The notes below the pieces were generated by a model, which did not search any database, was not told where the DNA came from, and was given only the letters and a program-made list of their open reading frames with translations. From positions 372,001-436,000 of the forward strand of contig NZ_JAMKOJ010000004.1 in assembly GCF_023700755.1 (NCBI RefSeq): a DNA stretch of 64,000 nucleotides. The letters are read 5' to 3'. Below are positions 1-64,000 of the stretch, piece by piece. Source of the stretch: Allorhizobium sonneratiae (lineage in GTDB: Bacteria > Pseudomonadota > Alphaproteobacteria > Rhizobiales > Rhizobiaceae). Within the stretch, counting starts at the first letter, position 1; the number at the start of each line of letters is the position of its first letter. A program made the translations under genes and the position numbers.

Positions 1-1
1 T

Positions 2-565
2 TCCACCGGCCCCTTCCAGCATGTGCGGCAGGAGCAGGTGCGCCTGCCCTATTTCAATTTCGCCACGGTTCCGCTCGGCGACAATGTCAGAAAGTCCATT
101 CTGCCGGGGCTGGAAGGCTGCTGGGATACGAAGGAAATCCTCTCCTCCTTCCGCATGGACAAGGCCGGACGGCTGGTGTTCGGCAGTGTCGGAGCGCTGC
201 GCAATACGGGTGCGGCCGTGCACCGCGCCTGGGCGAAACGCAGCCTGAAACGGCTGTTCCCGGCGCTCGGCGACATTCCCTTCGAGGCCGAATGGTTCGG
301 CTGGATCGGCATGACAGGCAATGCCGTGCCGCGTTTTCACCGCTATGGCGAGCGCTGTGTTGGCTTTTCCGGTTATAATGGCCGCGGCATCGCGCCGGGC
401 ACCACCTTCGGCAAAACGCTGGCCGCACTGGTGCTGGGAACCATCACCGAGGCCGATCTGCCCTTGCCGGTGACAGAGCCGGAAACCGTTCCGCTTCTGC
501 CGCTCAAGGAGGCCTATTATGAAGCGGGCGCGCAAATTGCCCATTTTGCCGATGCCAGGTTTTGA
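2..565 (+). CDS. FAD-dependent oxidoreductase, C-terminal part (cut by window edge)
   Basis: The frame is open from the first bases of the window, so this is the 3' end of a longer gene; the GTG at 23 is only an internal codon. The visible ~187 residues resemble the C-terminal half of DadA/PuuB (OrdL)-type flavoprotein oxidases. These oxidise amino groups of amino acids or polyamines with FAD. The segment WFGWIGMTGNAVPR and the following YNGRGIAPGTTFGK match the late FAD-binding region of that family. The N-terminal Rossmann motif lies outside the window, so substrate and start cannot be given. A related full-length protein is encoded at 49652-50941. The gene converges on the SMP-30 gene, leaving a 19-bp gap. 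Confidence 0.75.
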   Translation, partial: STGPFQHVRQEQVRLPYFNFATVPLGDNVRKSILPGLEGCWDTKEILSSFRMDKAGRLVFGSVGALRNTGAAVHRAWAKRSLKRLFPALGDIPFEAEWFGWIGMTGNAVPRFHRYGERCVGFSGYNGRGIAPGTTFGKTLAALVLGTITEADLPLPVTEPETVPLLPLKEAYYEAGAQIAHFADARF

Positions 566-584
566 TGAGGCCCCTGAGCAATCC

Positions 585-1478
585 TTATAAAGCGCCGCGG
601 CGGTTGAGCGAGACGGCGTAGAGGCTGGTGGTGGCGGTGATGAACAGCCGATGCTTGCCCCGCCCGCCGAAGCAGATGTTGGAGACGGTTTCCGGCACCA
701 GGATTTTGCCCATCAGATGCCCGTCGGGGGCAATGCAATGCACCCCGTCGCGGGCCGACGACCAGAGATTGCCGTCGCTGTCCACCCGCATCCCGTCGGC
801 GCAGCCCGGCGAAATCACGTGAAAAACCGCACCCCCCGTCAGCCGCCCGTTCTCTGCGACATCGAAGACGCGGATATGCTGCGGATCGTCGCTGTGCATG
901 CGCCCGGTATCGGCCACATAAAGCCGCTTTTCATCCGGGCTGAAGGCAAGACCGTTCGGGCAATAAAAATCGGTCAGAACGGCGGCGATCTCACCGGTCT
1001 GCCCATCGACACGATAGACATTGCAGGGCAGTTCCTGCTCGCTTTTATAGCCTTCGTAATCGGTGGCGATGCCGTAATGCGGATCGCTGAACCAGATCGC
1101 CCCATCGGAGGCGACAATCACGTCATTGGGGGAATTCAGCCGCTTTCCCTGATAATGATCGGCAATCACGGTGATCGTGCCGTCATAGTCCGTCCGCGTC
1201 ACCCGGCGGGTGCCATGTTCGCAGCTCACCAGCCTGCCCTGCCGGTCACGCGTATGGCCATTGGCGAAATTCGACGGTTCGCGAAACGGGCTGATGCCCA
1301 CGCCCGGCACCCATCTCAGAATACGGTTGTTGGGAATATCGGAAAACAACAGGCAGTTCAGATCGCCGAACCAGACCGGCCCCTCCACCCAGTCAAAGCC
1401 GGTGGCAAGCTGCTTGACCGGAGCATTGCCCATGACAAAGCGCGAAAATTGCGGATCGACGACCTCGAAAAACGACAT
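585..1478 (-). CDS. SMP-30/gluconolactonase/LRE family protein
   Basis: A six-bladed beta-propeller lactonase of the SMP-30/gluconolactonase family, expected to open sugar-acid lactones with a divalent metal. Seen in the protein: the WVEGPVWF motif near the N-terminus (metal-ligand Glu), LNSPNDV (ligand Asn) and the YCPNGLAFS...LYVADT segment (catalytic Asp region). The start is set at the ATG at 1478 because a GGGAGG ribosome site precedes it; an upstream in-frame start at 1511 has none. At 297 residues it is normal for the family. It is transcribed away from the GlcG-like gene at 1638 and shares with it a promoter region carrying the palindrome at 1558-1573. Co-regulation with the idonate/gluconate genes is therefore inferred. 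The exact lactone is unknown. Confidence 0.85.
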   Translation of the reverse strand: MSFFEVVDPQFSRFVMGNAPVKQLATGFDWVEGPVWFGDLNCLLFSDIPNNRILRWVPGVGISPFREPSNFANGHTRDRQGRLVSCEHGTRRVTRTDYDGTITVIADHYQGKRLNSPNDVIVASDGAIWFSDPHYGIATDYEGYKSEQELPCNVYRVDGQTGEIAAVLTDFYCPNGLAFSPDEKRLYVADTGRMHSDDPQHIRVFDVAENGRLTGGAVFHVISPGCADGMRVDSDGNLWSSARDGVHCIAPDGHLMGKILVPETVSNICFGGRGKHRLFITATTSLYAVSLNRRGAL

Positions 1479-1557
1479 GCGGAACCTCCCGATATTTTCA
1501 TGCCGGCACACAGCACTTCATGCCCTGCGCAGCTTCCTCTTTTCATGATCCTATTCT

Positions 1558-1573
1558 ATGGTATCGATAACAT
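1558..1573. promoter_or_regulatory. Putative LacI/GntR-type operator, copy 1
   Basis: ATGGTATCGATAACAT differs by one base from the perfect palindrome at 4080-4095. It sits between the divergent SMP-30 (585-1478) and GlcG-like (1638) genes. The form resembles operators of the E. coli GntR/IdnR regulators, and the LacI-family gene at 6152 is the obvious candidate to bind it. Confidence 0.75.
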
Positions 1574-1637
1574 AAAGAGCAGCGTCACGAAAAACCGGCT
1601 GCGGCAAGACGCACGAAACGAATAAGGGGAGATGATC

Positions 1638-2057
1638 ATGGCCATGTTCCAGTCATCCACGGTGTTGACCGACGAGGGGGCGATCACCATGCTGAAAGCC
1701 GCAATCGAGACGGCAGAGGCCATGGGCCAGCCGCAATGCATCGCCATTGTCGATCAAAGCGGGCTGCTGCTGGCCTCCTTCCGCATGGCGGGTGCGCGGT
1801 TCCTGTCGGCCAAGAGTGCGCTGGCCAAGGCCCGCACCGCCGCCTCGCTCAATGCCGCCAGCAAAAGCGTGGCCGAAGAGGCAAAGCTGCTTCTGGCCGC
1901 CGCCACGCAAGGCGAGGCCACCGGCCTGCCGGGCGGCTTGCCGATCCGCTTTGCCGGTCAGCTTGCCGGCGGCATCGGCGTCGGCTCCGGCTCTGGCGCC
2001 GAGGACGAAGCCGTGGCGCTTGCAGCACTGAAAGCCATAGGAGCCGATCTGCCATGA
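1638..2057 (+). CDS. GlcG/HbpS family (DUF336) protein
   Basis: A small protein (about 139 residues) of the GlcG/HbpS family, found in many sugar-acid, glycolate and diol catabolic loci; some members bind haem, and the biochemical role is generally unclear. Family signs: an N-terminal helix region with AIETAEAMGQPQCIAIVDQSG followed by LLASFRMAGARFLSAKSALAKARTAA, and the glycine-rich GGLPIRFAGQLAGGIGVGSGSGAEDEAVA ending. The ATG at 1638 has AAGGGGAG at 1624-1631 at good spacing, whereas the ATG at 1632 would be too close. The stop overlaps the start of the next gene (ATGA at 2054-2057), so the two are translationally coupled. Expression is probably set by the palindrome at 1558. Confidence 0.8.
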   Translation: MAMFQSSTVLTDEGAITMLKAAIETAEAMGQPQCIAIVDQSGLLLASFRMAGARFLSAKSALAKARTAASLNAASKSVAEEAKLLLAAATQGEATGLPGGLPIRFAGQLAGGIGVGSGSGAEDEAVALAALKAIGADLP

Positions 2058-2929
2058 CCTCTGGAATGATGAAACTGGCCTTTCTCGGAACCGGCCTGAT
2101 GGGCGCGCCCATGGCCCGCCATCTGGCAGGATATTACGAAGTCACCGTCTGGAACCGTTCCCGCGAGAAGGCGGAAGCACTGGCCGACGTGGCAAAGGTG
2201 GCAGACAGCCCGCGCGCGGCGGCAGAGGGCGCGGAGATCGTCATCTCCATGCTGCTTGATGGCCCGGCCAGCCGAGAGGTTTTGCAGGAGGGCGGCGTGA
2301 TCGATGCGGCAGCGCCACATGCGCTGATCATCAACATGGCCTCGGTGGAGCCGGATTGCGACCGGGCGCTGGCCGAGTACGCCCGCGCCAGAGGCAGGCG
2401 TTTCGTCGATGCGCCGGTGTCCGGCGGCGTCAAAGGCGCCGAGGCGCAAAGCCTCGCCATCTTTGCCGGTGGGCGCGAGGAGGATGTGGAGGCCGCATGG
2501 CCGGTTCTCGAATTACTGGGACGCCCAACCCATATGGGCCCGGTCGGCACCGGCCAGACGGCCAAGCTCGCCAATCAGCTGATCGTCGCCATCACCATCG
2601 GCGCGGTGGCGGAAGCCTTCCGGCTGGCCGAAGCCGCAGACTGCGATCCGGCGCAATTGCGCAGCGCCCTGAAAGGCGGCTTTGCCGACAGCCGCATTCT
2701 TGACCTGCATGGCGAGCGCATGGTGACCGGCAATTTCACTCCCGGCGGCCGCTCCGTGGCGCAGTTGAAAGACCTGAACAATGCGCTGGCCGTGGCAGAC
2801 GCCCATGCGCTCTCTCTGCCGCTGTCACAAACCGTGCAGGCAGGCTTCGACGATTTCGTCAAAAATCATGATGGCGGCGAGCTGGACCACGCCGCCTATT
2901 ATCTCTGGCTGAAGCAGAGGCAAGATTAG
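2054..2929 (+). CDS. NAD(P)-dependent oxidoreductase, 3-hydroxyisobutyrate dehydrogenase family
   Basis: A beta-hydroxyacid dehydrogenase (3-hydroxyisobutyrate / tartronate-semialdehyde reductase family) of about 291 residues. Seen: the N-terminal dinucleotide motif GTGLMGAPMA, the substrate-binding DAPVSGGVKGAE around residue 120 and the catalytic-lysine segment GQTAKLANQ around residue 170. Such enzymes reduce or oxidise short 3-hydroxy acids and close off many sugar-acid pathways. The start is fixed by the ATGA overlap with the GlcG-like gene; a much longer open frame upstream is only read-through. The stop codon TAG is contributed by the left end of a RIME-type repeat. A second member of the family lies at 4916, so the locus has two paralogous reductases. 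Substrate not determined. Confidence 0.85.
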   Translation: MTSGMMKLAFLGTGLMGAPMARHLAGYYEVTVWNRSREKAEALADVAKVADSPRAAAEGAEIVISMLLDGPASREVLQEGGVIDAAAPHALIINMASVEPDCDRALAEYARARGRRFVDAPVSGGVKGAEAQSLAIFAGGREEDVEAAWPVLELLGRPTHMGPVGTGQTAKLANQLIVAITIGAVAEAFRLAEAADCDPAQLRSALKGGFADSRILDLHGERMVTGNFTPGGRSVAQLKDLNNALAVADAHALSLPLSQTVQAGFDDFVKNHDGGELDHAAYYLWLKQRQD

Positions 2930-3031
2930 AGCAGTGTCCCGAGAAAAGTGTGAAACGGTTTTCCGTCCGGACATGCGGAAAACAAAGAGTGAGAGCATTT
3001 CGCTGTTTCCGTGAAACAGTGAAATGCTCTA
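2928..3031. repeat. RIME-type intergenic element
   Basis: About 104 bp of imperfect inverted sequence starting AGAGCAGTGTCCCGAGAAAA and ending GTGAAATGCTCTA, matching the rhizobial RIME pattern (GTGTGAAACGGTTTTCCGTC in the left arm, GTTTCCGTGAAACAGTGA in the right). It fills the whole space between two converging genes and overlaps both of their stop codons (TAG on each strand). Confidence 0.8.
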
Positions 3032-4057
3032 AAACACGATCTGCGCCTTCATTGCTTTGCTGCGGTCCGAGGCGATCTCGAAGGCGTTGACGGCCTCATC
3101 CAGCGGCAGCGTGTGGGTGATCAGCGGTTTCACATCGATCAGGCCCTTTTGCATCAGCCCGACGCCCACGGCAAATTCCTCATGGAAGCGGAAAGAGCCG
3201 CGCAGCTCCAGCTCCTTGGAGGTGATTGCCATCATCGGCAGGGTCATATCCCCGCCAAGGCCAAGCTGGACGATGATGCCGCGCGGGCGAAGGGCTGCTA
3301 TGCCGCCAGCCAGCGCCGAGGCCGCGCCGGAGCATTCATAGAGCACGTCGAACGTGCCCTTGTCTGCGCCATAGGCGGCCAGCGCCTCCGGTTCTTCCGC
3401 CATATTGATCACCCTGTCCGCGCCCACCTGTTTTGCCAGAGACAGGGTGAAGGCGGAAAGATCGGTCGCGACAATCTCGGACGCACCGGCGCGCCGCGCC
3501 GAGAGGATCGACAGAACCCCGATCGGCCCGCAGCCGGTCACCAGCACCCGCTTGCCCAGCATCGGCCCTGCCCGGCGTGTGGCATGAAGCGTTACCGCCA
3601 GCGGTTCGGCCATCGCCGCCTCCCCCGGTGTCAGCCCGTCGGCAGGCACACATTGCAGCTTGTCCGCGACAAGGCTTTGGCGAAACGCCCCCTGAATATG
3701 CGGAAAAGGCATGGCGCTGCCATAAAAGCGCATATTCAGGCACTGATTATAAAGCCCCTCCTGACAATAGCGGCAGGACCGGCAGGGGCGCGAGGGTGAC
3801 ACCGCCACCAATTGCCCCACCGCAAGCCCGCTGACCCCCTCACCCAGCGCCGTCACATAGGCACTGACTTCATGCCCGAGGATCATCGGCTGTTTCAACC
3901 GCACCGCGCCAAAGCCGCCGTGATTGTAATAATGCAGATCGCTGCCGCAAATGCCGCCGGTGGCAAGCGCAAGCTTCACCTCCCCCGGTCCCGGCTCTTC
4001 CTCCACAACCTCTTCGATGCGCAGATCCTTTGCCGCATGGGCGATGATCGCTTTCAT
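3029..4057 (-). CDS. Zinc-dependent alcohol dehydrogenase, L-idonate 5-dehydrogenase-like
   Basis: A medium-chain zinc dehydrogenase of about 342 residues, closest in overall pattern to L-idonate 5-dehydrogenase, which interconverts L-idonate and 5-keto-D-gluconate with NAD(P). Seen: catalytic-zinc residues in GGICGSDLHYY and GHEVS, the four structural-zinc cysteines in PCRSCRYCQEGLYNQC, and the Rossmann segment VTGCGPIGVLS. The ATG at 4057 has GGAGG immediately upstream and is preferred over a longer in-frame start at 4078. The gene is divergent from the gluconate 5-dehydrogenase-like SDR at 4137, the enzyme that would act next. The operator at 4080-4095 lies between them. Other polyol specificities are possible. 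Confidence 0.82.
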   Translation of the reverse strand: MKAIIAHAAKDLRIEEVVEEEPGPGEVKLALATGGICGSDLHYYNHGGFGAVRLKQPMILGHEVSAYVTALGEGVSGLAVGQLVAVSPSRPCRSCRYCQEGLYNQCLNMRFYGSAMPFPHIQGAFRQSLVADKLQCVPADGLTPGEAAMAEPLAVTLHATRRAGPMLGKRVLVTGCGPIGVLSILSARRAGASEIVATDLSAFTLSLAKQVGADRVINMAEEPEALAAYGADKGTFDVLYECSGAASALAGGIAALRPRGIIVQLGLGGDMTLPMMAITSKELELRGSFRFHEEFAVGVGLMQKGLIDVKPLITHTLPLDEAVNAFEIASDRSKAMKAQIVF

Positions 4058-4079
4058 GACTTTCCTCCCTTGACTCAAA

Positions 4080-4095
4080 ATGTTATCGATAACAT
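4080..4095. promoter_or_regulatory. Putative LacI/GntR-type operator, copy 2 (perfect palindrome)
   Basis: ATGTTATCGATAACAT is a perfect 16-bp palindrome placed between the divergent idonate-dehydrogenase-like (start 4057) and SDR (start 4137) genes. One base separates it from the copy at 1558-1573. It resembles the GntR/IdnR operator form of enterobacteria. Probable target of the regulator at 6152-7165. Confidence 0.85.
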
Positions 4096-4136
4096 AAGCA
4101 AAAGAGAGAGATTGTCGAGATCAAAGGGAGGACGAC

Positions 4137-4895
4137 ATGTCGCTCGATCTGTTCACACTATCGGGAAAACGGGCGCTCGTCACCGGCTCATCGCAGGGCA
4201 TCGGGCTGGCGCTGGCCAAAGGGCTTGCCGCGGCAGGCGCCGAGATCCTGCTTAATGGCCGCGACAGCGCCAAGCTGGACGAGGCCGCGAAAGCCTTCGA
4301 CCGCCCGGTACATCGCCTGGCCTTCGACGTGACCGATCACGCGGGCGTTCGCACCGCCATTGACGACTTTGAAAGCACGGTCGGGGCCATCGACATTCTG
4401 GTCAACAATGCCGGCATGCAGTTTCGCACCCCGCTTGAAGATTTTCCCGCAGAGGCTTTCGAGCGGCTGCTGTCCACCAATATTTCCAGCGTCTTCAATG
4501 TCGGTCAGGCTGTCGCCCGCCATATGATCGGCCGAAAACAGGGCAAGATCATCAACATTGCCAGCGTCCAGACGGCGCTTGCCCGCCCCTCCATCGCCCC
4601 CTATACGGCGACCAAAGGCGCGGTCGGCAATCTGACCAAGGGCATGGCGACCGACTGGGCCAAACATGGCCTGCAATGTAACGCGATTGCGCCCGGCTAT
4701 TTCGACACGCCGCTCAATGCCGCGCTGGTGGCCGATCCGGACTTTTCCACCTGGCTGGAAAAGCGCACGCCCGCAGGCCGTTGGGGCAAGGTGGAAGAAC
4801 TGGTGGGCGCCTGTATTTTCCTCGCCTCCGATGCTTCTTCCTTCGTCAACGGCCATATTCTCTATGTCGATGGCGGGATTACCGTCTCGCTGTAA
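4137..4895 (+). CDS. SDR family oxidoreductase, gluconate 5-dehydrogenase-like
   Basis: A classical short-chain dehydrogenase of 252 residues. Motifs: cofactor loop TGSSQGIG at ~17-24, NNAG near 91, and the catalytic Ser-Tyr-Lys in IASVQTA...YTATKGA around 140-158. The opening MSLDLFTLSGKRALVTG and the general layout match gluconate 5-dehydrogenases (IdnO type), which reduce 5-keto-D-gluconate to D-gluconate. Pairing with the divergent idonate-dehydrogenase-like gene makes an L-idonate to gluconate route plausible. GGGAGGACGAC precedes the ATG. The next gene starts 20 bp after the stop, in the same direction, suggesting one transcript through 7165. No kinase or transporter for gluconate is in this locus. 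Confidence 0.83.
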   Translation: MSLDLFTLSGKRALVTGSSQGIGLALAKGLAAAGAEILLNGRDSAKLDEAAKAFDRPVHRLAFDVTDHAGVRTAIDDFESTVGAIDILVNNAGMQFRTPLEDFPAEAFERLLSTNISSVFNVGQAVARHMIGRKQGKIINIASVQTALARPSIAPYTATKGAVGNLTKGMATDWAKHGLQCNAIAPGYFDTPLNAALVADPDFSTWLEKRTPAGRWGKVEELVGACIFLASDASSFVNGHILYVDGGITVSL

Positions 4896-4915
4896 CCAGC
4901 ATCAGGGAGGAGAGC

Positions 4916-5812
4916 ATGGCGGAAAAACTGGCACTGATCGGGGCAGGCGCCATGGGCGGCGCCATCGGCACACGGCTGGTTGAGACAGGTCATGACCTGA
5001 CGGTGTTCGATCTCGACCCGCAGAAACTGGCGGAACTGACGGCGAAAGGGGCAAAATCCGCATCGAGCGCCGCCGAGGCCGCGAAGACCGCCGATGCGGT
5101 GATCCTCAGCCTCAACACGGGAAAGATCGTCCGCGCCGCCGTCTTCGGTGAGAGCGGCGTGGCGAAGGGCGCGCGACCCGGCACGCTGATCATCGACATG
5201 TCATCCATCGATCCGGAATCGACAAAGGCGCTGGCGGCAGAGGCAAAGGACGCCGGGCTGCGCTGGGTGGACAGCCCGCTTTCCGGCGGCGCGCCAAAAG
5301 CACTGACCGGGGAACTGACGCTGATGGCCGGTGGCGAGCCGGATGCCGTGGCCGAAGCCGGGCGCGTGCTTGCGCCCCTTTACGCCAATTTCACCCCTAT
5401 GGGGCCACCGGGAGCCGGCCAAACCACCAAGCTGATCAATCAGGTGCTCTGCGCACTGAATTTCATGGCCGTGGCCGAAGCTGCGCGGCTGGCGCTCGAT
5501 GCCGGGATCGATGCGGCAAAAATCCCTGAGGCGCTCAAGGGCGGACGCGCCGACAGCGCCATTTTGCAGGAATATATGCCGCGCTATATAAGCCGGGATT
5601 ATCGCCGCACCGGGCGCATCGACAATATGGTCAAGGATTTGAACGGCGTGCAGGATCTGGCCCGGCTGACCAACACCGCCATGCCGCTGACCGCTGCCTG
5701 CGCCGAAATTCACCGGCTTTTGACCTCTGCCGGTCTTGGGGGGGAAGATCAGGCGGCGCTGATGGAATTTTTCAATGGGCCGAGACTGGAAAACGGGGAG
5801 GAAACGCCATGA
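4916..5812 (+). CDS. NAD(P)-dependent oxidoreductase, 3-hydroxyisobutyrate dehydrogenase family (second copy)
   Basis: A second beta-hydroxyacid dehydrogenase, about 298 residues, with GAGAMGGAIGTRL at the N-terminus, DSPLSGGAPKALTGEL near residue 122 and the lysine segment GQTTKLINQ near 170. Preceded by GGGAGGAGAG six bases before the ATG. It follows the SDR gene and its stop overlaps the next gene (ATGA at 5809-5812). Compared with the copy at 2054 the fold motifs are kept but the sequences differ clearly, so the two probably have different substrates (for example tartronate semialdehyde versus another 3-hydroxy acid). Assignment beyond the family is inference. Confidence 0.84.
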   Translation: MAEKLALIGAGAMGGAIGTRLVETGHDLTVFDLDPQKLAELTAKGAKSASSAAEAAKTADAVILSLNTGKIVRAAVFGESGVAKGARPGTLIIDMSSIDPESTKALAAEAKDAGLRWVDSPLSGGAPKALTGELTLMAGGEPDAVAEAGRVLAPLYANFTPMGPPGAGQTTKLINQVLCALNFMAVAEAARLALDAGIDAAKIPEALKGGRADSAILQEYMPRYISRDYRRTGRIDNMVKDLNGVQDLARLTNTAMPLTAACAEIHRLLTSAGLGGEDQAALMEFFNGPRLENGEETP

Positions 5813-6144
5813 TCACACGCTTTGCCATGTTTGAGGGAAGGGTCAAACCCGGCGAGACCGCATCCTTTCGAGATGCCGTTTTGAGCGAGCTTCTGCCGCT
5901 GTGGCAAGCCTTTCCCGGCGCGCTTGCCGTTCGCGTCAGCTTTTCGGACGCACGCGATGAGGGCGCGCCGGAGTTTCCGCTGATCCTCGCCATTGATTAT
6001 CCCGATCTGGCCACTGTGGAAAAAGCGCTGGAAAGCCCGGTCAGGGCGCAGTCCCGGGCGGTGACGCAATCGGTGGTGGCGCGGTTTTTCGAAGGCCGCA
6101 TCCATCATCACGTCACCGAATGCCATGCCCTGTCGCTGAGCTGA
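5809..6144 (+). CDS. Small protein, possible Dabb/EthD-like alpha/beta-barrel domain
   Basis: A 111-residue protein translationally coupled to the preceding reductase by an ATGA overlap. The opening ITRFAMFEGRVKPGETASFRDAV...LLPLWQAFPGALAVRV and the later PEFPLILAIDYPDLATVEKALES look like the ferredoxin-like alpha/beta barrel of Dabb or EthD proteins. These often act as dimeric accessory enzymes or isomerases in catabolic clusters. No catalytic residue can be named. It belongs to the 4137-7165 transcription unit and precedes the regulator gene by 7 bp. Confidence 0.6.
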   Translation: MITRFAMFEGRVKPGETASFRDAVLSELLPLWQAFPGALAVRVSFSDARDEGAPEFPLILAIDYPDLATVEKALESPVRAQSRAVTQSVVARFFEGRIHHHVTECHALSLS

Positions 6145-6151
6145 GGCGCTG

Positions 6152-7165
6152 ATGATCCCGCCGCGCAAACCGCCAACCATGGTCGATATCGCCCGCGAAA
6201 TGGGCGTGTCGCCGATGACGGTGTCGCGCGCCTTCAAGGCCGACAGCCTGATCAGCAAGGAAACCCGCGAAGCGGTGCTGGAGATGGCGGAGCGCCTCGG
6301 CTATGTGTTTGACAGCACGGCGGCCAATCTGCGCTCGCAGAAATCCGATTTCGTGGCCGTCACCATTCCCTCGATCAACAACGCCAATTTTGCCGATACG
6401 GTCGGTGGCCTTTCCGACCGGCTGGCGGCACACGACCTGCAAATCCTGCTGGGCTATACCAATTACGACATGCAGGAAGAAGAAAGGCTGATCGAGCAAT
6501 TGTTGCGGCGCAAGCCGCAGGCCATTGTCGTGACCGGCGGCAAACACACGGCCCGCGCCCGCCGCCTGCTGGAAACCGTGTCGATCCCGGTGATCGAGAC
6601 CTGGGATGTGCCGGCAGAGCCGATCGGCCATTATGTCGGGTTTTCCAACAGCGACGCGATCCGGCAGATGGTCGATCATTTTGTCGCCGTCGGCTATCGC
6701 AAACTGGCCTTTATCGGCGGCGATGCCGGGCGCGACACCCGCGGCAGCGAACGTCGCAGCGGCTTTATCGCCGCCCTTCAGGCGCATGGGCTTGACGATA
6801 CACGGCTGATTGGCGCCGGAACGCCGCCGATTTCCATGCGCGAAGGGGCTGCCGCCATGGCGCGACTGCTCGACACCTATCCGGATACGGAGGCGGTGAT
6901 CTGCGTCTCCGACCTCTCCGCTTTCGGCGCGCTCACCGAATGCCAGAGGCTTGGCATCGACGTGCCCGGCCGCATCGCCATCGGCGGCTTCGGCAATTAC
7001 GACCTCGGCGAGATCTGCGTACCTTCGCTCACCACCATCAACGCCTTTTCCCGCGATATCGGTGAGAAGACCGCCGAGCTGATCCTTGATATTCTGGCCG
7101 GGGAAAAGCCCGTGCGCAATATCCAGATCGTACCGGAGCTGATCTTGCGGCAGAGCAGCCGGTGA
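6152..7165 (+). CDS. LacI-family transcriptional regulator, GntR/IdnR-like
   Basis: A 337-residue LacI-type repressor. The N-terminal helix-turn-helix is visible as TMVDIAREMGVSPMTVSRAFK at residues ~9-29, followed by a hinge and a periplasmic-binding-like effector domain; LGIDVPGRIAIGGFGNYD and VPSLTTI are typical late LacI segments. It is the last gene of the idonate/gluconate unit and so probably autoregulated. The two palindromes at 1558-1573 and 4080-4095 have the GntR/IdnR operator form, so this protein is inferred to control both divergent gene pairs in response to a sugar acid such as gluconate or 5-ketogluconate. The effector is not shown by the sequence. Confidence 0.88.
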   Translation: MIPPRKPPTMVDIAREMGVSPMTVSRAFKADSLISKETREAVLEMAERLGYVFDSTAANLRSQKSDFVAVTIPSINNANFADTVGGLSDRLAAHDLQILLGYTNYDMQEEERLIEQLLRRKPQAIVVTGGKHTARARRLLETVSIPVIETWDVPAEPIGHYVGFSNSDAIRQMVDHFVAVGYRKLAFIGGDAGRDTRGSERRSGFIAALQAHGLDDTRLIGAGTPPISMREGAAAMARLLDTYPDTEAVICVSDLSAFGALTECQRLGIDVPGRIAIGGFGNYDLGEICVPSLTTINAFSRDIGEKTAELILDILAGEKPVRNIQIVPELILRQSSR

Positions 7166-7183
7166 GCCAGCCAGACTCTCACC

Positions 7184-7285
7184 CATGTCGCGTTTCATGT
7201 CCCCCAGAAATGATAGGGGACATGCGACAAAACAAAGGCTTAGGGTCAAAACTCGGCGCATGAGGCTGATAAGCCGCAACCTGCT
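7184..7285. repeat. Unnamed repeat family, copy A
   Basis: About 100 bp beginning CATGTCGCGTTT, containing the hairpin ATGTCCCC...GGGGACAT, then AAACAAAGGCTTAGGG and ending GAGGCTGATAAGCCGCAA. The same order of words recurs at 19534-19635 (see copy B). Confidence 0.6.
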
Positions 7286-7409
7286 TGATAATTTCAGTTC
7301 GATTTAAAATATGAAAATATAATAATAAGCGACTGAACCTCCTTGAATTCAAAAACCTGAAGTTTTATTTACGATATAATTAACCATTGAGAGTCGTAGA
7401 GAAACTTAA

Positions 7410-7535
7410 TAGAGCATTGTCCCGAAAAAAGTACCGAGCGGTTTTCCGTCGAAAATACGGAAACGCTCTAACTCTTTGTTTTTATGCAATTGCGGACGGA
7501 AAACCGTTTCACACTTTTCCTGGAACTGCTCTAGA
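7410..7535. repeat. RIME-type element (composite, head-to-head arms)
   Basis: Starts TAGAGCATTGTCCCGAAAAA and ends TTTTCCTGGAACTGCTCTAGA. The arms contain GCGGTTTTCCGTCG and GGACGGAAAACCGTTTCACA in opposite orientation around AACTCTTTGTTTTTATGCA. It looks like two RIME halves joined head to head. Confidence 0.72.
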
Positions 7536-7567
7536 GCCGCATATTCAAATGGATAAGGACTGACGCA

Positions 7568-8422
7568 TTGAGAATCATTTTCCACGCTGGCACTCCTAAA
7601 ACAGGAACAACAGCGCTGCAAAACTTTCTCCATAACCATCGAGAGCACCTTCTGGAACATGGCGTGCTTTATCCGAGAGCAGGTATTGCCCAACCTCCTG
7701 CCTACAAGCACCAATGGATCGTCGGCAACTTGATGAAAGACACGGCTGACGATTTTTCCACAATGATGGACGCAGTATTTGCCGAAGCACGCCCGGACAC
7801 CCATACGATCCTCCTGTCAACCGAAGGACTGTTTCATCGCTGGTGGGATTATTCACCGGCAGGCTTACAGGCACTCGCGACACTGGCTGCACGCTTTCCT
7901 GTTGAGCTTTGGGCATTTTTTCGTGAGCCGGTCGCTTTTACGCGGAGCTTTTACATTCAGATGCTGAAGAATCCTCACGGGCTTGGCCCGTGCTATGGAC
8001 TGGATGTATCTTTGCAGGAGCTTCTTGATGAGCCACGCTTTGCAATTCACCTCGATTATATCGGCTATATTAGAGCCGTCGAAGCCGTTTTGGGCGCAGG
8101 AAAGGTACGGCCCTTTCCCTATCATGGACATACAGTCGCAGATATTTTGCAAGCGCTCGCAATTGCTGATCTTGATCCTGAGAAAAGCCAGGAGAACCGA
8201 ACTGTCGGAGAATTCGGGGTGGCACTGCTTCGCCAGATCAATCGCCAGCAACTGGACGTCGAGCAGAAATGGCGCGCCGTTAAATTGATTAATGATCTAG
8301 ACACTTTGATAGATGGCTATAAAACCCCGTTACAGCTTGATCAAACCGTGCTTGACCGTATACATGAACTGGCAGCAGACAGCATGGAGTGTCTTCGCCG
8401 TGAATACGGCATATTGTTATAA
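7568..8422 (+). CDS. Sulfotransferase-like P-loop protein
   Basis: A 284-residue protein opening IIFHAGTPKTGTTALQNFL, which fits the 5'-phosphosulfate-binding loop of PAPS-dependent sulfotransferases; FFREPVAFTRSFYIQML later resembles their 3'-phosphate-binding segment (R-P-x-x-x-x-x-S). It would transfer sulfate to a carbohydrate or surface polymer, but the acceptor is unknown. The start is TTG at 7568 with AAGGAC eight bases upstream; no in-frame ATG is better placed. Flanks are AT-rich and codon use is more relaxed than in neighbours, suggesting acquisition by transfer. Together with the glycosyltransferase-like gene 160 bp downstream it may form a surface-polysaccharide decoration pair. 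Confidence 0.65.
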   Translation: MRIIFHAGTPKTGTTALQNFLHNHREHLLEHGVLYPRAGIAQPPAYKHQWIVGNLMKDTADDFSTMMDAVFAEARPDTHTILLSTEGLFHRWWDYSPAGLQALATLAARFPVELWAFFREPVAFTRSFYIQMLKNPHGLGPCYGLDVSLQELLDEPRFAIHLDYIGYIRAVEAVLGAGKVRPFPYHGHTVADILQALAIADLDPEKSQENRTVGEFGVALLRQINRQQLDVEQKWRAVKLINDLDTLIDGYKTPLQLDQTVLDRIHELAADSMECLRREYGILL

Positions 8423-8581
8423 AACAAATCGATGATGTAGAATTTTTATTACTGGCATTATCAACCGAAAGGTGTGTGGAATTTTTCAAGAAAAACATGC
8501 GGTAAAATGAAAAATTACCACTATTATTTTACAATAAAATATAGAGAATATCTAAAGGGCATCGACATTTAAAGGCGCCAT

Positions 8582-9412
8582 ATGAGTTTGATATATTCCT
8601 GTGTTGTCGACGGAGCGCCAAAATTCCAGGACCAAGCGCAGATATTTTTGCGCAGCCTTCTCGCAACAGGTGTTGAGCCGAACCATATTCATATGCACCT
8701 GACCACTCATGCCCGCCAGACCCATGGCCTTGCGGAGGCGATGGCCGAATACGGGATCGTGTTGCATGATCTGAAACCCTTTCTTGACGGCGCTTACTGC
8801 AACAAACTGGTACAACTCGATACTTTACCTTTGGGCAGTGCGGATTGCGTGGCGCTATGCGATACGGATCTTGCCTTTCTTCACTCCCTGGAAAGCGAGG
8901 CCAGTTCAAGGGTCGTGCGTGCCAAGCCCGTGGATTTACCCAATCCACCGATTGCCTTTCTTGAACGATCCCGTGAAATCTGCGGCCTCAATGGCAACCA
9001 GCCGGTTGTTCGCACCAGTTGCGAGGACGCGCCGACCTGGATTTCCAATTGCAATGGCGGCTTATATCTATTGCCTTCCATCCTGGCTCCCACAATCGCC
9101 GCATCATGGAAAAAACACGCAACCACCCTTCACGCTACCCATAACGCTCTGGAAGGGTATGCACACCACATCGACCAGATCTCTTTCGCTATGGCCATGC
9201 TCGATCTGGGACTGGAGATTGATCCACTGATGATTGAAGATAATTTCCCCCTGCATCTGTCCGATCGTTTTGCGCCCGATGCTGAGATCAATCCGCGTGT
9301 TCTGCATTACCATTGGCTTCACGATGGTGGTGACCGCCTCCTGGAAACTGGCCATGCCAGCCTGGATCGCGCTGTTCGCGCGGTCAATCTTCGACTGAAG
9401 GTCAACCGTTAG
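8582..9412 (+). CDS. Glycosyltransferase-like protein (GT-A fold features)
   Basis: 276 residues. CVALCDTDLAFL around residues 96-107 has the DxD-type metal/nucleotide-sugar motif of GT-A glycosyltransferases. NCNGGLYLLP, HIDQISFAMAMLDLG and VLHYHWLHD are arranged as in family-8-like and related bacterial glycosyltransferases. No signal peptide or membrane segment is seen, so a cytoplasmic enzyme is expected. The gene is preceded by about 160 bp of very AT-rich DNA (8423-8581), and an AGAGCATTTC word resembling a RIME end begins directly at its stop. Function is inferred from motifs only; the family cannot be fixed without a profile search. Confidence 0.6.
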   Translation: MSLIYSCVVDGAPKFQDQAQIFLRSLLATGVEPNHIHMHLTTHARQTHGLAEAMAEYGIVLHDLKPFLDGAYCNKLVQLDTLPLGSADCVALCDTDLAFLHSLESEASSRVVRAKPVDLPNPPIAFLERSREICGLNGNQPVVRTSCEDAPTWISNCNGGLYLLPSILAPTIAASWKKHATTLHATHNALEGYAHHIDQISFAMAMLDLGLEIDPLMIEDNFPLHLSDRFAPDAEINPRVLHYHWLHDGGDRLLETGHASLDRAVRAVNLRLKVNR

Positions 9413-9467
9413 AGCATTTCATGAACGTCAAAAACATTCTCACGGAGCGCTGAAAACTCCGTCAGCC

Positions 9468-10331
9468 TCAGATTGAAATTTGGGGGTTGTTCTGCTCCAA
9501 ATCTGGTGAAAACCTTTTGCCACAAAAGGCATGCGCCAGCGGGTGATCCGCCTGCTTGAGGCCGTCTATGACATTGAAATGATGGGTGCCGCTTTCGACC
9601 ACAAGGCGGGTGGCGGCCCCCTTCAGCCGCCATGCCTCCGCCAGAAAGGCCGCCTGACGCAGAAATTCCGGCCGCTCCTGCCCGCCCACCCAGGCAATCA
9701 CCTCCGCACGTCCCTTCGGCGCATGAAGCGCCGGGCTTTCCGTCAGCGCCTCCTCTTCAGAGAGCATCAGCCGCTCATTCATGCTGTTCAGCCGCAAGGG
9801 CCGCAGATCATGCAGACCGCTGATCGACACGACCCGCTCGATCCGGTTGACGACAGCATCGGCAAGCGGCGTGTCGTCGCAGACCATGCGCGTCACCAGA
9901 TGCCCGCCCGCCGAATGCCCGGCAAGCCGGATCGGCCCCTCAACCTGAGAGGCCGCGACGGTGATGGCCTGACCGATAGCCTGTGTCATGGCCGAAATCC
10001 GCGCCTCAGGCGCCAGCGGATAGCTCGGCAAAGCCACGCTCCAGCCCTTTGCCAGCGCCGCAGCGGCAAAAGCAGACCAGACCGATTTGTCGAAAGCCAG
10101 CCAGTATCCGCCATGGACAAAGACGGCAAGACCGTGAGAGACGCCTTGCGGCATCAACAGGTCCATGACCATGCGGGGGGCCTCACCATAGGCAAGATCG
10201 GCGCGATGCGTGGTTTCGGCGCGAAACCGGGCGGCCTCCTCGGCCCAGCGTTGCGGATAGTCCACCGCCCCTTCGATATAGGCGCCATTGGCAAAGGCGT
10301 CTTCCCAGTCGATACCGCTTAAACCGATCAT
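9468..10331 (-). CDS. Alpha/beta hydrolase, probable arylformamidase (N-formylkynurenine hydrolase)
   Basis: A 287-residue serine hydrolase with the oxyanion motif HGGYW near residue 75 and nucleophile elbow GHSAGG near 139, plus a late GTHHFNVIDGL carrying a candidate catalytic His. This is the layout of the animal/yeast-type kynurenine formamidase family, which hydrolyses N-formylkynurenine to kynurenine and formate. The ATG at 10331 has GGGAG nearby; upstream in-frame starts lack one. Tryptophan 2,3-dioxygenase and kynureninase are encoded just downstream of the divergent regulator, which supports this role. The promoter region is shared with the MarR gene at 10449. Confidence 0.8.
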   Translation of the reverse strand: MIGLSGIDWEDAFANGAYIEGAVDYPQRWAEEAARFRAETTHRADLAYGEAPRMVMDLLMPQGVSHGLAVFVHGGYWLAFDKSVWSAFAAAALAKGWSVALPSYPLAPEARISAMTQAIGQAITVAASQVEGPIRLAGHSAGGHLVTRMVCDDTPLADAVVNRIERVVSISGLHDLRPLRLNSMNERLMLSEEEALTESPALHAPKGRAEVIAWVGGQERPEFLRQAAFLAEAWRLKGAATRLVVESGTHHFNVIDGLKQADHPLAHAFCGKRFSPDLEQNNPQISI

Positions 10332-10369
10332 GGCTTTCTCCCATCCGCAATGGATCATAGCCATACTGC

Positions 10370-10395
10370 TCAAGCTTCAATAGTTCAAGCTTGAA
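10370..10395. promoter_or_regulatory. Putative MarR operator region
   Basis: TCAAGCTT occurs at 10370-10377 and again at 10385-10392, and the second copy lies in the perfect 12-bp palindrome TTCAAGCTTGAA (10384-10395). The site lies between the divergent formamidase and MarR genes, as expected for an autoregulated MarR repressor. Confidence 0.65.
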
Positions 10396-10448
10396 ATAAA
10401 TTCTGACCCGGATTATGGTCTCGCCATCATGTCGAGCAGGAGAGCAGC

Positions 10449-10949
10449 ATGAAGGCCGAACCGAAGACCGTCAGGAACGCTGGCCAGAACATTGGCCAGG
10501 ATGCAGGCAGCCTGTCGAAAAACCGGCTGCGGCTGTGGCTCAAACTGTTGAAATCGGCTGGTCTGGTGGAGGATGAAATCCGCCGTAGGCTGCGGCAGGA
10601 TTTTTCAACGACGCTGCCGCGCTTCGATGTGATGTCGGCATTGTCGCGTGCGCCGGGCGGGCTCAAGATGAAGGAAATTTCCCATCTTCTGCGCGTTTCC
10701 AACGGCAATATCACCGGCATTGTCGACAAGCTCTGCGAGGATGGTTTCGTGCTGCGGGTGACACCGCCAGACGACCGGCGCACACAGATCATCGTCCTCA
10801 CACCCAAGGGCCGCAGCGAATTCGACCGGCAGGCAAAAGCCCATGAAGGCTGGATCGACGCGATCCTCGGCGGCCTCGATGCCGATGATGTCGATGGCAT
10901 GATCCGCCGGCTCGACCATCTGACCCATACGCTGGAAGAGGGTGACTGA
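10449..10949 (+). CDS. MarR-family transcriptional regulator
   Basis: A 166-residue winged-helix protein. MKEISHLLRVSNGNITGIVDKLCEDGFV forms the recognition helix region, and the wing carries PPDDRRTQIIVLTPKG, the MarR DxRR signature. It is divergent from the arylformamidase gene and lies ahead of the CoA ligase, tryptophan dioxygenase and kynureninase genes. Control of tryptophan/anthranilate degradation with an aromatic or acyl-CoA ligand is the natural inference, in line with MarR regulators of aromatic-CoA pathways. The likely operator is the TTCAAGCTTGAA palindrome at 10384-10395. The ATG at 10449 follows GCAGGAGAGCAGC. Confidence 0.88.
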   Translation: MKAEPKTVRNAGQNIGQDAGSLSKNRLRLWLKLLKSAGLVEDEIRRRLRQDFSTTLPRFDVMSALSRAPGGLKMKEISHLLRVSNGNITGIVDKLCEDGFVLRVTPPDDRRTQIIVLTPKGRSEFDRQAKAHEGWIDAILGGLDADDVDGMIRRLDHLTHTLEEGD

Positions 10950-11078
10950 GACCGCTCACATCCGGGAGATGACTGACCCATAGAGCCGACTTTGAAAAGC
11001 CCGTCAGAGGCTTGTGCGGCGCGCCTATCATCAAGAATAGCCTGCTATAAATCAGGCATTTGAAGGGGAACTGAAACC

Positions 11079-12698
11079 ATGTTGCGACCGACCGGTCATG
11101 AAGACAGATTTACCCGCGACAACCTGCCGCCACCCGACATGTGGCCGGATCTTCTTCTGTCGCAATTTTCCTATCCCGACCGGCTGAACGCCGCGGTGGA
11201 ACTGACCGACCGCATGGTCGAGAAGGGTTTCGGCGACCGGATTGCCCTGATCGGCAACGGGCGCAAGCGCACCTATAAGGAGCTAACCGACTGGACCAAT
11301 CGGCTTGCCCATGCGCTGGTCGAGGATCTCGGGGTCAAATCCGGCAACCGCGTGCTGATCCGCTCGGCCAACAATCCGGCCATGGTCGCCTGCTGGCTGG
11401 CCGCCACCAAGGTGGGCGCGGTGGTGATCAACACCATGCCGATGCTGCGGGCGGGCGAGCTGAAAAAATATATCGACAAGGCCGAGATCAGCCATGCCCT
11501 GTGCGACACCCGATTGATGGAGGAGATGCAGGCGGCGGCAGACGGCAGCCACTTTCTCAAAACCCTGGTCGGCTTTGACGGCACCAGCAATCACGATGCC
11601 GAGTTGGACCGGCTGGCGCTGGAAAAGCCTGTGAACTTTACCGCCGCCGATACGGCGCAGGACGATGTGGCGCTGATCGGCTTCACCTCCGGCTCCACCG
11701 GCGATCCCAAGGCGACGCTGCATTTTCACCGCGACCTGCTGATCATTGCCGATGGCTATGCCAGGGAAGTGCTGAAGGTAACACCGGAGGATGTTTTTGT
11801 CGGCTCGCCGCCGCTGGCTTTTACCTTCGGCCTTGGCGGGCTTGCCATCTTTCCCCTGCGTTTTGGCGCCACCGCCACGCTGCTGGAAACCGCCTCACCG
11901 CCGAACATGGTGGAGATCATCCAGAAATATCGCGCCACCGTCTGCTTCACCGCCCCCACCGCCTATCGCGCCATGATGCGGGCCATGGATGCGGGCGCCG
12001 ATCTTTCCTCGCTGCGCGCTGCCGTCTCGGCCGGCGAAACCCTGCCCGGTCCGGTCTATCGCGACTGGATGGAAAAGACCGGCAAGCCGATGCTGGACGG
12101 CATCGGCGCCACCGAAATGCTGCATATCTTCATCACCAACCGTTTCGAGGACCACAGGCCCGGCTGCACCGGCAGGCCGGTTGCAGGCTATGAGGCCAAG
12201 GTGGTCGGTTCCGATGGTAAAGACCTGCCGCCCGGAACGCCGGGCCATCTGGCCGTGCGCGGGCCGATCGGCTGCCGCTATCTGCGCGGCGAACGCCAGA
12301 GCGGCTATGTCCAAAACGGCTGGAACATCACCGGCGACACCTTCATTCAGGATGAGGACGGCTATTTCCACTTTGCCGCCCGCAGCGACGACATGATCGT
12401 CTCGGCCGGCTACAATATTGCCGGGCCGGAGGTGGAGGCCGCCCTTCTCGCCCATGCCGATGTCGCCGAATGCGCGGTGATCGGCGTGGCAGACGCCGAT
12501 CGCGGCAGCATCGTCCAGGCTTTCGTCGTGTTGAAGGGCGATAAATCCGGCAGTCCCGATATGGCGCAGCGGTTACAGGACCATGTGAAGGCGACCATCG
12601 CACCTTATAAATATCCGCGCTCAATCGTTTTCGTCCCTGCTTTGCCGAAAACCGAAAGCGGCAAGATTCAACGTTTCAAGCTCAGGAGTGTCGCGTGA
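11079..12698 (+). CDS. AMP-forming acyl-CoA ligase, probable 2-aminobenzoate-CoA ligase
   Basis: A 539-residue adenylate-forming enzyme. Seen: the phosphate loop [15 protein letters not shown] around 205-219, the A5 motif [10 protein letters not shown], the A7 motif [24 protein letters not shown] and the late lysine in [11 protein letters not shown]. The short aromatic-acid ligase pattern (benzoate-CoA ligase family) plus its position ahead of tryptophan dioxygenase and kynureninase point to activation of anthranilate made by the kynurenine pathway. Its stop overlaps the next start (GTGA at 12695-12698), so it is in the same operon. Anthraniloyl-CoA monooxygenase, the expected next enzyme, is not in the window. 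Another aromatic acid is possible. Confidence 0.75.
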
Positions 12699-13534
12699 GC
12701 CAGGAGGTCTATAATCCCGGTGCCGAGGGGGCGAAGCTGAATTTCAGCGACGCCATGTCCTATGGCGATTATCTGCATCTCGATGGGATTTTAAGTCAGC
12801 AGCATCCGTTAAGCCCCGCCCATGACGAGATGCTGTTCATCATCCAGCACCAGACCAGCGAATTGTGGATGAAGCTGATCATTCATGAAATGATGGCCGC
12901 ACGCGACATGCTGAAACGCGGCGACACCGCCAACATGTTCAAGATGCTGGCGCGTGTGGCGCGGATTTTCGAGCAGCTCAACAGCGCCTGGGATGTGCTG
13001 CGCACCATGACGCCCGCCGATTATACGCGGTTTCGCCAGAGCCTTGGCCCCTCCTCCGGCTTTCAGTCCTATCAATACCGGCTAATCGAATATCTGCTCG
13101 GCAACCGCAATCCTACCATGCTGAAGCCGCATGAGCATGTGCCCGAGGTCCACGCCCTGCTGAAGGCCGAGCTTGCCCGGCCGAGCTTTTATGACGAGGT
13201 GGTGCGGCTGCTGTTCATCACCCTCGACGGTTCCGATGCCGCCATGCCCGCGCCGGAGCTTGAGGCGCCGCACAGCGCCCATCCCGAGATCATGGCCCGC
13301 TGGAAGATCGTCTATCAGGATATCGACCGTTACTGGATGCTCTATGAACTGGGCGAGAAACTGGTCGATCTGGAGGATTATTTCCGCCGCTGGCGCTTCA
13401 ATCACGTCACCACGGTGGAGCGCGTCATCGGCTTCAAGCGCGGCACCGGCGGCACGTCCGGCGTGAATTATCTGCGCCGGATGCTGGGCGTGGAACTGTT
13501 TCCCGAACTTTGGCAATTGCGTGGAGAGCTTTGA
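12695..13534 (+). CDS. kynA: Tryptophan 2,3-dioxygenase
   Basis: A 279-residue haem dioxygenase that opens the indole ring of L-tryptophan to N-formylkynurenine. Hallmarks: [37 protein letters not shown] (distal His and substrate contacts) and, near the C-terminus, [22 protein letters not shown] with the proximal haem-ligand His and the substrate-carboxylate loop. Length is normal for bacterial enzymes. The start is GTG, overlapping the ligase stop. The kynureninase gene begins two bases after its stop, so the two genes are tightly linked. Confidence 0.95.
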
Positions 13535-13536
13535 GC

Positions 13537-14733
13537 ATGACACCCCCTCTTCTTCCGAGAAAACACCTGTTCGACCTGCCCGAGGGCATTCTTTATCTCG
13601 ACGGCAATTCGCTCGGTGTCTTGCCCAAGGGCTGTGCTGAGCGCGCCGCCCATGTCATCGGCCAGGAATGGGGCAAGGAGCTGATCAAGGCCTGGAATAC
13701 GGCAGACTGGATTTCACTGCCCGAGCGTGTCGGCTCGCGCATCGCCGCCTTGATCGGCGCGCCCGCAGGCTCTGTCGCCACCGGCGACACGCTGTCGATC
13801 AAGGTCTATCAGGCGCTGGCTTCGGCGCTGAAAATGCGGCCGGATCGACGTGTCATCCTCTCCGACACCGGCAATTTCCCGACTGATCTCTATATGGCAA
13901 GCGGGCTGATCGAGACGATCGGCAAGGATTATCAATTGAAGGTGATCGCGCCGGAAACGGTCGCTGACGCCATTGACGAGAGCGTGGCGGCGGTGATGCT
14001 GACCCAGGTGGATTACCGCACAGGACGGATGCATGACATGGCCGCCCTCACCGCTCGCGCCCATCAGGCCGGAGCGGTGATGATCTGGGATCTGGCCCAC
14101 AGCGCCGGTGCGGTGCCGGTGGAGCTGACGGCCAGCAAGGCCGAATTTGCCGTGGGCTGCTCCTATAAATATCTGAATGGCGGACCGGGTGCCCCGGCCT
14201 TCATCTATGTGCGTCCCGATATCGTCACAGAAGCCCAGCCGGCACTGGCGGGCTGGATGGGCCATGACGCACCCTTTGCCATGGAGCTTGGCTATCGCCC
14301 TGCCCTCTCGACCGAGCGTTTTCGCGTTGGCACGCCGCCGATCGTTCAGCTGTCCATTCTCGATCAGGCCCTTAACGCCTTCGAGGGCGTCACCATGGCC
14401 GATATCCGCGCCGCCTCGATCACGCTTTCACAGCGTTTTGTCGCGGAGGTGGAGGCCGCCTGCCCGGCGCTGGTGCTTGCCTCGCCGCGTGATCCCGAAG
14501 GGCGCGGCTCGCAGGTCTCCTTTGCCTTCGAGCATGGCTATGCCGCCATTCAGGCGCTGATCGATCACGGCGTCATCGGCGATTTTCGCGCCCCCAACAT
14601 CATGCGCTTCGGCTTTACCCCGCTTTATCTCGATGAGGAGGATGTGGTGAAGGCCGCGGCCATCGTCGCCAGAGTGATCAATGAACGTCTTTACGACAAT
14701 GATCAATATCGGCGGGTATCGCGGGTGACGTGA
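13537..14733 (+). CDS. kynU: Kynureninase
   Basis: A 398-residue PLP enzyme that cleaves kynurenine to anthranilate and alanine. The opening LYLDGNSLGVLPKG is the family signature, MIWDLAHSAGAVPV holds the PLP-contacting Asp, and GCSYKYLNGGPGAPAF carries the Schiff-base Lys (about residue 209). The ATG at 13537 is chosen because homologues begin just before LPRKHLFDLPEG; the longer frame overlapping the dioxygenase is spurious. Together with the formamidase and dioxygenase it completes tryptophan to anthranilate conversion. A strong hairpin terminator follows at 14758. Confidence 0.95.
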   Translation: MTPPLLPRKHLFDLPEGILYLDGNSLGVLPKGCAERAAHVIGQEWGKELIKAWNTADWISLPERVGSRIAALIGAPAGSVATGDTLSIKVYQALASALKMRPDRRVILSDTGNFPTDLYMASGLIETIGKDYQLKVIAPETVADAIDESVAAVMLTQVDYRTGRMHDMAALTARAHQAGAVMIWDLAHSAGAVPVELTASKAEFAVGCSYKYLNGGPGAPAFIYVRPDIVTEAQPALAGWMGHDAPFAMELGYRPALSTERFRVGTPPIVQLSILDQALNAFEGVTMADIRAASITLSQRFVAEVEAACPALVLASPRDPEGRGSQVSFAFEHGYAAIQALIDHGVIGDFRAPNIMRFGFTPLYLDEEDVVKAAAIVARVINERLYDNDQYRRVSRVT

Positions 14734-14757
14734 TCAAGCGACGTTCTGCATGAGACA

Positions 14758-14788
14758 AAAAAGGGCCGGAGATGATCCGGCCCTTTTT
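14758..14788. terminator. Bidirectional intrinsic terminator
   Basis: AAAAAGGGCCGGA (14758-14770), loop GATGA, then TCCGGCCCTTTTT (14776-14788): a perfect 13-bp stem with A- and T-runs at its two ends. It lies between the converging kynureninase and RND permease genes and can serve both strands. Confidence 0.92.
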
Positions 14789-14807
14789 GTTGTTGTGACA
14801 AACCCTG

Positions 14808-17800
14808 TCAGTGACCGGCAGGGGTCGGCTCGCCGCCATGGACTTCGACATCGTCCTCATGTGCCTTGGCCGGACCGCTGGCGATCAGGATATAGGCTGC
14901 GGGAACGACGAAGAGGGTGAACAGCGTACCGATAGCCAGACCGGTGGCAATCACCAGACCCATGTTGAAGCGGGAGGCTGCACCGGCGCCGGTTGCGGTG
15001 ATCAGCGGAATAACGCCGAGCACCATGGCCGCTGTGGTCATCAGGATCGGACGAAGACGAACCGTGGCCGCTTCGATGATCGAATGACGCTTGTCCATCC
15101 CGGCATTGCGGTGTTCGTTGGCCACTTCGACCATCAGAATACCGTGCTTGCTGATCAGGCCCATCAGGGTGACGAGACCGACCTGGGTATAGATGTTCAA
15201 GGACGCACCGCCCACGCCAATGCTGATGAAGATCAGCGCGCCTGCGAGCGACATCGGCACCGAGACCAGAATGACGATCGGGTCACGGAAGCTGTTGAAC
15301 AGGGCCGACAGCGCCAGGAAGATGATGATCAACGCAAACATGAAGGTGTTGACGAAGCCACCGGATTCCTGCTCCAGCTGACGCGACTGACCACCGTAAT
15401 CGACGGTGTAGCCCTGCGGCAGGGTTTTTGCCGCCAGAGACTTCAGCGTATCAATTGCCGTGCCCATGGCCACACCCGGCATGGCAACGCCCGAAATGGT
15501 TGCGGCGTTGAGCTGCTGGAAGTGGTTGCGTGACTGCGGCACCGTTTCCGTCTCGATATGGGCAACCGTCGACAGCGGAATGGTCGTGCCGGTGCTGGTG
15601 TTGATGTAATAATTCAGCACCTGCTCGGGATTGAGCCGGTAATCCTGCTGAACCTGCGGGATCACCTTGTAGGAACGACCGTCCAGGCTGAAATAGCCGG
15701 TATAGTTGCCGCCCAGCATGGTGGCCAGTGCTGCACCGACATCCGACATGTTCAGACCCATCTGCGCAACCTTTTCCCGGTCGAAGACGATATTCACCTG
15801 CGGTTGGTTGAGCTTCAGGTCGTTGGACAGAAAGATGAACTGGCCGGTCTTCAGAGCGTCCGCCATGAATTTCTGCGAGACATCGTTGAGCTGCGAGAAA
15901 TCGCCCGTCGTGGAAATGACGAACTGGATCGGCAGACCGTTACTGCCCGGCAGAGGCGCCGGCTGGAAGGCCACGGTCTGGACGCCGGCAATCTTGTTCA
16001 GCTCCTGCTGGATCATCGGCTGCAAGGTTTTCGTGGTTTGCGTCCGTTCATCCCAAGGTTTCAGCACCCAGCCGGCAATGTCCTGGGCCGGCGTGGAAAT
16101 CTGGAAAACCACCTTGGTTTCAGGCTGTTTGGCATAAATGTCATAGGCCTGCTTGGCATAGAAGAGTTTCTGGTTGAGCGTGGCCGTCGGTGAAGGCGTG
16201 GTCAGTGTCAGAATGACACCCTGGTCCTCTTCCGGTGCCAGTTCAGACGTCGAGCTGGAATAGAGCCAGTAAAGGCTACACAGCACGATCAGGCCGAAGG
16301 TCACCACGACCGGCAGGGTTTTCAGCGTGCTTTCCAGCATTCTGCGATAGGTGCGGGTCACCGCCCCCATCACCCTGTCGATCAGATGGACGATCCGCGC
16401 TTCCAGCGTTTTCGATTCACGTGTGATCGGTTTCAGCAGATAGGCGCAGTTCATCGGCGACAGCGTCAACGCGAGGATGGCCGACACCGTGACCGCACCG
16501 GCAAGGGTGAAGGCAAACTCGGTGAAGAGCGCACCGGTCAATCCACCCTGGAAACCGACGGGAACGTAAACGGCAATCAGAACCACCGTCATGGCGATGA
16601 TCGGGCTGCCGAGGTCGCGCGCCGCCTGCAGGGCGGCGTTAAACGGCTTCATCCCCTCTTCCATATGCCGGTTGACGCCCTCCACCACGATGATGGCGTC
16701 GTCCACCACAAGGCCGATGGCAAGCACCATGGCCAGAAGGGTGAGAAGATTGATCGAGAAGCCGAGGAACAGCATCATCGCGAAGGTGCCGATCAGCGAC
16801 AGCGGAATGGCAACAATCGGAATGAGAACCGCACGCCAGGAACCGAGGAACAGGAACACGACCACGGTAACGATGAGGCCAGCCTCGAACAGCGTATGGA
16901 TCACTTCATTGATCGAGCTGTTCACGAAGTCGGTCGAGTCATAGATAATCTGGCCGTCGATGCCGCTCGGCAGTTGTGCCTTTATCTCCGGGAACACGGC
17001 CTTGACGCCGTTGATCACGTTGAGAAGGTTTGCTGTCGGCGCCACCTGAATGCCGATATAGACGGCCCGCTTGCCGTTGAAGCTGGTTGCGGAGTCGTAA
17101 TCGTCGCTGCCAAGCGTGACATTGGCGATATCGCTCAGGTGGATGGTGGCGTTGTTGACCTGTTTGACAATCAGGTTCTTGTACTCGGCCAGCGTATGCA
17201 GGTTGGTCGAGGACGACAGGTTGACCTGAATGAGATTGCCCTTGGTGGTGCCGAGACCGGAGATATAGTCATTGCTGGTGAGCGCGGTTTTCACGTCGCT
17301 GGCGCTCAGACCATAGGCGGCCATCTTCACCGGATCGAGCCAGGCACGCAGGGCAAATTTCTTCGCACCGAGCAGTTCGGCCGTCTGCACACCTTCAACG
17401 GCCTGCAGTTTCGGCTGGACGACGCGGGTCAGATAATCCGTCACCTGGTTGGCGTCCAGCACGTCGCTGGAGAAGCCCATATACATGGCGTCGATCGTCT
17501 GGCCAACCTTCAGCGTCAGGGTTGGCTGCTGCGCCCCGGAGGGCAGCTGGTTGATGACCGAATTGACCTTGGTGTTGATTTCCGTCAACGCCTTGCCGGA
17601 ATCATAGTTCAGGCGAAGGTTGACGGTGATCGTGCTGGTGCCGGTCTGGCTGGTCGAGGTCATGTAGTCGATACCGTTGGCCTGCGCGATGGCATTTTCC
17701 AGCGGCGTGGTGATAAAGCCGGCGATGATATCGGAATCGGCACCGGCATAGGTCGTCGTCACCGTCACGATGGCATTCTGCGTCCGCGGATATTGCAGGA

Positions 17801-17903
17801 TCGGCAGAGAGAACATCGATTTCAGTCCAAGCACCAGGATGAGCAGGCTCACCACCAGCGCCAGAACCGGGCGACGAACGAAAATATCCGTGAAGCTTTT
17901 CAT
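14808..17903 (-). CDS. RND multidrug efflux permease (HAE1 family, inner membrane)
   Basis: A 1031-residue resistance-nodulation-division transporter using the proton gradient to pump drugs or other toxic molecules across the envelope. The start MKSFTDIFVRRPVLALVVSLLILVLGL is the first transmembrane helix and the paired intramembrane aspartates sit in LVVDDAIIVVEGVNRHMEEG near residue 405. Two large periplasmic loops and 12 helices fit the AcrB/MexB scaffold, and the layout is nearer MexI/MuxB-type pumps without a long C-terminal tail. The adaptor gene lies 9 bp upstream, in the same operon. No outer-membrane factor gene is adjacent, so the pump must borrow one. Long open frames on the opposite strand here are codon mirrors. 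Confidence 0.93.
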   Translation of the reverse strand: MKSFTDIFVRRPVLALVVSLLILVLGLKSMFSLPILQYPRTQNAIVTVTTTYAGADSDIIAGFITTPLENAIAQANGIDYMTSTSQTGTSTITVNLRLNYDSGKALTEINTKVNSVINQLPSGAQQPTLTLKVGQTIDAMYMGFSSDVLDANQVTDYLTRVVQPKLQAVEGVQTAELLGAKKFALRAWLDPVKMAAYGLSASDVKTALTSNDYISGLGTTKGNLIQVNLSSSTNLHTLAEYKNLIVKQVNNATIHLSDIANVTLGSDDYDSATSFNGKRAVYIGIQVAPTANLLNVINGVKAVFPEIKAQLPSGIDGQIIYDSTDFVNSSINEVIHTLFEAGLIVTVVVFLFLGSWRAVLIPIVAIPLSLIGTFAMMLFLGFSINLLTLLAMVLAIGLVVDDAIIVVEGVNRHMEEGMKPFNAALQAARDLGSPIIAMTVVLIAVYVPVGFQGGLTGALFTEFAFTLAGAVTVSAILALTLSPMNCAYLLKPITRESKTLEARIVHLIDRVMGAVTRTYRRMLESTLKTLPVVVTFGLIVLCSLYWLYSSSTSELAPEEDQGVILTLTTPSPTATLNQKLFYAKQAYDIYAKQPETKVVFQISTPAQDIAGWVLKPWDERTQTTKTLQPMIQQELNKIAGVQTVAFQPAPLPGSNGLPIQFVISTTGDFSQLNDVSQKFMADALKTGQFIFLSNDLKLNQPQVNIVFDREKVAQMGLNMSDVGAALATMLGGNYTGYFSLDGRSYKVIPQVQQDYRLNPEQVLNYYINTSTGTTIPLSTVAHIETETVPQSRNHFQQLNAATISGVAMPGVAMGTAIDTLKSLAAKTLPQGYTVDYGGQSRQLEQESGGFVNTFMFALIIIFLALSALFNSFRDPIVILVSVPMSLAGALIFISIGVGGASLNIYTQVGLVTLMGLISKHGILMVEVANEHRNAGMDKRHSIIEAATVRLRPILMTTAAMVLGVIPLITATGAGAASRFNMGLVIATGLAIGTLFTLFVVPAAYILIASGPAKAHEDDVEVHGGEPTPAGH

Positions 17904-17912
17904 GGTTCAGCC

Positions 17913-19037
17913 CTATTGATCGACGATCTGCGGCGCATTTTCGGCAGTCGGAACATGACTGTTGTCAATCATAACAGGGGTACCGTTGCGCAGCTTCAGC
18001 TGACCAGCCACAACCACTGTATCGCCCTTGTTGATACCGCTGGTGATGGCAACATTGTCGCCGCGCGTGTCCCCGGTCTTGACGAAGACCTGCTTGACCG
18101 TTTTTTGGCCCTTCTCGGTGCCGGATGTGTTTTCAACGACGAACACACTGTCACCATAAGGATTGTAGACAATGGCCGTCTGCGGCAGCGTGATGAACTG
18201 TTTTTCATTGCCGATCGAGATCGTCACCCGGGCGAACATGCCCGGCAGCAGCAGCTTTTCCGGGTTTTTCAGCACAGCCCGGACCTGCACGTTGCGCGAG
18301 GTGGAATCGACCTTGGAGTTGATGGCGGAGATTTCGCCGTCAAAGGTCTTGCCGGGGAAGGCATCGACCGTCAACTTCACCGGCTGGCCCACCTTGAGCT
18401 CGCTGATCCTCTGCTGCGGCAGGTAGATATCGACATGCAGCAGATCGAGCGCCTGCAGCGTGACGATGGTCGTGCCCGCTGTCAGATATTCACCGACATC
18501 GACGGCGCGGATGCCCAGACGCCCGGAATAGGGTGCTTTCAGCGTCTTTTCGCTGAGCACCGCCGCCTGCTGGTCAACGAGCGCCGTGGCGTTCTTCAGA
18601 TTGGCCTTGTCGGTATCGACCGTGGCCTGGCTGACGCCGTTATATTTGAACTGTTCCTGATCGCGCTTCAGCGTGATGGCGTAATTGTCGGCCGTTGCCT
18701 GCAGCGATTGCAGCTTGGCAATGTCGTCATCGGCGTAAAGCTGCAGCAGCGTCTGGCCTTCCTTCACGTCATCGCCGTTCTTGAAACTGATGTTCTGGAC
18801 AATGCCGGACACCTGAAGGGCAAGATCGGCGCCGCGCTCGGCTCCGAGCGTACCGACAGCCTGGATCTGGTCCTGCCAGTTCGTCACATTCGCAACAGTC
18901 GTCGAGACGGTTTGAGGCGGATTGCTCATACTCGCCATGACCTTCTGAATGATCCCGGCCTTGAAATTCTGAAACCAGAAAAGCCCGCCCAAAACCGCTC
19001 CTGTTGCAAGCAGCATGATAATCATCCGCTTGATCAT
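17913..19037 (-). CDS. RND efflux periplasmic adaptor (membrane fusion protein)
   Basis: About 374 residues: an N-terminal membrane anchor (MIIMLLATGAVLGGLFWF), biotinyl-lipoyl-like halves (GIVQNISFKNGDDVKEGQTLLQL and LKAPYSGRLGIRAVDVGEYL), an alpha-hairpin between them, and a beta-barrel region rich in short strands (LLPGMFARVTISIG). It bridges the inner-membrane pump and an outer-membrane channel. The ATG at 19037 has AAGGA at good spacing; an upstream TTG at 19046 is less likely. It is the first gene of a two-gene operon. No regulator is directly adjacent; a 0.9-kb gene-free stretch lies upstream. Confidence 0.92.
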   Translation of the reverse strand: MIKRMIIMLLATGAVLGGLFWFQNFKAGIIQKVMASMSNPPQTVSTTVANVTNWQDQIQAVGTLGAERGADLALQVSGIVQNISFKNGDDVKEGQTLLQLYADDDIAKLQSLQATADNYAITLKRDQEQFKYNGVSQATVDTDKANLKNATALVDQQAAVLSEKTLKAPYSGRLGIRAVDVGEYLTAGTTIVTLQALDLLHVDIYLPQQRISELKVGQPVKLTVDAFPGKTFDGEISAINSKVDSTSRNVQVRAVLKNPEKLLLPGMFARVTISIGNEKQFITLPQTAIVYNPYGDSVFVVENTSGTEKGQKTVKQVFVKTGDTRGDNVAITSGINKGDTVVVAGQLKLRNGTPVMIDNSHVPTAENAPQIVDQ

Positions 19038-19533
19038 TACGCTCAATCCTTTCTAATTTAAGCGTTTATTCACCGCTTACCCATGTTGGCCGCTATGTTC
19101 TGAAGGCAAATAGCAAGAGAAACTTGCCGAAGATCCGTCAGATGCAACTTATATCCAAAATGCTTGCAATTTTATTGTCGTTGATCTTATCGGGAAACAA
19201 CATGAGATTTACCTCTGACTGCGACCACCCTCGACACATAATCCTGTCAGGCTCTGTTTCTTTTTGTGCCGAGAGGCCCTCAATTCCCGTTGCGCATCTG
19301 AAAGGCCCATCAGATATGAGAGAGCCTGTTGCAGTGCCTAATCTATCGCCGACTAAATTGAACCGAACCGTTCAGTATGGCGATAAATGCAATGGAATGA
19401 TGATGAAAGTCAAGAGGGCATTGCAACATGAAACATAGCTGTGCCACAAGGTGCGGGAAAGATGAAAACGATCCCGGCAGCCCTGCACCTGACGGCCTCC
19501 ATCGGGAAGCTTTTTCCTGTTGTTTTCCTAAAG

Positions 19534-19635
19534 CATGTCGCGTTTTCGTGTCCTCGATAAAACGATAACGGACATAAGAGAAACAAGGACTTGAGGCCCC
19601 ATGACTGAGGCTGACAAGCCGCAAGCCGCTTAACA
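19534..19635. repeat. Unnamed repeat family, copy B
   Basis: Starts CATGTCGCGTTTTCGTGTCC, then GGACATAAGAGAAACAAGGACTT and ends GAGGCTGACAAGCCGCAAGC. It aligns word for word, with small indels, with copy A at 7184-7285. Both copies begin with a short inverted pair around GTGTCC/GGACAT. Confidence 0.6.
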
Positions 19636-19781
19636 CAATCGTGCGTTTTATCAAGTGCACATAAGATGCTGTAACAGTTTCAATCGGCTGCATCATTTTG
19701 ACCTTCAATCTCAACCGGCTGAACGAATGATGCAGTATCGCAATTCCAGCAAAGGCGTAACACGGTGTTGCCTCTGGGCTT

Positions 19782-19838
19782 GCGTGGAAACAGAAAGTGA
19801 GAGCGTTTCTACCTTGCCGTGAAACACTGACACGCTCC
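19782..19838. repeat. RIME-type fragment
   Basis: GCGTGGAAACAGAAAGTGAG followed by AGCGTTTCTACC and GTGAAACACTGACACGCTCC corresponds to the right arm of the RIME elements at 2928 and 50965; the left arm is missing or too diverged to see. Confidence 0.5.
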
Positions 19839-19888
19839 AAGGCCGGATCAAAGCGGCAATATTCCTTGCCAAATCGATAGAATCCGAT

Positions 19889-19933
19889 ATTGTCACGTTA
19901 CTAAGGCATTTTTCCAAAAAATATCGTGACAAT
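19889..19933. promoter_or_regulatory. Inverted repeat upstream of orphan repA
   Basis: ATTGTCACG (19889-19897) and CGTGACAAT (19925-19933) form a 9-bp inverted repeat ending 20 bp before the repA start at 19954. The same word ATTGTCACG occurs at 35372-35380 upstream of the second repA. A RepA autoregulatory operator is the simplest reading, but it is inference. Confidence 0.55.
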
Positions 19934-19953
19934 CAGGTTTTGGGACAAGACTC

Positions 19954-21126
19954 ATGACAATGACCTCGCTGGACTCCGTCTCAAGCTTTGCGGATATCAT
20001 TCTCGATCAGGGGGATGAGATTTCCTCCAAGCTCGACCTCCTGCGCATCGAGCGCTTTCCCCCCAATGCGCAAAAGACCCTGCGCCAGTTTTCTCTGGCG
20101 GAGGTCGCGGATTTTATCGGCGTGTCGCAAAGTTATCTGAAGAAGCTGCATCTGTCCGGCAAGGGGGTCGAACCGAGCGTGACCTCCACCGGACGACGCT
20201 TCTATACCGCGTCCCAGATGGATGATCTGCGCGCCCTGCTCGACCGGGTGCCGCATCGCCGCGACGGTGAAAAGCTTCAGGTGATTGCCGTCGTCAATTT
20301 CAAGGGCGGCTCGGGCAAAACGACGACCTCGGCCCATCTGGCGCAGTATCTGGCGCTGCGCGGCTTTCGCACGCTGGCGGTCGATCTCGACCCGCAGGCC
20401 TCGCTGACTGCCCTTTACGGCATTCAGCCGGAGCTGGACAACAAGCCGTCCTTTTACGAGGCCATCCGCTATGATGGTGAGCGGCGTCCGGTGTCCGAGG
20501 TGATCCAGCCGACCAATTTTCCCAATCTCGATATCGTACCCGCCAATCTCGAATTGCAGGAATATGAATATGAGACGCCGCTGGCCATGCAGCGCCGCGA
20601 CAGCAATGAGGGCAAGCTGTTCTACACCCGCATCGGCGCAAGCCTTGCCGAAGTCGAAGACCGCTATGATGTGGTGGTGATCGACTGCCCGCCGCAGCTT
20701 GGCTATCTCACACTGACGGCGCTGACGGCGGCCACCTCGGTGCTGATCACCGTGCATCCGCAAATGCTCGACATCATGTCCATGTCGCAATTCCTGTTGA
20801 TGCTGGGCGGCATTTTGAAAAGCGTCGAAGGTGCCGGGGTCAATGTCTCGCTCGACTGGTTCCGCTATCTGATCACCCGTTACGAGCCGATGGACATTCC
20901 CCAGCAGCAGATGGTTGGCTTCATGCAGTCGATGTTTGCCCGGCAGATGATGAAGAACCCGATGGTCAAATCCACGGCGGTCTCCGATGCGGGTCTGACC
21001 AAGCAGACGCTCTATGAAGTCGACCGCGCGCAATTTACCCCCTCCACCTATGACCGCGCCCGCGAAGCCATGGATGCCGTCAACGCCGAAGTGGTCGATC
21101 TCATTTTACAGGCCTGGGGGCGCTGA
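19954..21126 (+). CDS. RepA-type ParA partition ATPase (orphan repAB pair)
   Basis: A 390-residue member of the RepA family of repABC replicons. An N-terminal helix-turn-helix region (FSLAEVADFIGVSQSYLKKL, ~46-65) is followed by the deviant Walker A KGGSGKTTT (~117-125), the A' motif DLDPQAS (~144-150) and the Walker B VVVIDCPPQ. In repABC systems RepA partitions the plasmid with RepB and represses its own operon. RepB follows after 98 bp, but no repC or antisense-RNA region comes after it. The pair is distinct in sequence from the repA at 35611. It could stabilise the replicon, be a relic of a merged plasmid, or act as a decoy. Confidence 0.9.
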   Translation: MTMTSLDSVSSFADIILDQGDEISSKLDLLRIERFPPNAQKTLRQFSLAEVADFIGVSQSYLKKLHLSGKGVEPSVTSTGRRFYTASQMDDLRALLDRVPHRRDGEKLQVIAVVNFKGGSGKTTTSAHLAQYLALRGFRTLAVDLDPQASLTALYGIQPELDNKPSFYEAIRYDGERRPVSEVIQPTNFPNLDIVPANLELQEYEYETPLAMQRRDSNEGKLFYTRIGASLAEVEDRYDVVVIDCPPQLGYLTLTALTAATSVLITVHPQMLDIMSMSQFLLMLGGILKSVEGAGVNVSLDWFRYLITRYEPMDIPQQQMVGFMQSMFARQMMKNPMVKSTAVSDAGLTKQTLYEVDRAQFTPSTYDRAREAMDAVNAEVVDLILQAWGR

Positions 21127-21224
21127 GATGGGAAACCACGTTTCAGGGGCTTTATTGTCAGCCGTACAAATGGCCAGTTTCACCAACAATTCCATAGGCT
21201 TGTTCTTTCGGGGAGATCAGTGAC

Positions 21225-22208
21225 ATGGCGCGCAAGGATGTGTTTGCCAATATCAATTCCATGCAGCCCGCCGCCGAGCGGCGCAGCTCGCCCGGTTACG
21301 CCACCCGCGGTGCCAGCCGCTCCATGGTCAACTCCTTGAGCGAGTTGGCGGAAAAGGCCGCACTGGCCGATCAGGCCGTGGCGGGCGAAAAAGTGGTGGA
21401 GATCGATCCGGCGCTGATCGACCCCTCCTTCATCACTGAGCGGATGGAAGAGGATGAGGCCGCCTTTGCCGAACTGGTCGAGGCCATTCGCGAGCGTGGA
21501 CAGGATACGCCGGTGCTGTTGCGCCCGCACCCGGATGAGGAAGGCCGCTTCCAGACCGTGTTCGGCCATCGCCGCGTGCGGGTGGCGAAACATCTGCAAA
21601 GACCGGTCAAGGCCGTGGTCAAGGATGTGTCGGATGTCGATCATATCATTGCCCAGGGGCAGGAAAACTCCGCCCGCGAAAATCTGTCCTTCATCGAGCG
21701 TGCCTGTTTTGCCCAGAACCTGATCGCGCTGGGCCATGAGCGGCGCGTGGTGCAGCTGGCGCTTTCCGTCGATGCGCCGATGCTGACGCGGATGCTGTCG
21801 GTGGCAGGCCGCATTCCCGCCGATGTCATTGCCGCCATCGGCCCGGCCAAGAGCGTGGGCCGCGACCGCTGGCTGGATCTTGTACAGGAAATCGAGCCGC
21901 CCAAGGCGCTGGCGCTGGCGCGCGAGATCATCCTTGCCGACGGTTTTCAGGATGCGCCTTCCGAAGCCCGCTTCGACAGATTGGCCGGTGAGCTGAAAAA
22001 AGCCCGCCGCCCGGCAAAAAAGACCAGCCCGGTAGGCGAGTGGGTGTCGCAGGATGCAGCCCTCAAGGCGGAATACAAGACCAGCGGCCGCAGTTTTTCA
22101 CTGGCGCTGAAATCGCGCGATGCCGCCCGTTTCGGCGCCTATCTCGCCGACAATCTTGAGCGTCTGCACGAGGAATTCAAACGCGCCCGTCAGGACGAGG
22201 AGGGCTGA
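21225..22208 (+). CDS. RepB-type ParB partition protein (orphan repAB pair)
   Basis: A 327-residue ParB/RepB protein with the family box GHRRVRVAKHL (~114) and QENSARENLSFIERACFAQ (~146-164), followed by a helix-turn-helix region (ALSVDAPMLTRMLSVAGRIP). Such proteins bind the parS centromere and recruit RepA. The ATG has GGGGAGATCAGTGAC upstream. A hairpin terminator at 22242 closes the unit, so repC has been lost or was never present here. No GTTCCCCGCGGGGAAC-like palindrome was found nearby, so its own centromere, if any, is not identified. Confidence 0.9.
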   Translation: MARKDVFANINSMQPAAERRSSPGYATRGASRSMVNSLSELAEKAALADQAVAGEKVVEIDPALIDPSFITERMEEDEAAFAELVEAIRERGQDTPVLLRPHPDEEGRFQTVFGHRRVRVAKHLQRPVKAVVKDVSDVDHIIAQGQENSARENLSFIERACFAQNLIALGHERRVVQLALSVDAPMLTRMLSVAGRIPADVIAAIGPAKSVGRDRWLDLVQEIEPPKALALAREIILADGFQDAPSEARFDRLAGELKKARRPAKKTSPVGEWVSQDAALKAEYKTSGRSFSLALKSRDAARFGAYLADNLERLHEEFKRARQDEEG

Positions 22209-22241
22209 GCGAAGCCCGCCATTCACCCTCCCCTTCATCAC

Positions 22242-22273
22242 AAGCCCGCTTCACTGAAGCGGGCTTTTTTTAT
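22242..22273 (+). terminator. Intrinsic terminator after orphan repB
   Basis: AAGCCCGCTTCA, a very short loop, then TGAAGCGGGCTT running into a T-tract: a 12-bp GC-rich stem ending in seven or more T residues, starting 33 bp after the repB stop. Confidence 0.92.
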
Positions 22274-22501
22274 GGGAACGCGCCAGCAATGCCTTAATCA
22301 GGTCTTTCTCATGGAACAATTCGGGCGAGATTGTGTTGACCCCATCTCCAGCATGATCTGCCCGGCCTGCTTCTCTTTGGCTCCGGCCTCTTCCTTCCGG
22401 ACTGAACCGGCTCCCGTCACGATCATGCGTCCATACGAAAAGGTGGCGATATGCCGGGCAATACCCGTGACCCGACATCTCCTCACCCTCAGGAGTGGTC
22501 G

Positions 22502-22639
22502 ATGAATAAGACGTTTTTCTGGCTGGCGCTTGTCGCCGTGGCTGTCCTTGTCCTCCTTCTCTTCTACAGTCTGCGGGATGCAGATCCCCCCTCACCCCAA
22601 CAGCAACCCTCACCCCACGCTCTGGAGCAAAGCCAGTAA
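22502..22639 (+). CDS. Small single-span membrane protein
   Basis: A 45-residue protein starting at the ATG at 22502 with AGGAG six bases upstream. After MNKTFF comes one hydrophobic segment (WLALVAVAVLVLLLFY), then a short charged turn (SLRDAD) and a Pro/Gln/Ser-rich tail. It ends 11 bp before the glucose dehydrogenase gene, so the two are probably co-transcribed. No family is recognised. An assembly or regulatory partner of the membrane dehydrogenase is possible, but only position suggests it. Confidence 0.55.
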   Translation: MNKTFFWLALVAVAVLVLLLFYSLRDADPPSPQQQPSPHALEQSQ

Positions 22640-22650
22640 GGAGATGAATC

Positions 22651-24987
22651 GTGGCTGTTACCATAACCTCTATCTTGTTCGCCCTGATCGGTGTTTTTCT
22701 CACAGGCGGCGGCCTCTGGCTGGTGCTTCTGGGCGGAAGCTGGTTTTATCTTTTTGCCGGTCTCATGTTCCTGCTGACAGGCTTTCTGCTCTATCGTCGC
22801 CGCTCATCGGCTTTTCCCGTTTATGCGTTGCTGGTGATCGTCTCGCTTGCCTGGGCGTTATGGGAAGTGGGGCTGGACTGGTGGCAGCTTGCGCCGCGCG
22901 GCGGCGTGATCATTCTGCTCGGTCTTTGGCTTCTCACGCCCTGGATATGCCGTCCTCTCAGCCGTGCTGAACACCGCTATCGCCTGCCCTGGTCGCTGGC
23001 CGGAGCCAACCTGATTGCGATTATTGTTGCGGTCGTGTCGATGGTCGTGCCCTCCAACGATCTTTCCGGTTCGCTGCCGACGCTTGCTGCCACGGCCTCC
23101 CCTGCCTATGGCGGTGATGTGCCGGATGGTGAATGGCACCAATATGGCCGCACACCTTTTGGCCAACGCTATTCTCCGCTGACCCAGATCAACACCACCA
23201 ATGTCGATCACCTCAAGGTCGCCTGGGAATATGAAACCGGCGATAAGAAACAGCCGGACGATGTTGGCGAAACCACCTATGAGATTACGCCGTTGAAAAT
23301 CGGCGATACGCTTTATCTGTGCACACCGCATAACTGGGCCATTGCGCTGGATGCGCGAACCGGCAAACAGAAATGGAAATTCGATCCGCATGTCGGTTTC
23401 AACAATCAGCGTCAGCACCAGACCTGCCGCGGTGTCAGCTATTATCGTGACACGGCCGCAACACCCGGTCAGTCCTGCGCGCAGCGCATCTATCTGCCCA
23501 CCTCCGATGCACGGCTGATTGCGCTGGATGCCGAAACCGGCGTGGTCTGCGAAGGCTTTGCCGACAATGGCGCGCTGCATCTCGAACAGCATATGAAATA
23601 CAAGCCGAAGGGCTATTATTACTCAACCTCGCCGCCGGTCATTGTCGGGCATGAGATCATCATTGGCGGCTCCGTCAACGACAATTACTCGCTTCAGGAA
23701 CAGTCCGGCGTCATCCGTGCCTTTGATGTCGATACGGGCCGATTGCTGTGGAACTGGGATGCGGGCAATCCTGAAAAGACTGCGCCGCTTGGCCCGGGCG
23801 AAACCTATACGACCAATTCGCCGAACAGCTGGTCGGTGTTCAGCGTCGATCAGCAATTGGGCCTCGTCTATATCCCGCTCGGCAATCAGGTGCCTGACCA
23901 GCTCGGCATGAACCGCAGCGCCAATGTGGAGAAATATTCCTCCTCCATCGTCGCCCTCGACATCAACACCGGGCAGGTGCGCTGGGTGCAGCAATTCGTC
24001 CATCACGATCTGTGGGATATGGATGTGCCAGCCCAGCCGGTGCTGTTCAACCTGACGAAAAAGGACGGCACCGTCATTCCCGCCCTCGTCGCGCCAACCA
24101 AGCAGGGTGATATTTACGTGCTCGACCGGCGCACCGGCCAGCCGATCTTTCCCGTCAAGGAGCTTCCCGCCCCCGGCGGCGCAATTCAGGGCGATCACAC
24201 CGCCCCCACCCAGCCGAAATCCAGCATCAGCTTTTCCCCGCCAAAGCTGACGGGCAAAAACATGTGGGGCATCACGCTGTTCGACCAGCTTGCCTGCCGC
24301 ATCGAGTTTCACCGGTATCGCTATGAGGGGCGTTATACGCCGCCCTCGCTTCAGGGCAGCATCATCTATCCCGGCAATTTCGGCACCTTCAACTGGGGCA
24401 GTGTGGCGGTCGATCCTGAGCGGCAGGTCATGTTTGGCATGCCGACCTATCTCGCCTTCATTTCTCGCCTGGTGCCGGCGGCTGACATGCCGGCGAAAAA
24501 CGCCAGCGACAAGGCCAGCGAACACGGGCTGAACCGCAATACCGGCGCAGCTTATGGCGTCTATCTCGGTCCCTTCCTCAGCCCGCTGAAAATTCCCTGC
24601 CAGGCGCCGCCATGGGGCTATGTTGCAGGTGTCGATCTCACCACCGGCAAGATCGTCTACAAGCACAAGAACGGCACCGTCTACGACATGACGCCGCTGC
24701 CGCTGCCCTTCAAGGTGGGTGTGCCCGGTATTGGCGGACCGATCATCACCAAGGGCGGGGTCGCCTTCCTTGCCGCCGCCGTCGATGATTATCTGCGCGC
24801 CTATGATGTCACCACCGGCAAGCAGATCTGGCAGGCGCGCCTGCCCGCCGGCGGACAGGCAACGCCCATGACCTATAAGGCCAGCGACAACAAGCAGTAT
24901 GTGGTGATCGTGGCTGGCGGCCATGGCTCGATCGGTACCAAGCCGGGCGATTATGTCATTGCCTATCGTCTGCCCGACCAGACCTGA
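22651..24987 (+). CDS. gcd: Membrane-bound PQQ-dependent glucose dehydrogenase
   Basis: A 778-residue quinoprotein. Five hydrophobic segments occupy roughly residues 1-140 (the membrane anchor of Gcd-type enzymes). A periplasmic eight-bladed propeller follows, with DGEWHQYGRTPFGQRYSPLTQIN at its start and VQQFVHHDLWDMDVPAQPVL in the middle, a family hallmark near the active-site Asp and ubiquinone pathway. It oxidises glucose (and some other aldoses) to the lactone, passing electrons to ubiquinone. GTG start at 22651 with AAGGAG upstream. PQQ biosynthesis genes are not in the window. Gluconate formed could feed the idonate/gluconate regulon at 0.6-7 kb. Quinate dehydrogenase is a related but less likely alternative. 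Confidence 0.9.
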   Translation: MAVTITSILFALIGVFLTGGGLWLVLLGGSWFYLFAGLMFLLTGFLLYRRRSSAFPVYALLVIVSLAWALWEVGLDWWQLAPRGGVIILLGLWLLTPWICRPLSRAEHRYRLPWSLAGANLIAIIVAVVSMVVPSNDLSGSLPTLAATASPAYGGDVPDGEWHQYGRTPFGQRYSPLTQINTTNVDHLKVAWEYETGDKKQPDDVGETTYEITPLKIGDTLYLCTPHNWAIALDARTGKQKWKFDPHVGFNNQRQHQTCRGVSYYRDTAATPGQSCAQRIYLPTSDARLIALDAETGVVCEGFADNGALHLEQHMKYKPKGYYYSTSPPVIVGHEIIIGGSVNDNYSLQEQSGVIRAFDVDTGRLLWNWDAGNPEKTAPLGPGETYTTNSPNSWSVFSVDQQLGLVYIPLGNQVPDQLGMNRSANVEKYSSSIVALDINTGQVRWVQQFVHHDLWDMDVPAQPVLFNLTKKDGTVIPALVAPTKQGDIYVLDRRTGQPIFPVKELPAPGGAIQGDHTAPTQPKSSISFSPPKLTGKNMWGITLFDQLACRIEFHRYRYEGRYTPPSLQGSIIYPGNFGTFNWGSVAVDPERQVMFGMPTYLAFISRLVPAADMPAKNASDKASEHGLNRNTGAAYGVYLGPFLSPLKIPCQAPPWGYVAGVDLTTGKIVYKHKNGTVYDMTPLPLPFKVGVPGIGGPIITKGGVAFLAAAVDDYLRAYDVTTGKQIWQARLPAGGQATPMTYKASDNKQYVVIVAGGHGSIGTKPGDYVIAYRLPDQT

Positions 24988-24996
24988 CGGGATGAC

Positions 24997-25032
24997 CCAG
25001 ATCTGACACCAGATCTGACACCAGATCTGACA
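24997..25032. repeat. Three tandem copies of a 12-bp unit
   Basis: CCAGATCTGACA occurs at 24997-25008, 25009-25020 and 25021-25032 with no mismatch, starting 10 bp after the gcd stop. AGATCT in each unit is itself a palindrome. A fourth, partial match (ATCTGACAA) forms the loop of the next hairpin. Confidence 0.9.
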
Positions 25033-25034
25033 GA

Positions 25035-25073
25035 GTCCATCGCCATGCGATCTGACAACGCATGGCGATGGAC
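25035..25073 (+). terminator. Strong hairpin downstream of gcd
   Basis: GTCCATCGCCATGCG (25035-25049) pairs perfectly with CGCATGGCGATGGAC (25059-25073) around the loop ATCTGACAA. There is no following T-run, so this may be a 3'-end-stabilising structure or a factor-dependent terminator rather than a classical intrinsic one. Confidence 0.65.
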
Positions 25074-25375
25074 ACAGCCGGACACAACTATAAACCTATT
25101 GTCTGGAACCTTTGCCGCATTCCATTGTTGTGGGAAAACAGGTCATCTGCACAGCGGCGGTTTGAACAGACCGGCGCATAAGATGAAAATCAATGCCTGA
25201 AAAGGCTTGCGCGCATGTGCGTGTCAGACAAAGCGGCAATCTCCGCACAGTCCCAACTCTCTGGCTCCAAACCTATGGCGCCGTCGTTTTATAAAATAAA
25301 CACAGGATATCAGGACATAAGAAACACCAGCATTTTCCCGTGATCTGGGGGAACGGATGCACAGTCTTCAAGACC

Positions 25376-25402
25376 AGAGCCGGGTAGGGGCCGGGCTCTT
25401 TG
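25376..25402 (+). terminator. Possible attenuator hairpin in the sigma-gene leader
   Basis: AGAGCC...GGCTCT around a G-rich loop, followed by TTTGT. It lies about 50 bp before the ECF sigma gene and could be a weak terminator for upstream transcription or an attenuator. Confidence 0.4.
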
Positions 25403-25448
25403 TCAACTGCATCCCTGCGTCCGAACCTCGACACCGAAAGGAACCATC

Positions 25449-25955
25449 ATGGACAGTCATGCCGCTCACAGCCGAGCTTCACTTCACGCCGATATCGTTG
25501 CTCTTATTCCAGCACTCAAAGCCTTCGCCCAGACTTTTTGCCGCAACAGAACCGATGTGGATGATCTCGTTCAGGAAACGCTGGCCAAGGCATTGGCGAA
25601 TATCGACAAGTTCGAGCCTGGTACGCGGCTGAAATCCTGGATGTTCACCATCATGCGCAACACCTTCTACACCCGCGCCAAAACCAGCCATCGGGAGGGG
25701 CCGAGCCCTGTCGATGGCGTTGCCGATGGCCTGCGGCAGGAGGCGACACAGGACTGGTCGGTACAGGGACAGGAGCTGCTACATGCCATGAACGTACTTC
25801 CCGCCCATTACCGTGACGTCCTGATTCTGGTGATTGTTCAGGGAGAAAGCTATTCCCACGCCGCCGATGTCTGCGACTGCGCCATCGGCACTGTCAAAAG
25901 CCGTTTGAACCGGGCGCGCCATCTGTTGCTGGAAGAGCTGGACCATACGATGTAA
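25449..25955 (+). CDS. ECF-type RNA polymerase sigma factor
   Basis: A 168-residue sigma-70-family protein with only regions 2 and 4. Region 2 is seen in RTDVDDLVQETLAKALANIDKFEPGTRLKSWMFTIMRN (~34-71), with the -10-binding helix. Region 4 is in LPAHYRDVLILVIVQGESYSHAADVCDCAIGTVKSRLNRARHLL (~117-160). The ATG follows CGAAAGGAACC. No anti-sigma gene is adjacent: the next gene is on the opposite strand and belongs to the aromatic cluster. The length and region-2 wording resemble the alphaproteobacterial EcfG/stress ECF groups, but that subgroup needs a profile comparison. The signal it answers is unknown. Confidence 0.88.
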   Translation: MDSHAAHSRASLHADIVALIPALKAFAQTFCRNRTDVDDLVQETLAKALANIDKFEPGTRLKSWMFTIMRNTFYTRAKTSHREGPSPVDGVADGLRQEATQDWSVQGQELLHAMNVLPAHYRDVLILVIVQGESYSHAADVCDCAIGTVKSRLNRARHLLLEELDHTM

Positions 25956-26000
25956 GGCCCAGCCCTGATATGATGATAAGAACGTTACGATCTTGCGTGG

Positions 26001-26771
26001 TCAAAGATCGAAAATCGCCGCCGCGCGGCACCATCCGGCCGATCCACCCTTGATCTTCACTGGCAGGCAGGAAACCGTAAAGCCGGAAGAGGGCAGTTCA
26101 TCGAGACGAGCCAGCTTTTCCATATGCAGGAAAATGCCTTCGCGCCCGGCCTTGTGCCCCTCCCAGATCAGGGAGGCGTCTTTGGTTTCGGCAAAACGCT
26201 TGATCGTCACCGGAAAAGGCGCATCCCAGGACCAGGCGTCGGTGCCGGCAATGCGGATGCCCTTGTCCATCAGCCACAAGGTCGCTTCCCGCCCCATGCC
26301 GCAGCCGCGTCCCAGATAGTCAGGACGGCCATAGGCAGCGCCCGCCGCCGTGTTGATCAGCACGATATCGAAGGGCTGGAGATCATGGCCGCTGGCTTTG
26401 ACGGCAGCTTCCATGTCCGCTGCCGTTGCGACATAGCCATCGGGCAGGGCGGTGAGATCGAGCTTCACCCCCGGACGCAAACACCAGTCGAGCGGAATCT
26501 CGTCGATGGTCATGGCCCGCTCGCCCTTGTTCATGGTCGAGGCGAAATGCCAGGGGGCATCGAGATGGGTGCCGTTATGGGCGGTCAGCTGCAGCTGCTC
26601 CACCGCCCAGCCTTCCCCCCCGGGGATATCGGCAATGTCGAGACCGGGGAAGAATTGCAGCACTTCGGCACTGCCTTCGGCATGGTTACAATAGGTGATT
26701 TTCGGCCCGAGCCCTGGTGGATCGGCTGGCACATCATTTTCAATGGCAACCGACAGATCGATAATTTTCAT
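26001..26771 (-). CDS. Cyclase-family metal-dependent hydrolase
   Basis: A 256-residue protein of the cyclase superfamily, to which bacterial KynB formamidases, isatin hydrolase and some lactone/amide hydrolases belong. The metal site HNGTHLDAPWHF (HxGTHxDxPxH) is near residue 66, and LINTAAGAAYGRPDYLGRGCGMGREAT is the later family segment. The ATG at 26771 has GGGAG upstream. It is the last gene of the minus-strand aromatic cluster, so it probably hydrolyses a ring-cleavage product or lactone. A role in kynurenine formation is less likely, because a different formamidase accompanies the kyn genes. Confidence 0.8.
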   Translation of the reverse strand: MKIIDLSVAIENDVPADPPGLGPKITYCNHAEGSAEVLQFFPGLDIADIPGGEGWAVEQLQLTAHNGTHLDAPWHFASTMNKGERAMTIDEIPLDWCLRPGVKLDLTALPDGYVATAADMEAAVKASGHDLQPFDIVLINTAAGAAYGRPDYLGRGCGMGREATLWLMDKGIRIAGTDAWSWDAPFPVTIKRFAETKDASLIWEGHKAGREGIFLHMEKLARLDELPSSGFTVSCLPVKIKGGSAGWCRAAAIFDL

Positions 26772-26806
26772 GAAGTGTCTCCCTTACAGGGCCGTGCGTT
26801 ATTTTC

Positions 26807-26832
26807 TCCTTAAATCCTACCCGATTTAAGGA
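26807..26832. repeat. Short palindromic element (10-bp stem)
   Basis: TCCTTAAATC (26807-26816), loop CTACCC, GATTTAAGGA (26823-26832): a perfect inverted repeat between the MFS and cyclase genes. On the minus strand it reads AAATCGGGTAGGATTTAAGG, a word also found at 40135-40154. Confidence 0.7.
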
Positions 26833-26870
26833 ATTTTGCAGGAGAGCGGTCTGCCGTAACAGCGCGCCGC

Positions 26871-28019
26871 TCAGGCCGCCAGAGATGCCAGCAAGGGCTG
26901 GCATTCCGTCTTGGCCTTGGTGAAAAACAGGATGGAAACGCCGCTGACGAAAACAGCAGCCACGCCCAGAGCGGCAAAGCCGAGATTCTGTCCCAGAGCA
27001 CCGCCGACGATCGGCCCAAGTGCTGCGCCTACCATCAACATGGCAGGCGTGGCGGCAGAAGCCCGCCCGCTTGGGTCCAGCCGGGCCAGCAGACCGAAAA
27101 CGAAAGTATGGGTGAAAATCTGCACGGCAACAAAGACAGCCGCCGCCGGAGCCCAGACAGGGAAAATCGTGGCAGAGGTGACGATAACCGCCAGAACCGC
27201 CTGAATGGCCGGACCGATCTGGGCGATGAAGGTTGCCGAAACCCGCCGCTGGAGAAAGGCGGCCAGCGGTGCGGGCACGATGAAATTGACAAAACCCAGC
27301 GCAATCAGCACGGCCAGCACATGGCCAGCCTCAAACCCGCGGGCCTTGCCAATGACCTCAACAAAGGAAAACACCATGGACTGATTGAACGTCATGACGC
27401 TGATGCCGAAGATGGTGAACCACGTCGCCCGGCTGAACCCCTTATGCGCCTCCTCCACCCGCGGCGGAGGATTGCGAAACAGCAGGACCGTGCTCAACCC
27501 TGCAATCAGCATGACGAGCGCAAAGGTCTGAAACAGCGCCGGGCCGCCTTTCAGGATCAGAAACTGCGGAATCGCCGCCAGAAGAACGATACCGAACAGA
27601 CCAAGCGCCATGCCCGCCGCCGCAAACAGCCGGTGCGGATTGGCAGAGCGCCCCATGCTTCCATGCACCATGGACAGCGCGGTGCCGACGGAAATCCCTG
27701 CCAGAAGATGCAGGCCCGACAATGCAATCAGGCTCGTCTCGAAGGAGGCGATCAGAAAAAACAGCGCCGCCAAGCCAAAACCAAGGCTGGCGACCAGCTT
27801 CTGGTTCATGCGGTGAAAGCGCGGCGCCGCAAAGGTGCTGGCGCCGACGGCGCCCAGCAGAAACAGGGTCGCCATCATGCCGGCCTGCTGCGGACTAAAG
27901 CCGAACCGTTCGACCAGCGCGCCCACCCAGACCGGCAGCGCGACCAGATCCAGCATCCCCGCACAATGGGCGATGACCAGCGCTGCCGCTCCTGATACAC
28001 TCAATTTCATGGCCGACAT
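26871..28019 (-). CDS. MFS transporter
   Basis: About 382 residues with roughly 12 hydrophobic helices; the first begins LSVSGAAALVIAHCAGMLDLV and later spans include WFTIFGISVMTFNQSMVFSFVEV. The start at 28019 has GAGGAGG just upstream; the longer in-frame start at 28088 lacks one. It lies within the aromatic ring-cleavage cluster between the flavin monooxygenase and the cyclase-family genes, all on the minus strand, so uptake of the aromatic substrate across the inner membrane is the likely job. The outer-membrane channel at 34368 would be the matching partner. Substrate unknown. Confidence 0.85.
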   Translation of the reverse strand: MSAMKLSVSGAAALVIAHCAGMLDLVALPVWVGALVERFGFSPQQAGMMATLFLLGAVGASTFAAPRFHRMNQKLVASLGFGLAALFFLIASFETSLIALSGLHLLAGISVGTALSMVHGSMGRSANPHRLFAAAGMALGLFGIVLLAAIPQFLILKGGPALFQTFALVMLIAGLSTVLLFRNPPPRVEEAHKGFSRATWFTIFGISVMTFNQSMVFSFVEVIGKARGFEAGHVLAVLIALGFVNFIVPAPLAAFLQRRVSATFIAQIGPAIQAVLAVIVTSATIFPVWAPAAAVFVAVQIFTHTFVFGLLARLDPSGRASAATPAMLMVGAALGPIVGGALGQNLGFAALGVAAVFVSGVSILFFTKAKTECQPLLASLAA

Positions 28020-28169
28020 GCGTTCCTCCTCAAGGATTGTCACCATTCCCGACATCGCACCGGTCTGCCTGACCAGAATGGATGCCAACTCCCGAAACCC
28101 GTCCTGAAACGGGCTTTACCTGTCCGCAACCCCTGTGGTTTGCAGCGGACAGGCCTCTCCTGTGGCTAC

Positions 28170-29300
28170 TCAGATGGCCTCGGCCAGCGTTTTCATCGAC
28201 ACTTTCATGATTGCGGCGTGATCTTCGCGGCTGCCATTATTGATCTCGATATCGGCAAGCTTGCCGGAATTCTCCACCACCATACGGCAGCGTTCCCAGC
28301 GCCGGTCCTCGAAAGCAGCAAGGGCGGCGGAAAGCGTTGTGTCGCGTGCCAGCTCCTCTGCCAGAACCATGGCATCCTCGATACCGATACAGGCTCCGGC
28401 CGCCAGATGCGGCGTGGTGGCATGCACGGCATCGCCGATCAGCACCACTCGCCCGCGATACCAGGGGCGGGGCAGCAACATCTGCTCCAGCGGGCGATAA
28501 ATGATATGGTTCTCATCAGACAGGTCAGCGGCAATGCGGCGGATGATCGGCGACGGGAACTGGTTCAGCAACCCCCTCAGGATCTCGACGAAACGTTCAG
28601 GCGCAACATAATCGTTGCGGGGCTTGTCTTCCGTCAGGAACAGATAGGCCTGGCCTTTGCCAACGCCGTTCAGGCCGACTTTCAGCTTCGGCCCCATCCA
28701 CATGGTGATGGTGGGAATATCGTCCGGCAAGGGCAGAACCGCCCGCCAGACCGCCTGTCCGATAAAACGCGGGCGCGGTGCATCGGGAAAGATCGCCGCG
28801 CGCACGGCGGAACTGAGCCCATCGGCGCCAATGACCAGATCGTAACGTCCCTGGCTGCCATCGCTGAAGGTCACATCCACACCGTCATCACTCTCGACGA
28901 TCTCGGTAAAGCTCATGCCGAGACGAATGGTCGTCGTCGAGGCACGCACAGCATCGGCCAGGATTTTTGCCAGCGCCGGACGCATGATGCCGCCACCGCC
29001 GGGCACGTCGGGGCTGGCGACACGCGGCGTCGGCAGGGTCACCAGCACGGCATCGTTGGGGCCGCGAATGTCCACGCCATCGCTGGCATAGCCTTCTTCC
29101 AGAAACTGCGGCAAAAGGCCCAGTTCTTCGATGACCCGCAAGGTCGAACCATGCAATGAAATACCGGCCCCGTAAGAGCGCCACCCGGCGTCGATTTCAA
29201 CGAGATCGACGGCAAAACCCTGACGAGAAAGCTGCAAGGCTGCCGTCATGCCGGAAAAGCCGCCACCGACGACCAGTATTTTTTTGAGCCCGGAACCCAT
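28170..29300 (-). CDS. FAD-dependent aromatic monooxygenase (salicylate/6-hydroxynicotinate hydroxylase type)
   Basis: A 376-residue class A flavoprotein hydroxylase. Seen: the ADP-binding motif VVGGGFSGM near the N-terminus, the DG motif LVIGADGLSS around 160, and the GD motif VVLIGDAVHATTPHLAAGACIGIEDA around 290. These enzymes use NAD(P)H and O2 to hydroxylate an aromatic ring, often displacing a carboxyl group. The ATG follows AAAGGAGGAATAAT, and the Rieske-protein stop codon lies inside that ribosome site, so the two are translated together. It would prepare a dihydroxylated ring for the extradiol enzyme encoded upstream in the operon. The real substrate is not known. Confidence 0.87.
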   Translation of the reverse strand: MGSGLKKILVVGGGFSGMTAALQLSRQGFAVDLVEIDAGWRSYGAGISLHGSTLRVIEELGLLPQFLEEGYASDGVDIRGPNDAVLVTLPTPRVASPDVPGGGGIMRPALAKILADAVRASTTTIRLGMSFTEIVESDDGVDVTFSDGSQGRYDLVIGADGLSSAVRAAIFPDAPRPRFIGQAVWRAVLPLPDDIPTITMWMGPKLKVGLNGVGKGQAYLFLTEDKPRNDYVAPERFVEILRGLLNQFPSPIIRRIAADLSDENHIIYRPLEQMLLPRPWYRGRVVLIGDAVHATTPHLAAGACIGIEDAMVLAEELARDTTLSAALAAFEDRRWERCRMVVENSGKLADIEINNGSREDHAAIMKVSMKTLAEAI

Positions 29301-29301
29301 A

Positions 29302-29727
29302 TTATTCCTCCTTTACGGTCTGAACGACGAAAACCTGACCGTCATCGTTCACCGTGATATCGATCGCTGTCAGTCTCTGGCCCAGACAGGGGCCAAGAAC
29401 ACATTCACCCGTGTCCATCTCGAACAGGGCATGATGGGAATGGCAGGTGAGGTGGGTTTTCTCACCATTGAGATAGGCATCCGTCTTCCAGGCCATGGGC
29501 GTGCCCGTCGAATAATGCGGACAGGCATCGAGCCAGGCATGGAGCCTGCCCTTATGCCGGATCAGAATGATCTTTCGCTTGAAGCCGGGCAGCGGGCCAA
29601 AGCCCTTCGCCACACCCTCGCCGATCTCACCAGCATGACAGAGCGGCAGCAAGGTCCGGGTGATCTCCGATTGCCGGAAGCCACTCCTATCCATCACCGT
29701 TTCTGTGCTGGTATCGACATATCCCAT
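29302..29727 (-). CDS. Rieske [2Fe-2S] ferredoxin-like protein
   Basis: A 141-residue stand-alone Rieske domain. The cluster ligands are in ACPHYST (C-x-H) and LTCHSHHALFE (C-x-x-H), separated by the expected loop. It carries electrons to an oxygenase. There is no oxygenase large subunit in the cluster, so it may serve the flavin monooxygenase next to it or reduce and reactivate the extradiol dioxygenase iron. GGAGGAGG stands just before the ATG. Its C-terminus runs straight into the monooxygenase ribosome site. Confidence 0.87.
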   Translation of the reverse strand: MGYVDTSTETVMDRSGFRQSEITRTLLPLCHAGEIGEGVAKGFGPLPGFKRKIILIRHKGRLHAWLDACPHYSTGTPMAWKTDAYLNGEKTHLTCHSHHALFEMDTGECVLGPCLGQRLTAIDITVNDDGQVFVVQTVKEE

Positions 29728-29814
29728 GGACTCCTCCTCCCGGAGATCATGACGGTCTGCGTATCCTACTCCTGCGCAGACAGCCTTGTCTGCGCAGGGG
29801 CCTTGCCGTTGATG

Positions 29815-30765
29815 TCAGTGCTTGTCGCCTGCCGGGGGCGGGCCTCCGCCCGGCGCCCATTTTTCCCGCATTTCGAACAGCACGATCTGCGAGGCTTCCG
29901 CACCGTTTTGCGTTTCGCGGGCCACCCAATTATCGTCATGCTTGTCCATATCGGCGTCATATTCGATGTGGCAGCCGAGCGGGCTGTTGAAATACCAGAA
30001 CCAGTTCGACCCGAATTTATGACGACCCGGCCCCCAGAAGCTCTGATAGCCCTTCTTGACGAAGCGGGTGCCGGCCACCATCAGCTCCGTCGGCCCGCCC
30101 ATGTGGAAGGCCAGATGCTCACAGCCCTTCATGTAATCCGGTGTGCGGATGAAGAAGAGCGTATGGTGGTCGTCATTGGCTTTCGGCCGCAGGAAGGGAC
30201 CTGCGCCGGTCAGAATGTCGGTGATGACAAAACCGAGGCGAGTGCAGTAAAAATTCGTCGCGATCTCGATATCGGGCACGAACAGCACCACATGGCTCAG
30301 CGTGCGCGGCAAAGCGGGCATCTCTTCCCAAACGCCGATCTCGTTCGGCTTGCGCTGGGCGGGCGCGCCCGGCGCATTGATCTTTTCCGCCGGCATATTG
30401 AGGACGCGGCGTTTCGTGACCTGAAACTTCAGCTCGAAACCGTGGTCATCCTTCACCTCGATCGAGCCATCGGCCAGACGGGTGACACGGCGATCCTTCG
30501 ACAGTTCCGCCTCAATGGCGTCGATGTCTTCAGCCGCGCGCACGCCGTAAACCTGCTGGCGCAGCATGTTGGCTGTCGGCAGCGGCGGCGGCAGGGCCGG
30601 GTCGGCCTTGTGGCGGATGATGATCCCGGTGCCGTCCAGCGTCTCGAACAGCCCGCCCTTCTCGGTCACATCGACCGGTTTCAGACCGAAATCCGTCAGA
30701 TATTCACAACAGGCAGCGACATCGTCGACGCCGAAAACAACATAATCAGGTCCAATGATATTCAC
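29815..30765 (-). CDS. Extradiol ring-cleavage dioxygenase, VOC superfamily (catechol 2,3-dioxygenase-like)
   Basis: About 316 residues with two vicinal-oxygen-chelate domains: the first begins DYVVFGVDD, the second LSHVVLFVPDIEIATNFYCTRLGF. Candidate Fe(II) ligands with the chosen start are His ~158 (LSHVV), a His in CEHLAFH ~217-221 and Glu ~268 (HIEYDAD), the 2-His-1-carboxylate set. It should split an ortho-dihydroxylated ring beside the hydroxyls. GTG at 30765 is preferred because AAAGGA is eight bases upstream; an in-frame ATG lies at 30795 without a site. It is followed by the Rieske gene and preceded by the EthD-protein gene. Confidence 0.82.
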   Translation of the reverse strand: MNIIGPDYVVFGVDDVAACCEYLTDFGLKPVDVTEKGGLFETLDGTGIIIRHKADPALPPPLPTANMLRQQVYGVRAAEDIDAIEAELSKDRRVTRLADGSIEVKDDHGFELKFQVTKRRVLNMPAEKINAPGAPAQRKPNEIGVWEEMPALPRTLSHVVLFVPDIEIATNFYCTRLGFVITDILTGAGPFLRPKANDDHHTLFFIRTPDYMKGCEHLAFHMGGPTELMVAGTRFVKKGYQSFWGPGRHKFGSNWFWYFNSPLGCHIEYDADMDKHDDNWVARETQNGAEASQIVLFEMREKWAPGGGPPPAGDKH

Positions 30766-30822
30766 GGGACAATCCTTTCGATTCTGGCCATTCAAGTCTG
30801 GCCTCTCTGGCGCAGGCTCTGA

Positions 30823-31467
30823 TCAGCCCGCGTGAAGAACAAATTCACGAGCAAGTGCTATGCAGTAACGACCCGCCGCCGCCGTCTGATCGATGATCTC
30901 GCGGCAGGCCGCAGCCGCGGCAAGCGCAGATGCCTCATCGCCAAACCAAGCCTCATCAATGGCCTGAAGCGGTCCGGGAAACATCGCGCTGTTATGGCAA
31001 AGCCCGAGAAGGGTGGAGCCTGCCGCCTGCGGCAGGATGGCCGCTCCGGGCCGGCCCGAAAACCAGATCAGGAAGAGTTTCATCAGACCCGCCTGCGCCT
31101 GCGGCGGTACGATCATGTCTTCGTTGACCGGCACCTTCACCACACTGGTCTCATCCACCATCTGTGGCTCGTCCGGCTCCAGCTTTTCCAGATAGAATGG
31201 GGTTTCGAGCGAGGATTTCGCTGCAGCCAGATCGGGAAACGAAACCTCGGTGACAAAATCCAGCCCATAGGCAAAGGCTTTGGGCAGATCGCCACCGAAA
31301 TACAGACCATCGAAAGCATGGTTCTGCACATAGCGCCGCGGCGCCTGCTCCGGTTCACGCCCGATATAATCGAGCACCATGGCGCCATGCCGGTCCTTCA
31401 TATGGCTGCGGTGTTCGCCAAGCGTCTGACCCAGACGCCGACGACCGAAGATCATCATCTTAACCAT
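30823..31467 (-). CDS. EthD-domain protein
   Basis: A 214-residue protein with an EthD-like alpha/beta-barrel opening (VKMMIFGRRRLGQTLGEHRSHMKDRHGAMV), then a second similar half (GLMKLFLIWFSGRPGA). EthD proteins accompany many ring-degradation and ether-degradation operons and may act as small isomerases or decarboxylases. Its start overlaps the stop of the hydrolase gene (CATCA on the plus strand at 31465-31469), so translation is coupled. No catalytic residue can be assigned. The duplicated half makes it about twice the size of a simple EthD domain. Confidence 0.75.
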   Translation of the reverse strand: MVKMMIFGRRRLGQTLGEHRSHMKDRHGAMVLDYIGREPEQAPRRYVQNHAFDGLYFGGDLPKAFAYGLDFVTEVSFPDLAAAKSSLETPFYLEKLEPDEPQMVDETSVVKVPVNEDMIVPPQAQAGLMKLFLIWFSGRPGAAILPQAAGSTLLGLCHNSAMFPGPLQAIDEAWFGDEASALAAAAACREIIDQTAAAGRYCIALAREFVLHAG

Positions 31468-32636
31468 CAGCCGTGCCTCGCTGCGGTGTTGCCGCCCAGA
31501 ACCTCCGCCACCCAGTCGGCGATATAGGCGCCGGCATTGGCGGAATTATCAAAACTGGAATGCTGCACGCCGCCGGTGCGCTCATCGAAAATCTTCAGCT
31601 CGCGCTTCGGGCTGTTGACCAGCTGGTCATAGGTAGCATGCGCCCATTGCAGCGGAATCTGGCTGTCCTTCTCGCCATGGGTGACAAGGAAGGGCACGCG
31701 GATACGGTCCAGAATGCCATGCAGATGCACGTTTTCGGCAATCTCCATGAAGCTGTCGATATCCTTTGCTCCCCAGACCCATTGCACATGGCTCCAGTAA
31801 TGCGGCACGGGAAAATTGCCTTCCTTTGCCAGCCGCTTCTTCTGCACATCGCGCCAGTCGTGATTGGCGCCCCAGACAACGCCGCAGGCAAAACGCGGCT
31901 CAAAGGCCACCGCGCGCGGACAATAATAGCCGCCCAGCGACACGCCTTCCATGCCGATTCGGGCGGGATCGACGAAATCCTGCGTCTCCAGCCAGTCGAC
32001 CACCCGGCTTGCCCAATGCTCGCTGTCATAACGCGCCGTCAGACCCTGAAGACGCAGCGCCTCGCCGGTGCCGGGCTGATCGACGATCAGCGAGGCCACG
32101 CCGCGCTTGGCCAGCCAGGCCGGCAGACCGACCAGATATTTCATTTCCTTGGTGCTATCGAGCCCATTGACCTGGACAAGCAGCGGCTGTCTGCCGGCAA
32201 CACCTTCGGCAGGCACGTAAAGCGCCGACAGATGCGTCCCCTCATAGGGGATTTCAACCCGGCGACAGGCCGCACCCGAAAGCGCAAGCCCCTTGGCAAA
32301 GGCCTCGAGAAACCGCTGATAGAGCGCCATGCGCCCTTCCGACCCGTGTGCCAGCAGCCGCTCGGCCGTCAGCATATAATTTCCGGCGCGGATCAGCTTG
32401 TCACCGGCGGAGATCAACCGACCGCGTGCCTCATCCTCATCCGCCAGACCCACCAGCTTGTCGGCCATCTTGATCCAGGTTTCACGAAAAGCCTGGGTGC
32501 CGGCAGCATCCGGCGCCTTGGCCGCCTCCTGCAGCGGCGCGCACATTTCTTCGATCTCTCCCATCCGCGCGCCCATCTCGATGGACAGGTTGACAGACAG
32601 GTTCCAAACATAATTGGTCGGAAAATACTTGAACAT
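31467..32636 (-). CDS. Alpha/beta hydrolase resembling 2,6-dihydroxypseudooxynicotine hydrolase (C-C bond hydrolase type)
   Basis: A 389-residue hydrolase with a long helical N-terminal cap and then an alpha/beta core: QVNGLDSTKEM (oxyanion region), nucleophile elbow GVSLGGYY around residue 234, an acid in VTHGEKDSQIP and a His in GGVQHSSFDN. Overall this matches the family of the Arthrobacter nicotine-pathway DHPON hydrolase, which cleaves a carbon-carbon bond beside an aromatic ketone, and FrsA-like esterases. It is the first gene of the minus-strand cluster, with GAGGAGAG before the ATG, and is divergent from the LysR gene. A side-chain-cleaving step on an acylated phenol is plausible, but nicotine itself is not implied. 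Confidence 0.75.
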   Translation of the reverse strand: MFKYFPTNYVWNLSVNLSIEMGARMGEIEEMCAPLQEAAKAPDAAGTQAFRETWIKMADKLVGLADEDEARGRLISAGDKLIRAGNYMLTAERLLAHGSEGRMALYQRFLEAFAKGLALSGAACRRVEIPYEGTHLSALYVPAEGVAGRQPLLVQVNGLDSTKEMKYLVGLPAWLAKRGVASLIVDQPGTGEALRLQGLTARYDSEHWASRVVDWLETQDFVDPARIGMEGVSLGGYYCPRAVAFEPRFACGVVWGANHDWRDVQKKRLAKEGNFPVPHYWSHVQWVWGAKDIDSFMEIAENVHLHGILDRIRVPFLVTHGEKDSQIPLQWAHATYDQLVNSPKRELKIFDERTGGVQHSSFDNSANAGAYIADWVAEVLGGNTAARHG

Positions 32637-32771
32637 AAGCTCTCCTCACACACACCCGGCGACGCAATGGAATGCCAGGCGTTGATCAACAGGAGGCTTT
32701 CGCCAAAACAGCCTTGACGGCTGTGGCGACATCTCCTCCCGTCCATAGATTTAGCGAAAATCAAACTGTTT

Positions 32772-32798
32772 ACAAAATTGCTTTGATGAATGATTTGT
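32772..32798. promoter_or_regulatory. Possible LysR-type binding site
   Basis: ACAAAAT (32772-32778) and ATTTGT (32793-32798) form an imperfect inverted repeat in the AT-rich part of the divergent promoter between the hydrolase gene and the LysR gene, the usual place for LysR regulators to bind. Assignment is by position only. Confidence 0.35.
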
Positions 32799-32887
32799 AT
32801 TGAAGTTATGAATAGTGCGTTGGGAGACGTAATGGCCGCAGGGATCGTTATGAACCCGCCTGAGGATATCGTGGAGGAGGAGCCTCG

Positions 32888-33811
32888 ATGCGTTTCAAGA
32901 ATCTCGATCTCAATCTGCTGGTGGCGCTGGATACGCTGATCCGGGTGCGCAATGTCAGCCGGGCGGCCACGGAAATGTTCATGACGCAATCGGCCATGAG
33001 CAATGCGCTCGGTCGGCTGCGCGATTATTTCGACGATCCCCTGCTCATTCAGGTGGGGCGCTCAATGGAGTTATCGCCGCTGGCCGCTTCCTTGCGAGAG
33101 CCCCTGCGCGATATCATCGTGCGGATCGAAGCGGCGGTGGTGTCAACCCCGTCTTTCGTGCCGGAAGAGGCCGTGCGCACCATTCGTCTCATCGTCTCGG
33201 ATTATACGCTGGTCACGACGATTCCGCCGTTTCTGCGACGGGTGAGCGCTGCCGCACCTGGCATTCATATCGACATCCGCGCACAGCAGAATTTTCCACA
33301 TTTGTTGCTGGAGCGCGGCGAAGCCGATCTGCTGGTTGCTCCCCGGCTGTTCTGCTCGACCCAGCATCCGACGGAACTCCTTCTGGAGGACCCGCTCTGC
33401 TGCGTGGTCGATGCAGATGCTCCCTATCGCGGCGAGACGATGACGCAAAAGGATTTTGAGGCGGCGGGTCATATCGTGATGCGCCCGACCAATGGCGGCG
33501 AAAGCTATGCGCAACTGGTCTGCCGTCAGGCGGGACTGACACTCAAGGTGGAGGTGACCTCCTTTTCTTTTGTATCCCTGCCACTGCTCGTCGAAGGCAC
33601 GAACCGCATCGCCATTCTCCAGCGCAGTCTCGCGAACCGCATGGTCAAACTTGGCAATCTGCGCATCATCGAGCCGCCGCTTGCTCTTGCGCCCCTCGAA
33701 CAATCTCTGCAATGGCACAGCTATCGCACCCGCGATCCAGCCCTTGTCTGGCTGCGCAACCAGTTTCATGCGAGCCTGAAAGATCAGGATAAGAGCGACA
33801 TGCAGTCATGA
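32888..33811 (+). CDS. LysR-family regulator, NodD-like subgroup
   Basis: 307 residues. The start MRFKNLDLNLLVALDTLIRVRNVSRAATEMFMTQSAMSNALGRLRDYFDDPLL is the winged helix-turn-helix and closely follows the wording of NodD proteins of rhizobia. The C-terminal part is a periplasmic-binding-like effector domain. The ATG follows GTGGAGGAGGAGCC. It is divergent from the ring-cleavage operon and so is the likely activator of it with a phenolic inducer. NodD itself answers flavonoids and controls nod genes; there are no nod genes here, so a related regulator of phenolic catabolism is inferred. Confidence 0.85.
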   Translation: MRFKNLDLNLLVALDTLIRVRNVSRAATEMFMTQSAMSNALGRLRDYFDDPLLIQVGRSMELSPLAASLREPLRDIIVRIEAAVVSTPSFVPEEAVRTIRLIVSDYTLVTTIPPFLRRVSAAAPGIHIDIRAQQNFPHLLLERGEADLLVAPRLFCSTQHPTELLLEDPLCCVVDADAPYRGETMTQKDFEAAGHIVMRPTNGGESYAQLVCRQAGLTLKVEVTSFSFVSLPLLVEGTNRIAILQRSLANRMVKLGNLRIIEPPLALAPLEQSLQWHSYRTRDPALVWLRNQFHASLKDQDKSDMQS

Positions 33812-34367
33812 GTCCGTTGCGTCAATCGATACCACGTCACCGCACTATTGATATCGTGAATATCAAGCATTCTTAAACCCCATTTTACTTTCGTCAACTC
33901 CAAGGTTAATCGCTGTCAAAGGGGCTCGCTGACGCTTCGGGTGGAGAATGGAGGCAACGGGACGGAGTGGAGGAAGCTCGTCGTTTTTTGTCACCGTCAA
34001 AACGGGTAGGTCGGTCAAAAGCCAACAGACAGTTCACGACGACCTCTCGAGAGGGAATGTTCCGGTTTTCAATATGAAGAGGCCGGCTTTTGACACATCA
34101 TTGCAAAAACGGAAGCGCGCTGACAGGGTAAGCGCGTTGCCCAGTCTTTGTATCTCATTTTCCGTCCTGACCGACATGAACCACCTGAGACCCGACTGCA
34201 GAACGGCGTGAAACGACGCCGTGATCAGGGGACGCTTATGCAGTCGTTTTAAGGCGTTACGGCATCATTGTGCGGTTCTACCGCATAACGTTGTCTGCCC
34301 TTTATGGTTTTAGAAAACGCACGGTGCTTGAACGCCCGCGCCGGTCTGTCTGGATGAGGAGGATGGA
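33812..34367. other. 556-bp intergenic region with hairpins, no supported gene
   Basis: It separates the LysR gene from the outer-membrane channel gene. A short open frame at 33948-34211 has no ribosome site or recognisable product. Near the downstream end lie a 7-bp-stem hairpin (ACGGCGT/ACGCCGT, 34203-34222) and a nested inverted repeat at 34255-34290. Confidence 0.65.
34255..34290. promoter_or_regulatory. Nested inverted repeat upstream of channel gene
   Basis: CGTTA (34255-34259) pairs with TAACG (34286-34290), and inside is TGCGGT-TCT-ACCGCA (34271-34285), a 6-bp stem with a 3-base loop. It lies 78 bp before the MetA-type channel gene and may be an operator or a leader structure. Confidence 0.5.
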
Positions 34368-35267
34368 ATGACCCGAATGAACTGTTTGAAATGCCTGATG
34401 CTCGGTGCTCTGCTTGCAGGGACAGCTCTTGACGGAGCCTTTGCAGCGGAAAACGGCAATACCCAATATTCGCCGGGCGCCGCGCAATTTTTCGCAGGTG
34501 GCATACCGCCTATTTCCGGCTTCTATTTCCTCAATCAGACCAGCTACTATACCGCCGATCGCATGAATGACGCCCACGGCAACAAAGAGCCCATTCCCTT
34601 CAAGGTCCACGCAATATCCGATACGATGCGCTTTCTCTATGTCTCCGATCTGCAGTTCGCCGGTGGCCGGGTCTGGGCACAGCTCGTCGTGCCGGTCGTC
34701 AACCTCAATCTGGATCTGCCGACGGTCAGCAGTCACAATTTCAATATTGCCGACATGACCGCCACGCTCGGCATGAACTGGACTCTGGACCGTTATAACT
34801 CCCTGACCGCAGGTCTGGATGTCGGCATGCCGACCGGCTATTATAACGTCTCCGATCCAGCCAGCATCGGCCTCAATCACTGGTCTATCCAGCCGACGGT
34901 CGCCTATCATTATTACGATCCGAAAGGTCTCGAAATTGCCACGTCGTTTCGCATGATCTTCAACACGCGCAACAATGACACCGATTACAAGACCGGCACC
35001 GAAATTGACCTCGACTATGCCGTCGGTTGGAATATCAATCAATGGCGCGTGGGGGCTGTTGGCTATTACCTTCAGCAGATCAGCGATGATACCGGACCGA
35101 CCGCACCGGCAAACGGCAATCGCGGCAAGGGCCTGGGGCTTGGCCCGTCACTGAACTATAGTTTCAAAACCGGCCAGCAGCTCGGTGTGTCCTGGGTGCA
35201 TGATGTCGTGGCGGAGAACCGCCCGCAGGGCGATACGCTCTGGCTGAACTTTGCCACGAAATTCTGA
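34368..35267 (+). CDS. Outer-membrane channel of the phenol-degradation MetA family
   Basis: A 299-residue protein with a clear Sec signal peptide (MTRMNCLKCLMLGALLAGTALDGAFAAE, cleavage probably after AFA), followed by alternating short strands typical of an outer-membrane beta-barrel and ending in a terminal Phe (NFATKF). The family (MetA-pathway of phenol degradation) is taken to let hydrophobic aromatics cross the outer membrane. GAGGAGG five bases before the ATG supports the start. Its location beside the aromatic cluster and LysR gene fits a role in substrate entry, although it is transcribed separately. A strong terminator follows. Confidence 0.85.
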   Translation: MTRMNCLKCLMLGALLAGTALDGAFAAENGNTQYSPGAAQFFAGGIPPISGFYFLNQTSYYTADRMNDAHGNKEPIPFKVHAISDTMRFLYVSDLQFAGGRVWAQLVVPVVNLNLDLPTVSSHNFNIADMTATLGMNWTLDRYNSLTAGLDVGMPTGYYNVSDPASIGLNHWSIQPTVAYHYYDPKGLEIATSFRMIFNTRNNDTDYKTGTEIDLDYAVGWNINQWRVGAVGYYLQQISDDTGPTAPANGNRGKGLGLGPSLNYSFKTGQQLGVSWVHDVVAENRPQGDTLWLNFATKF

Positions 35268-35320
35268 TCGCTGTCGCGTTCATCTGACGTGACGGTCTGC
35301 CAGCATCGGTGCGCTGACCC

Positions 35321-35352
35321 AACCGCCCTCTCTTGTTGAGGGCGGTTTTTTT
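35321..35352 (+). terminator. Intrinsic terminator after the channel gene
   Basis: AACCGCCCTC (35321-35330) pairs with GAGGGCGGTT (35338-35347) around the loop TCTTGTT and runs into a T-tract. It insulates the replication module from upstream transcription. Confidence 0.93.
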
Positions 35353-35362
35353 ATGCCACTCT

Positions 35363-35380
35363 GTGACCCGCATTGTCACG
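35363..35380. promoter_or_regulatory. Inverted repeat upstream of repA, shared word with orphan repA
   Basis: GTGAC (35363-35367) and GTCAC within ATTGTCACG (35372-35380) make a short inverted repeat. ATTGTCACG also occurs in the inverted repeat upstream of the orphan repA at 19889. A RepA operator is possible. Confidence 0.5.
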
Positions 35381-35400
35381 ATTCGACGGCACCGTGAAAA

Positions 35401-35416
35401 GTTCCCCGCGGGGAAC
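35401..35416. promoter_or_regulatory. parS: parS centromere site of the repABC replicon
   Basis: GTTCCCCGCGGGGAAC is a perfect 16-bp palindrome fitting the repABC parS pattern GTT-N4-GC-N4-AAC. It lies 195 bp upstream of the repA start, one of the positions known for such sites, and is the likely RepB binding site. Only this one copy was noticed by eye. Confidence 0.88.
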
Positions 35417-35610
35417 GGGTCCCCTCTGGCGACCACCACTTTTATACTACCCCAGAAGTGAGTCGGTTTTGCGTCAAATCCCGAATCGAGATAGGTTTGT
35501 AGTTGCGCTTTTTGTCAGAAGTTTTCAATTTTTGCGAAACAACGGCATCATTAAGCAATGCTTAACCATGGCTGGCCTTATCATCGGCAAAGCCAACAAG
35601 GATCAGACCT

Positions 35611-36786
35611 GTGAATCGCAGCCTCAGCAGCCAGGACTTCATGCAAAGCTTTTCGACCAAGCTCGAAAACGCCCTGCAAAACCTGTCCCTTGCGCAATAT
35701 CCGCCGGATGCGCGCCGCCAGATGCGCCTGTTTTCCTCAACCGAGGTCGCAAGCCTGCTGGACGTGTCTGAGGCCTATATCCGTCAGATCGTGCAGAAGG
35801 AAAATAGCCCGACACCCGAAATCCTCGGCAATGGCCGGCGGATGTATTCGCTGGAGCAGATCCTGGAATTCCGGATGATGCTGGCTGCCAATGGCCGCAA
35901 GAAATGGATCAATCCGCGCCGAACGGAAGGGGAGGCCTGCCAGATCCTCGCCATCACCAATTTCAAAGGCGGCTCCAGCAAAACCTCGACCACCATTCAC
36001 CTTGGCCATTATCTGGCCCTGAAGGGCTATCGGGTGCTGGCCGTTGATCTCGACCCACAGGCCTCACTCACCAGCCTGCATGGCGCGCTTGCCGATTTCG
36101 ATCCGCGCAAGGACGACACTTTCTATGCCGCCATCCGCTTCGACAATCCGCGTCCCACCGCCGAAATCATTCACAAGACCCATATTCCAGGCTTCGACGT
36201 GATCTGCGCCGGTCTGGAACTGACCGAATTTGAAACCGCCGTGGCGCTCGAAATGCGCAAGAACGGCACCTCGTTTCTCCTACGGATTTCTATGGCTTTG
36301 GAGCAAATATGTGAGGATTACGACATCATTTTAATGGATTCGGCGCCATCGCTGAATTTTTTGACGCTCGCCTCGCTCACGGCGGCAACCGGCGTGCTCA
36401 TTCCCGTTCCAGCCCATATGCTCGACGTCGACTCGACGGGAAAATTCCTAGAACTTGCAGCATCTTACATGCAGATCCTCAATGAAATCGGTGCCAGTGT
36501 CTCCTGGGATTTCGCCCGGTTTCTGATCACCAAATACGAGCCGAACGACCATCCTCAGGCCAATATGGCAGCCCTGATGCGGCAGGTTTTCGGCGAAAAT
36601 CTGCTTCTCAACATGGTCACAAAATCCACGGCCATCGCGGATGCCTTAACATGGAAGCAAAGCCTCTATGAGGTGCAGCGTTCACGGTTCTCATCGCCCA
36701 AGACCTATGACAGGGCGATCGAATCTCTGAACGCGGCGAATGAGGAAATAGAAAAGCTGATCTGGTCAGCATGGAGGCGGGAATGA
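35611..36786 (+). CDS. repA: RepA partition ATPase of the repABC operon
   Basis: A 391-residue ParA-type protein. The N-terminal helix-turn-helix region (FSSTEVASLLDVSEAYIRQI, ~41-60) precedes the deviant Walker A KGGSSKTST (~119-127), in which the usual GK glycine is Ser, as occurs in some RepA proteins. The A' motif is DLDPQAS and the Walker B IILMDSAP. RepA with RepB segregates the replicon and represses the operon. The start is GTG at 35611 with AAGGA eight bases upstream. Its stop overlaps the repB ATG (ATGA, 36783-36786). It differs considerably from the orphan RepA at 19954, so the two are not a recent duplication. Confidence 0.95.
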   Translation: MNRSLSSQDFMQSFSTKLENALQNLSLAQYPPDARRQMRLFSSTEVASLLDVSEAYIRQIVQKENSPTPEILGNGRRMYSLEQILEFRMMLAANGRKKWINPRRTEGEACQILAITNFKGGSSKTSTTIHLGHYLALKGYRVLAVDLDPQASLTSLHGALADFDPRKDDTFYAAIRFDNPRPTAEIIHKTHIPGFDVICAGLELTEFETAVALEMRKNGTSFLLRISMALEQICEDYDIILMDSAPSLNFLTLASLTAATGVLIPVPAHMLDVDSTGKFLELAASYMQILNEIGASVSWDFARFLITKYEPNDHPQANMAALMRQVFGENLLLNMVTKSTAIADALTWKQSLYEVQRSRFSSPKTYDRAIESLNAANEEIEKLIWSAWRRE

Positions 36787-37787
36787 GCAGAAAGGACTCA
36801 CGCGGAATGTTTGCCAATGTGCTGGGACAAATGCAGCAGTCTGAACAGGCTGCGCATGCGCCCGCACAATCGCAATCGCCGCATCTGAAAAAGGTGGCGG
36901 ACGGTATTCGCCAGATGAAGGAGCGGGGCGACATTCTCGACCGGCTGCTGAAGGAGGGCGACCGCATTGTCGAGCTCGATCCGGCCATCATCGCCCCTTC
37001 GGCGATCCGCGACCGGTTCGACAGCGGCTATGACGATGCCGCCCTCGACGAGATCCGCCAGTCGATGCGGGCGCAGGGCCAGATCGTTCCCGGTCTGGTG
37101 CGTCCGGTCGAGGGTGGCTCCATGCCCTTCCAGATCGTTTATGGCCGGCGCAGGCTCGCCGTTGCCAGAGAATTGGGGCTTGCCTTCCGCGCCATCGTCA
37201 AGGAACTCAGCGACGAGCAGGCGATCATCTATCAGGGTGAGGAAAACACCAATCGCGATGATCTCACCTTTATCGAGAAATGTTCTTTTGCCGCTGCCCA
37301 GGAACAGGCCGGTTTTCGCCGCGATGTCATCTGCGCGTCTCTCTCGACCGGCAAATCGCATGTCTCGGAAATGATTCGCATTGCCGCTTCGGTGCCGGCC
37401 GAGATCCTGCATCTGATCGGCAGGAGCCCGCAGACCGGGCGGCGGCGCTGGATTGAATTTGTCGAAACCTGGCTCCAGTCCGAGGACGGCATGGACAAGA
37501 TACGCCACGTCCTCGATAACGCCAGTGCAAGAGATGGCGCCAAGGACGTCGATCGATTTGCGCTGGCGCTGCACGCGCTGCGCACGGCAAAGCCCGCCAC
37601 ACAAGGCCCGGCCAGCGCCAGCCGCGACATTCGCACCGGCGGTCTCGTCATCGGCACACTCGCGCATGGCAAAGCCGGCTCGAAAATCAGTTTCAGCAAA
37701 GCGGTTTCAGCGGATTTCGTCGAGTTTCTCGGCGAAAAACTGCCGGAACTGCATCGTCAATTTTGTGAGGAAAAAGAGAAAGGCTAA
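36783..37787 (+). CDS. repB: RepB partition protein of the repABC operon
   Basis: A 334-residue ParB-family centromere-binding protein. Box GRRRLAVARELG (~121-132), GEENTNRDDLTFIEKCSFA (~152-170) and the helix-turn-helix that follows (DVICASLSTGKSHVSEMIRIAASVP) are characteristic. It should bind the palindrome at 35401-35416 and work with RepA. The ATG at 36783 overlaps the repA stop and is preceded by GGAGGCGGG; an alternative start at 36771 lies inside repA. The gene ends about 150 bp before repC, leaving room for the antisense RNA. Confidence 0.95.
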   Translation: MSRKDSRGMFANVLGQMQQSEQAAHAPAQSQSPHLKKVADGIRQMKERGDILDRLLKEGDRIVELDPAIIAPSAIRDRFDSGYDDAALDEIRQSMRAQGQIVPGLVRPVEGGSMPFQIVYGRRRLAVARELGLAFRAIVKELSDEQAIIYQGEENTNRDDLTFIEKCSFAAAQEQAGFRRDVICASLSTGKSHVSEMIRIAASVPAEILHLIGRSPQTGRRRWIEFVETWLQSEDGMDKIRHVLDNASARDGAKDVDRFALALHALRTAKPATQGPASASRDIRTGGLVIGTLAHGKAGSKISFSKAVSADFVEFLGEKLPELHRQFCEEKEKG

Positions 37788-37794
37788 GCGCAAA

Positions 37795-37846
37795 AGAAAA
37801 AGGCCCCCTAAACGTTTCCGTCGTGGAAGCCCTTCTCGTGTGTAGC
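37795..37846 (-). ncRNA. Predicted counter-transcribed RNA (incompatibility RNA) between repB and repC
   Basis: The repB-repC gap in repABC replicons encodes a ~50-60-nt antisense RNA that limits repC expression. On the minus strand a promoter is visible: TTGACT (37881-37876), exactly 17 bp, GATTCT (37858-37853). Transcription from about 37846 would run to a G/C-rich imperfect stem (GAAGGGCTTCC against GGGGGCC) and the T-rich CCTTTTTCTTTT near 37805-37791. Ends are estimates from the promoter and terminator positions. Confidence 0.75.
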
Positions 37847-37940
37847 AACTCAAGAATCGCATTTCCACGAATCATAGTCAAGAGTCTTTGGCACCGTTTT
37901 GGTGAGCGGATTTCTTTTGCCTGAGGACAGGTGAAAGACA

Positions 37941-39674
37941 ATGCAGAACAAACAGGTGACGACGCCCTTCGGGCGGCGTGCAATGTCGTTTGCGCTGGTG
38001 AACCGCCAGATGCAGACGGCAAAGGCACAGATTTGTGCTGAGGCTGTGGAAAAGTGGCGGGTGTTCCGCGATATCACCACGGCACGTGACCGACTGGGGC
38101 TGAAGGACAGGGCGCTTGCCGTGCTCAATGCCCTGTTGAGCTTTTATCCGGAAACCCATCTGGCCGACAGCCGGACACTCGTTGTGTTTCCGTCCAATGC
38201 GCAGCTGGCGGAACGGGCCCATGGCATTTCCGGCACCACCTTGCGGCGCAATCTCGCAGCCCTTGTCGATGCTGGCCTGATCGAGCGGCGCGACAGCCCC
38301 AACGGCAAACGTTATGCCTATCGCAGCAGGGCAGGGGAGGTGGAGGAAGCATTCGGATTCAACCTCGCGCCTCTGCTCTCACGGGCGGCGGAGCTTTCGG
38401 CTTTGGCCCGCACGATCACGCAGGAACGCCTGCTGCTCAAACGGCAAAAAGAAGCCCTGAGCATCTGCCGTCGTGATGTGCGCAAACTGATCGATATGGC
38501 AATGACAGAAGGATTGGACGGTGACTGGAGTGCGTTCGACGAGCGCTACCGCCAGCTTGCAGCCCCTTTGCCGCGTCACCTGGAGATCGCGCAGGTCGAG
38601 GAAAGGCTGAGCGCTTTTTCCAAGCTGCGCCAGGCACTTCTCAAGCAATTGGAAAATCGTTGCAAACAGGAAAAAACAGTCGCCAATGATCGCCAATCCG
38701 GCGGCCATAAAGAGAATACAAAACCAGAATCTCTTTTTTATAAAAAAATGGATTTGTATTGTGATTCACGCCCTTCGGGCGCAATTCCCGTTTCCGAGAC
38801 GCCGTCCGAGAGCGCATCACTGACGCCCCATATCCGCAAAGATCAGAAGATCAGCCCTTCCATCCCCCCAGCACGGCTGCAGGAACTCGTCGCCTCCACC
38901 CTCAAAAGGTCATTGCCGCATGACATCGCAGAGAGAGGCCGACAGCATGCATCAAACCCTGTCACAGCAGACAGCCGAAAGCGAAATCGCACATCTCCAG
39001 TCACGTTGGTTGCCGGTTACGCGCAAAAACGGCCTCTCGCAGACAGAGCCAATGGTGAACTCCCTTCAGCATCCCTTAAGCGCGATTTAGAACAGCGGGA
39101 ACCGGTTTTCGCAACGATGGGATGCATCATCAAGACGCCGACGGTCAGTTCCGATCCCGGTATTCTGCACCATGGGCATGATCTCAATGCCTCTCATAGA
39201 GAATGGCAGTCTGGGCAAGAACAGGTCGGAGAAGAGCCGCTTCGGTCAGGAGAACATCGTCACCAGCAGGTTTCATCGCCTCAGCCGAAAACACAGTCAG
39301 CGATGTCGGCTTTGCCGCTCACTCTGGTGCTGAGAGCCTGCCCGCAGATCGGCGATTATGCTCCGGGACAGCGGATCCGTGACTGGCGCGATCTTCAGAC
39401 GGCAGCCTTGGTGGTTGCGCGGATGCTGGAGATTTCCCCGGCTGCCTATCAGGAGGCTGTGGGTGTGATGGGACAGGCCGGTGCCGCCATTGCCATTGGC
39501 TGCATTCTTGAGCGGGCAGAAAACATAAGCTGTGCCGGTGGCTATCTGCGCAATCTGACGCGACGGGCAAAAAGCGGCCACTATCATGCAGAAGCCGCGA
39601 TCATGGCCCTGATCCGCACAAGAACGCAAGCGACAGAAGAGGCGGCAAAGGCAGCAGCAGGCGAGGATGCCTGA
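37941..39674 (+). CDS. repC: RepC replication initiator, with an extended central linker
   Basis: The initiator that acts on an origin inside its own gene. The N-terminal DNA-binding half is clear (TTPFGRRAMSFALVNRQM, then VFPSNAQLAERAHGISGTTLRRNLAALVDAGLIERRDSPNGKRYAYR), and so is the C-terminal domain from ~455 (LPLTLVLRACPQIGDYAPG...WRDLQTAALVVARMLEISPAAYQEA...GGYLRNLTRRA). Residues ~255-455 are low in hydrophobics and rich in Ser, Pro, Gln, Arg and His. At 577 residues it is longer than the usual ~400-440, by about 140-170. The frame is intact, so this looks like linker growth rather than a broken gene. An AT-rich tract at 38720-38768 is the likely origin. Confidence 0.93.
   Translation: MQNKQVTTPFGRRAMSFALVNRQMQTAKAQICAEAVEKWRVFRDITTARDRLGLKDRALAVLNALLSFYPETHLADSRTLVVFPSNAQLAERAHGISGTTLRRNLAALVDAGLIERRDSPNGKRYAYRSRAGEVEEAFGFNLAPLLSRAAELSALARTITQERLLLKRQKEALSICRRDVRKLIDMAMTEGLDGDWSAFDERYRQLAAPLPRHLEIAQVEERLSAFSKLRQALLKQLENRCKQEKTVANDRQSGGHKENTKPESLFYKKMDLYCDSRPSGAIPVSETPSESASLTPHIRKDQKISPSIPPARLQELVASTLKRSLPHDIAERGRQHASNPVTADSRKRNRTSPVTLVAGYAQKRPLADRANGELPSASLKRDLEQREPVFATMGCIIKTPTVSSDPGILHHGHDLNASHREWQSGQEQVGEEPLRSGEHRHQQVSSPQPKTQSAMSALPLTLVLRACPQIGDYAPGQRIRDWRDLQTAALVVARMLEISPAAYQEAVGVMGQAGAAIAIGCILERAENISCAGGYLRNLTRRAKSGHYHAEAAIMALIRTRTQATEEAAKAAAGEDA
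38720..38768. other. oriV: Probable origin of replication: AT-rich tract inside repC
   Basis: A sharply AT-rich stretch (CTCTTTTTTATAAAAAAATG and on through TGTATTGTGATT) interrupts otherwise GC-rich coding sequence. In repABC replicons the origin has been mapped to an AT-rich tract within repC, so this is the best candidate. Borders are approximate. Confidence 0.6.
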
Positions 39675-39951
39675 CGACAACCGCGCAAAGACTGTGTTCC
39701 TGTTGCATCAGCACGTTGCCATACGGCAGATCATACTTCGGTTGGGAGATGGATCGACATCTTCTGCTTCCTGCGGCATGATGTTCTGGGTCGAGCGTGA
39801 TGGAACTATAAATTATAAGGGAAATTCAAATACCCTTGGCATTTTCATGCGCCTTGTCAAAGATAGGCTGACGTGGAGAACCGTTGAGATGAGGGACAAA
39901 AGGGGGGCTTGCGCTTCCTTTACGACAGGATCAGGCGGCATATTATGCTGA
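39667..39951 (+). CDS. Hypothetical protein, doubtful
   Basis: A 94-residue open frame overlapping the repC stop by 8 bp. VERDGTINYKGNSNTLGIFMRLVKDRLTWRTVEM has protein-like composition, but no family or clear ribosome site is recognised and the end runs into a RIME-type repeat. It may be a short unknown protein translated with repC or a chance frame. Confidence 0.25.
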   Translation: MPDDNRAKTVFLLHQHVAIRQIILRLGDGSTSSASCGMMFWVERDGTINYKGNSNTLGIFMRLVKDRLTWRTVEMRDKRGACASFTTGSGGILC

Positions 39952-40110
39952 GAGCATCGGCCGAAAAGTGGGAGCTGGTTTTCGGAAAAATCCGATGCGT
40001 CAACACAAACGGAGAGCAGTTCCAGCCAATGTTTGACAGGGTTTTGCCTCTGGAATTGCTCTGAAAACAGAGCGTGAGAGCGTTTCCATGCAACACCTGC
40101 AATGCTCTAC
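39946..40110. repeat. RIME-type composite element
   Basis: Begins GAGAGCATCGGCCGAAAAGT, then GGTTTTCGGAAAAATCCGAT and ACAAACGGAGAGCAGTTCCA; a second block has CTGGAATTGCTCTGAAAACA and AGAGCGTGAGAGCGTTTCC and ends AATGCTCTAC. These are RIME words in two joined units. Confidence 0.6.
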
Positions 40111-40111
40111 T

Positions 40112-40167
40112 GCATCATTCCTGAAATCGGGCCTGAAATCGGGTAGGATTTAAGGTGAAAATGATGC
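40112..40167. repeat. Palindromic element with 12-bp tandem duplication
   Basis: GCATCATT (40112-40119) pairs with AATGATGC (40160-40167). Inside, CCTGAAATCGGG is repeated perfectly at 40120-40131 and 40132-40143, followed by TAGGATTTAAGG. The segment AAATCGGGTAGGATTTAAGG also occurs (minus strand) in the palindrome at 26807-26832. Confidence 0.7.
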
Positions 40168-40299
40168 CGCAGATGAAATGTGTTACAGCGAGTTTTGTGC
40201 GCCATCTTCGGTGCACGGCGCTGTAGGGCTGGTCTATCAGGCCAGACAGATGTGCAGGCAATTGTGTATTTTCCGCAAGGACAGGATGTTGACAGACAG

Positions 40300-40779
40300 A
40301 TGATGAAACTCGACCGGACGGATATCAGGATCCTCTATGAATTGCAGAAAAACGGTCGCATCACCAATGTGGAACTGGCTGACCTTGTGCATCTGTCGCC
40401 AAGCCCCTGCCTGATGCGGGTGAAGCGCCTGCAGGCGGAAGGCTATATCGAGGGCTATTCCGCCGAAATCAACCTGTCGAAACTGGGACAGACACTGACG
40501 GTCTTTACCGAAATCACCCTGAAAAACCACCGTCAGGTCGATTTTGCCCGCTTCCTGACCGTGGTGGAGAAGGTGGATCAGGTGATCGAATGCCACCTTG
40601 TTTCCGGCGGCTATGATTATCTGATCAAATTCGTCACCGCCGGGATCGGTGAATATCAGACGATCATGGAACGGCTGACCGACATGGATATCGGCATCGA
40701 CAAATATTTCAGCTTCGTCGTTTTGAAATCGCCGATCGTCAAATCGCATCTGCCGCTGACGACGCTGTTTCCGCTCTAA
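40300..40779 (+). CDS. Lrp/AsnC-family regulator
   Basis: About 159 residues: an N-terminal winged helix-turn-helix (RTDIRILYELQKNGRITNVELADLVHLSPSPCLMRVKRLQAEGYI) and a C-terminal ligand-binding RAM domain (GQTLTVFTEITLK...VIECHLVSGGYDYLIKFVTAGIGEYQTIMERL). Such proteins sense amino acids. ATG at 40300 or 40303 is chosen because the DNA-binding domain begins there; the ribosome site is weak (AGGA about 13 bases upstream). It converges on the ABC-transporter operon, and regulation of that transporter and the nearby aminotransferase genes by an amino acid is a reasonable guess. Confidence 0.88.
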   Translation: MMKLDRTDIRILYELQKNGRITNVELADLVHLSPSPCLMRVKRLQAEGYIEGYSAEINLSKLGQTLTVFTEITLKNHRQVDFARFLTVVEKVDQVIECHLVSGGYDYLIKFVTAGIGEYQTIMERLTDMDIGIDKYFSFVVLKSPIVKSHLPLTTLFPL

Positions 40780-40815
40780 ATCGTTGTTTTCCGCATTTCC
40801 GGGCGGAAAACCGTT

Positions 40816-42480
40816 TCACCTGTTCTCAGGATCGGCCTTGAGCTGGGCAAGCTCGGCTGTGAGATCGAGCCTGTCCAGCCAGGCGGGATCGAGCTTCGGC
40901 ACGGACGAAAACAGCAGTCTTGTATAGGGATGCGCCGGTGTGGAGATGGTCTCGCGCGTCAGATGCTCGACCTTTTCGCCGCGATACATCACCATGATCT
41001 CATCGCAGATTGCCTCGACCACCGAAAGATCGTGGCTGATGAAGATGTAGGAGAGGTCGAGCTCGCGCTGCAAGTCCTTCAAAAGATCGATGATGGCGGC
41101 TGCCACCACCGTATCGAGGGCCGAGGTGATCTCGTCGCAGATGATCAGTTTCGGGCTGGCGGCAAGCGCGCGGGCAAAATTGATCCGCTGTTTCTGGCCG
41201 CCCGACAATTCGCCCGGGCGGCTATAGCGCAGGCTTTTGGGAAGGCGCACCATGTCGAGCAACTCGTCCACCCGTCGGCGGCGCGCTTCGCCCTTTAAGC
41301 CGTGATAGAAGGCAAGCGGACGGGCGAGAATATCCTCGATGGATTTGGCGGGATTGAGGGCCGTATCGGCATATTGGAAGACGATCTGCATATGTTGCAG
41401 CTCGTCGCGCCGGCGCGCGCGCGCCGAGGCGGCCAGTTCGCGGCCATCGAAAATGCTATGGCCGCCGGTTGCGGGTAAAATACCGGCAATCGCGCGCGCC
41501 AGCGTTGATTTTCCGCAGCCGGATTCGCCGATAATGCCGAGATTGCGGCCTTTTTCCACCGTCAGGCTGACCGATTGGACCGCCTTGATGAAGGGATGGC
41601 CATCCGCCTGTTTTGGGCCGTAACCGGCAATGAGGTTTTCAATATCGAGCAGCGGACGAATTGCTTTGCTTTGCCTTTTGGTAAAATCAGTCTCCTTCGG
41701 CGCAAAGGCGGCCAGCAGTTCCTGCGTATAAGGATGGGCGGGCGCGGTCAGGATCTCCTCGGTTGTATTTTCCTCCTGAATTTCACCGCCCTTGAGCACC
41801 ACGATCCGGTCGGCGATCTGGGCGACGACGGCCAGATCGTGCGAAACGTAAACACCGGCGATCCCCTTGGCCCGCATGACCGATTTGAACGCCCGCAACA
41901 CATCGATCTGGGTCGTCACGTCGAGTGCCGTGGTCGGCTCGTCGAAAATCACCAGTTTCGGATCGCTGATCAGTGCCATGGCGGCGGCAAGCCGCTGCAA
42001 CTGCCCGCCGGAAACCTGATGCGGATAACGCTCGCCGATGGTCTCGGGCGCAGGCAGGGACAGCGCGGTGAAGAGTTCGATGGCGCGCCGACGTGCCTGA
42101 TCGGGCGGCATCAGGGCATGGATGCGGGTCACTTCGATCACCTGATCCATGATTTTTTTCGCCGGGTTGAAGGCGGCGGCCGCACTTTGCGGCACATAGG
42201 AGACCTCGGCGCCGCGAAGGATAGCCCGTTCCTTTTCGTTGAGGCTGGCCATATCCTTGCCGTTAACCATGATCGAGCCTTTGCTGATGTCGCAGCCGGG
42301 CCGTGCATAGCCCATCAGCGACAGTGCAATGGTCGTCTTGCCGGAACCGCTTTCGCCGATCAGGGCGACGATTTCGCCCTCGGCGATATCGATGTCCACG
42401 CCCTTGATGATATCGACCTTTCGCCCGGAATCGGTTCTGGCCTCGACATGCAGATTTCTGATTTCCACCAGTGTGCTCAT
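40816..42480 (-). CDS. ABC transporter ATP-binding protein, two fused ATPase domains (Dpp/Opp type)
   Basis: A 554-residue protein with two complete ABC cassettes. First: Walker A GESGSGKTT (~40), signature VSGGQLQRLAAAM (~150). Second: Walker A GESGCGKST (~320), signature ELSGGQKQRINFARAL (~430), Walker B LIICDEITSALD. This is the DppD-DppF fusion arrangement of peptide/opine/nickel-type importers such as GsiA or YejF. It powers uptake by the permeases at 42483 and 43331 with the binding protein at 44577. It is the last gene of the minus-strand operon, starting 2 bp after the DppC-like gene ends. A RIME scrap lies just past its stop. Confidence 0.93.
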   Translation of the reverse strand: MSTLVEIRNLHVEARTDSGRKVDIIKGVDIDIAEGEIVALIGESGSGKTTIALSLMGYARPGCDISKGSIMVNGKDMASLNEKERAILRGAEVSYVPQSAAAAFNPAKKIMDQVIEVTRIHALMPPDQARRRAIELFTALSLPAPETIGERYPHQVSGGQLQRLAAAMALISDPKLVIFDEPTTALDVTTQIDVLRAFKSVMRAKGIAGVYVSHDLAVVAQIADRIVVLKGGEIQEENTTEEILTAPAHPYTQELLAAFAPKETDFTKRQSKAIRPLLDIENLIAGYGPKQADGHPFIKAVQSVSLTVEKGRNLGIIGESGCGKSTLARAIAGILPATGGHSIFDGRELAASARARRRDELQHMQIVFQYADTALNPAKSIEDILARPLAFYHGLKGEARRRRVDELLDMVRLPKSLRYSRPGELSGGQKQRINFARALAASPKLIICDEITSALDTVVAAAIIDLLKDLQRELDLSYIFISHDLSVVEAICDEIMVMYRGEKVEHLTRETISTPAHPYTRLLFSSVPKLDPAWLDRLDLTAELAQLKADPENR

Positions 42481-42482
42481 GG

Positions 42483-43331
42483 TCAGGCGCTCCGATCCCG
42501 GATTTTGCGGGGCAGGTTGTCGATCAGCAGGTTGACGCTGATCGTGAGGCTGGCAATGGCCAGACAGGGGGCAATCACGGCTGCGGCGCCGAAGGACAGG
42601 CCTTCGATGTTTTCATGCACCAGCGCCCCCCAGTCGGCCAGCGGCGGCTGCACGCCAAGGCCGAGGAAGGACAGGCCCGACAGGAGCAGCACGATGAAGA
42701 CGAAGCGGATGCCGACATCGGCCAGCACCGGGCGCAGAATATTGGGCAGGATTTCCGAGCCGATCAGATAAAATACGCTTTCTCCGCGAATGCGGGCCAC
42801 GGTGATGAAATCCATGGTGTTGACATTGACGGAAAGCGAGCGGGCAAAGCGGAAGGCACCGGGCGTGTAAATGAAGGCCAGCACCAGCACCAGCGAGGTC
42901 AGCGAAGACCCGACGGCGGCCACCATCACCAGGCCGAACAGCTTGCTGGGAATGGAGATCATCGCATCCATGAACCGGCTGAGCACGGTGTCAAACCAGC
43001 CGCCAGCCACGGCGGCGGCCATGCCGAGCACCACGCCGCTGGTTGAGGCGATCAATACACCGGCGAGCGAAATGCCGAGCGTGTAGCGCGCCCCGAGGAT
43101 GATGCGTGACAGCATATCGCGGCCCAGATAATCGGAGCCCAGCCAGAATTTGCCGCTCATCTGACCGAAATAATCCATATCGACGATCTTCCCGGCGGGA
43201 TAGGGGGCAAGCCTGGTGGCAAATGCGGCAACAATGACCCAGAAGACGATGACGCAAAGCGCCATCATGCCGACCGGGCTGAAGGCATAGCCGAACCGTC
43301 CGGCTGATCTTGCAGTGGCGTTGTCTGTCAT
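42483..43331 (-). CDS. ABC transporter permease (DppC type)
   Basis: A 282-residue inner-membrane permease with about six hydrophobic helices, the first after a short cytoplasmic tail (FSPVGMMALCVIVFWVIVAAF). The coupling loop is in the segment ARIRGESVFYLIGSEILPNI (the EAA-like motif). The periplasmic-facing WLGSDYLGRDMLSRI is typical for DppC/OppC. Its ATG shares one base with the stop of the DppB-like gene, so they are coupled. It forms the channel with that protein. Confidence 0.92.
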   Translation of the reverse strand: MTDNATARSAGRFGYAFSPVGMMALCVIVFWVIVAAFATRLAPYPAGKIVDMDYFGQMSGKFWLGSDYLGRDMLSRIILGARYTLGISLAGVLIASTSGVVLGMAAAVAGGWFDTVLSRFMDAMISIPSKLFGLVMVAAVGSSLTSLVLVLAFIYTPGAFRFARSLSVNVNTMDFITVARIRGESVFYLIGSEILPNILRPVLADVGIRFVFIVLLLSGLSFLGLGVQPPLADWGALVHENIEGLSFGAAAVIAPCLAIASLTISVNLLIDNLPRKIRDRSA

Positions 43332-44281
43332 CAGCGCAGCCTCGGATTGGACAGGATTGAAATGATGTCGGCGATGGTGATCAGCACCAGATAACCGGCA
43401 CAGAAAATCACCGCGCAGGTCTGGATCAGCGGCAGGTCGCGGGTGGCGACCGCATCCACCATCAGCTTGGCGATGCCGGGATAGTTGAAGATGGTCTCGA
43501 TGATGATCACCCCGCCGATCAGATAGGACAGCGACAGCGCCAGCGCGTTGAGGATCGGCCCCAGCGCATTGGGAAGCGCATGGTTAAGCACCATGCGGCG
43601 GCGCGAGGCGCCCTTCAACAGCGCCATCTCGACATAGGGCGTTGCCAGCGTCTCGATCACGGCGGCCCGCGTCATGCGGATGATCTGGGCCGAAACGACG
43701 AAGGTCAGCGTCAGAACCGGCATGGCATACATTTTCAAAAGATCGGAGAGCGAATGGATTTCATTGACGAAGGAAATCGCCGGCAGCCATTGCAGATAGA
43801 CGGCGAAGATCAGAACGGCGGTGGAGGCGATCATGAATTCCGGCACCGAAATCACGCCGATGGTCAGCACCGTGACAATCCGGTCGTAGAGCGAGCCTTT
43901 CATCACGGCGGAGGTGATGCCAAGCGTCAGCGCGAAGGGAACGGAGATCAGCGTCGTCAGACCGGCCAGTGCCATGGTATTGGCGAAACGGTCGCTGATC
44001 AGTGCCGAAATCTCCATGTTATTGGCATAGGAACGGCCAAGATCGCCGGAGAGAAAGCCGAGCCCCCAATGAAAAAAGCGCAGAATGGCGGGATCGTTCA
44101 GATGCATCGCCTTGCGCAGGCCCGCCACCGCTTCCGGCGTGGCTGACTGGCCAAGCAGGATGGTGGCGGTGTCGCCGGGCAACATGGAGGTGGCAAAAAA
44201 CACCGCGAAGGACACGATCAGCAGCGTGATGACGGCAATGCCCAGCCGTCTTGCGATGAGAATAGCAATGTCAGGGTTCAT
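43331..44281 (-). CDS. ABC transporter permease (DppB type)
   Basis: A 316-residue permease beginning MNPDIAILIARRLGIAVITLLIVSFAVFFATSMLPGD, the usual DppB first helix with the LPGD motif. The loop ETLATPYVEMALLKGASRRRMVLNHALPNAL carries the EAA motif that docks with the ATPase. The ATG at 44281 has GGAGAGAG upstream; a longer in-frame start at 44428 is rejected because the extra 49 residues do not look like protein of this family. Works with DppC-like 42483. Confidence 0.9.
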   Translation of the reverse strand: MNPDIAILIARRLGIAVITLLIVSFAVFFATSMLPGDTATILLGQSATPEAVAGLRKAMHLNDPAILRFFHWGLGFLSGDLGRSYANNMEISALISDRFANTMALAGLTTLISVPFALTLGITSAVMKGSLYDRIVTVLTIGVISVPEFMIASTAVLIFAVYLQWLPAISFVNEIHSLSDLLKMYAMPVLTLTFVVSAQIIRMTRAAVIETLATPYVEMALLKGASRRRMVLNHALPNALGPILNALALSLSYLIGGVIIIETIFNYPGIAKLMVDAVATRDLPLIQTCAVIFCAGYLVLITIADIISILSNPRLR

Positions 44282-44459
44282 GGAACTCTCTCCAGCGGCG
44301 ATGCCCTTTTCCGCAAAAGCGCTGCCGTTTGTCTTGGCTGTCCGCAAAGATGGTGTCCCATGTTCCGGGCAGACAGCCAAAGCACTGTGGCATCGCAATG
44401 TGAGCACTGTAGCGTGATGAAGGCGCAAGATAACCGGGCCAACCGGGGTCTCAATTCTT

Positions 44460-44576
44460 TTTGGGCGCGTCGGGCCGAAAAGCAGGGTTCGCTTTTCGCT
44501 CCGACGCTCTCAATCTTTGTTCTTACGCATGTGCGGAGGCAAAATCGCGCCGCACTTTTCTCGGTGCCATACGCAA
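44460..44576. repeat. Degenerate RIME-like sequence between binding protein and permease genes
   Basis: GCTCTCAATCTTTGTTCTTA, CGCATGTGCGGAGGCAAAA and GCCGCACTTTTCTCGGTGCC follow the RIME right-arm words in eroded form, next to a small hairpin GCCGAAAAGC/GCTTTTCGC. Such structures commonly separate a highly expressed binding-protein message from the permease part. Confidence 0.45.
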
Positions 44577-46178
44577 TCAGGGCTCCAGCCAGACATATTC
44601 GGCCATGGCATAGCCCATCATGCCGCCGAGCGGGTTGGGCTCAAGTCCCTTCAGCTTGCTGGAGATGGCGTCGATATTGGTGATATAGGCCGGGATGATG
44701 GTGCCGGCGTCATCGGAAATCATCGTCTGCATCTCGTTATAGATCTCGTGGCGTTTCTTGTCATCGAGAAGGCCACGGGCTTCCAGCAGCATCTGGTCGA
44801 ATTTCGGCGATTTGTAATGGCTTTCGTTCCACGGCGCATCGGAGGCATACAGCAGCGAGAAGTAGATGTCCGGCGTGGGACGGGCATTGATATTTCCGAA
44901 ATGGATCGGCGCCTTCAGCCAGTATTTGCTCCAGTAGCCGTCGGAAGGCACACGCTGAACATCGAGTTTCAGGCCGATATTGGCGCCTGCGGCCTGTACG
45001 ATCATCGCCATATCGACGGAATTGTCGGCGGCATCGGAGGCAACCACCGGGATGGACTGGCCAAGAACGCCGGCCTTCTGGAAATAATGCTTTGCCTTGT
45101 CCGGGTCGAAGGACTTCGGTTTCAGATCGGCATTGTGATACACATTCATCGGCGAAATCGGCTGATCGTTGCCGACAACGCCATTACCGCGCAGCGCCGC
45201 ACTGATGATCTGCTCACGATCGATCAGATATTTCATCCCGGTGACGAAATCGGGCTTGTTCATGTCCAGACGAATATTCAGATCGGTATAGGTGCCGCTG
45301 GTCGATTTCGACAGGGCAAAACCCGGCCGTGACATGACGAGCTTGGTCGAGCGCGGGTTGATGGCCGAGGCAAGTTGAATATCCCCGGCGAGAAGCGCGT
45401 TGACGCGGGCATTGTCGTCGCTGATGGCGAAAAACTCGAAACTATCGATATGCGGCAGGCCTGGCTTCCAGTAATGCGTGTTCTTCTTCATCAGCGAGCG
45501 CACGCCCGGCTCGAAAGATTCCAGCACAAAAGCACCGGTGCCAATGCCCTTGGAAAAGTCGGTCGTGCCATCCTGCACGATCATGAACTGGTTGAGTGCG
45601 AGAATGAAGGGCAGATCGGCATTCGGCTGGTTCAGCACGATTTCGACCGTGTTCGTATCAATGGCCTTGATCTCGCTCATCTGGGCGGCGATCTTGGCAA
45701 CCTTGGAGCCGACGGCGGGATCAAGATGACGCTTGAGGGTGAAAACGACGTCGGCTGCGGTCAGTGCCTTGCCATCATGGAAGGTGACGCCCTTGCGCAG
45801 CGTTGCCGTCCAGGTCTTGGCGTCCTTGCTCTCCAGTTTTTCGGCCAGTTCCATTTGCGGTTTGCCGCTGGCGTCAATGAAGGTCAGCCGGTTATAGAGT
45901 GAGCAGCAGCGGACATAGTCGGTTCCAAGCGAGGCTTTCGCCGGGTCGAGTGTATCGGCGTTGGAGGAGGAAATGCCTGCTGCCTTGAAATGCCCGCCGG
46001 ACACCGGCGTTGCCGCAACGGCGCGGTCAGCGCGGCCCAGCACCGCAGCCCCGGCAGACAGCGCCACGCCGCTGGCCAGCATCAGTTTCAAAAGATCGCG
46101 CCGTGAGGCACCGCGGCGAATGGCGTCTTCCACGCGGGCGTCATCGGATGTCGTCCAGTTGGTAATCTTGTCGCTCAT
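44577..46178 (-). CDS. ABC transporter substrate-binding protein (peptide/opine family, Tat signal)
   Basis: A 533-residue periplasmic binding protein of the SBP_bac_5 family. A twin-arginine signal is visible: GASRRDLLKLMLASGVALSAGAAVLG, with cleavage probably after AVAA. The mature protein includes NADTLDPAKASLGTDYVRCCSLYNRLTF and LRKGVTFHDGKALTAADVVFTLKRHLDP, which are family hallmarks. It captures the ligand for the importer encoded downstream. The nearby aminotransferase, GNAT and amine-oxidase-like genes suggest an amino compound, peptide or opine, but specificity cannot be read directly. Confidence 0.92.
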   Translation of the reverse strand: MSDKITNWTTSDDARVEDAIRRGASRRDLLKLMLASGVALSAGAAVLGRADRAVAATPVSGGHFKAAGISSSNADTLDPAKASLGTDYVRCCSLYNRLTFIDASGKPQMELAEKLESKDAKTWTATLRKGVTFHDGKALTAADVVFTLKRHLDPAVGSKVAKIAAQMSEIKAIDTNTVEIVLNQPNADLPFILALNQFMIVQDGTTDFSKGIGTGAFVLESFEPGVRSLMKKNTHYWKPGLPHIDSFEFFAISDDNARVNALLAGDIQLASAINPRSTKLVMSRPGFALSKSTSGTYTDLNIRLDMNKPDFVTGMKYLIDREQIISAALRGNGVVGNDQPISPMNVYHNADLKPKSFDPDKAKHYFQKAGVLGQSIPVVASDAADNSVDMAMIVQAAGANIGLKLDVQRVPSDGYWSKYWLKAPIHFGNINARPTPDIYFSLLYASDAPWNESHYKSPKFDQMLLEARGLLDDKKRHEIYNEMQTMISDDAGTIIPAYITNIDAISSKLKGLEPNPLGGMMGYAMAEYVWLEP

Positions 46179-46367
46179 GTCATTCCCCTTTTTGTTGAGT
46201 TTGACCGGATACCCGTCTTCAATGCGGATTTTGACCGGCTGATCATGGAAAGTGTCTCACGCTGGTTGCGGCGTATCCTGCGCTATAGGCCGGACTGTCA
46301 GCATAAAATTGCGAACTTGCTTTGCCCGGCGATATTTCAGCGTTGGATCATAAACATTGTCTTCGCC

Positions 46368-47741
46368 TTACATCATTGCCTTGCGCACATCCGGGTCTTC
46401 CAGCGTCTGATTGAGTGTCTTCAGCGTGCGCTCGACAATGGCGTCGATATCGGCATCTGTGCAGCAGAGCGGCGGGGCATAGCCCAGCACCCCTTGCGCA
46501 AAGGCGCGGATGACAAGGCCGTTCTCCCAGGCGCGGTCAAAGATGCGTCGTGCCGGCTGGCAGGCGGCGGGAAGCGGCGTCTTCTTCGCCTTGTCGGTGA
46601 CAAGCTCGACCCCGTAAAGCAGGCCGCGCCCGCGGACCTCGCCCACCAGCGGGTGATCGCTGAGGCTTTCCAGACCCGCCTTGAGGCGCGCACCTGCCTT
46701 GCGGCCGTTTTCCAGAAGCCCGCCTTCATAAAGCTTCAGCACTTCAAGCGCCACAGCCGCACTGACCGGATGGGCCGAATAGGTATAGCCATGCCCGACG
46801 GCAGCCTCGCCCGCGCCCTCGGCAATCACCTGATAGACCGCCTCCGACATGAAGACCGCGCCCATCGGCACATAGCCGGAGGTCAGGCCCTTGGCGACTG
46901 TCATCATATCCGGCACGATCTCTTCTTCTGAAGAGGCAAAGAGCGGGCCGGTGCGGCCAAAACCTGTTATCACCTCATCGGCGATGAACAGAATGCCATA
47001 GCTCTTGCACAGTTCGCGCATGGCCTTGATCCAGCCTTTGGGCGGCACGATGACGCCGCCGGAACCCTGGATCGGCTCGGCATAAAATGCTGCAACCCGA
47101 TCCGGGCCGATGGCCTCGATCTTTGCCTTCAGCGCTGCAAGCGAGGAAGCGATGATGGCATCACCGTTTTCACCGACCGGATTGCGATAGGGGTAAGGCG
47201 AGGGGATCTTGTGCTGGAAGTCGAAGGGCAGGCCGAAACCGGCATGAAAGGCGGGCAGCGCCGTCAGCCCCGCACCCACCGTGGAGGAGCCGTGATAACC
47301 CTGCTCGATGGAGATGAACTGGTCGCGCTGCGGCTGACCTTTCGCGTGCCAGTAATAGCGGACGAAGCGGATGGTGGAATCCACCGCATCCGAACCGCCA
47401 AGGGTGAAATAGAGGCGGTTGAGATCGCCGGGGGCACGATCGGCAAGCTCTGAGGCCAGCCGGATGGCCGCTTCCGAGCCAAGATCGAAATAGCCGGTGG
47501 CATAGGGCAGTTCGCGCATCTGGCGGGCGGCGGCCTCGACGATGCTGTCATGGCCGTAACCGGCATTGACGCACCAGAGACCGGCAAAACCATCGACCAG
47601 TTGATGACCGCTGGCATCGGTGACGGTGGCGCCAGAGGCGGATTTCAGCACCCGCACCCCAAGGCGTTCATGGCCGCGATAAGAGGCGACGGGATGGATC
47701 AGATGGGCGCGGTCAAGTTCGATCAGGGAATTGGCAAGCAT
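46368..47741 (-). CDS. Class III aminotransferase (omega-amino acid:pyruvate type)
   Basis: A 457-residue PLP-dependent transaminase. Seen: YFTLGGSDAVDSTIRF (PLP phosphate site), EPIQGSGGVIVPPKGW, ILFIADEVITGFGRTG (PLP-contacting Asp) and TVAKGLTSGYVPMGAV with the Schiff-base Lys (~285). Such enzymes remove the terminal amino group of omega-amino acids or diamines such as beta-alanine, GABA or putrescine. The ATG at 47741 has GGAGA upstream. The product aldehyde could be handled by the two aldehyde dehydrogenases at 51134 and 53659. It is on the same strand as the transporter and 190 bp ahead of it, and 20 bp after the GNAT gene stop. Confidence 0.9.
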   Translation of the reverse strand: MLANSLIELDRAHLIHPVASYRGHERLGVRVLKSASGATVTDASGHQLVDGFAGLWCVNAGYGHDSIVEAAARQMRELPYATGYFDLGSEAAIRLASELADRAPGDLNRLYFTLGGSDAVDSTIRFVRYYWHAKGQPQRDQFISIEQGYHGSSTVGAGLTALPAFHAGFGLPFDFQHKIPSPYPYRNPVGENGDAIIASSLAALKAKIEAIGPDRVAAFYAEPIQGSGGVIVPPKGWIKAMRELCKSYGILFIADEVITGFGRTGPLFASSEEEIVPDMMTVAKGLTSGYVPMGAVFMSEAVYQVIAEGAGEAAVGHGYTYSAHPVSAAVALEVLKLYEGGLLENGRKAGARLKAGLESLSDHPLVGEVRGRGLLYGVELVTDKAKKTPLPAACQPARRIFDRAWENGLVIRAFAQGVLGYAPPLCCTDADIDAIVERTLKTLNQTLEDPDVRKAMM

Positions 47742-47761
47742 GATAAGTCTCCGCAATAAGA

Positions 47762-48631
47762 TCAGCCCAGCGCCTGACTGGCCAGCGCATAGAGTTTTGC
47801 ATGCACATCGTCGGCACCGGCTTTCGGCGGACGCTGCATGGTGACGCCGCCACCGGCATGGGCAAGGCCGATCTCGCTCAAAAAGGGGTGAAGGCCGGTT
47901 TCGATGTCGGTATCGACACGCAGAAACGCGCCGGGGCGTGAGGCGGCATGATAGGCAATCAGCGTCTTGGCCATCTCCAGATCCGGTGCCACCACCGGGC
48001 CGATCACCTCGCCACGTCCGAAGGCGCGAATGGCTGCATAGGCAATGATATGATGATCCTTGCGGACCACGGCAATCTCGCCATGGCGGTGAAGCGCCTC
48101 GATGAGCGTGGTGCGGTTGGCGCCGAAGGCTTTGGTGTCCAGTGCCTGGATCGCCGCAAGATCGTCCGGTTGCAAGACCTCGATACCGTCCGGGCGGGCA
48201 AGTGTGGTGACCGGCCCCTGATGCTGGCGCACCGCACCGATGGCGACGAAGCCAAGTTTTTCATAGAGCGGCAGGCCTTCCTGCGTGGCAATGAGACGCA
48301 ACTGCCGATCTCCGGCCAGCGCGATGGCGCTTTCCATCATCCGGCGGCCAAGACCCAGACCGCGCATCGCCTTGTCGACGATGACCATATTGATCGTGCC
48401 GCACGTGTCGCCATAGGGCGTCATCATCAGCGTGCCGACAACACGGCCCTCGGGATCGACTGCGACCACACCTTTGCTCAGATGATGGGCCAGCAGCCAG
48501 TCTTCCCGGCGATGTGGCCAGTTTTCGCCGCGTGACAGCGCCAACGCGCCGTCGATATGCTCGTGTCCGAAGGCGTTGATCTCGATCCTGGTCTGAACGG
48601 GGGTGTTCTGGGTCATTTGGTTTTTCATCAT
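47762..48631 (-). CDS. Two-domain GNAT-family acetyltransferase
   Basis: About 289 residues. The N-terminal GNAT domain shows the acetyl-CoA loop RGLGLGRRMM (~105) and LPLYEKLGFVAIG (~135). The C-terminal half (TKAFGANRTTLIEALHRHGEIAVV...IGPVVAPD...RVDTDIETGLHPFLSEIGLAHAG) is the second domain typical of YitH-like proteins. A paralogue with the same layout is at 57812. It probably acylates an amino compound taken up or catabolised by the surrounding genes. The start is uncertain: ATG at 48631 or 48616; no strong ribosome site is visible. Confidence 0.8.
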   Translation of the reverse strand: MMKNQMTQNTPVQTRIEINAFGHEHIDGALALSRGENWPHRREDWLLAHHLSKGVVAVDPEGRVVGTLMMTPYGDTCGTINMVIVDKAMRGLGLGRRMMESAIALAGDRQLRLIATQEGLPLYEKLGFVAIGAVRQHQGPVTTLARPDGIEVLQPDDLAAIQALDTKAFGANRTTLIEALHRHGEIAVVRKDHHIIAYAAIRAFGRGEVIGPVVAPDLEMAKTLIAYHAASRPGAFLRVDTDIETGLHPFLSEIGLAHAGGGVTMQRPPKAGADDVHAKLYALASQALG

Positions 48632-48950
48632 CTGTTTTTGTGTGGCATGTCCTTTTGCTGAACAAAGTTTCAATCAGGATGAAGACGCTATTCGTCTGAA
48701 TGCTGCACCCGATGCGCTATCTTTCGCCAAAGCCGGTGGGCACCACCGCATCTTATGCTGCAAGGCTTGCTGGCAAGGCTTGATCGCGAGGTCGGATGGC
48801 CACATTGTCAGGCGGCTTCTGCAATTCTCTGCCAAAGGGCGGGGCAGATTAAAAACTTTCTGCTTTGCGAGCGGTCGAATTCATCCATCCATCGCTTCAT
48901 GGCCCACCATAAGATGATTGCATCGAAACACATGGCCAGAGGAAAACATC
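48632..48950. other. 319-bp divergent intergenic region
   Basis: It separates the minus-strand GNAT/aminotransferase genes from the plus-strand HAD gene and should contain both promoters. No repeat, palindrome or gene stands out; an 85-residue open frame at 48755 overlaps the HAD start in another frame and is not supported. Confidence 0.6.
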
Positions 48951-49619
48951 ATGGCGCCCTTCCGTCCGAAATATATCACCTTCGATTGCTACGGTACGCT
49001 GATCAATTTTGACATGGCTGGTGCTGCCCGCGATCTTTACGGTGACCGGCTCGACGATCTGGCGATGAAAAAATTCATCTGGAATTTTTCCTCTTACCGG
49101 TTGGATGAGGTCATGGGCGCATGGAAGCCCTATGCCGAGGTGGTCTATAATTCTTTGTCGCGTGCCTGCAGGGCCAATGGTGTGACCTTCCGGGATGAGG
49201 ACGCACAGATGGTGTATGAGCGCGTTCCCACCTGGGGTCCGCATGCCGATGTTCCGGCAGGGCTTGCCAAAGTGGCGAAAGAAATTCCGCTTGTCATTCT
49301 GTCCAATGCGATGAATGCGCAGATCATGTCGAATGTTGAAAAACTCGGCGCGCCCTTCCACAAGGTCTATACCGCCGAACAGGCCCAGGCTTACAAGCCG
49401 CGCTTTCAGGCCTTTGAGTATATGTTCGATATGCTGGGTTGCGGCCCGGAGGATGTGATGCATTGTTCCTCCTCCTTCCGGTATGATCTGATGTCGGCGC
49501 ATGACCTGGGCATCAAGAACAAGGTCTGGGTCAATCGCGGCCATGAGCCGGCCAATCCCTATTACGGCTATGTCGAGATTGCCGATATTTCCGGCCTGCC
49601 GGGCGTGGTGGGTCTTTAA
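48951..49619 (+). CDS. Haloacid dehalogenase type II family (HAD) protein
   Basis: A 222-residue HAD-superfamily hydrolase close in layout to L-2-haloacid dehalogenases. Motif I is TFDCYGTLINF (nucleophile Asp ~10), motif II VILSNAMN, motif III Lys in YKPRFQAF, and motif IV MHCSSSFRYDLMSAHDLG. The SSS-x-x-x-D segment is like that of type II dehalogenases, but many members in catabolic clusters act on other small acids. The ATG at 48951 has AGAGGAAAA upstream. It is followed 32 bp on by the flavin oxidase gene, likely in one transcript. Confidence 0.85.
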   Translation: MAPFRPKYITFDCYGTLINFDMAGAARDLYGDRLDDLAMKKFIWNFSSYRLDEVMGAWKPYAEVVYNSLSRACRANGVTFRDEDAQMVYERVPTWGPHADVPAGLAKVAKEIPLVILSNAMNAQIMSNVEKLGAPFHKVYTAEQAQAYKPRFQAFEYMFDMLGCGPEDVMHCSSSFRYDLMSAHDLGIKNKVWVNRGHEPANPYYGYVEIADISGLPGVVGL

Positions 49620-49651
49620 AAAAAGGCCGGTTTGACAAGGCCAGTTTGCAA

Positions 49652-50941
49652 ATGAAAGTCCAGCCGATGAAATTCCTCTCCTATTGGCATGACACGGCAC
49701 CGGCCTTTGCCGGTGCCGCACAAGGGCCTGTCAGCGGTCATTATGATGTGGCCGTGATCGGCGCGGGCTTTACCGGGCTCGCAAGCGCCCGCCAGCTTGC
49801 CCGGGCGGGGGCGAAGGTCGTCGTGCTGGAGGCCGAGCGCGTCGGCTTCGGTGCGTCCGGCCGTAATGGCGGCCACCTCAACAACGGGCTGGCCCACAGC
49901 TATCTCGCGGCCAAGGCGTCCCTTGGCAAGGAGCGCGCCATTGCGCTCTATCATGCGCTTGATGCATCCATCGATACGATTGAGGCGCTGATTGCCGAAG
50001 AGGGCATCGACTGCAATTTCCGCCGCGCCGGCAAGCTGAAGCTTGCCTCCAAGCCTCAGCATGTCGAGGCGCTCGTTAAAAATTTCGAGGCGCTGCATGG
50101 CGAATGCGATCCCGATACGGCGCTTTTGTCGGCGCAAGACTTGAAAAGTGAGGTTGGTTCGCCTTTTTACGGCGCCATGCTGTCAAAGAAGAGCGCGATG
50201 ATGCATATGGGCCGCTATGTCGTGGGGCTGGCCGATGCCGCCAAACGCCATGGCGCCGTGATTTTCGAAAAGGCCGCGGTCGCCGAACATCGGCAGGCAG
50301 GCGGCGTGCACAGCCTGAAAACCGCGCGCGGCACGGTGACGGCGGCCAATGTCATCATCGCGACCGGGGCCTATACGACGCAGAATTTCTCCTGGTTTCG
50401 CCGTCGCATCATTGCCGTCGGCAGTTTTCTCATCGCCACCCGGCCGCTGACGGAAGCCGAGGCGCAGGCGGTGATGCCCGGCAACCGCACCTGCGTTAAC
50501 ACGATGAATATCGGCAATTACTGGCGGCTTTCCCCGGACAACCGGCTGATTTTTGGCGGCCGCGCCCGCTTTTCCGCCACCTCCGACCAGCGTTCGGATG
50601 AAAAGAGCGGTGCGATCCTGCGCGACAGCATGGAGCGCATCTTCCCGCAATTGAAAGGCATCGATATCGACTATTGCTGGGGCGGCCTTGTCGATATGAC
50701 GGCGGATCGTTATCCACGCGCCGGTTTTCACGACGGTCTGTGGTATGCCATGGGCTATTCCGGTCATGGCGCGCAATTGTCCACCCATCTCGGCATGATG
50801 GTGGCCGATGCCATTCTTGGCCGCGAAGACCGCAACCCGCTGAAAGGTCTCGACTGGCCCGCCGTGCCTGGCCATTTCGGCAAGCCCTGGTTCCTGCCGC
50901 TGGTCGGCCAGTATTACAAGATGCTCGACAGGTTTCAGTGA
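49652..50941 (+). CDS. FAD-dependent amine/amino-acid oxidase-like protein (DadA/PuuB type)
   Basis: A ~429-residue flavoprotein. VAVIGAGFTGLASARQLARAGAKVVVLEAERVGFGASGRNGG is the dinucleotide-binding start, with the typical conserved GASGRNGG. The C-terminal part has DYCWGGLVDMTADRYPRAG and MGYSGHGAQLSTHLG, as in gamma-glutamylputrescine oxidase. Such enzymes oxidise a C-N bond to an imine and release aldehyde and ammonia or amine. Starts at 49652 or 49667 are both possible; neither ribosome site is strong. Its presumed aldehyde product would suit the aldehyde dehydrogenases on the opposite strand. Compare the partial relative at 2-565. Confidence 0.87.
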   Translation: MKVQPMKFLSYWHDTAPAFAGAAQGPVSGHYDVAVIGAGFTGLASARQLARAGAKVVVLEAERVGFGASGRNGGHLNNGLAHSYLAAKASLGKERAIALYHALDASIDTIEALIAEEGIDCNFRRAGKLKLASKPQHVEALVKNFEALHGECDPDTALLSAQDLKSEVGSPFYGAMLSKKSAMMHMGRYVVGLADAAKRHGAVIFEKAAVAEHRQAGGVHSLKTARGTVTAANVIIATGAYTTQNFSWFRRRIIAVGSFLIATRPLTEAEAQAVMPGNRTCVNTMNIGNYWRLSPDNRLIFGGRARFSATSDQRSDEKSGAILRDSMERIFPQLKGIDIDYCWGGLVDMTADRYPRAGFHDGLWYAMGYSGHGAQLSTHLGMMVADAILGREDRNPLKGLDWPAVPGHFGKPWFLPLVGQYYKMLDRFQ

Positions 50942-50964
50942 TTTCCCCAGCCAACTTGAAGGCG

Positions 50965-51070
50965 CTAGAGCATTTCCAGGAAAAGTGTGAAGCGGTTTTC
51001 CGTCCGGAAATGCGTAAAAACAAAGAGTTAGAGCGCTTCGATGTTTCCGTGAAACAGTGACGCGCTCTAG
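50965..51070. repeat. RIME-type element (well preserved)
   Basis: A 106-bp element bounded by CTAGAGCATTTCC and GACGCGCTCTAG, with GTGTGAAGCGGTTTTCCGTC, AAAAACAAAGAGTTAGAGCG and GTTTCCGTGAAACAGTGACG inside. It is the best-preserved RIME copy in the window and lies between the converging FAD-oxidase and SSADH genes. Confidence 0.85.
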
Positions 51071-51133
51071 CGCCTTCTTTTTGTCGTCTGAGAAAGGAAA
51101 GGAGCGGACAACGACCGCTCCTTTGTCATTGGT

Positions 51134-52591
51134 TCAGGCCAGCCCGCCCATGTGAAAAGCCTTGGTTTCCAGATATTCCTCGATGCCGTTCTGCGCGCCT
51201 TCGCGGCCGAGGCCGGATTGTTTGACGCCGCCGAAGGGGGAGACTTCCATGGAGATCGCCCCGGTATTGAGCCCGACCATGCCAAACTCCAGCGCCTCGC
51301 CCACGCGCCAGGCCCGCTTCATGCTTTCGGTGTAGAAATAAGAGGCCAGACCGAAGGGCGTGCCATTGGCAATGGCGATGGCCTCGTCCTCGGTCTTGAA
51401 GCGGAAGAGGGGGGCGACGGGGCCGAAGGTCTCTTCGCAGGCCAGCAGCATGGCGGTTGTTGCGCCGGTCAGCACCACGGGCGCGGTATATTGGCCGCCT
51501 TCCGGCAGGGCGGGCGTTTCGGTGATGATTTTGGCCCCCTTTTCCAGCGCATCGGCAATGTGGCGGTTGATCTTGTCGATGGCAGCCGCATTGATCATCG
51601 GGCCGATCGTGGTTCCCGGCGCGGTGCCGGGGCCGACTTTCATCGCCTCCACCCGGGCTTTCAGCTTTGCCGCGAAGGCATCGTAAACGCCCTCCTGCAC
51701 CAGAATGCGGTTGGCGCAAACGCAGGTCTGGCCGCCATTGCGGAATTTTGACACGAGCGCGCCTTCAACCGCCAGATCGAGATCGGCATCGTCGAAAACG
51801 ATAAAGGGCGCATTGCCGCCGAGTTCCAGGCTGAGCCGCTTGATGCTGTCAGCGGCACCGCGCATCAAGAGCGAGCCAACGCGGGTTGAGCCGGTGAAGG
51901 AAATCTTGCGCACCGTTTCATTTGCCATAATCTCGGTGCCGATGTCGGTGGGCATGCCGGTGAGGATATTGATCACGCCAGCCGGAATGCCGGCTTTTTC
52001 CGCCAGCACGCCCAGCGCCAGCGCCGAATAGGGGGTAAATTCCGAAGGCTTGATCACCACGGTGCAGCCGGCGGCAAGGGCGGGGGCGACCTTGCGGGTG
52101 ATCATCGCATTGGGGAAATTCCACGGCGTGATGATGCCGCAGACACCGACCGGCTCCTTCAGCACCAGAATGCGCCGGTCGGGCGTGGGCGAGGGGATGG
52201 TCTCGCCCTTGATGCGCCGGGCTTCCTCGGCAAACCATTTGACGAAGGAGGCGCCGTAGCGGATTTCGCCGCGCGCTTCATCCAGCGGCTTGCCCTGTTC
52301 CGCAGTCAGGATCAGCGCCAGATCTTCGAGATTGTCCAGCATCAGATCGTGCCAGGCTGTCAGCAGGTTTGCCCGCTCGGCATGGGTTTTCTTTTTCCAG
52401 CTGCCATAGGCTTTCTCCGCCGCTTCGATGGCGGCGCGGGTTTCGCTCCCGCCCATATCGGGCACGGTGCCGATGACCGCCTGCGTGGCGGGATTGATGA
52501 CATCGACAGTTTTGCCGGAGGCGCTGGCGCACCAGTTGTCGCCGATCAGGCCGGTCTGGCGGAAAAGGCTTTTATCCTTGAGGTTCAACAT
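51134..52591 (-). CDS. gabD: NAD(P)-dependent succinate-semialdehyde dehydrogenase-like
   Basis: A 485-residue aldehyde dehydrogenase. Seen: TPWNFPNAMITRKVAPALAAG, cofactor motif FTGSTRVGS, general base LELGGNAPF (Glu ~256) and nucleophile GQTCVCANR (Cys ~290), with the extra Cys two residues on, as in GabD. It oxidises succinate semialdehyde, or glutarate semialdehyde, to the dicarboxylate. It is the last gene of a six-gene minus-strand operon. Together with the class III aminotransferase it would complete degradation of a C4-C5 omega-amino acid such as GABA. Confidence 0.9.
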   Translation of the reverse strand: MLNLKDKSLFRQTGLIGDNWCASASGKTVDVINPATQAVIGTVPDMGGSETRAAIEAAEKAYGSWKKKTHAERANLLTAWHDLMLDNLEDLALILTAEQGKPLDEARGEIRYGASFVKWFAEEARRIKGETIPSPTPDRRILVLKEPVGVCGIITPWNFPNAMITRKVAPALAAGCTVVIKPSEFTPYSALALGVLAEKAGIPAGVINILTGMPTDIGTEIMANETVRKISFTGSTRVGSLLMRGAADSIKRLSLELGGNAPFIVFDDADLDLAVEGALVSKFRNGGQTCVCANRILVQEGVYDAFAAKLKARVEAMKVGPGTAPGTTIGPMINAAAIDKINRHIADALEKGAKIITETPALPEGGQYTAPVVLTGATTAMLLACEETFGPVAPLFRFKTEDEAIAIANGTPFGLASYFYTESMKRAWRVGEALEFGMVGLNTGAISMEVSPFGGVKQSGLGREGAQNGIEEYLETKAFHMGGLA

Positions 52592-52604
52592 GAGAATTTT
52601 CCTG

Positions 52605-53648
52605 TCAGATCAGTGCGTTGAGAACGGCTTTTGTGATGGTGCCGGTTGTGTCTTTTCCCGGCACCGTGCCAATGCCTTTTTCGGTGGCGGCGGAGATGGC
52701 GCGCATCACCTTTGCCGCGGCGTCCTGTTCGCCTAAATGCTCAAGCATCATCGCGCCGGACCAGATGGCGGCCATCGGGTTGGCGATGTCCTTTCCGGCA
52801 ATGTCCGGGGCTGAGCCATGCACAGGCTCGAACATCGAAGGAGCGGTGCGGTCGGGATTGATATTGGCCGAGGCGGCAAAGCCCAGCCCGCCCTGAATGG
52901 CTGCCCCCAGATCGGTGAGAATATCGCCAAAAAGATTGGAGGCGACGATCACATCCAGGCTTTCCGGCGCCATGACCATGCGCGCGGCCAGCGCATCGAC
53001 GTGATAGCTCGTCACCGTGACATCGGGATATTCGGCGGCGAGTTGCTGCGTGATCTCGTCCCAGAACACCATGGAATATTTCTGCGCATTGGATTTGGTG
53101 ACGGAGGCAAGCCGCCTGCGCCGGGCACGCGCCTGCTCAAAGCCATAGCGGATGATCCGCTCCACCCCCTTGCGGGTGAAGATTGCGGTTTCGACGGCGA
53201 CCTCATTGTCGAGGCCCTGATGCACCCGACCGCCGGCACCTGCATATTCGCCCTCGGTGTTTTCCCGAATGCAGAGAATGTCGAAGCTTTCCGCCTTGAG
53301 CGGCCCTTCCATGCCAGGCAACAGCCGGTGCGGGCGGATATTGGCATATTGCACAAAGGCCTTGCGGATGGGCAGCAGCAGACCATGCAGCGAAACCGAA
53401 TCCGGCACCGCCTGCGGCCAGCCGACCGCGCCGAGCAGAATGGCGTCGAAGCCGCGCAGCGTCTCGATGCCGTCTTGCGGCATCATCCGCCCGGTCTCTT
53501 TGTAAAAGGCGCAGGACCAGGGAAATTCCGTGCCCTTGAGGGCAAAGCCGGATTGTCCGGCCACGGCCTTTAACACCGCCCAGGCGGCCTCGGTGACATC
53601 GCGGCCAATGCCGTCGCCGGGGATGAGCGCAATGGAATGGGTTTTCAT
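52605..53648 (-). CDS. Tartrate dehydrogenase/decarboxylase-like (isocitrate/isopropylmalate dehydrogenase family)
   Basis: A 347-residue metal- and NAD-dependent beta-decarboxylating dehydrogenase. SIALIPGDGIGRDV, the loop RENTEGEYAGAGG, SVTKSNAQKYSMVFWDE (active-site Lys region) and FEPVHGSAPDIAGKDIANP are family motifs. The wording LLPIRKAFVQYANIRPHRLLPG and the length fit tartrate dehydrogenase (TtuC type) better than isopropylmalate dehydrogenase. It acts on tartrate or D-malate, yielding oxaloglycolate/glycerate or pyruvate. It sits between two aldehyde dehydrogenases in one operon; combined with the hydroxypyruvate reductase upstream, this suggests C3-C4 hydroxyacid metabolism. Confidence 0.85.
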   Translation of the reverse strand: MKTHSIALIPGDGIGRDVTEAAWAVLKAVAGQSGFALKGTEFPWSCAFYKETGRMMPQDGIETLRGFDAILLGAVGWPQAVPDSVSLHGLLLPIRKAFVQYANIRPHRLLPGMEGPLKAESFDILCIRENTEGEYAGAGGRVHQGLDNEVAVETAIFTRKGVERIIRYGFEQARARRRRLASVTKSNAQKYSMVFWDEITQQLAAEYPDVTVTSYHVDALAARMVMAPESLDVIVASNLFGDILTDLGAAIQGGLGFAASANINPDRTAPSMFEPVHGSAPDIAGKDIANPMAAIWSGAMMLEHLGEQDAAAKVMRAISAATEKGIGTVPGKDTTGTITKAVLNALI

Positions 53649-53658
53649 GCGATATTCC

Positions 53659-55122
53659 TCAAAGATTGATCAGGACACTCTTGCTCTTGCGGTTGGCCTC
53701 ATAGGCCTCGCGGCCCAGATCCTTGCCGATGCCGGAGCGTTTATAGCCGCCGGTGGGCAGGATATGGTCGCGCGAGCGGCTGTAACGGTTGACCCAGACG
53801 GTGCCGGCCTGAAGCGCGCGGGCAAAGCGCAGCGTGCGGGAAAGGTCACGGGTGAAGAGCCCGGAGGCAAGCCCATAGACCGGGTGATCGGCCAGCGCCA
53901 GTGCCTCTTCTTCGGTCTCGAAGGTCTGCACCGTCAGCACCGGGCCGAAGATTTCCTCGACAATGGCCGGATTGTGCTGATCGACGCCTGAAATCAACGT
54001 CGGGGCGTAAAAATAGCCAGGCGTGTTCATGACATGGCCGCCGGTCAGGCATTCGCCACCTTCTGCCTTGGCCGCTTCCACAAGGCTGTCGATGCGGGCA
54101 AGCTGGCGCTCGGAAATGATCGGCGAATATTGCACCCTCTCATCCCAGGTCGGACCGGGGCGGGCGGTTTTCAGGATGGCGGTGATGGCTTCGATCAGCC
54201 TTGCGGCAATGGATTTCTCCGCCATCAACCGGGTTCCGGCCACGCAGGCCTGCCCGGCATTGAAGAGGACGCTTGCGGCAATGGCGGCGGCGGCCTTGTC
54301 GAGATCGGCATCGGCAAAGACGATCTGCGGGCTCTTGCCGCCCAGCTCCAGCGTCATCGGTTTCACGCCGCAGCGGGCGATGTTTTCCATGATCGCCGAC
54401 CCCGCCCGGGTCGAGCCGGTGAAGCTGACCTTGGCAATGTCGGGATGGCCGGTGATGGCATTGCCGGTCACGGGGCCATCGCCCAGCACGACATTGATCA
54501 ACCCGGCGGGAATGCCCGCCCTAACGGCAAGCTCAGCCATATAGACGGTGGAAAAGGGCGTCATTTCCGACGGCTTGATCACCACCGCATTGCCCGCGGC
54601 AAGGGCCGGGCCAAGCTTCCAGCCTGCCATGGAGATGGGGAAATTCCACGGCGTGATCGCACCGACCACGCCGTAAGGCTCAGACAGCGTCATGCCGAAT
54701 GTGCTGTCATCGGTCGGCACGACATCGCTGCCCTGCTTGTCGGCAAATTCGGCAAAGAAGCGGATCTGTTCGGCGGTGACGGCAATGTCCCCGGCAATGA
54801 GCTGGCCAACGGGGCGGGTGGATGAGACGGCCTCGATCTTCGCCAGCGTTTCGGCTTCCTGCTCGATCAGGTCGGCCCATGCCTGCAAGGCCTTTGTCCG
54901 CTCGCGCGGGCGAAGGCCCCCCCAATTGCTGGCTTTCAGCGCTGTCTTGGCGCTTTCCACCGCGCGGTCCACCATGGCACCGTCGGCAACGGGGCAGGTC
55001 GCATAGGCCTTGCCATCGGAGGGACGGCGCATCTCAAGCCCGCCCTTGGCGGCAATGCGCTCGCCGCCAATCAGATGATGGATCGGCAGCGTCAGCTGAT
55101 CGGGATCGAAACTCAGGCCCAT
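53659..55122 (-). CDS. Aldehyde dehydrogenase (PuuC-like)
   Basis: A 487-residue NAD(P)-dependent aldehyde dehydrogenase with TPWNFPISMAGWKLGPALAAG, FTGSTRAGSAI, LELGGKSPQIVF (general-base Glu) and the nucleophile in GQACVAGTR. This is the class with gamma-glutamyl-aminobutyraldehyde or hydroxy-aldehyde substrates (PuuC). The ATG has AGGAAA upstream. It follows the cupin gene with a 36-bp gap. It would take the aldehyde from the flavin oxidase or aminotransferase. Substrate inferred from setting only. Confidence 0.88.
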   Translation of the reverse strand: MGLSFDPDQLTLPIHHLIGGERIAAKGGLEMRRPSDGKAYATCPVADGAMVDRAVESAKTALKASNWGGLRPRERTKALQAWADLIEQEAETLAKIEAVSSTRPVGQLIAGDIAVTAEQIRFFAEFADKQGSDVVPTDDSTFGMTLSEPYGVVGAITPWNFPISMAGWKLGPALAAGNAVVIKPSEMTPFSTVYMAELAVRAGIPAGLINVVLGDGPVTGNAITGHPDIAKVSFTGSTRAGSAIMENIARCGVKPMTLELGGKSPQIVFADADLDKAAAAIAASVLFNAGQACVAGTRLMAEKSIAARLIEAITAILKTARPGPTWDERVQYSPIISERQLARIDSLVEAAKAEGGECLTGGHVMNTPGYFYAPTLISGVDQHNPAIVEEIFGPVLTVQTFETEEEALALADHPVYGLASGLFTRDLSRTLRFARALQAGTVWVNRYSRSRDHILPTGGYKRSGIGKDLGREAYEANRKSKSVLINL

Positions 55123-55158
55123 GGCGATATTTCCTACAGGGTGTCTGGACGTGTCGGC

Positions 55159-55512
55159 TCAGTTGACGACGACATAGATCTTGCGCACCGTCTCGATGGT
55201 CTTCCACACGCCGACAAAGCCCGGCTTCATCACGAAACTGTCGCCCGCCTTGTAAACGACCGGCTCGCCGCCCTCAGGGGTGATTTCGATGACGCCGGAC
55301 AGGATGTGGCAGAATTCAAACACCTCGCCCTTGATCGATTTCGTCTCGCCTGCTGTGGCTTCCCAGACGCCGGAGAGCACTTTGCCGTCCTTGGCCTCAT
55401 CCATGGCCCAGGTCTTGAAGGTGGGGGAACCGGCAATCAGCCGCTCCGGCAGGGGGCCGGATTCGCGCGGGGTGAAGGTCGGGTTCGGGTCGAGGGTCTT
55501 GAGGAGGGACAT
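55159..55512 (-). CDS. Cupin-domain protein
   Basis: A 117-residue single-cupin protein: TAGETKSIKGEVFEFCHILSGVIEITPEGGEPVVYKAGDSFVMKPGFVGVW contains the two cupin beta-motifs. Such small cupins (DUF861-type) are found next to amine and sugar-acid oxidation genes and may bind a metal or act as isomerase or sensor. The ATG at 55512 has AAAGGAAAA upstream, and the longer in-frame start at 55536 is less likely. It is in the operon between the reductase and the PuuC-like gene. There is no helix-turn-helix, so it is not PuuR. Confidence 0.8.
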   Translation of the reverse strand: MSLLKTLDPNPTFTPRESGPLPERLIAGSPTFKTWAMDEAKDGKVLSGVWEATAGETKSIKGEVFEFCHILSGVIEITPEGGEPVVYKAGDSFVMKPGFVGVWKTIETVRKIYVVVN

Positions 55513-55532
55513 GGTTTTCCTTTCGTGGATGG

Positions 55533-56456
55533 TCAATAGAAGCGGCTACGCTCGACAAGGCCGATCGGGTCCTTGCCGGCCAGATGGCGGTTGATGTTGT
55601 CGATCACGGCGCGGGCCGCGGTTTCCGGCTGGGTGACGCTGGCGATATGCGGGGTGAGAATGATCTGCGGATGGGTCCAGAAGGCGTGGTCCTTCGGCAG
55701 CGGTTCGGGATCGGTGACGTCGATCACCGCGCCGGAGAGATGGCCGCTGTCGAGGCAGGCGAGGAGTGCGGCCTGATCGAGCTGCGGCCCGCGCCCGACA
55801 TGGACGAGGCCTGCCCCCGGCGGCAAGCGGCGGAAGAGATCGGCCTTCAAAATGCCACGGGTCTGCGGTGTCAGCGGCAAAAGGCAGACCAGAATATCCG
55901 TGGTCGCCAGCATGGCGTTGAGGCCCGCTTCGCCGTGATGGCAGGAAACCCCGTCAATGGTGCGCGGGCTGCGGCTCCAGCCGGAGAGAGGAAAGCTGAG
56001 CGGTTTCAGCCTGTCGATGGCCGCAGACGCCAGATTGCCGAGGCCGAGAAAGCCGATGCGCCGCTCGCTGGCCTGTCTCTGCGGGCGCGGCGACCATTCC
56101 CCGCGCCGCTGGCTGGCGAGATAGGCGGGCAGGTTGCGATGCAGCGCCAGAACCGCCATCAGCACATATTCCTGCATCATCCGTTGAATGCCGTCCTCGA
56201 CCATGCGCACCACCTTCACCGAAGCCGGGATGGCGGCGAGATCGAGCTGATCGACACCGGCGCCGATGGAAAACAACAGTTCGAGATTGCGGTAGCGGGC
56301 GAGATCGGCGGGCGTTGTCCAGGTCAGAAGATAGCGCACCGCGTCAGGATCGACCTTTGCCGCATCCCTGGTGAAGGCAAGATCCGGCAGGGCGCTGGCG
56401 AAGGCTTCGGCAAACACCGCCCCGCGCCGGGCATCGGACTGGAAGAGAAAGGTCAT
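55533..56456 (-). CDS. ghrA: D-2-hydroxyacid dehydrogenase, glyoxylate/hydroxypyruvate reductase A type
   Basis: 307 residues. The NAD(P) motif is [15 protein letters not shown] (~132), the dimer region carries [25 protein letters not shown], and the catalytic Arg-Glu-His are in [13 protein letters not shown] (Arg), DVTDPEPLP (Glu) and [15 protein letters not shown] (His). This is the GhrA layout, reducing glyoxylate and hydroxypyruvate. The ATG at 56456 has GAGGAAG upstream. It starts 12 bp after the ArgE-like gene stop. Hydroxypyruvate can come from tartrate-type oxidation, which would link it with the gene at 52605. Confidence 0.85.
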
Positions 56457-56467
56457 TGCCCGCTTCC

Positions 56468-57592
56468 TCACGCCGCACAGCGCTGGCCAAGCGCTTCGAT
56501 GAAGGACTGGCAGGCGAAAAGCTCGCTTTCGAGAATGAATTCATCCGGCTTATGAGCGCGACCGATATCGCCGGGACCACAGATCAGCGCATCGACACCG
56601 GCGGCCTGATAAAGCCCGGCCTCGGTGCCATAGCTGACGGCGCCGATCGGGGCTTCGCCGGACAATCCGGCGACCAGATGGGCAAGCGGGGCATCGGCAG
56701 AGAGTGCCAGCGGCGGATAGGCGCTCAGCACCTGCCAGTCCACCTGAATTCCCTTTTCCCTTAAAGCTTCGGCCCTTCTCCGCACAGGCTCCAGCAAGGC
56801 TTTCGGATCGGTGCCGGAAACGGCACGGGCCTCAAGCTCCAGCACGGCGAGATCAGGAATGATGTTGACCGCCTTGCCGCCGGAGATGACGCCTGCCTGC
56901 AAGGAGGACCAAGGTGGGGCAAAGGCGGCATCGAAGGGGCCCTGTTGCAGCGCTGCCGCCTGATCGATGGCCGCATTCAGCACCTCTGCCATGGCGTGAA
57001 TGGCGTTCAGGCCGAGATCGGGCCGCGAGGAATGGCCCGCCCGCCCGCCAAGCGTCACCCGTGCTGCGGCCTTGCCTTTGTGGGCGAGCACGGCGCGCAT
57101 GCCGCTCGGCTCACCGATGATGGCGCCCAGCGGGGGGGCTGAAAGCTCTGGCAGCTTCGCAATCATATGCGGCACGCCGCGGCAGCCTGCCTCCTCATCA
57201 TAGGAAAAGGCAAGATGGATCGGCCGTTTCAGACCGGCTGCGACAAGCTTTGGCACGGCGGCAAGGGCGGCGGCGAGAAAGCCCTTCATATCGGTCGTGC
57301 CGCGACCATAAAGCGCCGCGCCGTCACGCCGCAGGCGAAAGGGTGGCGATTGCCACTCGCTCGCCTCTGCCGGAACCACATCCATATGGCCGGAGAGAAT
57401 ATAGCCCGGCACGTCTTTCGGCCCGATGCTGGCAAAAAGATTGCTGCGGTCGCCTTCCGGGCCGGGCAGCACGGTGACGGTCACGGACAGGTCTTGCAGA
57501 TAGGCGCGCACCCACGCGACGATATCGCCGTTCGCAGTGCCGACAACACTTGGAAAAGACACCAGCCGGTCAAGAATTTCGGTTGCGTTCAT
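56468..57592 (-). CDS. M20-family deacylase, acetylornithine deacetylase-like
   Basis: A 374-residue zinc amidohydrolase (ArgE/DapE/M20). Metal ligands are in [11 protein letters not shown] (His, Asp), [13 protein letters not shown] (Asp), [10 protein letters not shown] (catalytic Glu, ligand Glu) and the late His in [13 protein letters not shown]. It hydrolyses an N-acyl amino acid such as N-acetylornithine. The ATG at 57592 has CGGAG at good spacing. It heads the minus-strand operon, is divergent from a GNAT acetyltransferase gene at 57812, and so could remove an acyl group added by such an enzyme. argE function in arginine synthesis is not implied. Confidence 0.87.
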
Positions 57593-57811
57593 CAAATCTC
57601 CGGTGCAGCCTGTGGCTGTCTTCGCCCTCTGTGATCAAAAATCAGCATGGCGGTTTTCGGCGGGATTCCATGCCGAAGCTTGGCAGGTTTCGGTCAATTG
57701 TTGTGCTTCGGCCCGGTGTTTGAGCAAAATCTGCGGCGCTTTGGATGTATGATTGCTATCAACTGCCGCGTCTTGCGCGCGGCGATAACGTCTGTGCGGG
57801 GAGGCAGGAAG

Positions 57812-58717
57812 GTGACGCAAACGGTAATGCCGGAAGACACGGTGCAGATCGACGCTTTTGCCATGGAGATTAGCGATGTGCAGACGGCAGAGCTCGACCA
57901 GCTTTATGCGCTGTCGATTTCAGTCGGCTGGCCGCATCGGGCTGAGGACTGGCAGTTTCTGCGCGAGACCGGCAAGGGCGTTGTCGCCACCGACGAGATC
58001 GGACGGATCATGAGTTCGGCCATGTGGTTTCGTCAGGCGCCCGATCTCGCCACCATCGGCATGGTGATCACCTCACCGCGCCTGCAGACGCAAGGGGCGG
58101 GCCTTTGGCTGATGGACCATGCGCTGAAGGACCTCGAAGGCGTCAATCTGCGCCTCAATGCCACCCGCGCCGCCCAGCGGCTTTATCTGTCGCTGGGATT
58201 TCTCCCGGAAAAAACAGTCTATCAATGCCAGGGTGTGGTGACCAACCCGCCGGATGCCGACAGGCCGGTCGAGGGCGAACTGCGTGTTCTGACGGATGCG
58301 GACCGCGAGGCGGCGATTGCCCTTGATGCGGGCGCGTTCGGTGTGGCGCGCGCGCCGCTCATGCACCGGCTTTTTGCCGTGGCGCGCGGCTATGGTCTCT
58401 TCCGCGAGGGTGTGCTCAAGGCCTTTGCCCTGTGTCGTCCCTTCGGGCGCGGCCATGTGGTCGGCCCGATCGTTGCTGGCGACGATGCCGATGCCATCGC
58501 CGTGCTTGCCCCACATCTGCGCGAAGCCGAAGGCCGGTTTCTGCGCCTCGACACCCATTTCAGCACCGGCGATTTTGCCCTTGTGGCCACCGGCAGCGGG
58601 CTTTCACTGTTCGATACGGTGCTGACCATGTCGAAGGGCAAGAGCCTTGCTGATTTTCTGGCCGAGGGTGCTCATCCGCCGCTGACCTATGCGCTGGTCA
58701 GCCAGACGCTGGGTTGA
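57812..58717 (+). CDS. Two-domain GNAT-family acetyltransferase (paralogue)
   Basis: About 301 residues with GNAT acetyl-CoA loop LQTQGAGLWLMDHAL (~90), AAQRLYLSLGFLPEKTVYQCQG (~128), then the C-terminal YitH-like half (GAFGVARAPLMHRLFAVARGYGLF...GRGHVVGPIVAGDDADAI...RLDTHF). It has the same architecture as the protein at 47762 and even keeps the WPHR-EDW motif. GTG at 57812 follows GGGGAGGCAGGAAG; ATG at 57827 is an alternative. An acylating role for the amino compound handled by the divergent ArgE-like operon is attractive. Long frames upstream to 57647 are not supported. Confidence 0.8.
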   Translation: MTQTVMPEDTVQIDAFAMEISDVQTAELDQLYALSISVGWPHRAEDWQFLRETGKGVVATDEIGRIMSSAMWFRQAPDLATIGMVITSPRLQTQGAGLWLMDHALKDLEGVNLRLNATRAAQRLYLSLGFLPEKTVYQCQGVVTNPPDADRPVEGELRVLTDADREAAIALDAGAFGVARAPLMHRLFAVARGYGLFREGVLKAFALCRPFGRGHVVGPIVAGDDADAIAVLAPHLREAEGRFLRLDTHFSTGDFALVATGSGLSLFDTVLTMSKGKSLADFLAEGAHPPLTYALVSQTLG

Positions 58718-58749
58718 GCGCCTTTCTCGGCCAGATATGGCGCAGTCCG

Positions 58750-59760
58750 TCACACCGCAAGAATGGCCTTGATCACCCCGGCTTCGGGCCGCGACCAGTC
58801 CTTGAACAGCGCCACACCGTCTTCCAGGCGGCCGTTATGGGTGTTGAGCGCCCGGGTCGGCACATGACCGGCTTCCATCTGGCGCACCACTTCGGCAAAA
58901 TCCTCCGGCAGGGCGTTGCGGCTGGCCAAAAGGGTCGCCTCGCGCTTGTGAAATTCCGGGTCGGAAAAGCGGATATCGTCGCGCACCACGGAGAGAAACA
59001 CACAGCGCCCGCCATGGGCCAGATAGGCAAAGCCCTGCTGCATCGGCGCGGCATTGCCAGTGGCGTCGATCACCACATCGAAGCCGTCGCCGCCGGTGAT
59101 CGCATCGATTTCGTCCTGAACCGTGCCGCCCGACACCAGCGCCCGGTCGGCCTTGAGCCGGTCCATGGCGAAGGTTAGCCGGTCTTCGCGGGTGTCGATC
59201 ACCGTCACGTCGGCTCCGCGCGCCTTGGCGAAAATGATCGCCGACATGCCGATCGGCCCGGCACCGGTGATCAGCACGCGGTCCTTTTCCGTCAGGCCGG
59301 AACGCCTCACTCCATGGGCGCCGATGGCGAGAAATTCGATCATCGCCGCATCGTCAAGGGCAATGCCGCCTGTGGCAATGACATTGCGCTCCGGCACGCA
59401 CACATATTCCGCCATGCCGCCATCGCGGTGTACGCCCAAAACTTCAATGGACTGGCAGGCATTGGTCAGCCCCTTGCGGCAGGCATGGCAGGTGCCGCAG
59501 GAAAGATAGGGGACGATATAAACCGGATCGCCCGCTTTCAGCGCACTGCCTGCGGGCGCTTCCTCGACGGTGCCGGACAGCTCATGGCCCATGATGCGCG
59601 GATAGGCGAGAAAGGGATGTTTTCCGGCATAGATGTGAAAATCCGTGCCGCAAATGCCGATATGGCGGATTCGCACCAGCACCTCGCCCTCGCCACGCTT
59701 CGGTTCTGCCCGCTCGATCAGGGAAAGGCTGCCGGGTTCGTTGCAGATCAGCGCCTTCAT
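58750..59760 (-). CDS. Zinc-dependent alcohol dehydrogenase of the fucose cluster
   Basis: A 336-residue medium-chain zinc dehydrogenase. Seen: [13 protein letters not shown] and GHELSG (catalytic zinc), the structural-zinc cysteines [15 protein letters not shown], and [22 protein letters not shown] (Rossmann). This resembles galactonate/idonate/sorbitol-type dehydrogenases. Its ATG overlaps the stop of the fuconate dehydratase gene (ATGA at 59760-59757), so it is part of the L-fucose operon. It probably processes a downstream sugar-acid or lactaldehyde-type intermediate; which one is inference. It is the last gene before the GNAT gene, with which it converges. Confidence 0.82.
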
Positions 59761-61073
59761 GATGCCGCTCCGGCGAGAACCGCCTGTTCCTCCACCTTGC
59801 TCCGATAGGTATAGCGGGCGATGGACTCCGGTTTCATTTCGATGGAAAAGCCCGCCGCCTTGGGCGGCAGATAGGCGGCGTTGCGGATGACGCAGGGGTC
59901 GAGGAAATGCTCGTGCAGATGATCGACATATTCGATCACCCGACCCTCTTTCGTGCCGGAGACGGCGATATAATCGATCATCGACAGATGCTGCACATAT
60001 TCGCACAGCCCGACGCCCCCGGCATGGGGCCAGACCGGCTTGCCGAATTTGGCCGCCAGCAACAGCACCGCCAGCACCTCGTTCAGCCCGCCCATGCGGC
60101 AGGCATCGATCTGCACGATGTCGATTGCCCCTTCGGCGATGAACTGTTTGAACATGATGCGGTTCTGGCACATTTCGCCGGTTGCCACCCGGATCGGGGC
60201 AATCGCCTCGCGGATCCTGCGGTGGCCTGCGACATCGTCGGGGCTGGTCGGCTCTTCAATGAAGAAGGGCTTGCAGAAAGAAAGCGTCTTCATCCAGTCG
60301 ATGGCCTGATCGACCTCCCAGACCTGATTGGCATCCACCATCAGATAGCGGTCCGGGCCGATCACCTCGCGGGCAATGGTCAGGCGGCGGATATCGTCGT
60401 CGAGATCGCGGCCCACTTTCATCTTGATATGGTTGAAGCCCTGATCGACGGCGTCCTTCGCCAGACGCCGCAGTTTGTCGTCGTCATAACCAAGCCAGCC
60501 TGCCGAGGTGGTGTAGCAGGGATAGCCTTCGGCCTCCAGCCGGGCCATGCGCTCGGCCTTGCCGGGCTCGGCTGCCCGCAAAATGGCAAGCGCCTCTTCG
60601 CGCGTCAGCGCGTCGGTCAGATAGCGGTAATCGACGATATCGGCGATCTCTTCCGGGCTCATACCGGCGATGAAGGCCCAGAGCGGCTGGCCCGCTTCTT
60701 TCGCCATGACATCCCAGAGCGCATTGACCACAGCACCGGTGGCAAGATGCATGGCGCCCTTGTCCGGCCCGATCCAGCGCAACTGGCTGTCGCCGGTCAG
60801 ATGCCGCCAGAAGCGGCCGGGTGCGGCCCTGATCTGGTCGAGATCGGCCCCGACCACCAGATGCCGCATGGCTTCGATGGCCATGCAGCAGATGTCGTTG
60901 CCGCGACCGATGGTGAAGGTCAGGCCGTGGCCGGAAAGCCCCGGCCTGTCGGTGTCGAGAATGACATAGGCCGCCGAATAATCCGGATCGGGGTTCATGG
61001 CGTCGGACCCATCCAGGCTTGCCGAGGTGGGAAAGCGCAGATCGAAGACGCGAAGATTACGGATGCGGGTCAT
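59757..61073 (-). CDS. L-fuconate dehydratase (enolase superfamily)
   Basis: A 438-residue enolase-superfamily dehydratase. Seen: [12 protein letters not shown] (the K-x-K base), [10 protein letters not shown] (metal Asp), [11 protein letters not shown] (metal Glu) and [20 protein letters not shown] carrying the second-base His. The wording and length fit L-fuconate dehydratase, which converts L-fuconate to 2-keto-3-deoxy-L-fuconate. Its neighbours (lactonase, mutarotase, SDR, FAH-type hydrolase) are the rest of this non-phosphorylating L-fucose route. The start has AAGAGG upstream. Confidence 0.92.
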
Positions 61074-61103
61074 GGGCGGCCTCTTCTTGCAACGGTAACG
61101 GGA

Positions 61104-61949
61104 TCAGCGATCGGCTTTGAAGGTCTGGGTCTGGCTGCCAAGCCCTTCAATGCCCAGTTCCACCACATCGCCGGGTTTCAGATAACGCGGCGGCTTCATG
61201 CCAAGGCCGACGCCGGGCGGTGTGCCGGTGGAGATGACGTCGCCCGGATGCAGGCTCATGAACTGCGACAGATAGGAAACCAGGAAGGCGACGCCATAGA
61301 CCATGGTGGCGGAGGAGCCGTTCTGCATGGTCTCGCCATTGACCTTCAGCCACATTTTCAGATTTTGCGGATCGGGGATTTCATCCTTCGTCACCAGCCA
61401 CGGACCGAGCGGGCCGAAGGTGTCGCAGGATTTGCCCTTGGTCCACTGGCCGGAACGTTCCGTCTGGAAGGCGCGTTCGGAGACGTCATGGGAGACGAGA
61501 TAGCCCGCCACATGATCAAGCGCCTCGGCCTCGGAGACATATTTCGCCGTCTTGCCGATCACCACGCCAAGCTCGACCTCCCAATCGGTCTTTTCCGAAC
61601 CGCGGGGAATGAGCACATCGTCATTCGGCCCGCAGATCGCCGAGCTTGCCTTCATGAAGATCACCGGCTCCGGCGGCACGGCCATGCCGGATTCGGCGGC
61701 GTGATCGGAAAAATTGAGCCCGATGCAGATGAATTTGCCCGTGCCCGCCACCGGAGGGCCAAGACGGGTGGCAGCTTCGATCACCGGCAGCGAGGTCGCA
61801 TCGATGGCGCCGAGCCTTGCCAGCGTTTCAGGATCGAGATTGGCGCCCATCAGATCGCCGACATGGGCGGACAGATCGCGGATCGTGCCGTCAGCGGCGA
61901 GAATTCCGGGCTTTTCCTGTCCCGCTGCGCCATAGCGAAGAAATTTCAT
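61104..61949 (-). CDS. Fumarylacetoacetate-hydrolase-family protein, likely 2,4-diketo-3-deoxy-L-fuconate hydrolase
   Basis: About 281 residues: FICIGLNFSDHAAESGM, PVIFMKASSAICGPNDDVLIPRGSEKTDWEVELGVVIGK (metal-ligand Glu residues) and VISTGTPPGVGLGMKPPRYLKPGD are FAH hallmarks. In the fucose route the SDR oxidises 2-keto-3-deoxy-L-fuconate and a hydrolase of this family splits the diketo acid to pyruvate and lactate. The ATG at 61949 has AAAGGA eight bases upstream; a TTG two codons earlier is not preferred. The gene lies between the SDR and dehydratase genes. Confidence 0.87.
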   Translation of the reverse strand: MKFLRYGAAGQEKPGILAADGTIRDLSAHVGDLMGANLDPETLARLGAIDATSLPVIEAATRLGPPVAGTGKFICIGLNFSDHAAESGMAVPPEPVIFMKASSAICGPNDDVLIPRGSEKTDWEVELGVVIGKTAKYVSEAEALDHVAGYLVSHDVSERAFQTERSGQWTKGKSCDTFGPLGPWLVTKDEIPDPQNLKMWLKVNGETMQNGSSATMVYGVAFLVSYLSQFMSLHPGDVISTGTPPGVGLGMKPPRYLKPGDVVELGIEGLGSQTQTFKADR

Positions 61950-61975
61950 CGTCAAATCCTTTCAAACAAACAGGG

Positions 61976-62722
<747 letters not shown>

Positions 62723-62737
62723 TTAAAAAAACGGGTT

Positions 62738-63067
62738 TCAATCGAGATGAAATACAGTTTGCATCATCGCCCACCATTCGCCTTGCCTGCGCGTGTCGAA
62801 GGGTTTCTGGCAGGGAATGCAGAAAGACCACCATTCCTGATTGCGTTTGTCGGCGGCCATGCGGGCCATGTCTGCGTCGAAATCCGAGCCGTGATACTCC
62901 CAATAGCCGAAAAGAAGATTTTCCGGCTCCTTGAGAAAGATCGAGTAGTTGCGAATGTGACAACTGGAAATCAGGGCGAGGATCTCCGGCCAGACAGCAC
63001 GATGCAGGGTCTTGTACTCTTCCACCTTGTCAGGGTTAAGACCGATCACCATTCCCATTCTCTGCAT
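62738..63067 (-). CDS. L-rhamnose/L-fucose mutarotase (RhaM-like)
   Basis: A 109-residue single-domain protein of the L-rhamnose mutarotase family: MVIGLNPDKVEEYKTLHRAVWPEILALISSCHIRNYSIFLK, then LLFGYWEYHG and a tryptophan-rich end (EWWSFCIPCQKPF, GEWWAMMQTVFHLD). It interconverts anomers of a 6-deoxy sugar, supplying the one the first dehydrogenase uses. The start is at 63067 with GAGGAAAA upstream; a longer frame extends over the lactonase gene but is not real. It is 10 bp after the lactonase stop. Confidence 0.9.
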   Translation of the reverse strand: MQRMGMVIGLNPDKVEEYKTLHRAVWPEILALISSCHIRNYSIFLKEPENLLFGYWEYHGSDFDADMARMAADKRNQEWWSFCIPCQKPFDTRRQGEWWAMMQTVFHLD

Positions 63068-63077
63068 AGCGTTTTCC

Positions 63078-63890
63078 TCACACTCCATAAATCTGACGGG
63101 CATTCTCGCCGAAAATCCGGGGCCAATCCGCCTCCGGCACGATGGCACGGGCCTGGGCAAACCAGTCGGCATAGGTGCCGGCCAGCTCCACCACCGGCCA
63201 GTCGCTGCCAAAGAGCACTCTTTGCGCGCCGAACAGCATCAGCAGGGTTTCGGCATAGGGACGGATTGCCTGCGGCAACTGGTTGCCACGCTCGGTCAAA
63301 AGGCCCGATAGCTTGCAGGAGACGTTTTCAAGATCGGCAAGCCGCCCCATGGCCCTGAACCAGTCGCGATAGTGCCCTTCGGCAATGTCCGGCTTTGCCC
63401 CGTGATCGATGACAATGGTGAGCGCGGGGTGGCGTCTGGCAAAATTTTCAAGAAAGGGCAGGTGACGCGGCATGACCAGCGCATCGAACACCAGACCGGC
63501 CTCGATCATCGCCTCAACCGCCGGGGCAAGGGCCGGATCGTCGATCCAGCCATCCTCGGCGATGTCCTGCAGCATCGGGCGCAGGCCCTTGAGCTTGGGG
63601 GCCTTGGCCAGATCGGCAATGGTGGCTTCGGCATCGGGGGCTTTCATGTCAGCCCAGCCGACCACGCCGAGAATGAAAGCGTGCTGGCTGGCCAGATGCA
63701 ACAGCGCCTCAGTCTCGGCTGAAGAGGGCAGGGACTGCACCAGGATCGTGCCATCAATGCCATGCCGTTCCAGCTGCGGTGTCAGGTCGGCCGGGCAAAA
63801 ATCGCGGTAAATGGCGGTAAGCTCGGGCGGCGGCCAGGCACCCGCCCTGTCTTTCAGCAGCCAGAAATGCTGATGCGCATCGATGATCAT
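63078..63890 (-). CDS. Amidohydrolase-family L-fuconolactone hydrolase
   Basis: A 270-residue amidohydrolase-2 family protein: IIDAHQHFWLLK (metal His pair), RGLRPMLQDIAEDGWIDDP, LTIVIDHGAKPDI (metal His), and RVLFGSDWPVVELAG (metal Asp). This family includes 4-sulfomuconolactonase-like and L-fucono-1,5-lactone hydrolases, which hydrolyse the lactone made by fucose dehydrogenase. The ATG overlaps the stop codon of the aldo/keto reductase gene (TCAT at 63887-63890). Neighbouring mutarotase and fuconate dehydratase support the fucose assignment. Confidence 0.9.
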   Translation of the reverse strand: MIIDAHQHFWLLKDRAGAWPPPELTAIYRDFCPADLTPQLERHGIDGTILVQSLPSSAETEALLHLASQHAFILGVVGWADMKAPDAEATIADLAKAPKLKGLRPMLQDIAEDGWIDDPALAPAVEAMIEAGLVFDALVMPRHLPFLENFARRHPALTIVIDHGAKPDIAEGHYRDWFRAMGRLADLENVSCKLSGLLTERGNQLPQAIRPYAETLLMLFGAQRVLFGSDWPVVELAGTYADWFAQARAIVPEADWPRIFGENARQIYGV

Positions 63891-64000
63891 GGTCCGCTCC
63901 CGATGGGAGCATTCCCGGCAATGACGCCCTTGTCTTGCAGGGTCTTCCAGAAGGAGGCAGGTATCTTCTCCTCGAACCAGCCGATATTGGCGCGCATCTG
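63887..64000 (-). CDS. Aldo/keto reductase, C-terminal end, probable L-fucose (D-threo-aldose) dehydrogenase (cut by window edge)
   Basis: A 37-residue C-terminal fragment ending in TGA at 63889-63887, overlapping the lactonase start. QMRANIGWFEEKIPASFWKTLQDKG resembles the final helix region of D-threo-aldose 1-dehydrogenase / L-fucose dehydrogenase aldo-keto reductases. It would be the first step of the pathway, fucose to fuconolactone. The rest, including the active-site Tyr, lies outside the window, so this is based on a short stretch plus the operon setting. Confidence 0.7.
   Translation of the reverse strand, partial: QMRANIGWFEEKIPASFWKTLQDKGVIAGNAPIGSGP

Follow-up and report, generated by a model that had tools for sequence, protein, structure and literature searches.

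A repA-repB pair without repC (the orphan pair) lies on the same contig as a complete repABC operon, and the sequence comparisons point to a stand-alone partition module, consisting of RepA, RepB and a parS site, that derives from a Ti-type repABC operon (probability about 60%). Both genes are intact, a conserved site linked to this repAB clade and a conserved upstream region are present, and repC has been lost relative to 18 relatives. Most probably the pair still functions as an additional partition system, autoregulated and with its own specificity; we infer its DNA binding, its expression and its partition activity.

Gene content of the orphan pair, its replicon and its relatives

The window, that is, the whole stretch of 64,000 nucleotides that was analyzed, corresponds to positions 372001-436000 of contig C33 (487,673 bases) in a 4.55-Mb draft genome of 41 contigs. 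Because C33 carries none of the 45 tRNA matches of the genome and has its own repABC operon, it is most likely a megaplasmid. RepB matches to PF07506 were found at four places in the genome (C11, two on C33, and C38), and RepC-family matches also at four (C11, the main operon of C33, C38 and C8). Since the C11 and C38 stretches hold repA, repB and repC together, the orphan is the only one of the four repAB pairs in the genome without its own repC. The repC on C8 (L037, positions 6895-8115 of G000:C8:1-12000) has no repAB within the 12 kb examined, and its 34.6-kb contig, which carries the sole PF03135 (VirB4/TrbE) match of the genome, is perhaps a small transferable plasmid. This gene was rejected as the cognate repC: it matches the RepC proteins of the relatives over just 106 amino acids at 38%, and the 14-bp word described below is absent from C8.

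The orphan proteins belong to the repABC ParA and ParB families, respectively, and RepB also scored above the cut-offs of PF07506 (88.5 bits) and PF02195. Neither gene has an internal stop. The preliminary description had assigned the genes at 19954 and 21225 to the RepA and RepB families, placed a strong terminator at 22242 after repB, and reported a complete, divergent repABC set at 35611-39674, with no repC and no antisense-RNA gap at the orphan pair. All of these claims agree with our results: both family scores are far above the cut-offs, the terminator has paired arms and a T run (Table 1), and the main operon is complete, with only 40% (RepA) and 31% (RepB) identity between its proteins and those of the orphan. 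A PQQ-dependent dehydrogenase-like gene (22651-24987) adjoins the orphan pair and has matches in several genus members on megabase-size, chromosome-looking contigs.

Table 1. Features of the orphan pair and of the main repABC operon (window coordinates)
Feature	Position	Strand	Basis or remark
Putative promoter of the orphan pair (TTGCCA, 16 bp, TATTGT)	19866-19893	+	Assigned by eye
Inverted repeat ATTGTCACG...CGTGACAAT, putative RepA operator	19889-19933		9-bp perfect arms; overlaps the -10 region
Orphan repA (ParA-type ATPase, 390 aa)	19954-21126	+	TIGR03453, 591.5 bits (cut-off, 348.45)
parS candidate TTGTCAGCCGTACA	21155-21168	+	Exact in 17 of 18 distinct repA-repB gaps of relatives
Orphan repB (ParB-type, 327 aa)	21225-22208	+	TIGR03454, 348.7 bits (cut-off, 201.5)
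Intrinsic terminator after orphan repB	22242-22271	+	12-bp arms, 22242-22266; seven-T run, 22265-22271
Perfect palindrome GTTCCCCGCGGGGAAC, parS candidate of the main repABC	35401-35416		Only GTT-N4-GC-N4-AAC match in the window
Main repA	35611-36786	+	TIGR03453, 513.1 bits
Main repB (overlaps repA)	36771-37787	+	TIGR03454, 295.3 bits
Main-operon ctRNA antisense RNA	37790-37836	-	RF00489, 69.3 bits (gathering score, 50)
Main-operon S-element	37876-37943	+	RF00490, 82 bits (gathering score, 47)
Main repC (577 aa)	37941-39674	+	PF03428, PF11800, NF040974

No repC was found beside the orphan pair with family profiles or by tblastn of the Peteryoungia RepC (E 1e-3); the tblastn search matched the window at the main operon only. 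The ctRNA (RF00489) and S-element (RF00490) models detected both elements in the main operon above the gathering score but gave nothing beside the orphan genes, even when E values up to 1 were allowed. Compared with a complete repABC replicon, the pair is missing a repC with its origin downstream of repB as well as the ctRNA. A repC fossil 3' of orphan repB was likewise not detected, either by tblastn at E 1e-3 or by blastn of the 452 bp past the repB stop (22209-22660) against the repB-repC gaps of four relatives.

The main operon is of a different kind. A search of the other 62 genus genomes at E 1e-80 gave no match to its RepB, which among plasmids is most similar to that of Rhizobium rhizoryzae (65%), where two identical copies of GTTCCCCGCGGGGAAC are located upstream of the related repB (L056). 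The main RepA, RepB and palindrome are unlike those of the orphan, and the two modules therefore differ in all three parts. The main RepC is longer than that of Peteryoungia (405 amino acids), with a long extra stretch between two conserved ends.

The closest matches of orphan RepA and RepB in the plasmid collection were complete repABC operons. A repC gene is annotated in the records of five of these relatives (Peteryoungia, RAC06, R. rosettiformans, WL3 and S. fredii) and was detected by tblastn in a sixth, RAC02, which has no annotation. Three Ti-type records, Peteryoungia desertarenae NZ_CP058351, Agrobacterium sp. RAC06 NZ_CP016500 and R. rosettiformans NZ_CP032406, encode RepA 86 to 88% and RepB 64 to 72% identical to the orphan proteins and share with the orphan pair the 14-mer 56 to 57 positions before repB and the upstream repeat. 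However, all three have repC and ctRNA, and two of them an S-element above the gathering score, while the orphan has none of these. The orphan pair also has no traI/trb genes upstream. Genes for an acyl-homoserine-lactone synthase and trb genes were found upstream of repABC in three of the four relatives for which that side was seen; Peteryoungia had recQ there instead. Following repB, a ctRNA was detected at five of six relatives' loci (L009-L012 and L023) and an S-element at four; L036, the C11 operon of the same genome, has neither RNA element. The 708-kb Peteryoungia plasmid matched window positions 13000-37000 only over a repA stretch (megablast, best 20 of 114 records), so that at the nucleotide level this region gives no support for a common origin of the two plasmids as a whole.

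More broadly, 27 plasmid records encode RepA 80 to 90% identical to that of the orphan, and 18 other genomes among the 63 of the genus encode RepB with 59 to 72% identity, in each case with repC beside it (tblastn). The orphan is the one repC-less locus of the 19 clade members in the genus, and, because all 18 same-clade loci have repC, the comparison indicates that it is the orphan copy that lost the gene.

Candidate partition site, upstream region and protein constraint

The preliminary description also stated that no parS-type palindrome accompanies the pair. This is correct for the GTT-N4-GC-N4-AAC palindrome, which was not found by the orphan pair when the window was scanned, but the repA-repB gap contains the 14-bp word TTGTCAGCCGTACA, an imperfect palindrome that does not fit the published parS consensus and that we regard as a candidate for the cognate parS of orphan RepB. 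The remainder of the relatives' gaps has diverged, TTGTCAGCCGTACA being the conserved part; the one inexact gap of the 18 is that of L013, with one base different. The 18 gaps exclude L015 (the orphan's own copy), L023 (G031), which has a 65-bp gap without TTGTCAGCCGTACA, and L034, which has a RepB only 47 to 48% identical and a 39-bp gap without TTGTCAGCCGTACA. The orphan kept the distance between TTGTCAGCCGTACA and repB; on the repA side its gap exceeds those of the relatives by 15 bp, and the remainder has diverged.

Over the 63 genomes of the genus, exact copies of TTGTCAGCCGTACA occurred at 44 places in 21 genomes, compared with none for a reversed control word. The last base was located 56 to 57 positions before a clade repB start at 18 of these places (57 in the orphan), 12 were 1 to 2.5 kb past repB, approximately at the end of repC, and 14 were elsewhere. 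Four of the last group (G008:C2:235978, G024:C2:105826, G025:C2:392393 and G017:C15:124720) are single copies 143 to 404 kb from repABC on the same contigs and are possibly remote extra centromere sites. All 19 genomes of the RepB clade had the word, versus 2 of the 44 others (G036 and G049), and the resulting Fisher P value of 3e-14 overstates the case because TTGTCAGCCGTACA was defined from these same loci (18 of 19 by construction) and the genomes are related. Independent support for TTGTCAGCCGTACA as a candidate site comes from the scarcity of the word in other contexts, its 26 occurrences outside the gap and the absence of any match to the control. Such scarcity, copies beyond repC and a constant spacing from repB are as predicted for a RepB site. 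In the genome of the orphan itself, TTGTCAGCCGTACA matched one place with up to one mismatch and the reversed control word matched two; a lone match is therefore not rare in itself, and it is the position that counts. The relevant passages of PMC4231840 locate the par sites of pTiR10 and pTiC58 between repA and repB, those of pTiR10 being bound by RepB; we liken them to TTGTCAGCCGTACA by location alone and claim no sequence identity. A complete repABC operon of the orphan clade whose gap lacks the 14-mer (L039, positions 9904-13494 of G031:C1:3600000-3619999) lies on a 3.69-Mb contig and is possibly a plasmid integrated in the chromosome.

Additionally, an inverted repeat upstream of repA had been overlooked in the preliminary description. 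The cores of ATTGTCACG and CGTGACAAT are conserved in the relatives, as are CTTGYC and GAATC blocks, in an upstream alignment of 20 sequences; seven rows are absent from it, namely, L015, L016, L017 and L020 (own copy or duplicates), L031 (cut off by the contig start), L034 (distant) and L014 (insufficient upstream sequence). According to PMC4492784, the mapped RepA operators of another repABC host have imperfect palindromic symmetry, and three of the four overlap the promoter; by analogy, the repeat is a putative RepA operator. The promoter- and operator-like region as a whole seems to have been kept in the orphan.

The median pN/pS between the orphan and 19 relatives was 0.150 for repA and 0.377 for repB, compared with 0.120 and 0.297 among the relatives, and these pairwise values average over divergence that is perhaps mostly older than the loss of repC, with synonymous sites near saturation. 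The 19 loci were taken from 26 with both genes after removal of L015 (own copy), L016, L017 and L020 (duplicates), L031 (truncated), L034 (distant) and L013, although the latter is no more distant than some loci that were kept. The orphan retained 270 of 280 clade-invariant residues in RepA (61 of 66 and 209 of 214 in its two parts) and 120 of 129 in RepB. In leave-one-out comparisons (n = 19), it kept a smaller fraction than any relative in the N-terminal part of RepA (0.924 versus a lowest relative of 0.957) and in the N terminus of RepB (0.893 versus 0.966), equaled the lowest relative in the ATPase part of RepA (0.977), and fell inside the range of the relatives in the other three parts of RepB. 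Its RepA end branch in the tree (0.14) is as long as that of the longest relative, L028. Slightly raised pN/pS together with fewer invariant residues is compatible with relaxed constraint; the orphan proteins are constrained, but perhaps less so than in complete operons.

Other repC-less repAB pairs in the genus

We surveyed the best 150 RepB places and the best 150 RepC places over the 63 genomes, and 11 of the former had none of the latter within 3 kb downstream. Four of these apparent orphans end too close to a contig end (G048:C543, G006:C8, G006:C33 and G021:C262), and two are adjoined by a divergent RepC (G005:C5 and G004:C2). The five repC-less pairs left in these lists are the orphan described here, G051:C11 with G015:C31, and G051:C5 with G015:C20. 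In the RepA tree, whose deep part contains long branches according to a warning of the program, they occupy three branches, and on each there is a relative with complete repABC (p42f, pRgalR602b and the clade of the orphan). For both G051 pairs, a complete repAB-repC set is present on the same contig.

The p42f-type pairs (L049, G051:C11:22000-41000, 7416-9660; L057, G015:C31:27000-44000, 7279-9478) are 99.5% identical in RepA and 92.8% in RepB, and share a perfect palindrome, GTCGTCCGCGGACGAC, which occurs twice, once upstream of repA and once within repB. The pairs related to pRgalR602b (L060, G051:C5:56000-71000, 7167-9421; L061, G015:C20:188000-203000, 5557-7817) are 97.3% identical in RepA and 91.9% in RepB. 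The L049 repAB adjoins the same RND-MFP pump pair as the orphan in our window. The pump was rejected as a clue: the G051:C11 repAB beside it belongs to another RepA lineage, and the pump occurs without repAB in 16-kb stretches of G016:C10 and G050:C21. Its position beside repC-less repAB may reflect either chance or a shared hot spot.

Proposed function, alternatives and published systems

If the orphan pair is a partition module, RepA, with RepB as corepressor, would bind the inverted repeat upstream of repA and limit transcription, while RepB would bind TTGTCAGCCGTACA in the repA-repB gap and form a partition complex there, which nucleoid-associated RepA-ATP would move. The megaplasmid would thereby gain a second centromere, separated by 14.2 kb from the parS-like palindrome that accompanies the main repABC. 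Replication would depend on the main RepC, and the two partition modules should act side by side because RepA, RepB and the site all differ. The pair may have arrived by plasmid fusion or module exchange, after which repC would have been lost with its origin and ctRNA.

Three options had been raised in the preliminary description, of which we favor an additional partition system serving this replicon, because a parS candidate, an operator-like repeat, intact open reading frames and low pN/pS have been kept. As the origin of the pair, a cointegrate is supported: its nearest relatives are complete repABC operons, quorum-sensing and transfer genes lie upstream in three of the four for which that side was seen, and repC is missing in the clade solely here; against it, the single PF03135 transfer-ATPase match of the genome is not on C33. 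An incompatibility decoy is possible and would be a likely side effect of the pair. Alternatively, the pair may be a decaying remnant of another repABC plasmid that joined the megaplasmid; loss of repC would have come first, and the two remaining genes would now be neutral and bound to erode. The orphan being the sole repC-less member of 19 in its clade, its slightly higher pN/pS, its shortage of invariant residues in two of six protein parts, and a composite Martelella plasmid that may show a degenerating second module (PMC5613091) all fit such decay, but both reading frames, the candidate site, the operator-like repeat and the site-to-repB distance have been kept, and we consider it possible but rather unlikely.

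That the megaplasmid keeps the pair in order to destabilize incoming plasmids of the Ti-type repABC group through its RepA, RepB and site appears improbable to us. The text of PMC2783167 names RepA, RepB and parS each as incompatibility determinants in repABC plasmids, and candidate targets exist in the 27 records and 18 genus genomes described above; however, RepB is at most 72% identical to its relatives, which makes cross-recognition unsure, and incompatibility follows from any active partition module without special selection. It is harder still to credit an assembly misjoin that removed repC or joined two plasmids in one contig. The genome is indeed a draft in 41 contigs, but the window contains no N, the 452 bp past the repB stop match none of the four relatives' repB-repC gaps, and the family search gave no spare cognate repC on other contigs, those of C11 and C38 having their own repAB and that of C8 being distant.

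Incomplete operons of this type are not new. "Faulty operons" with only repAB beside complete ones were reported in 2009 by Castillo-Ramirez et al. (PMC2783167), whose relevant passages count repA and repB without repC in five of six, and coexistence with complete operons in four of six. The orphan, with repA and repB, no repC and complete repABC operons in the genome, is a well-preserved example of this published kind, for which, compared with what those passages describe, parS, operator and constraint were looked at here. Plasmids with several partition systems are described in PMC13245405 (2026) as common in PLSDB, two type I systems being the commonest combination, and only one of the two systems of SCP1 as critical for stability. 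SCP1, however, is a linear Streptomyces plasmid whose two parS sites differ at one position according to the same source, whereas the orphan and main candidates are unlike each other. The 3parS locus of pAMI4 is, like the orphan pair, an extra partition locus, there about 11.5 kb from the repABC operon, but it consists of extra sites for the same RepB, whereas the orphan is a second RepAB (PMC9040568). That 2022 paper, which deals with parS sites of repABC replicons, states that its authors knew of no other described repABC replicon with an additional partition locus, and a figure legend of the paper marks repC as absent from some of its replicons. Our searches of the open-license literature listed no experiments on a repAB pair lacking repC in the role of a second partition system.

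A broader, more doubtful proposal is that repAB-parS modules lacking repC, rather than being broken operons, represent a recurring, selected second centromere system of repABC megaplasmids that also provides immunity against plasmids of the donor group. If this were true, a replicon would obtain an orthogonal partition complex, and such modules would be those found here on three RepA branches. The locus joins two lines of work, as a "faulty" operon that seemingly holds every partition part, its own candidate site included, and it offers a defined case for whether megaplasmids may recruit foreign partition modules and with what effect on compatibility.
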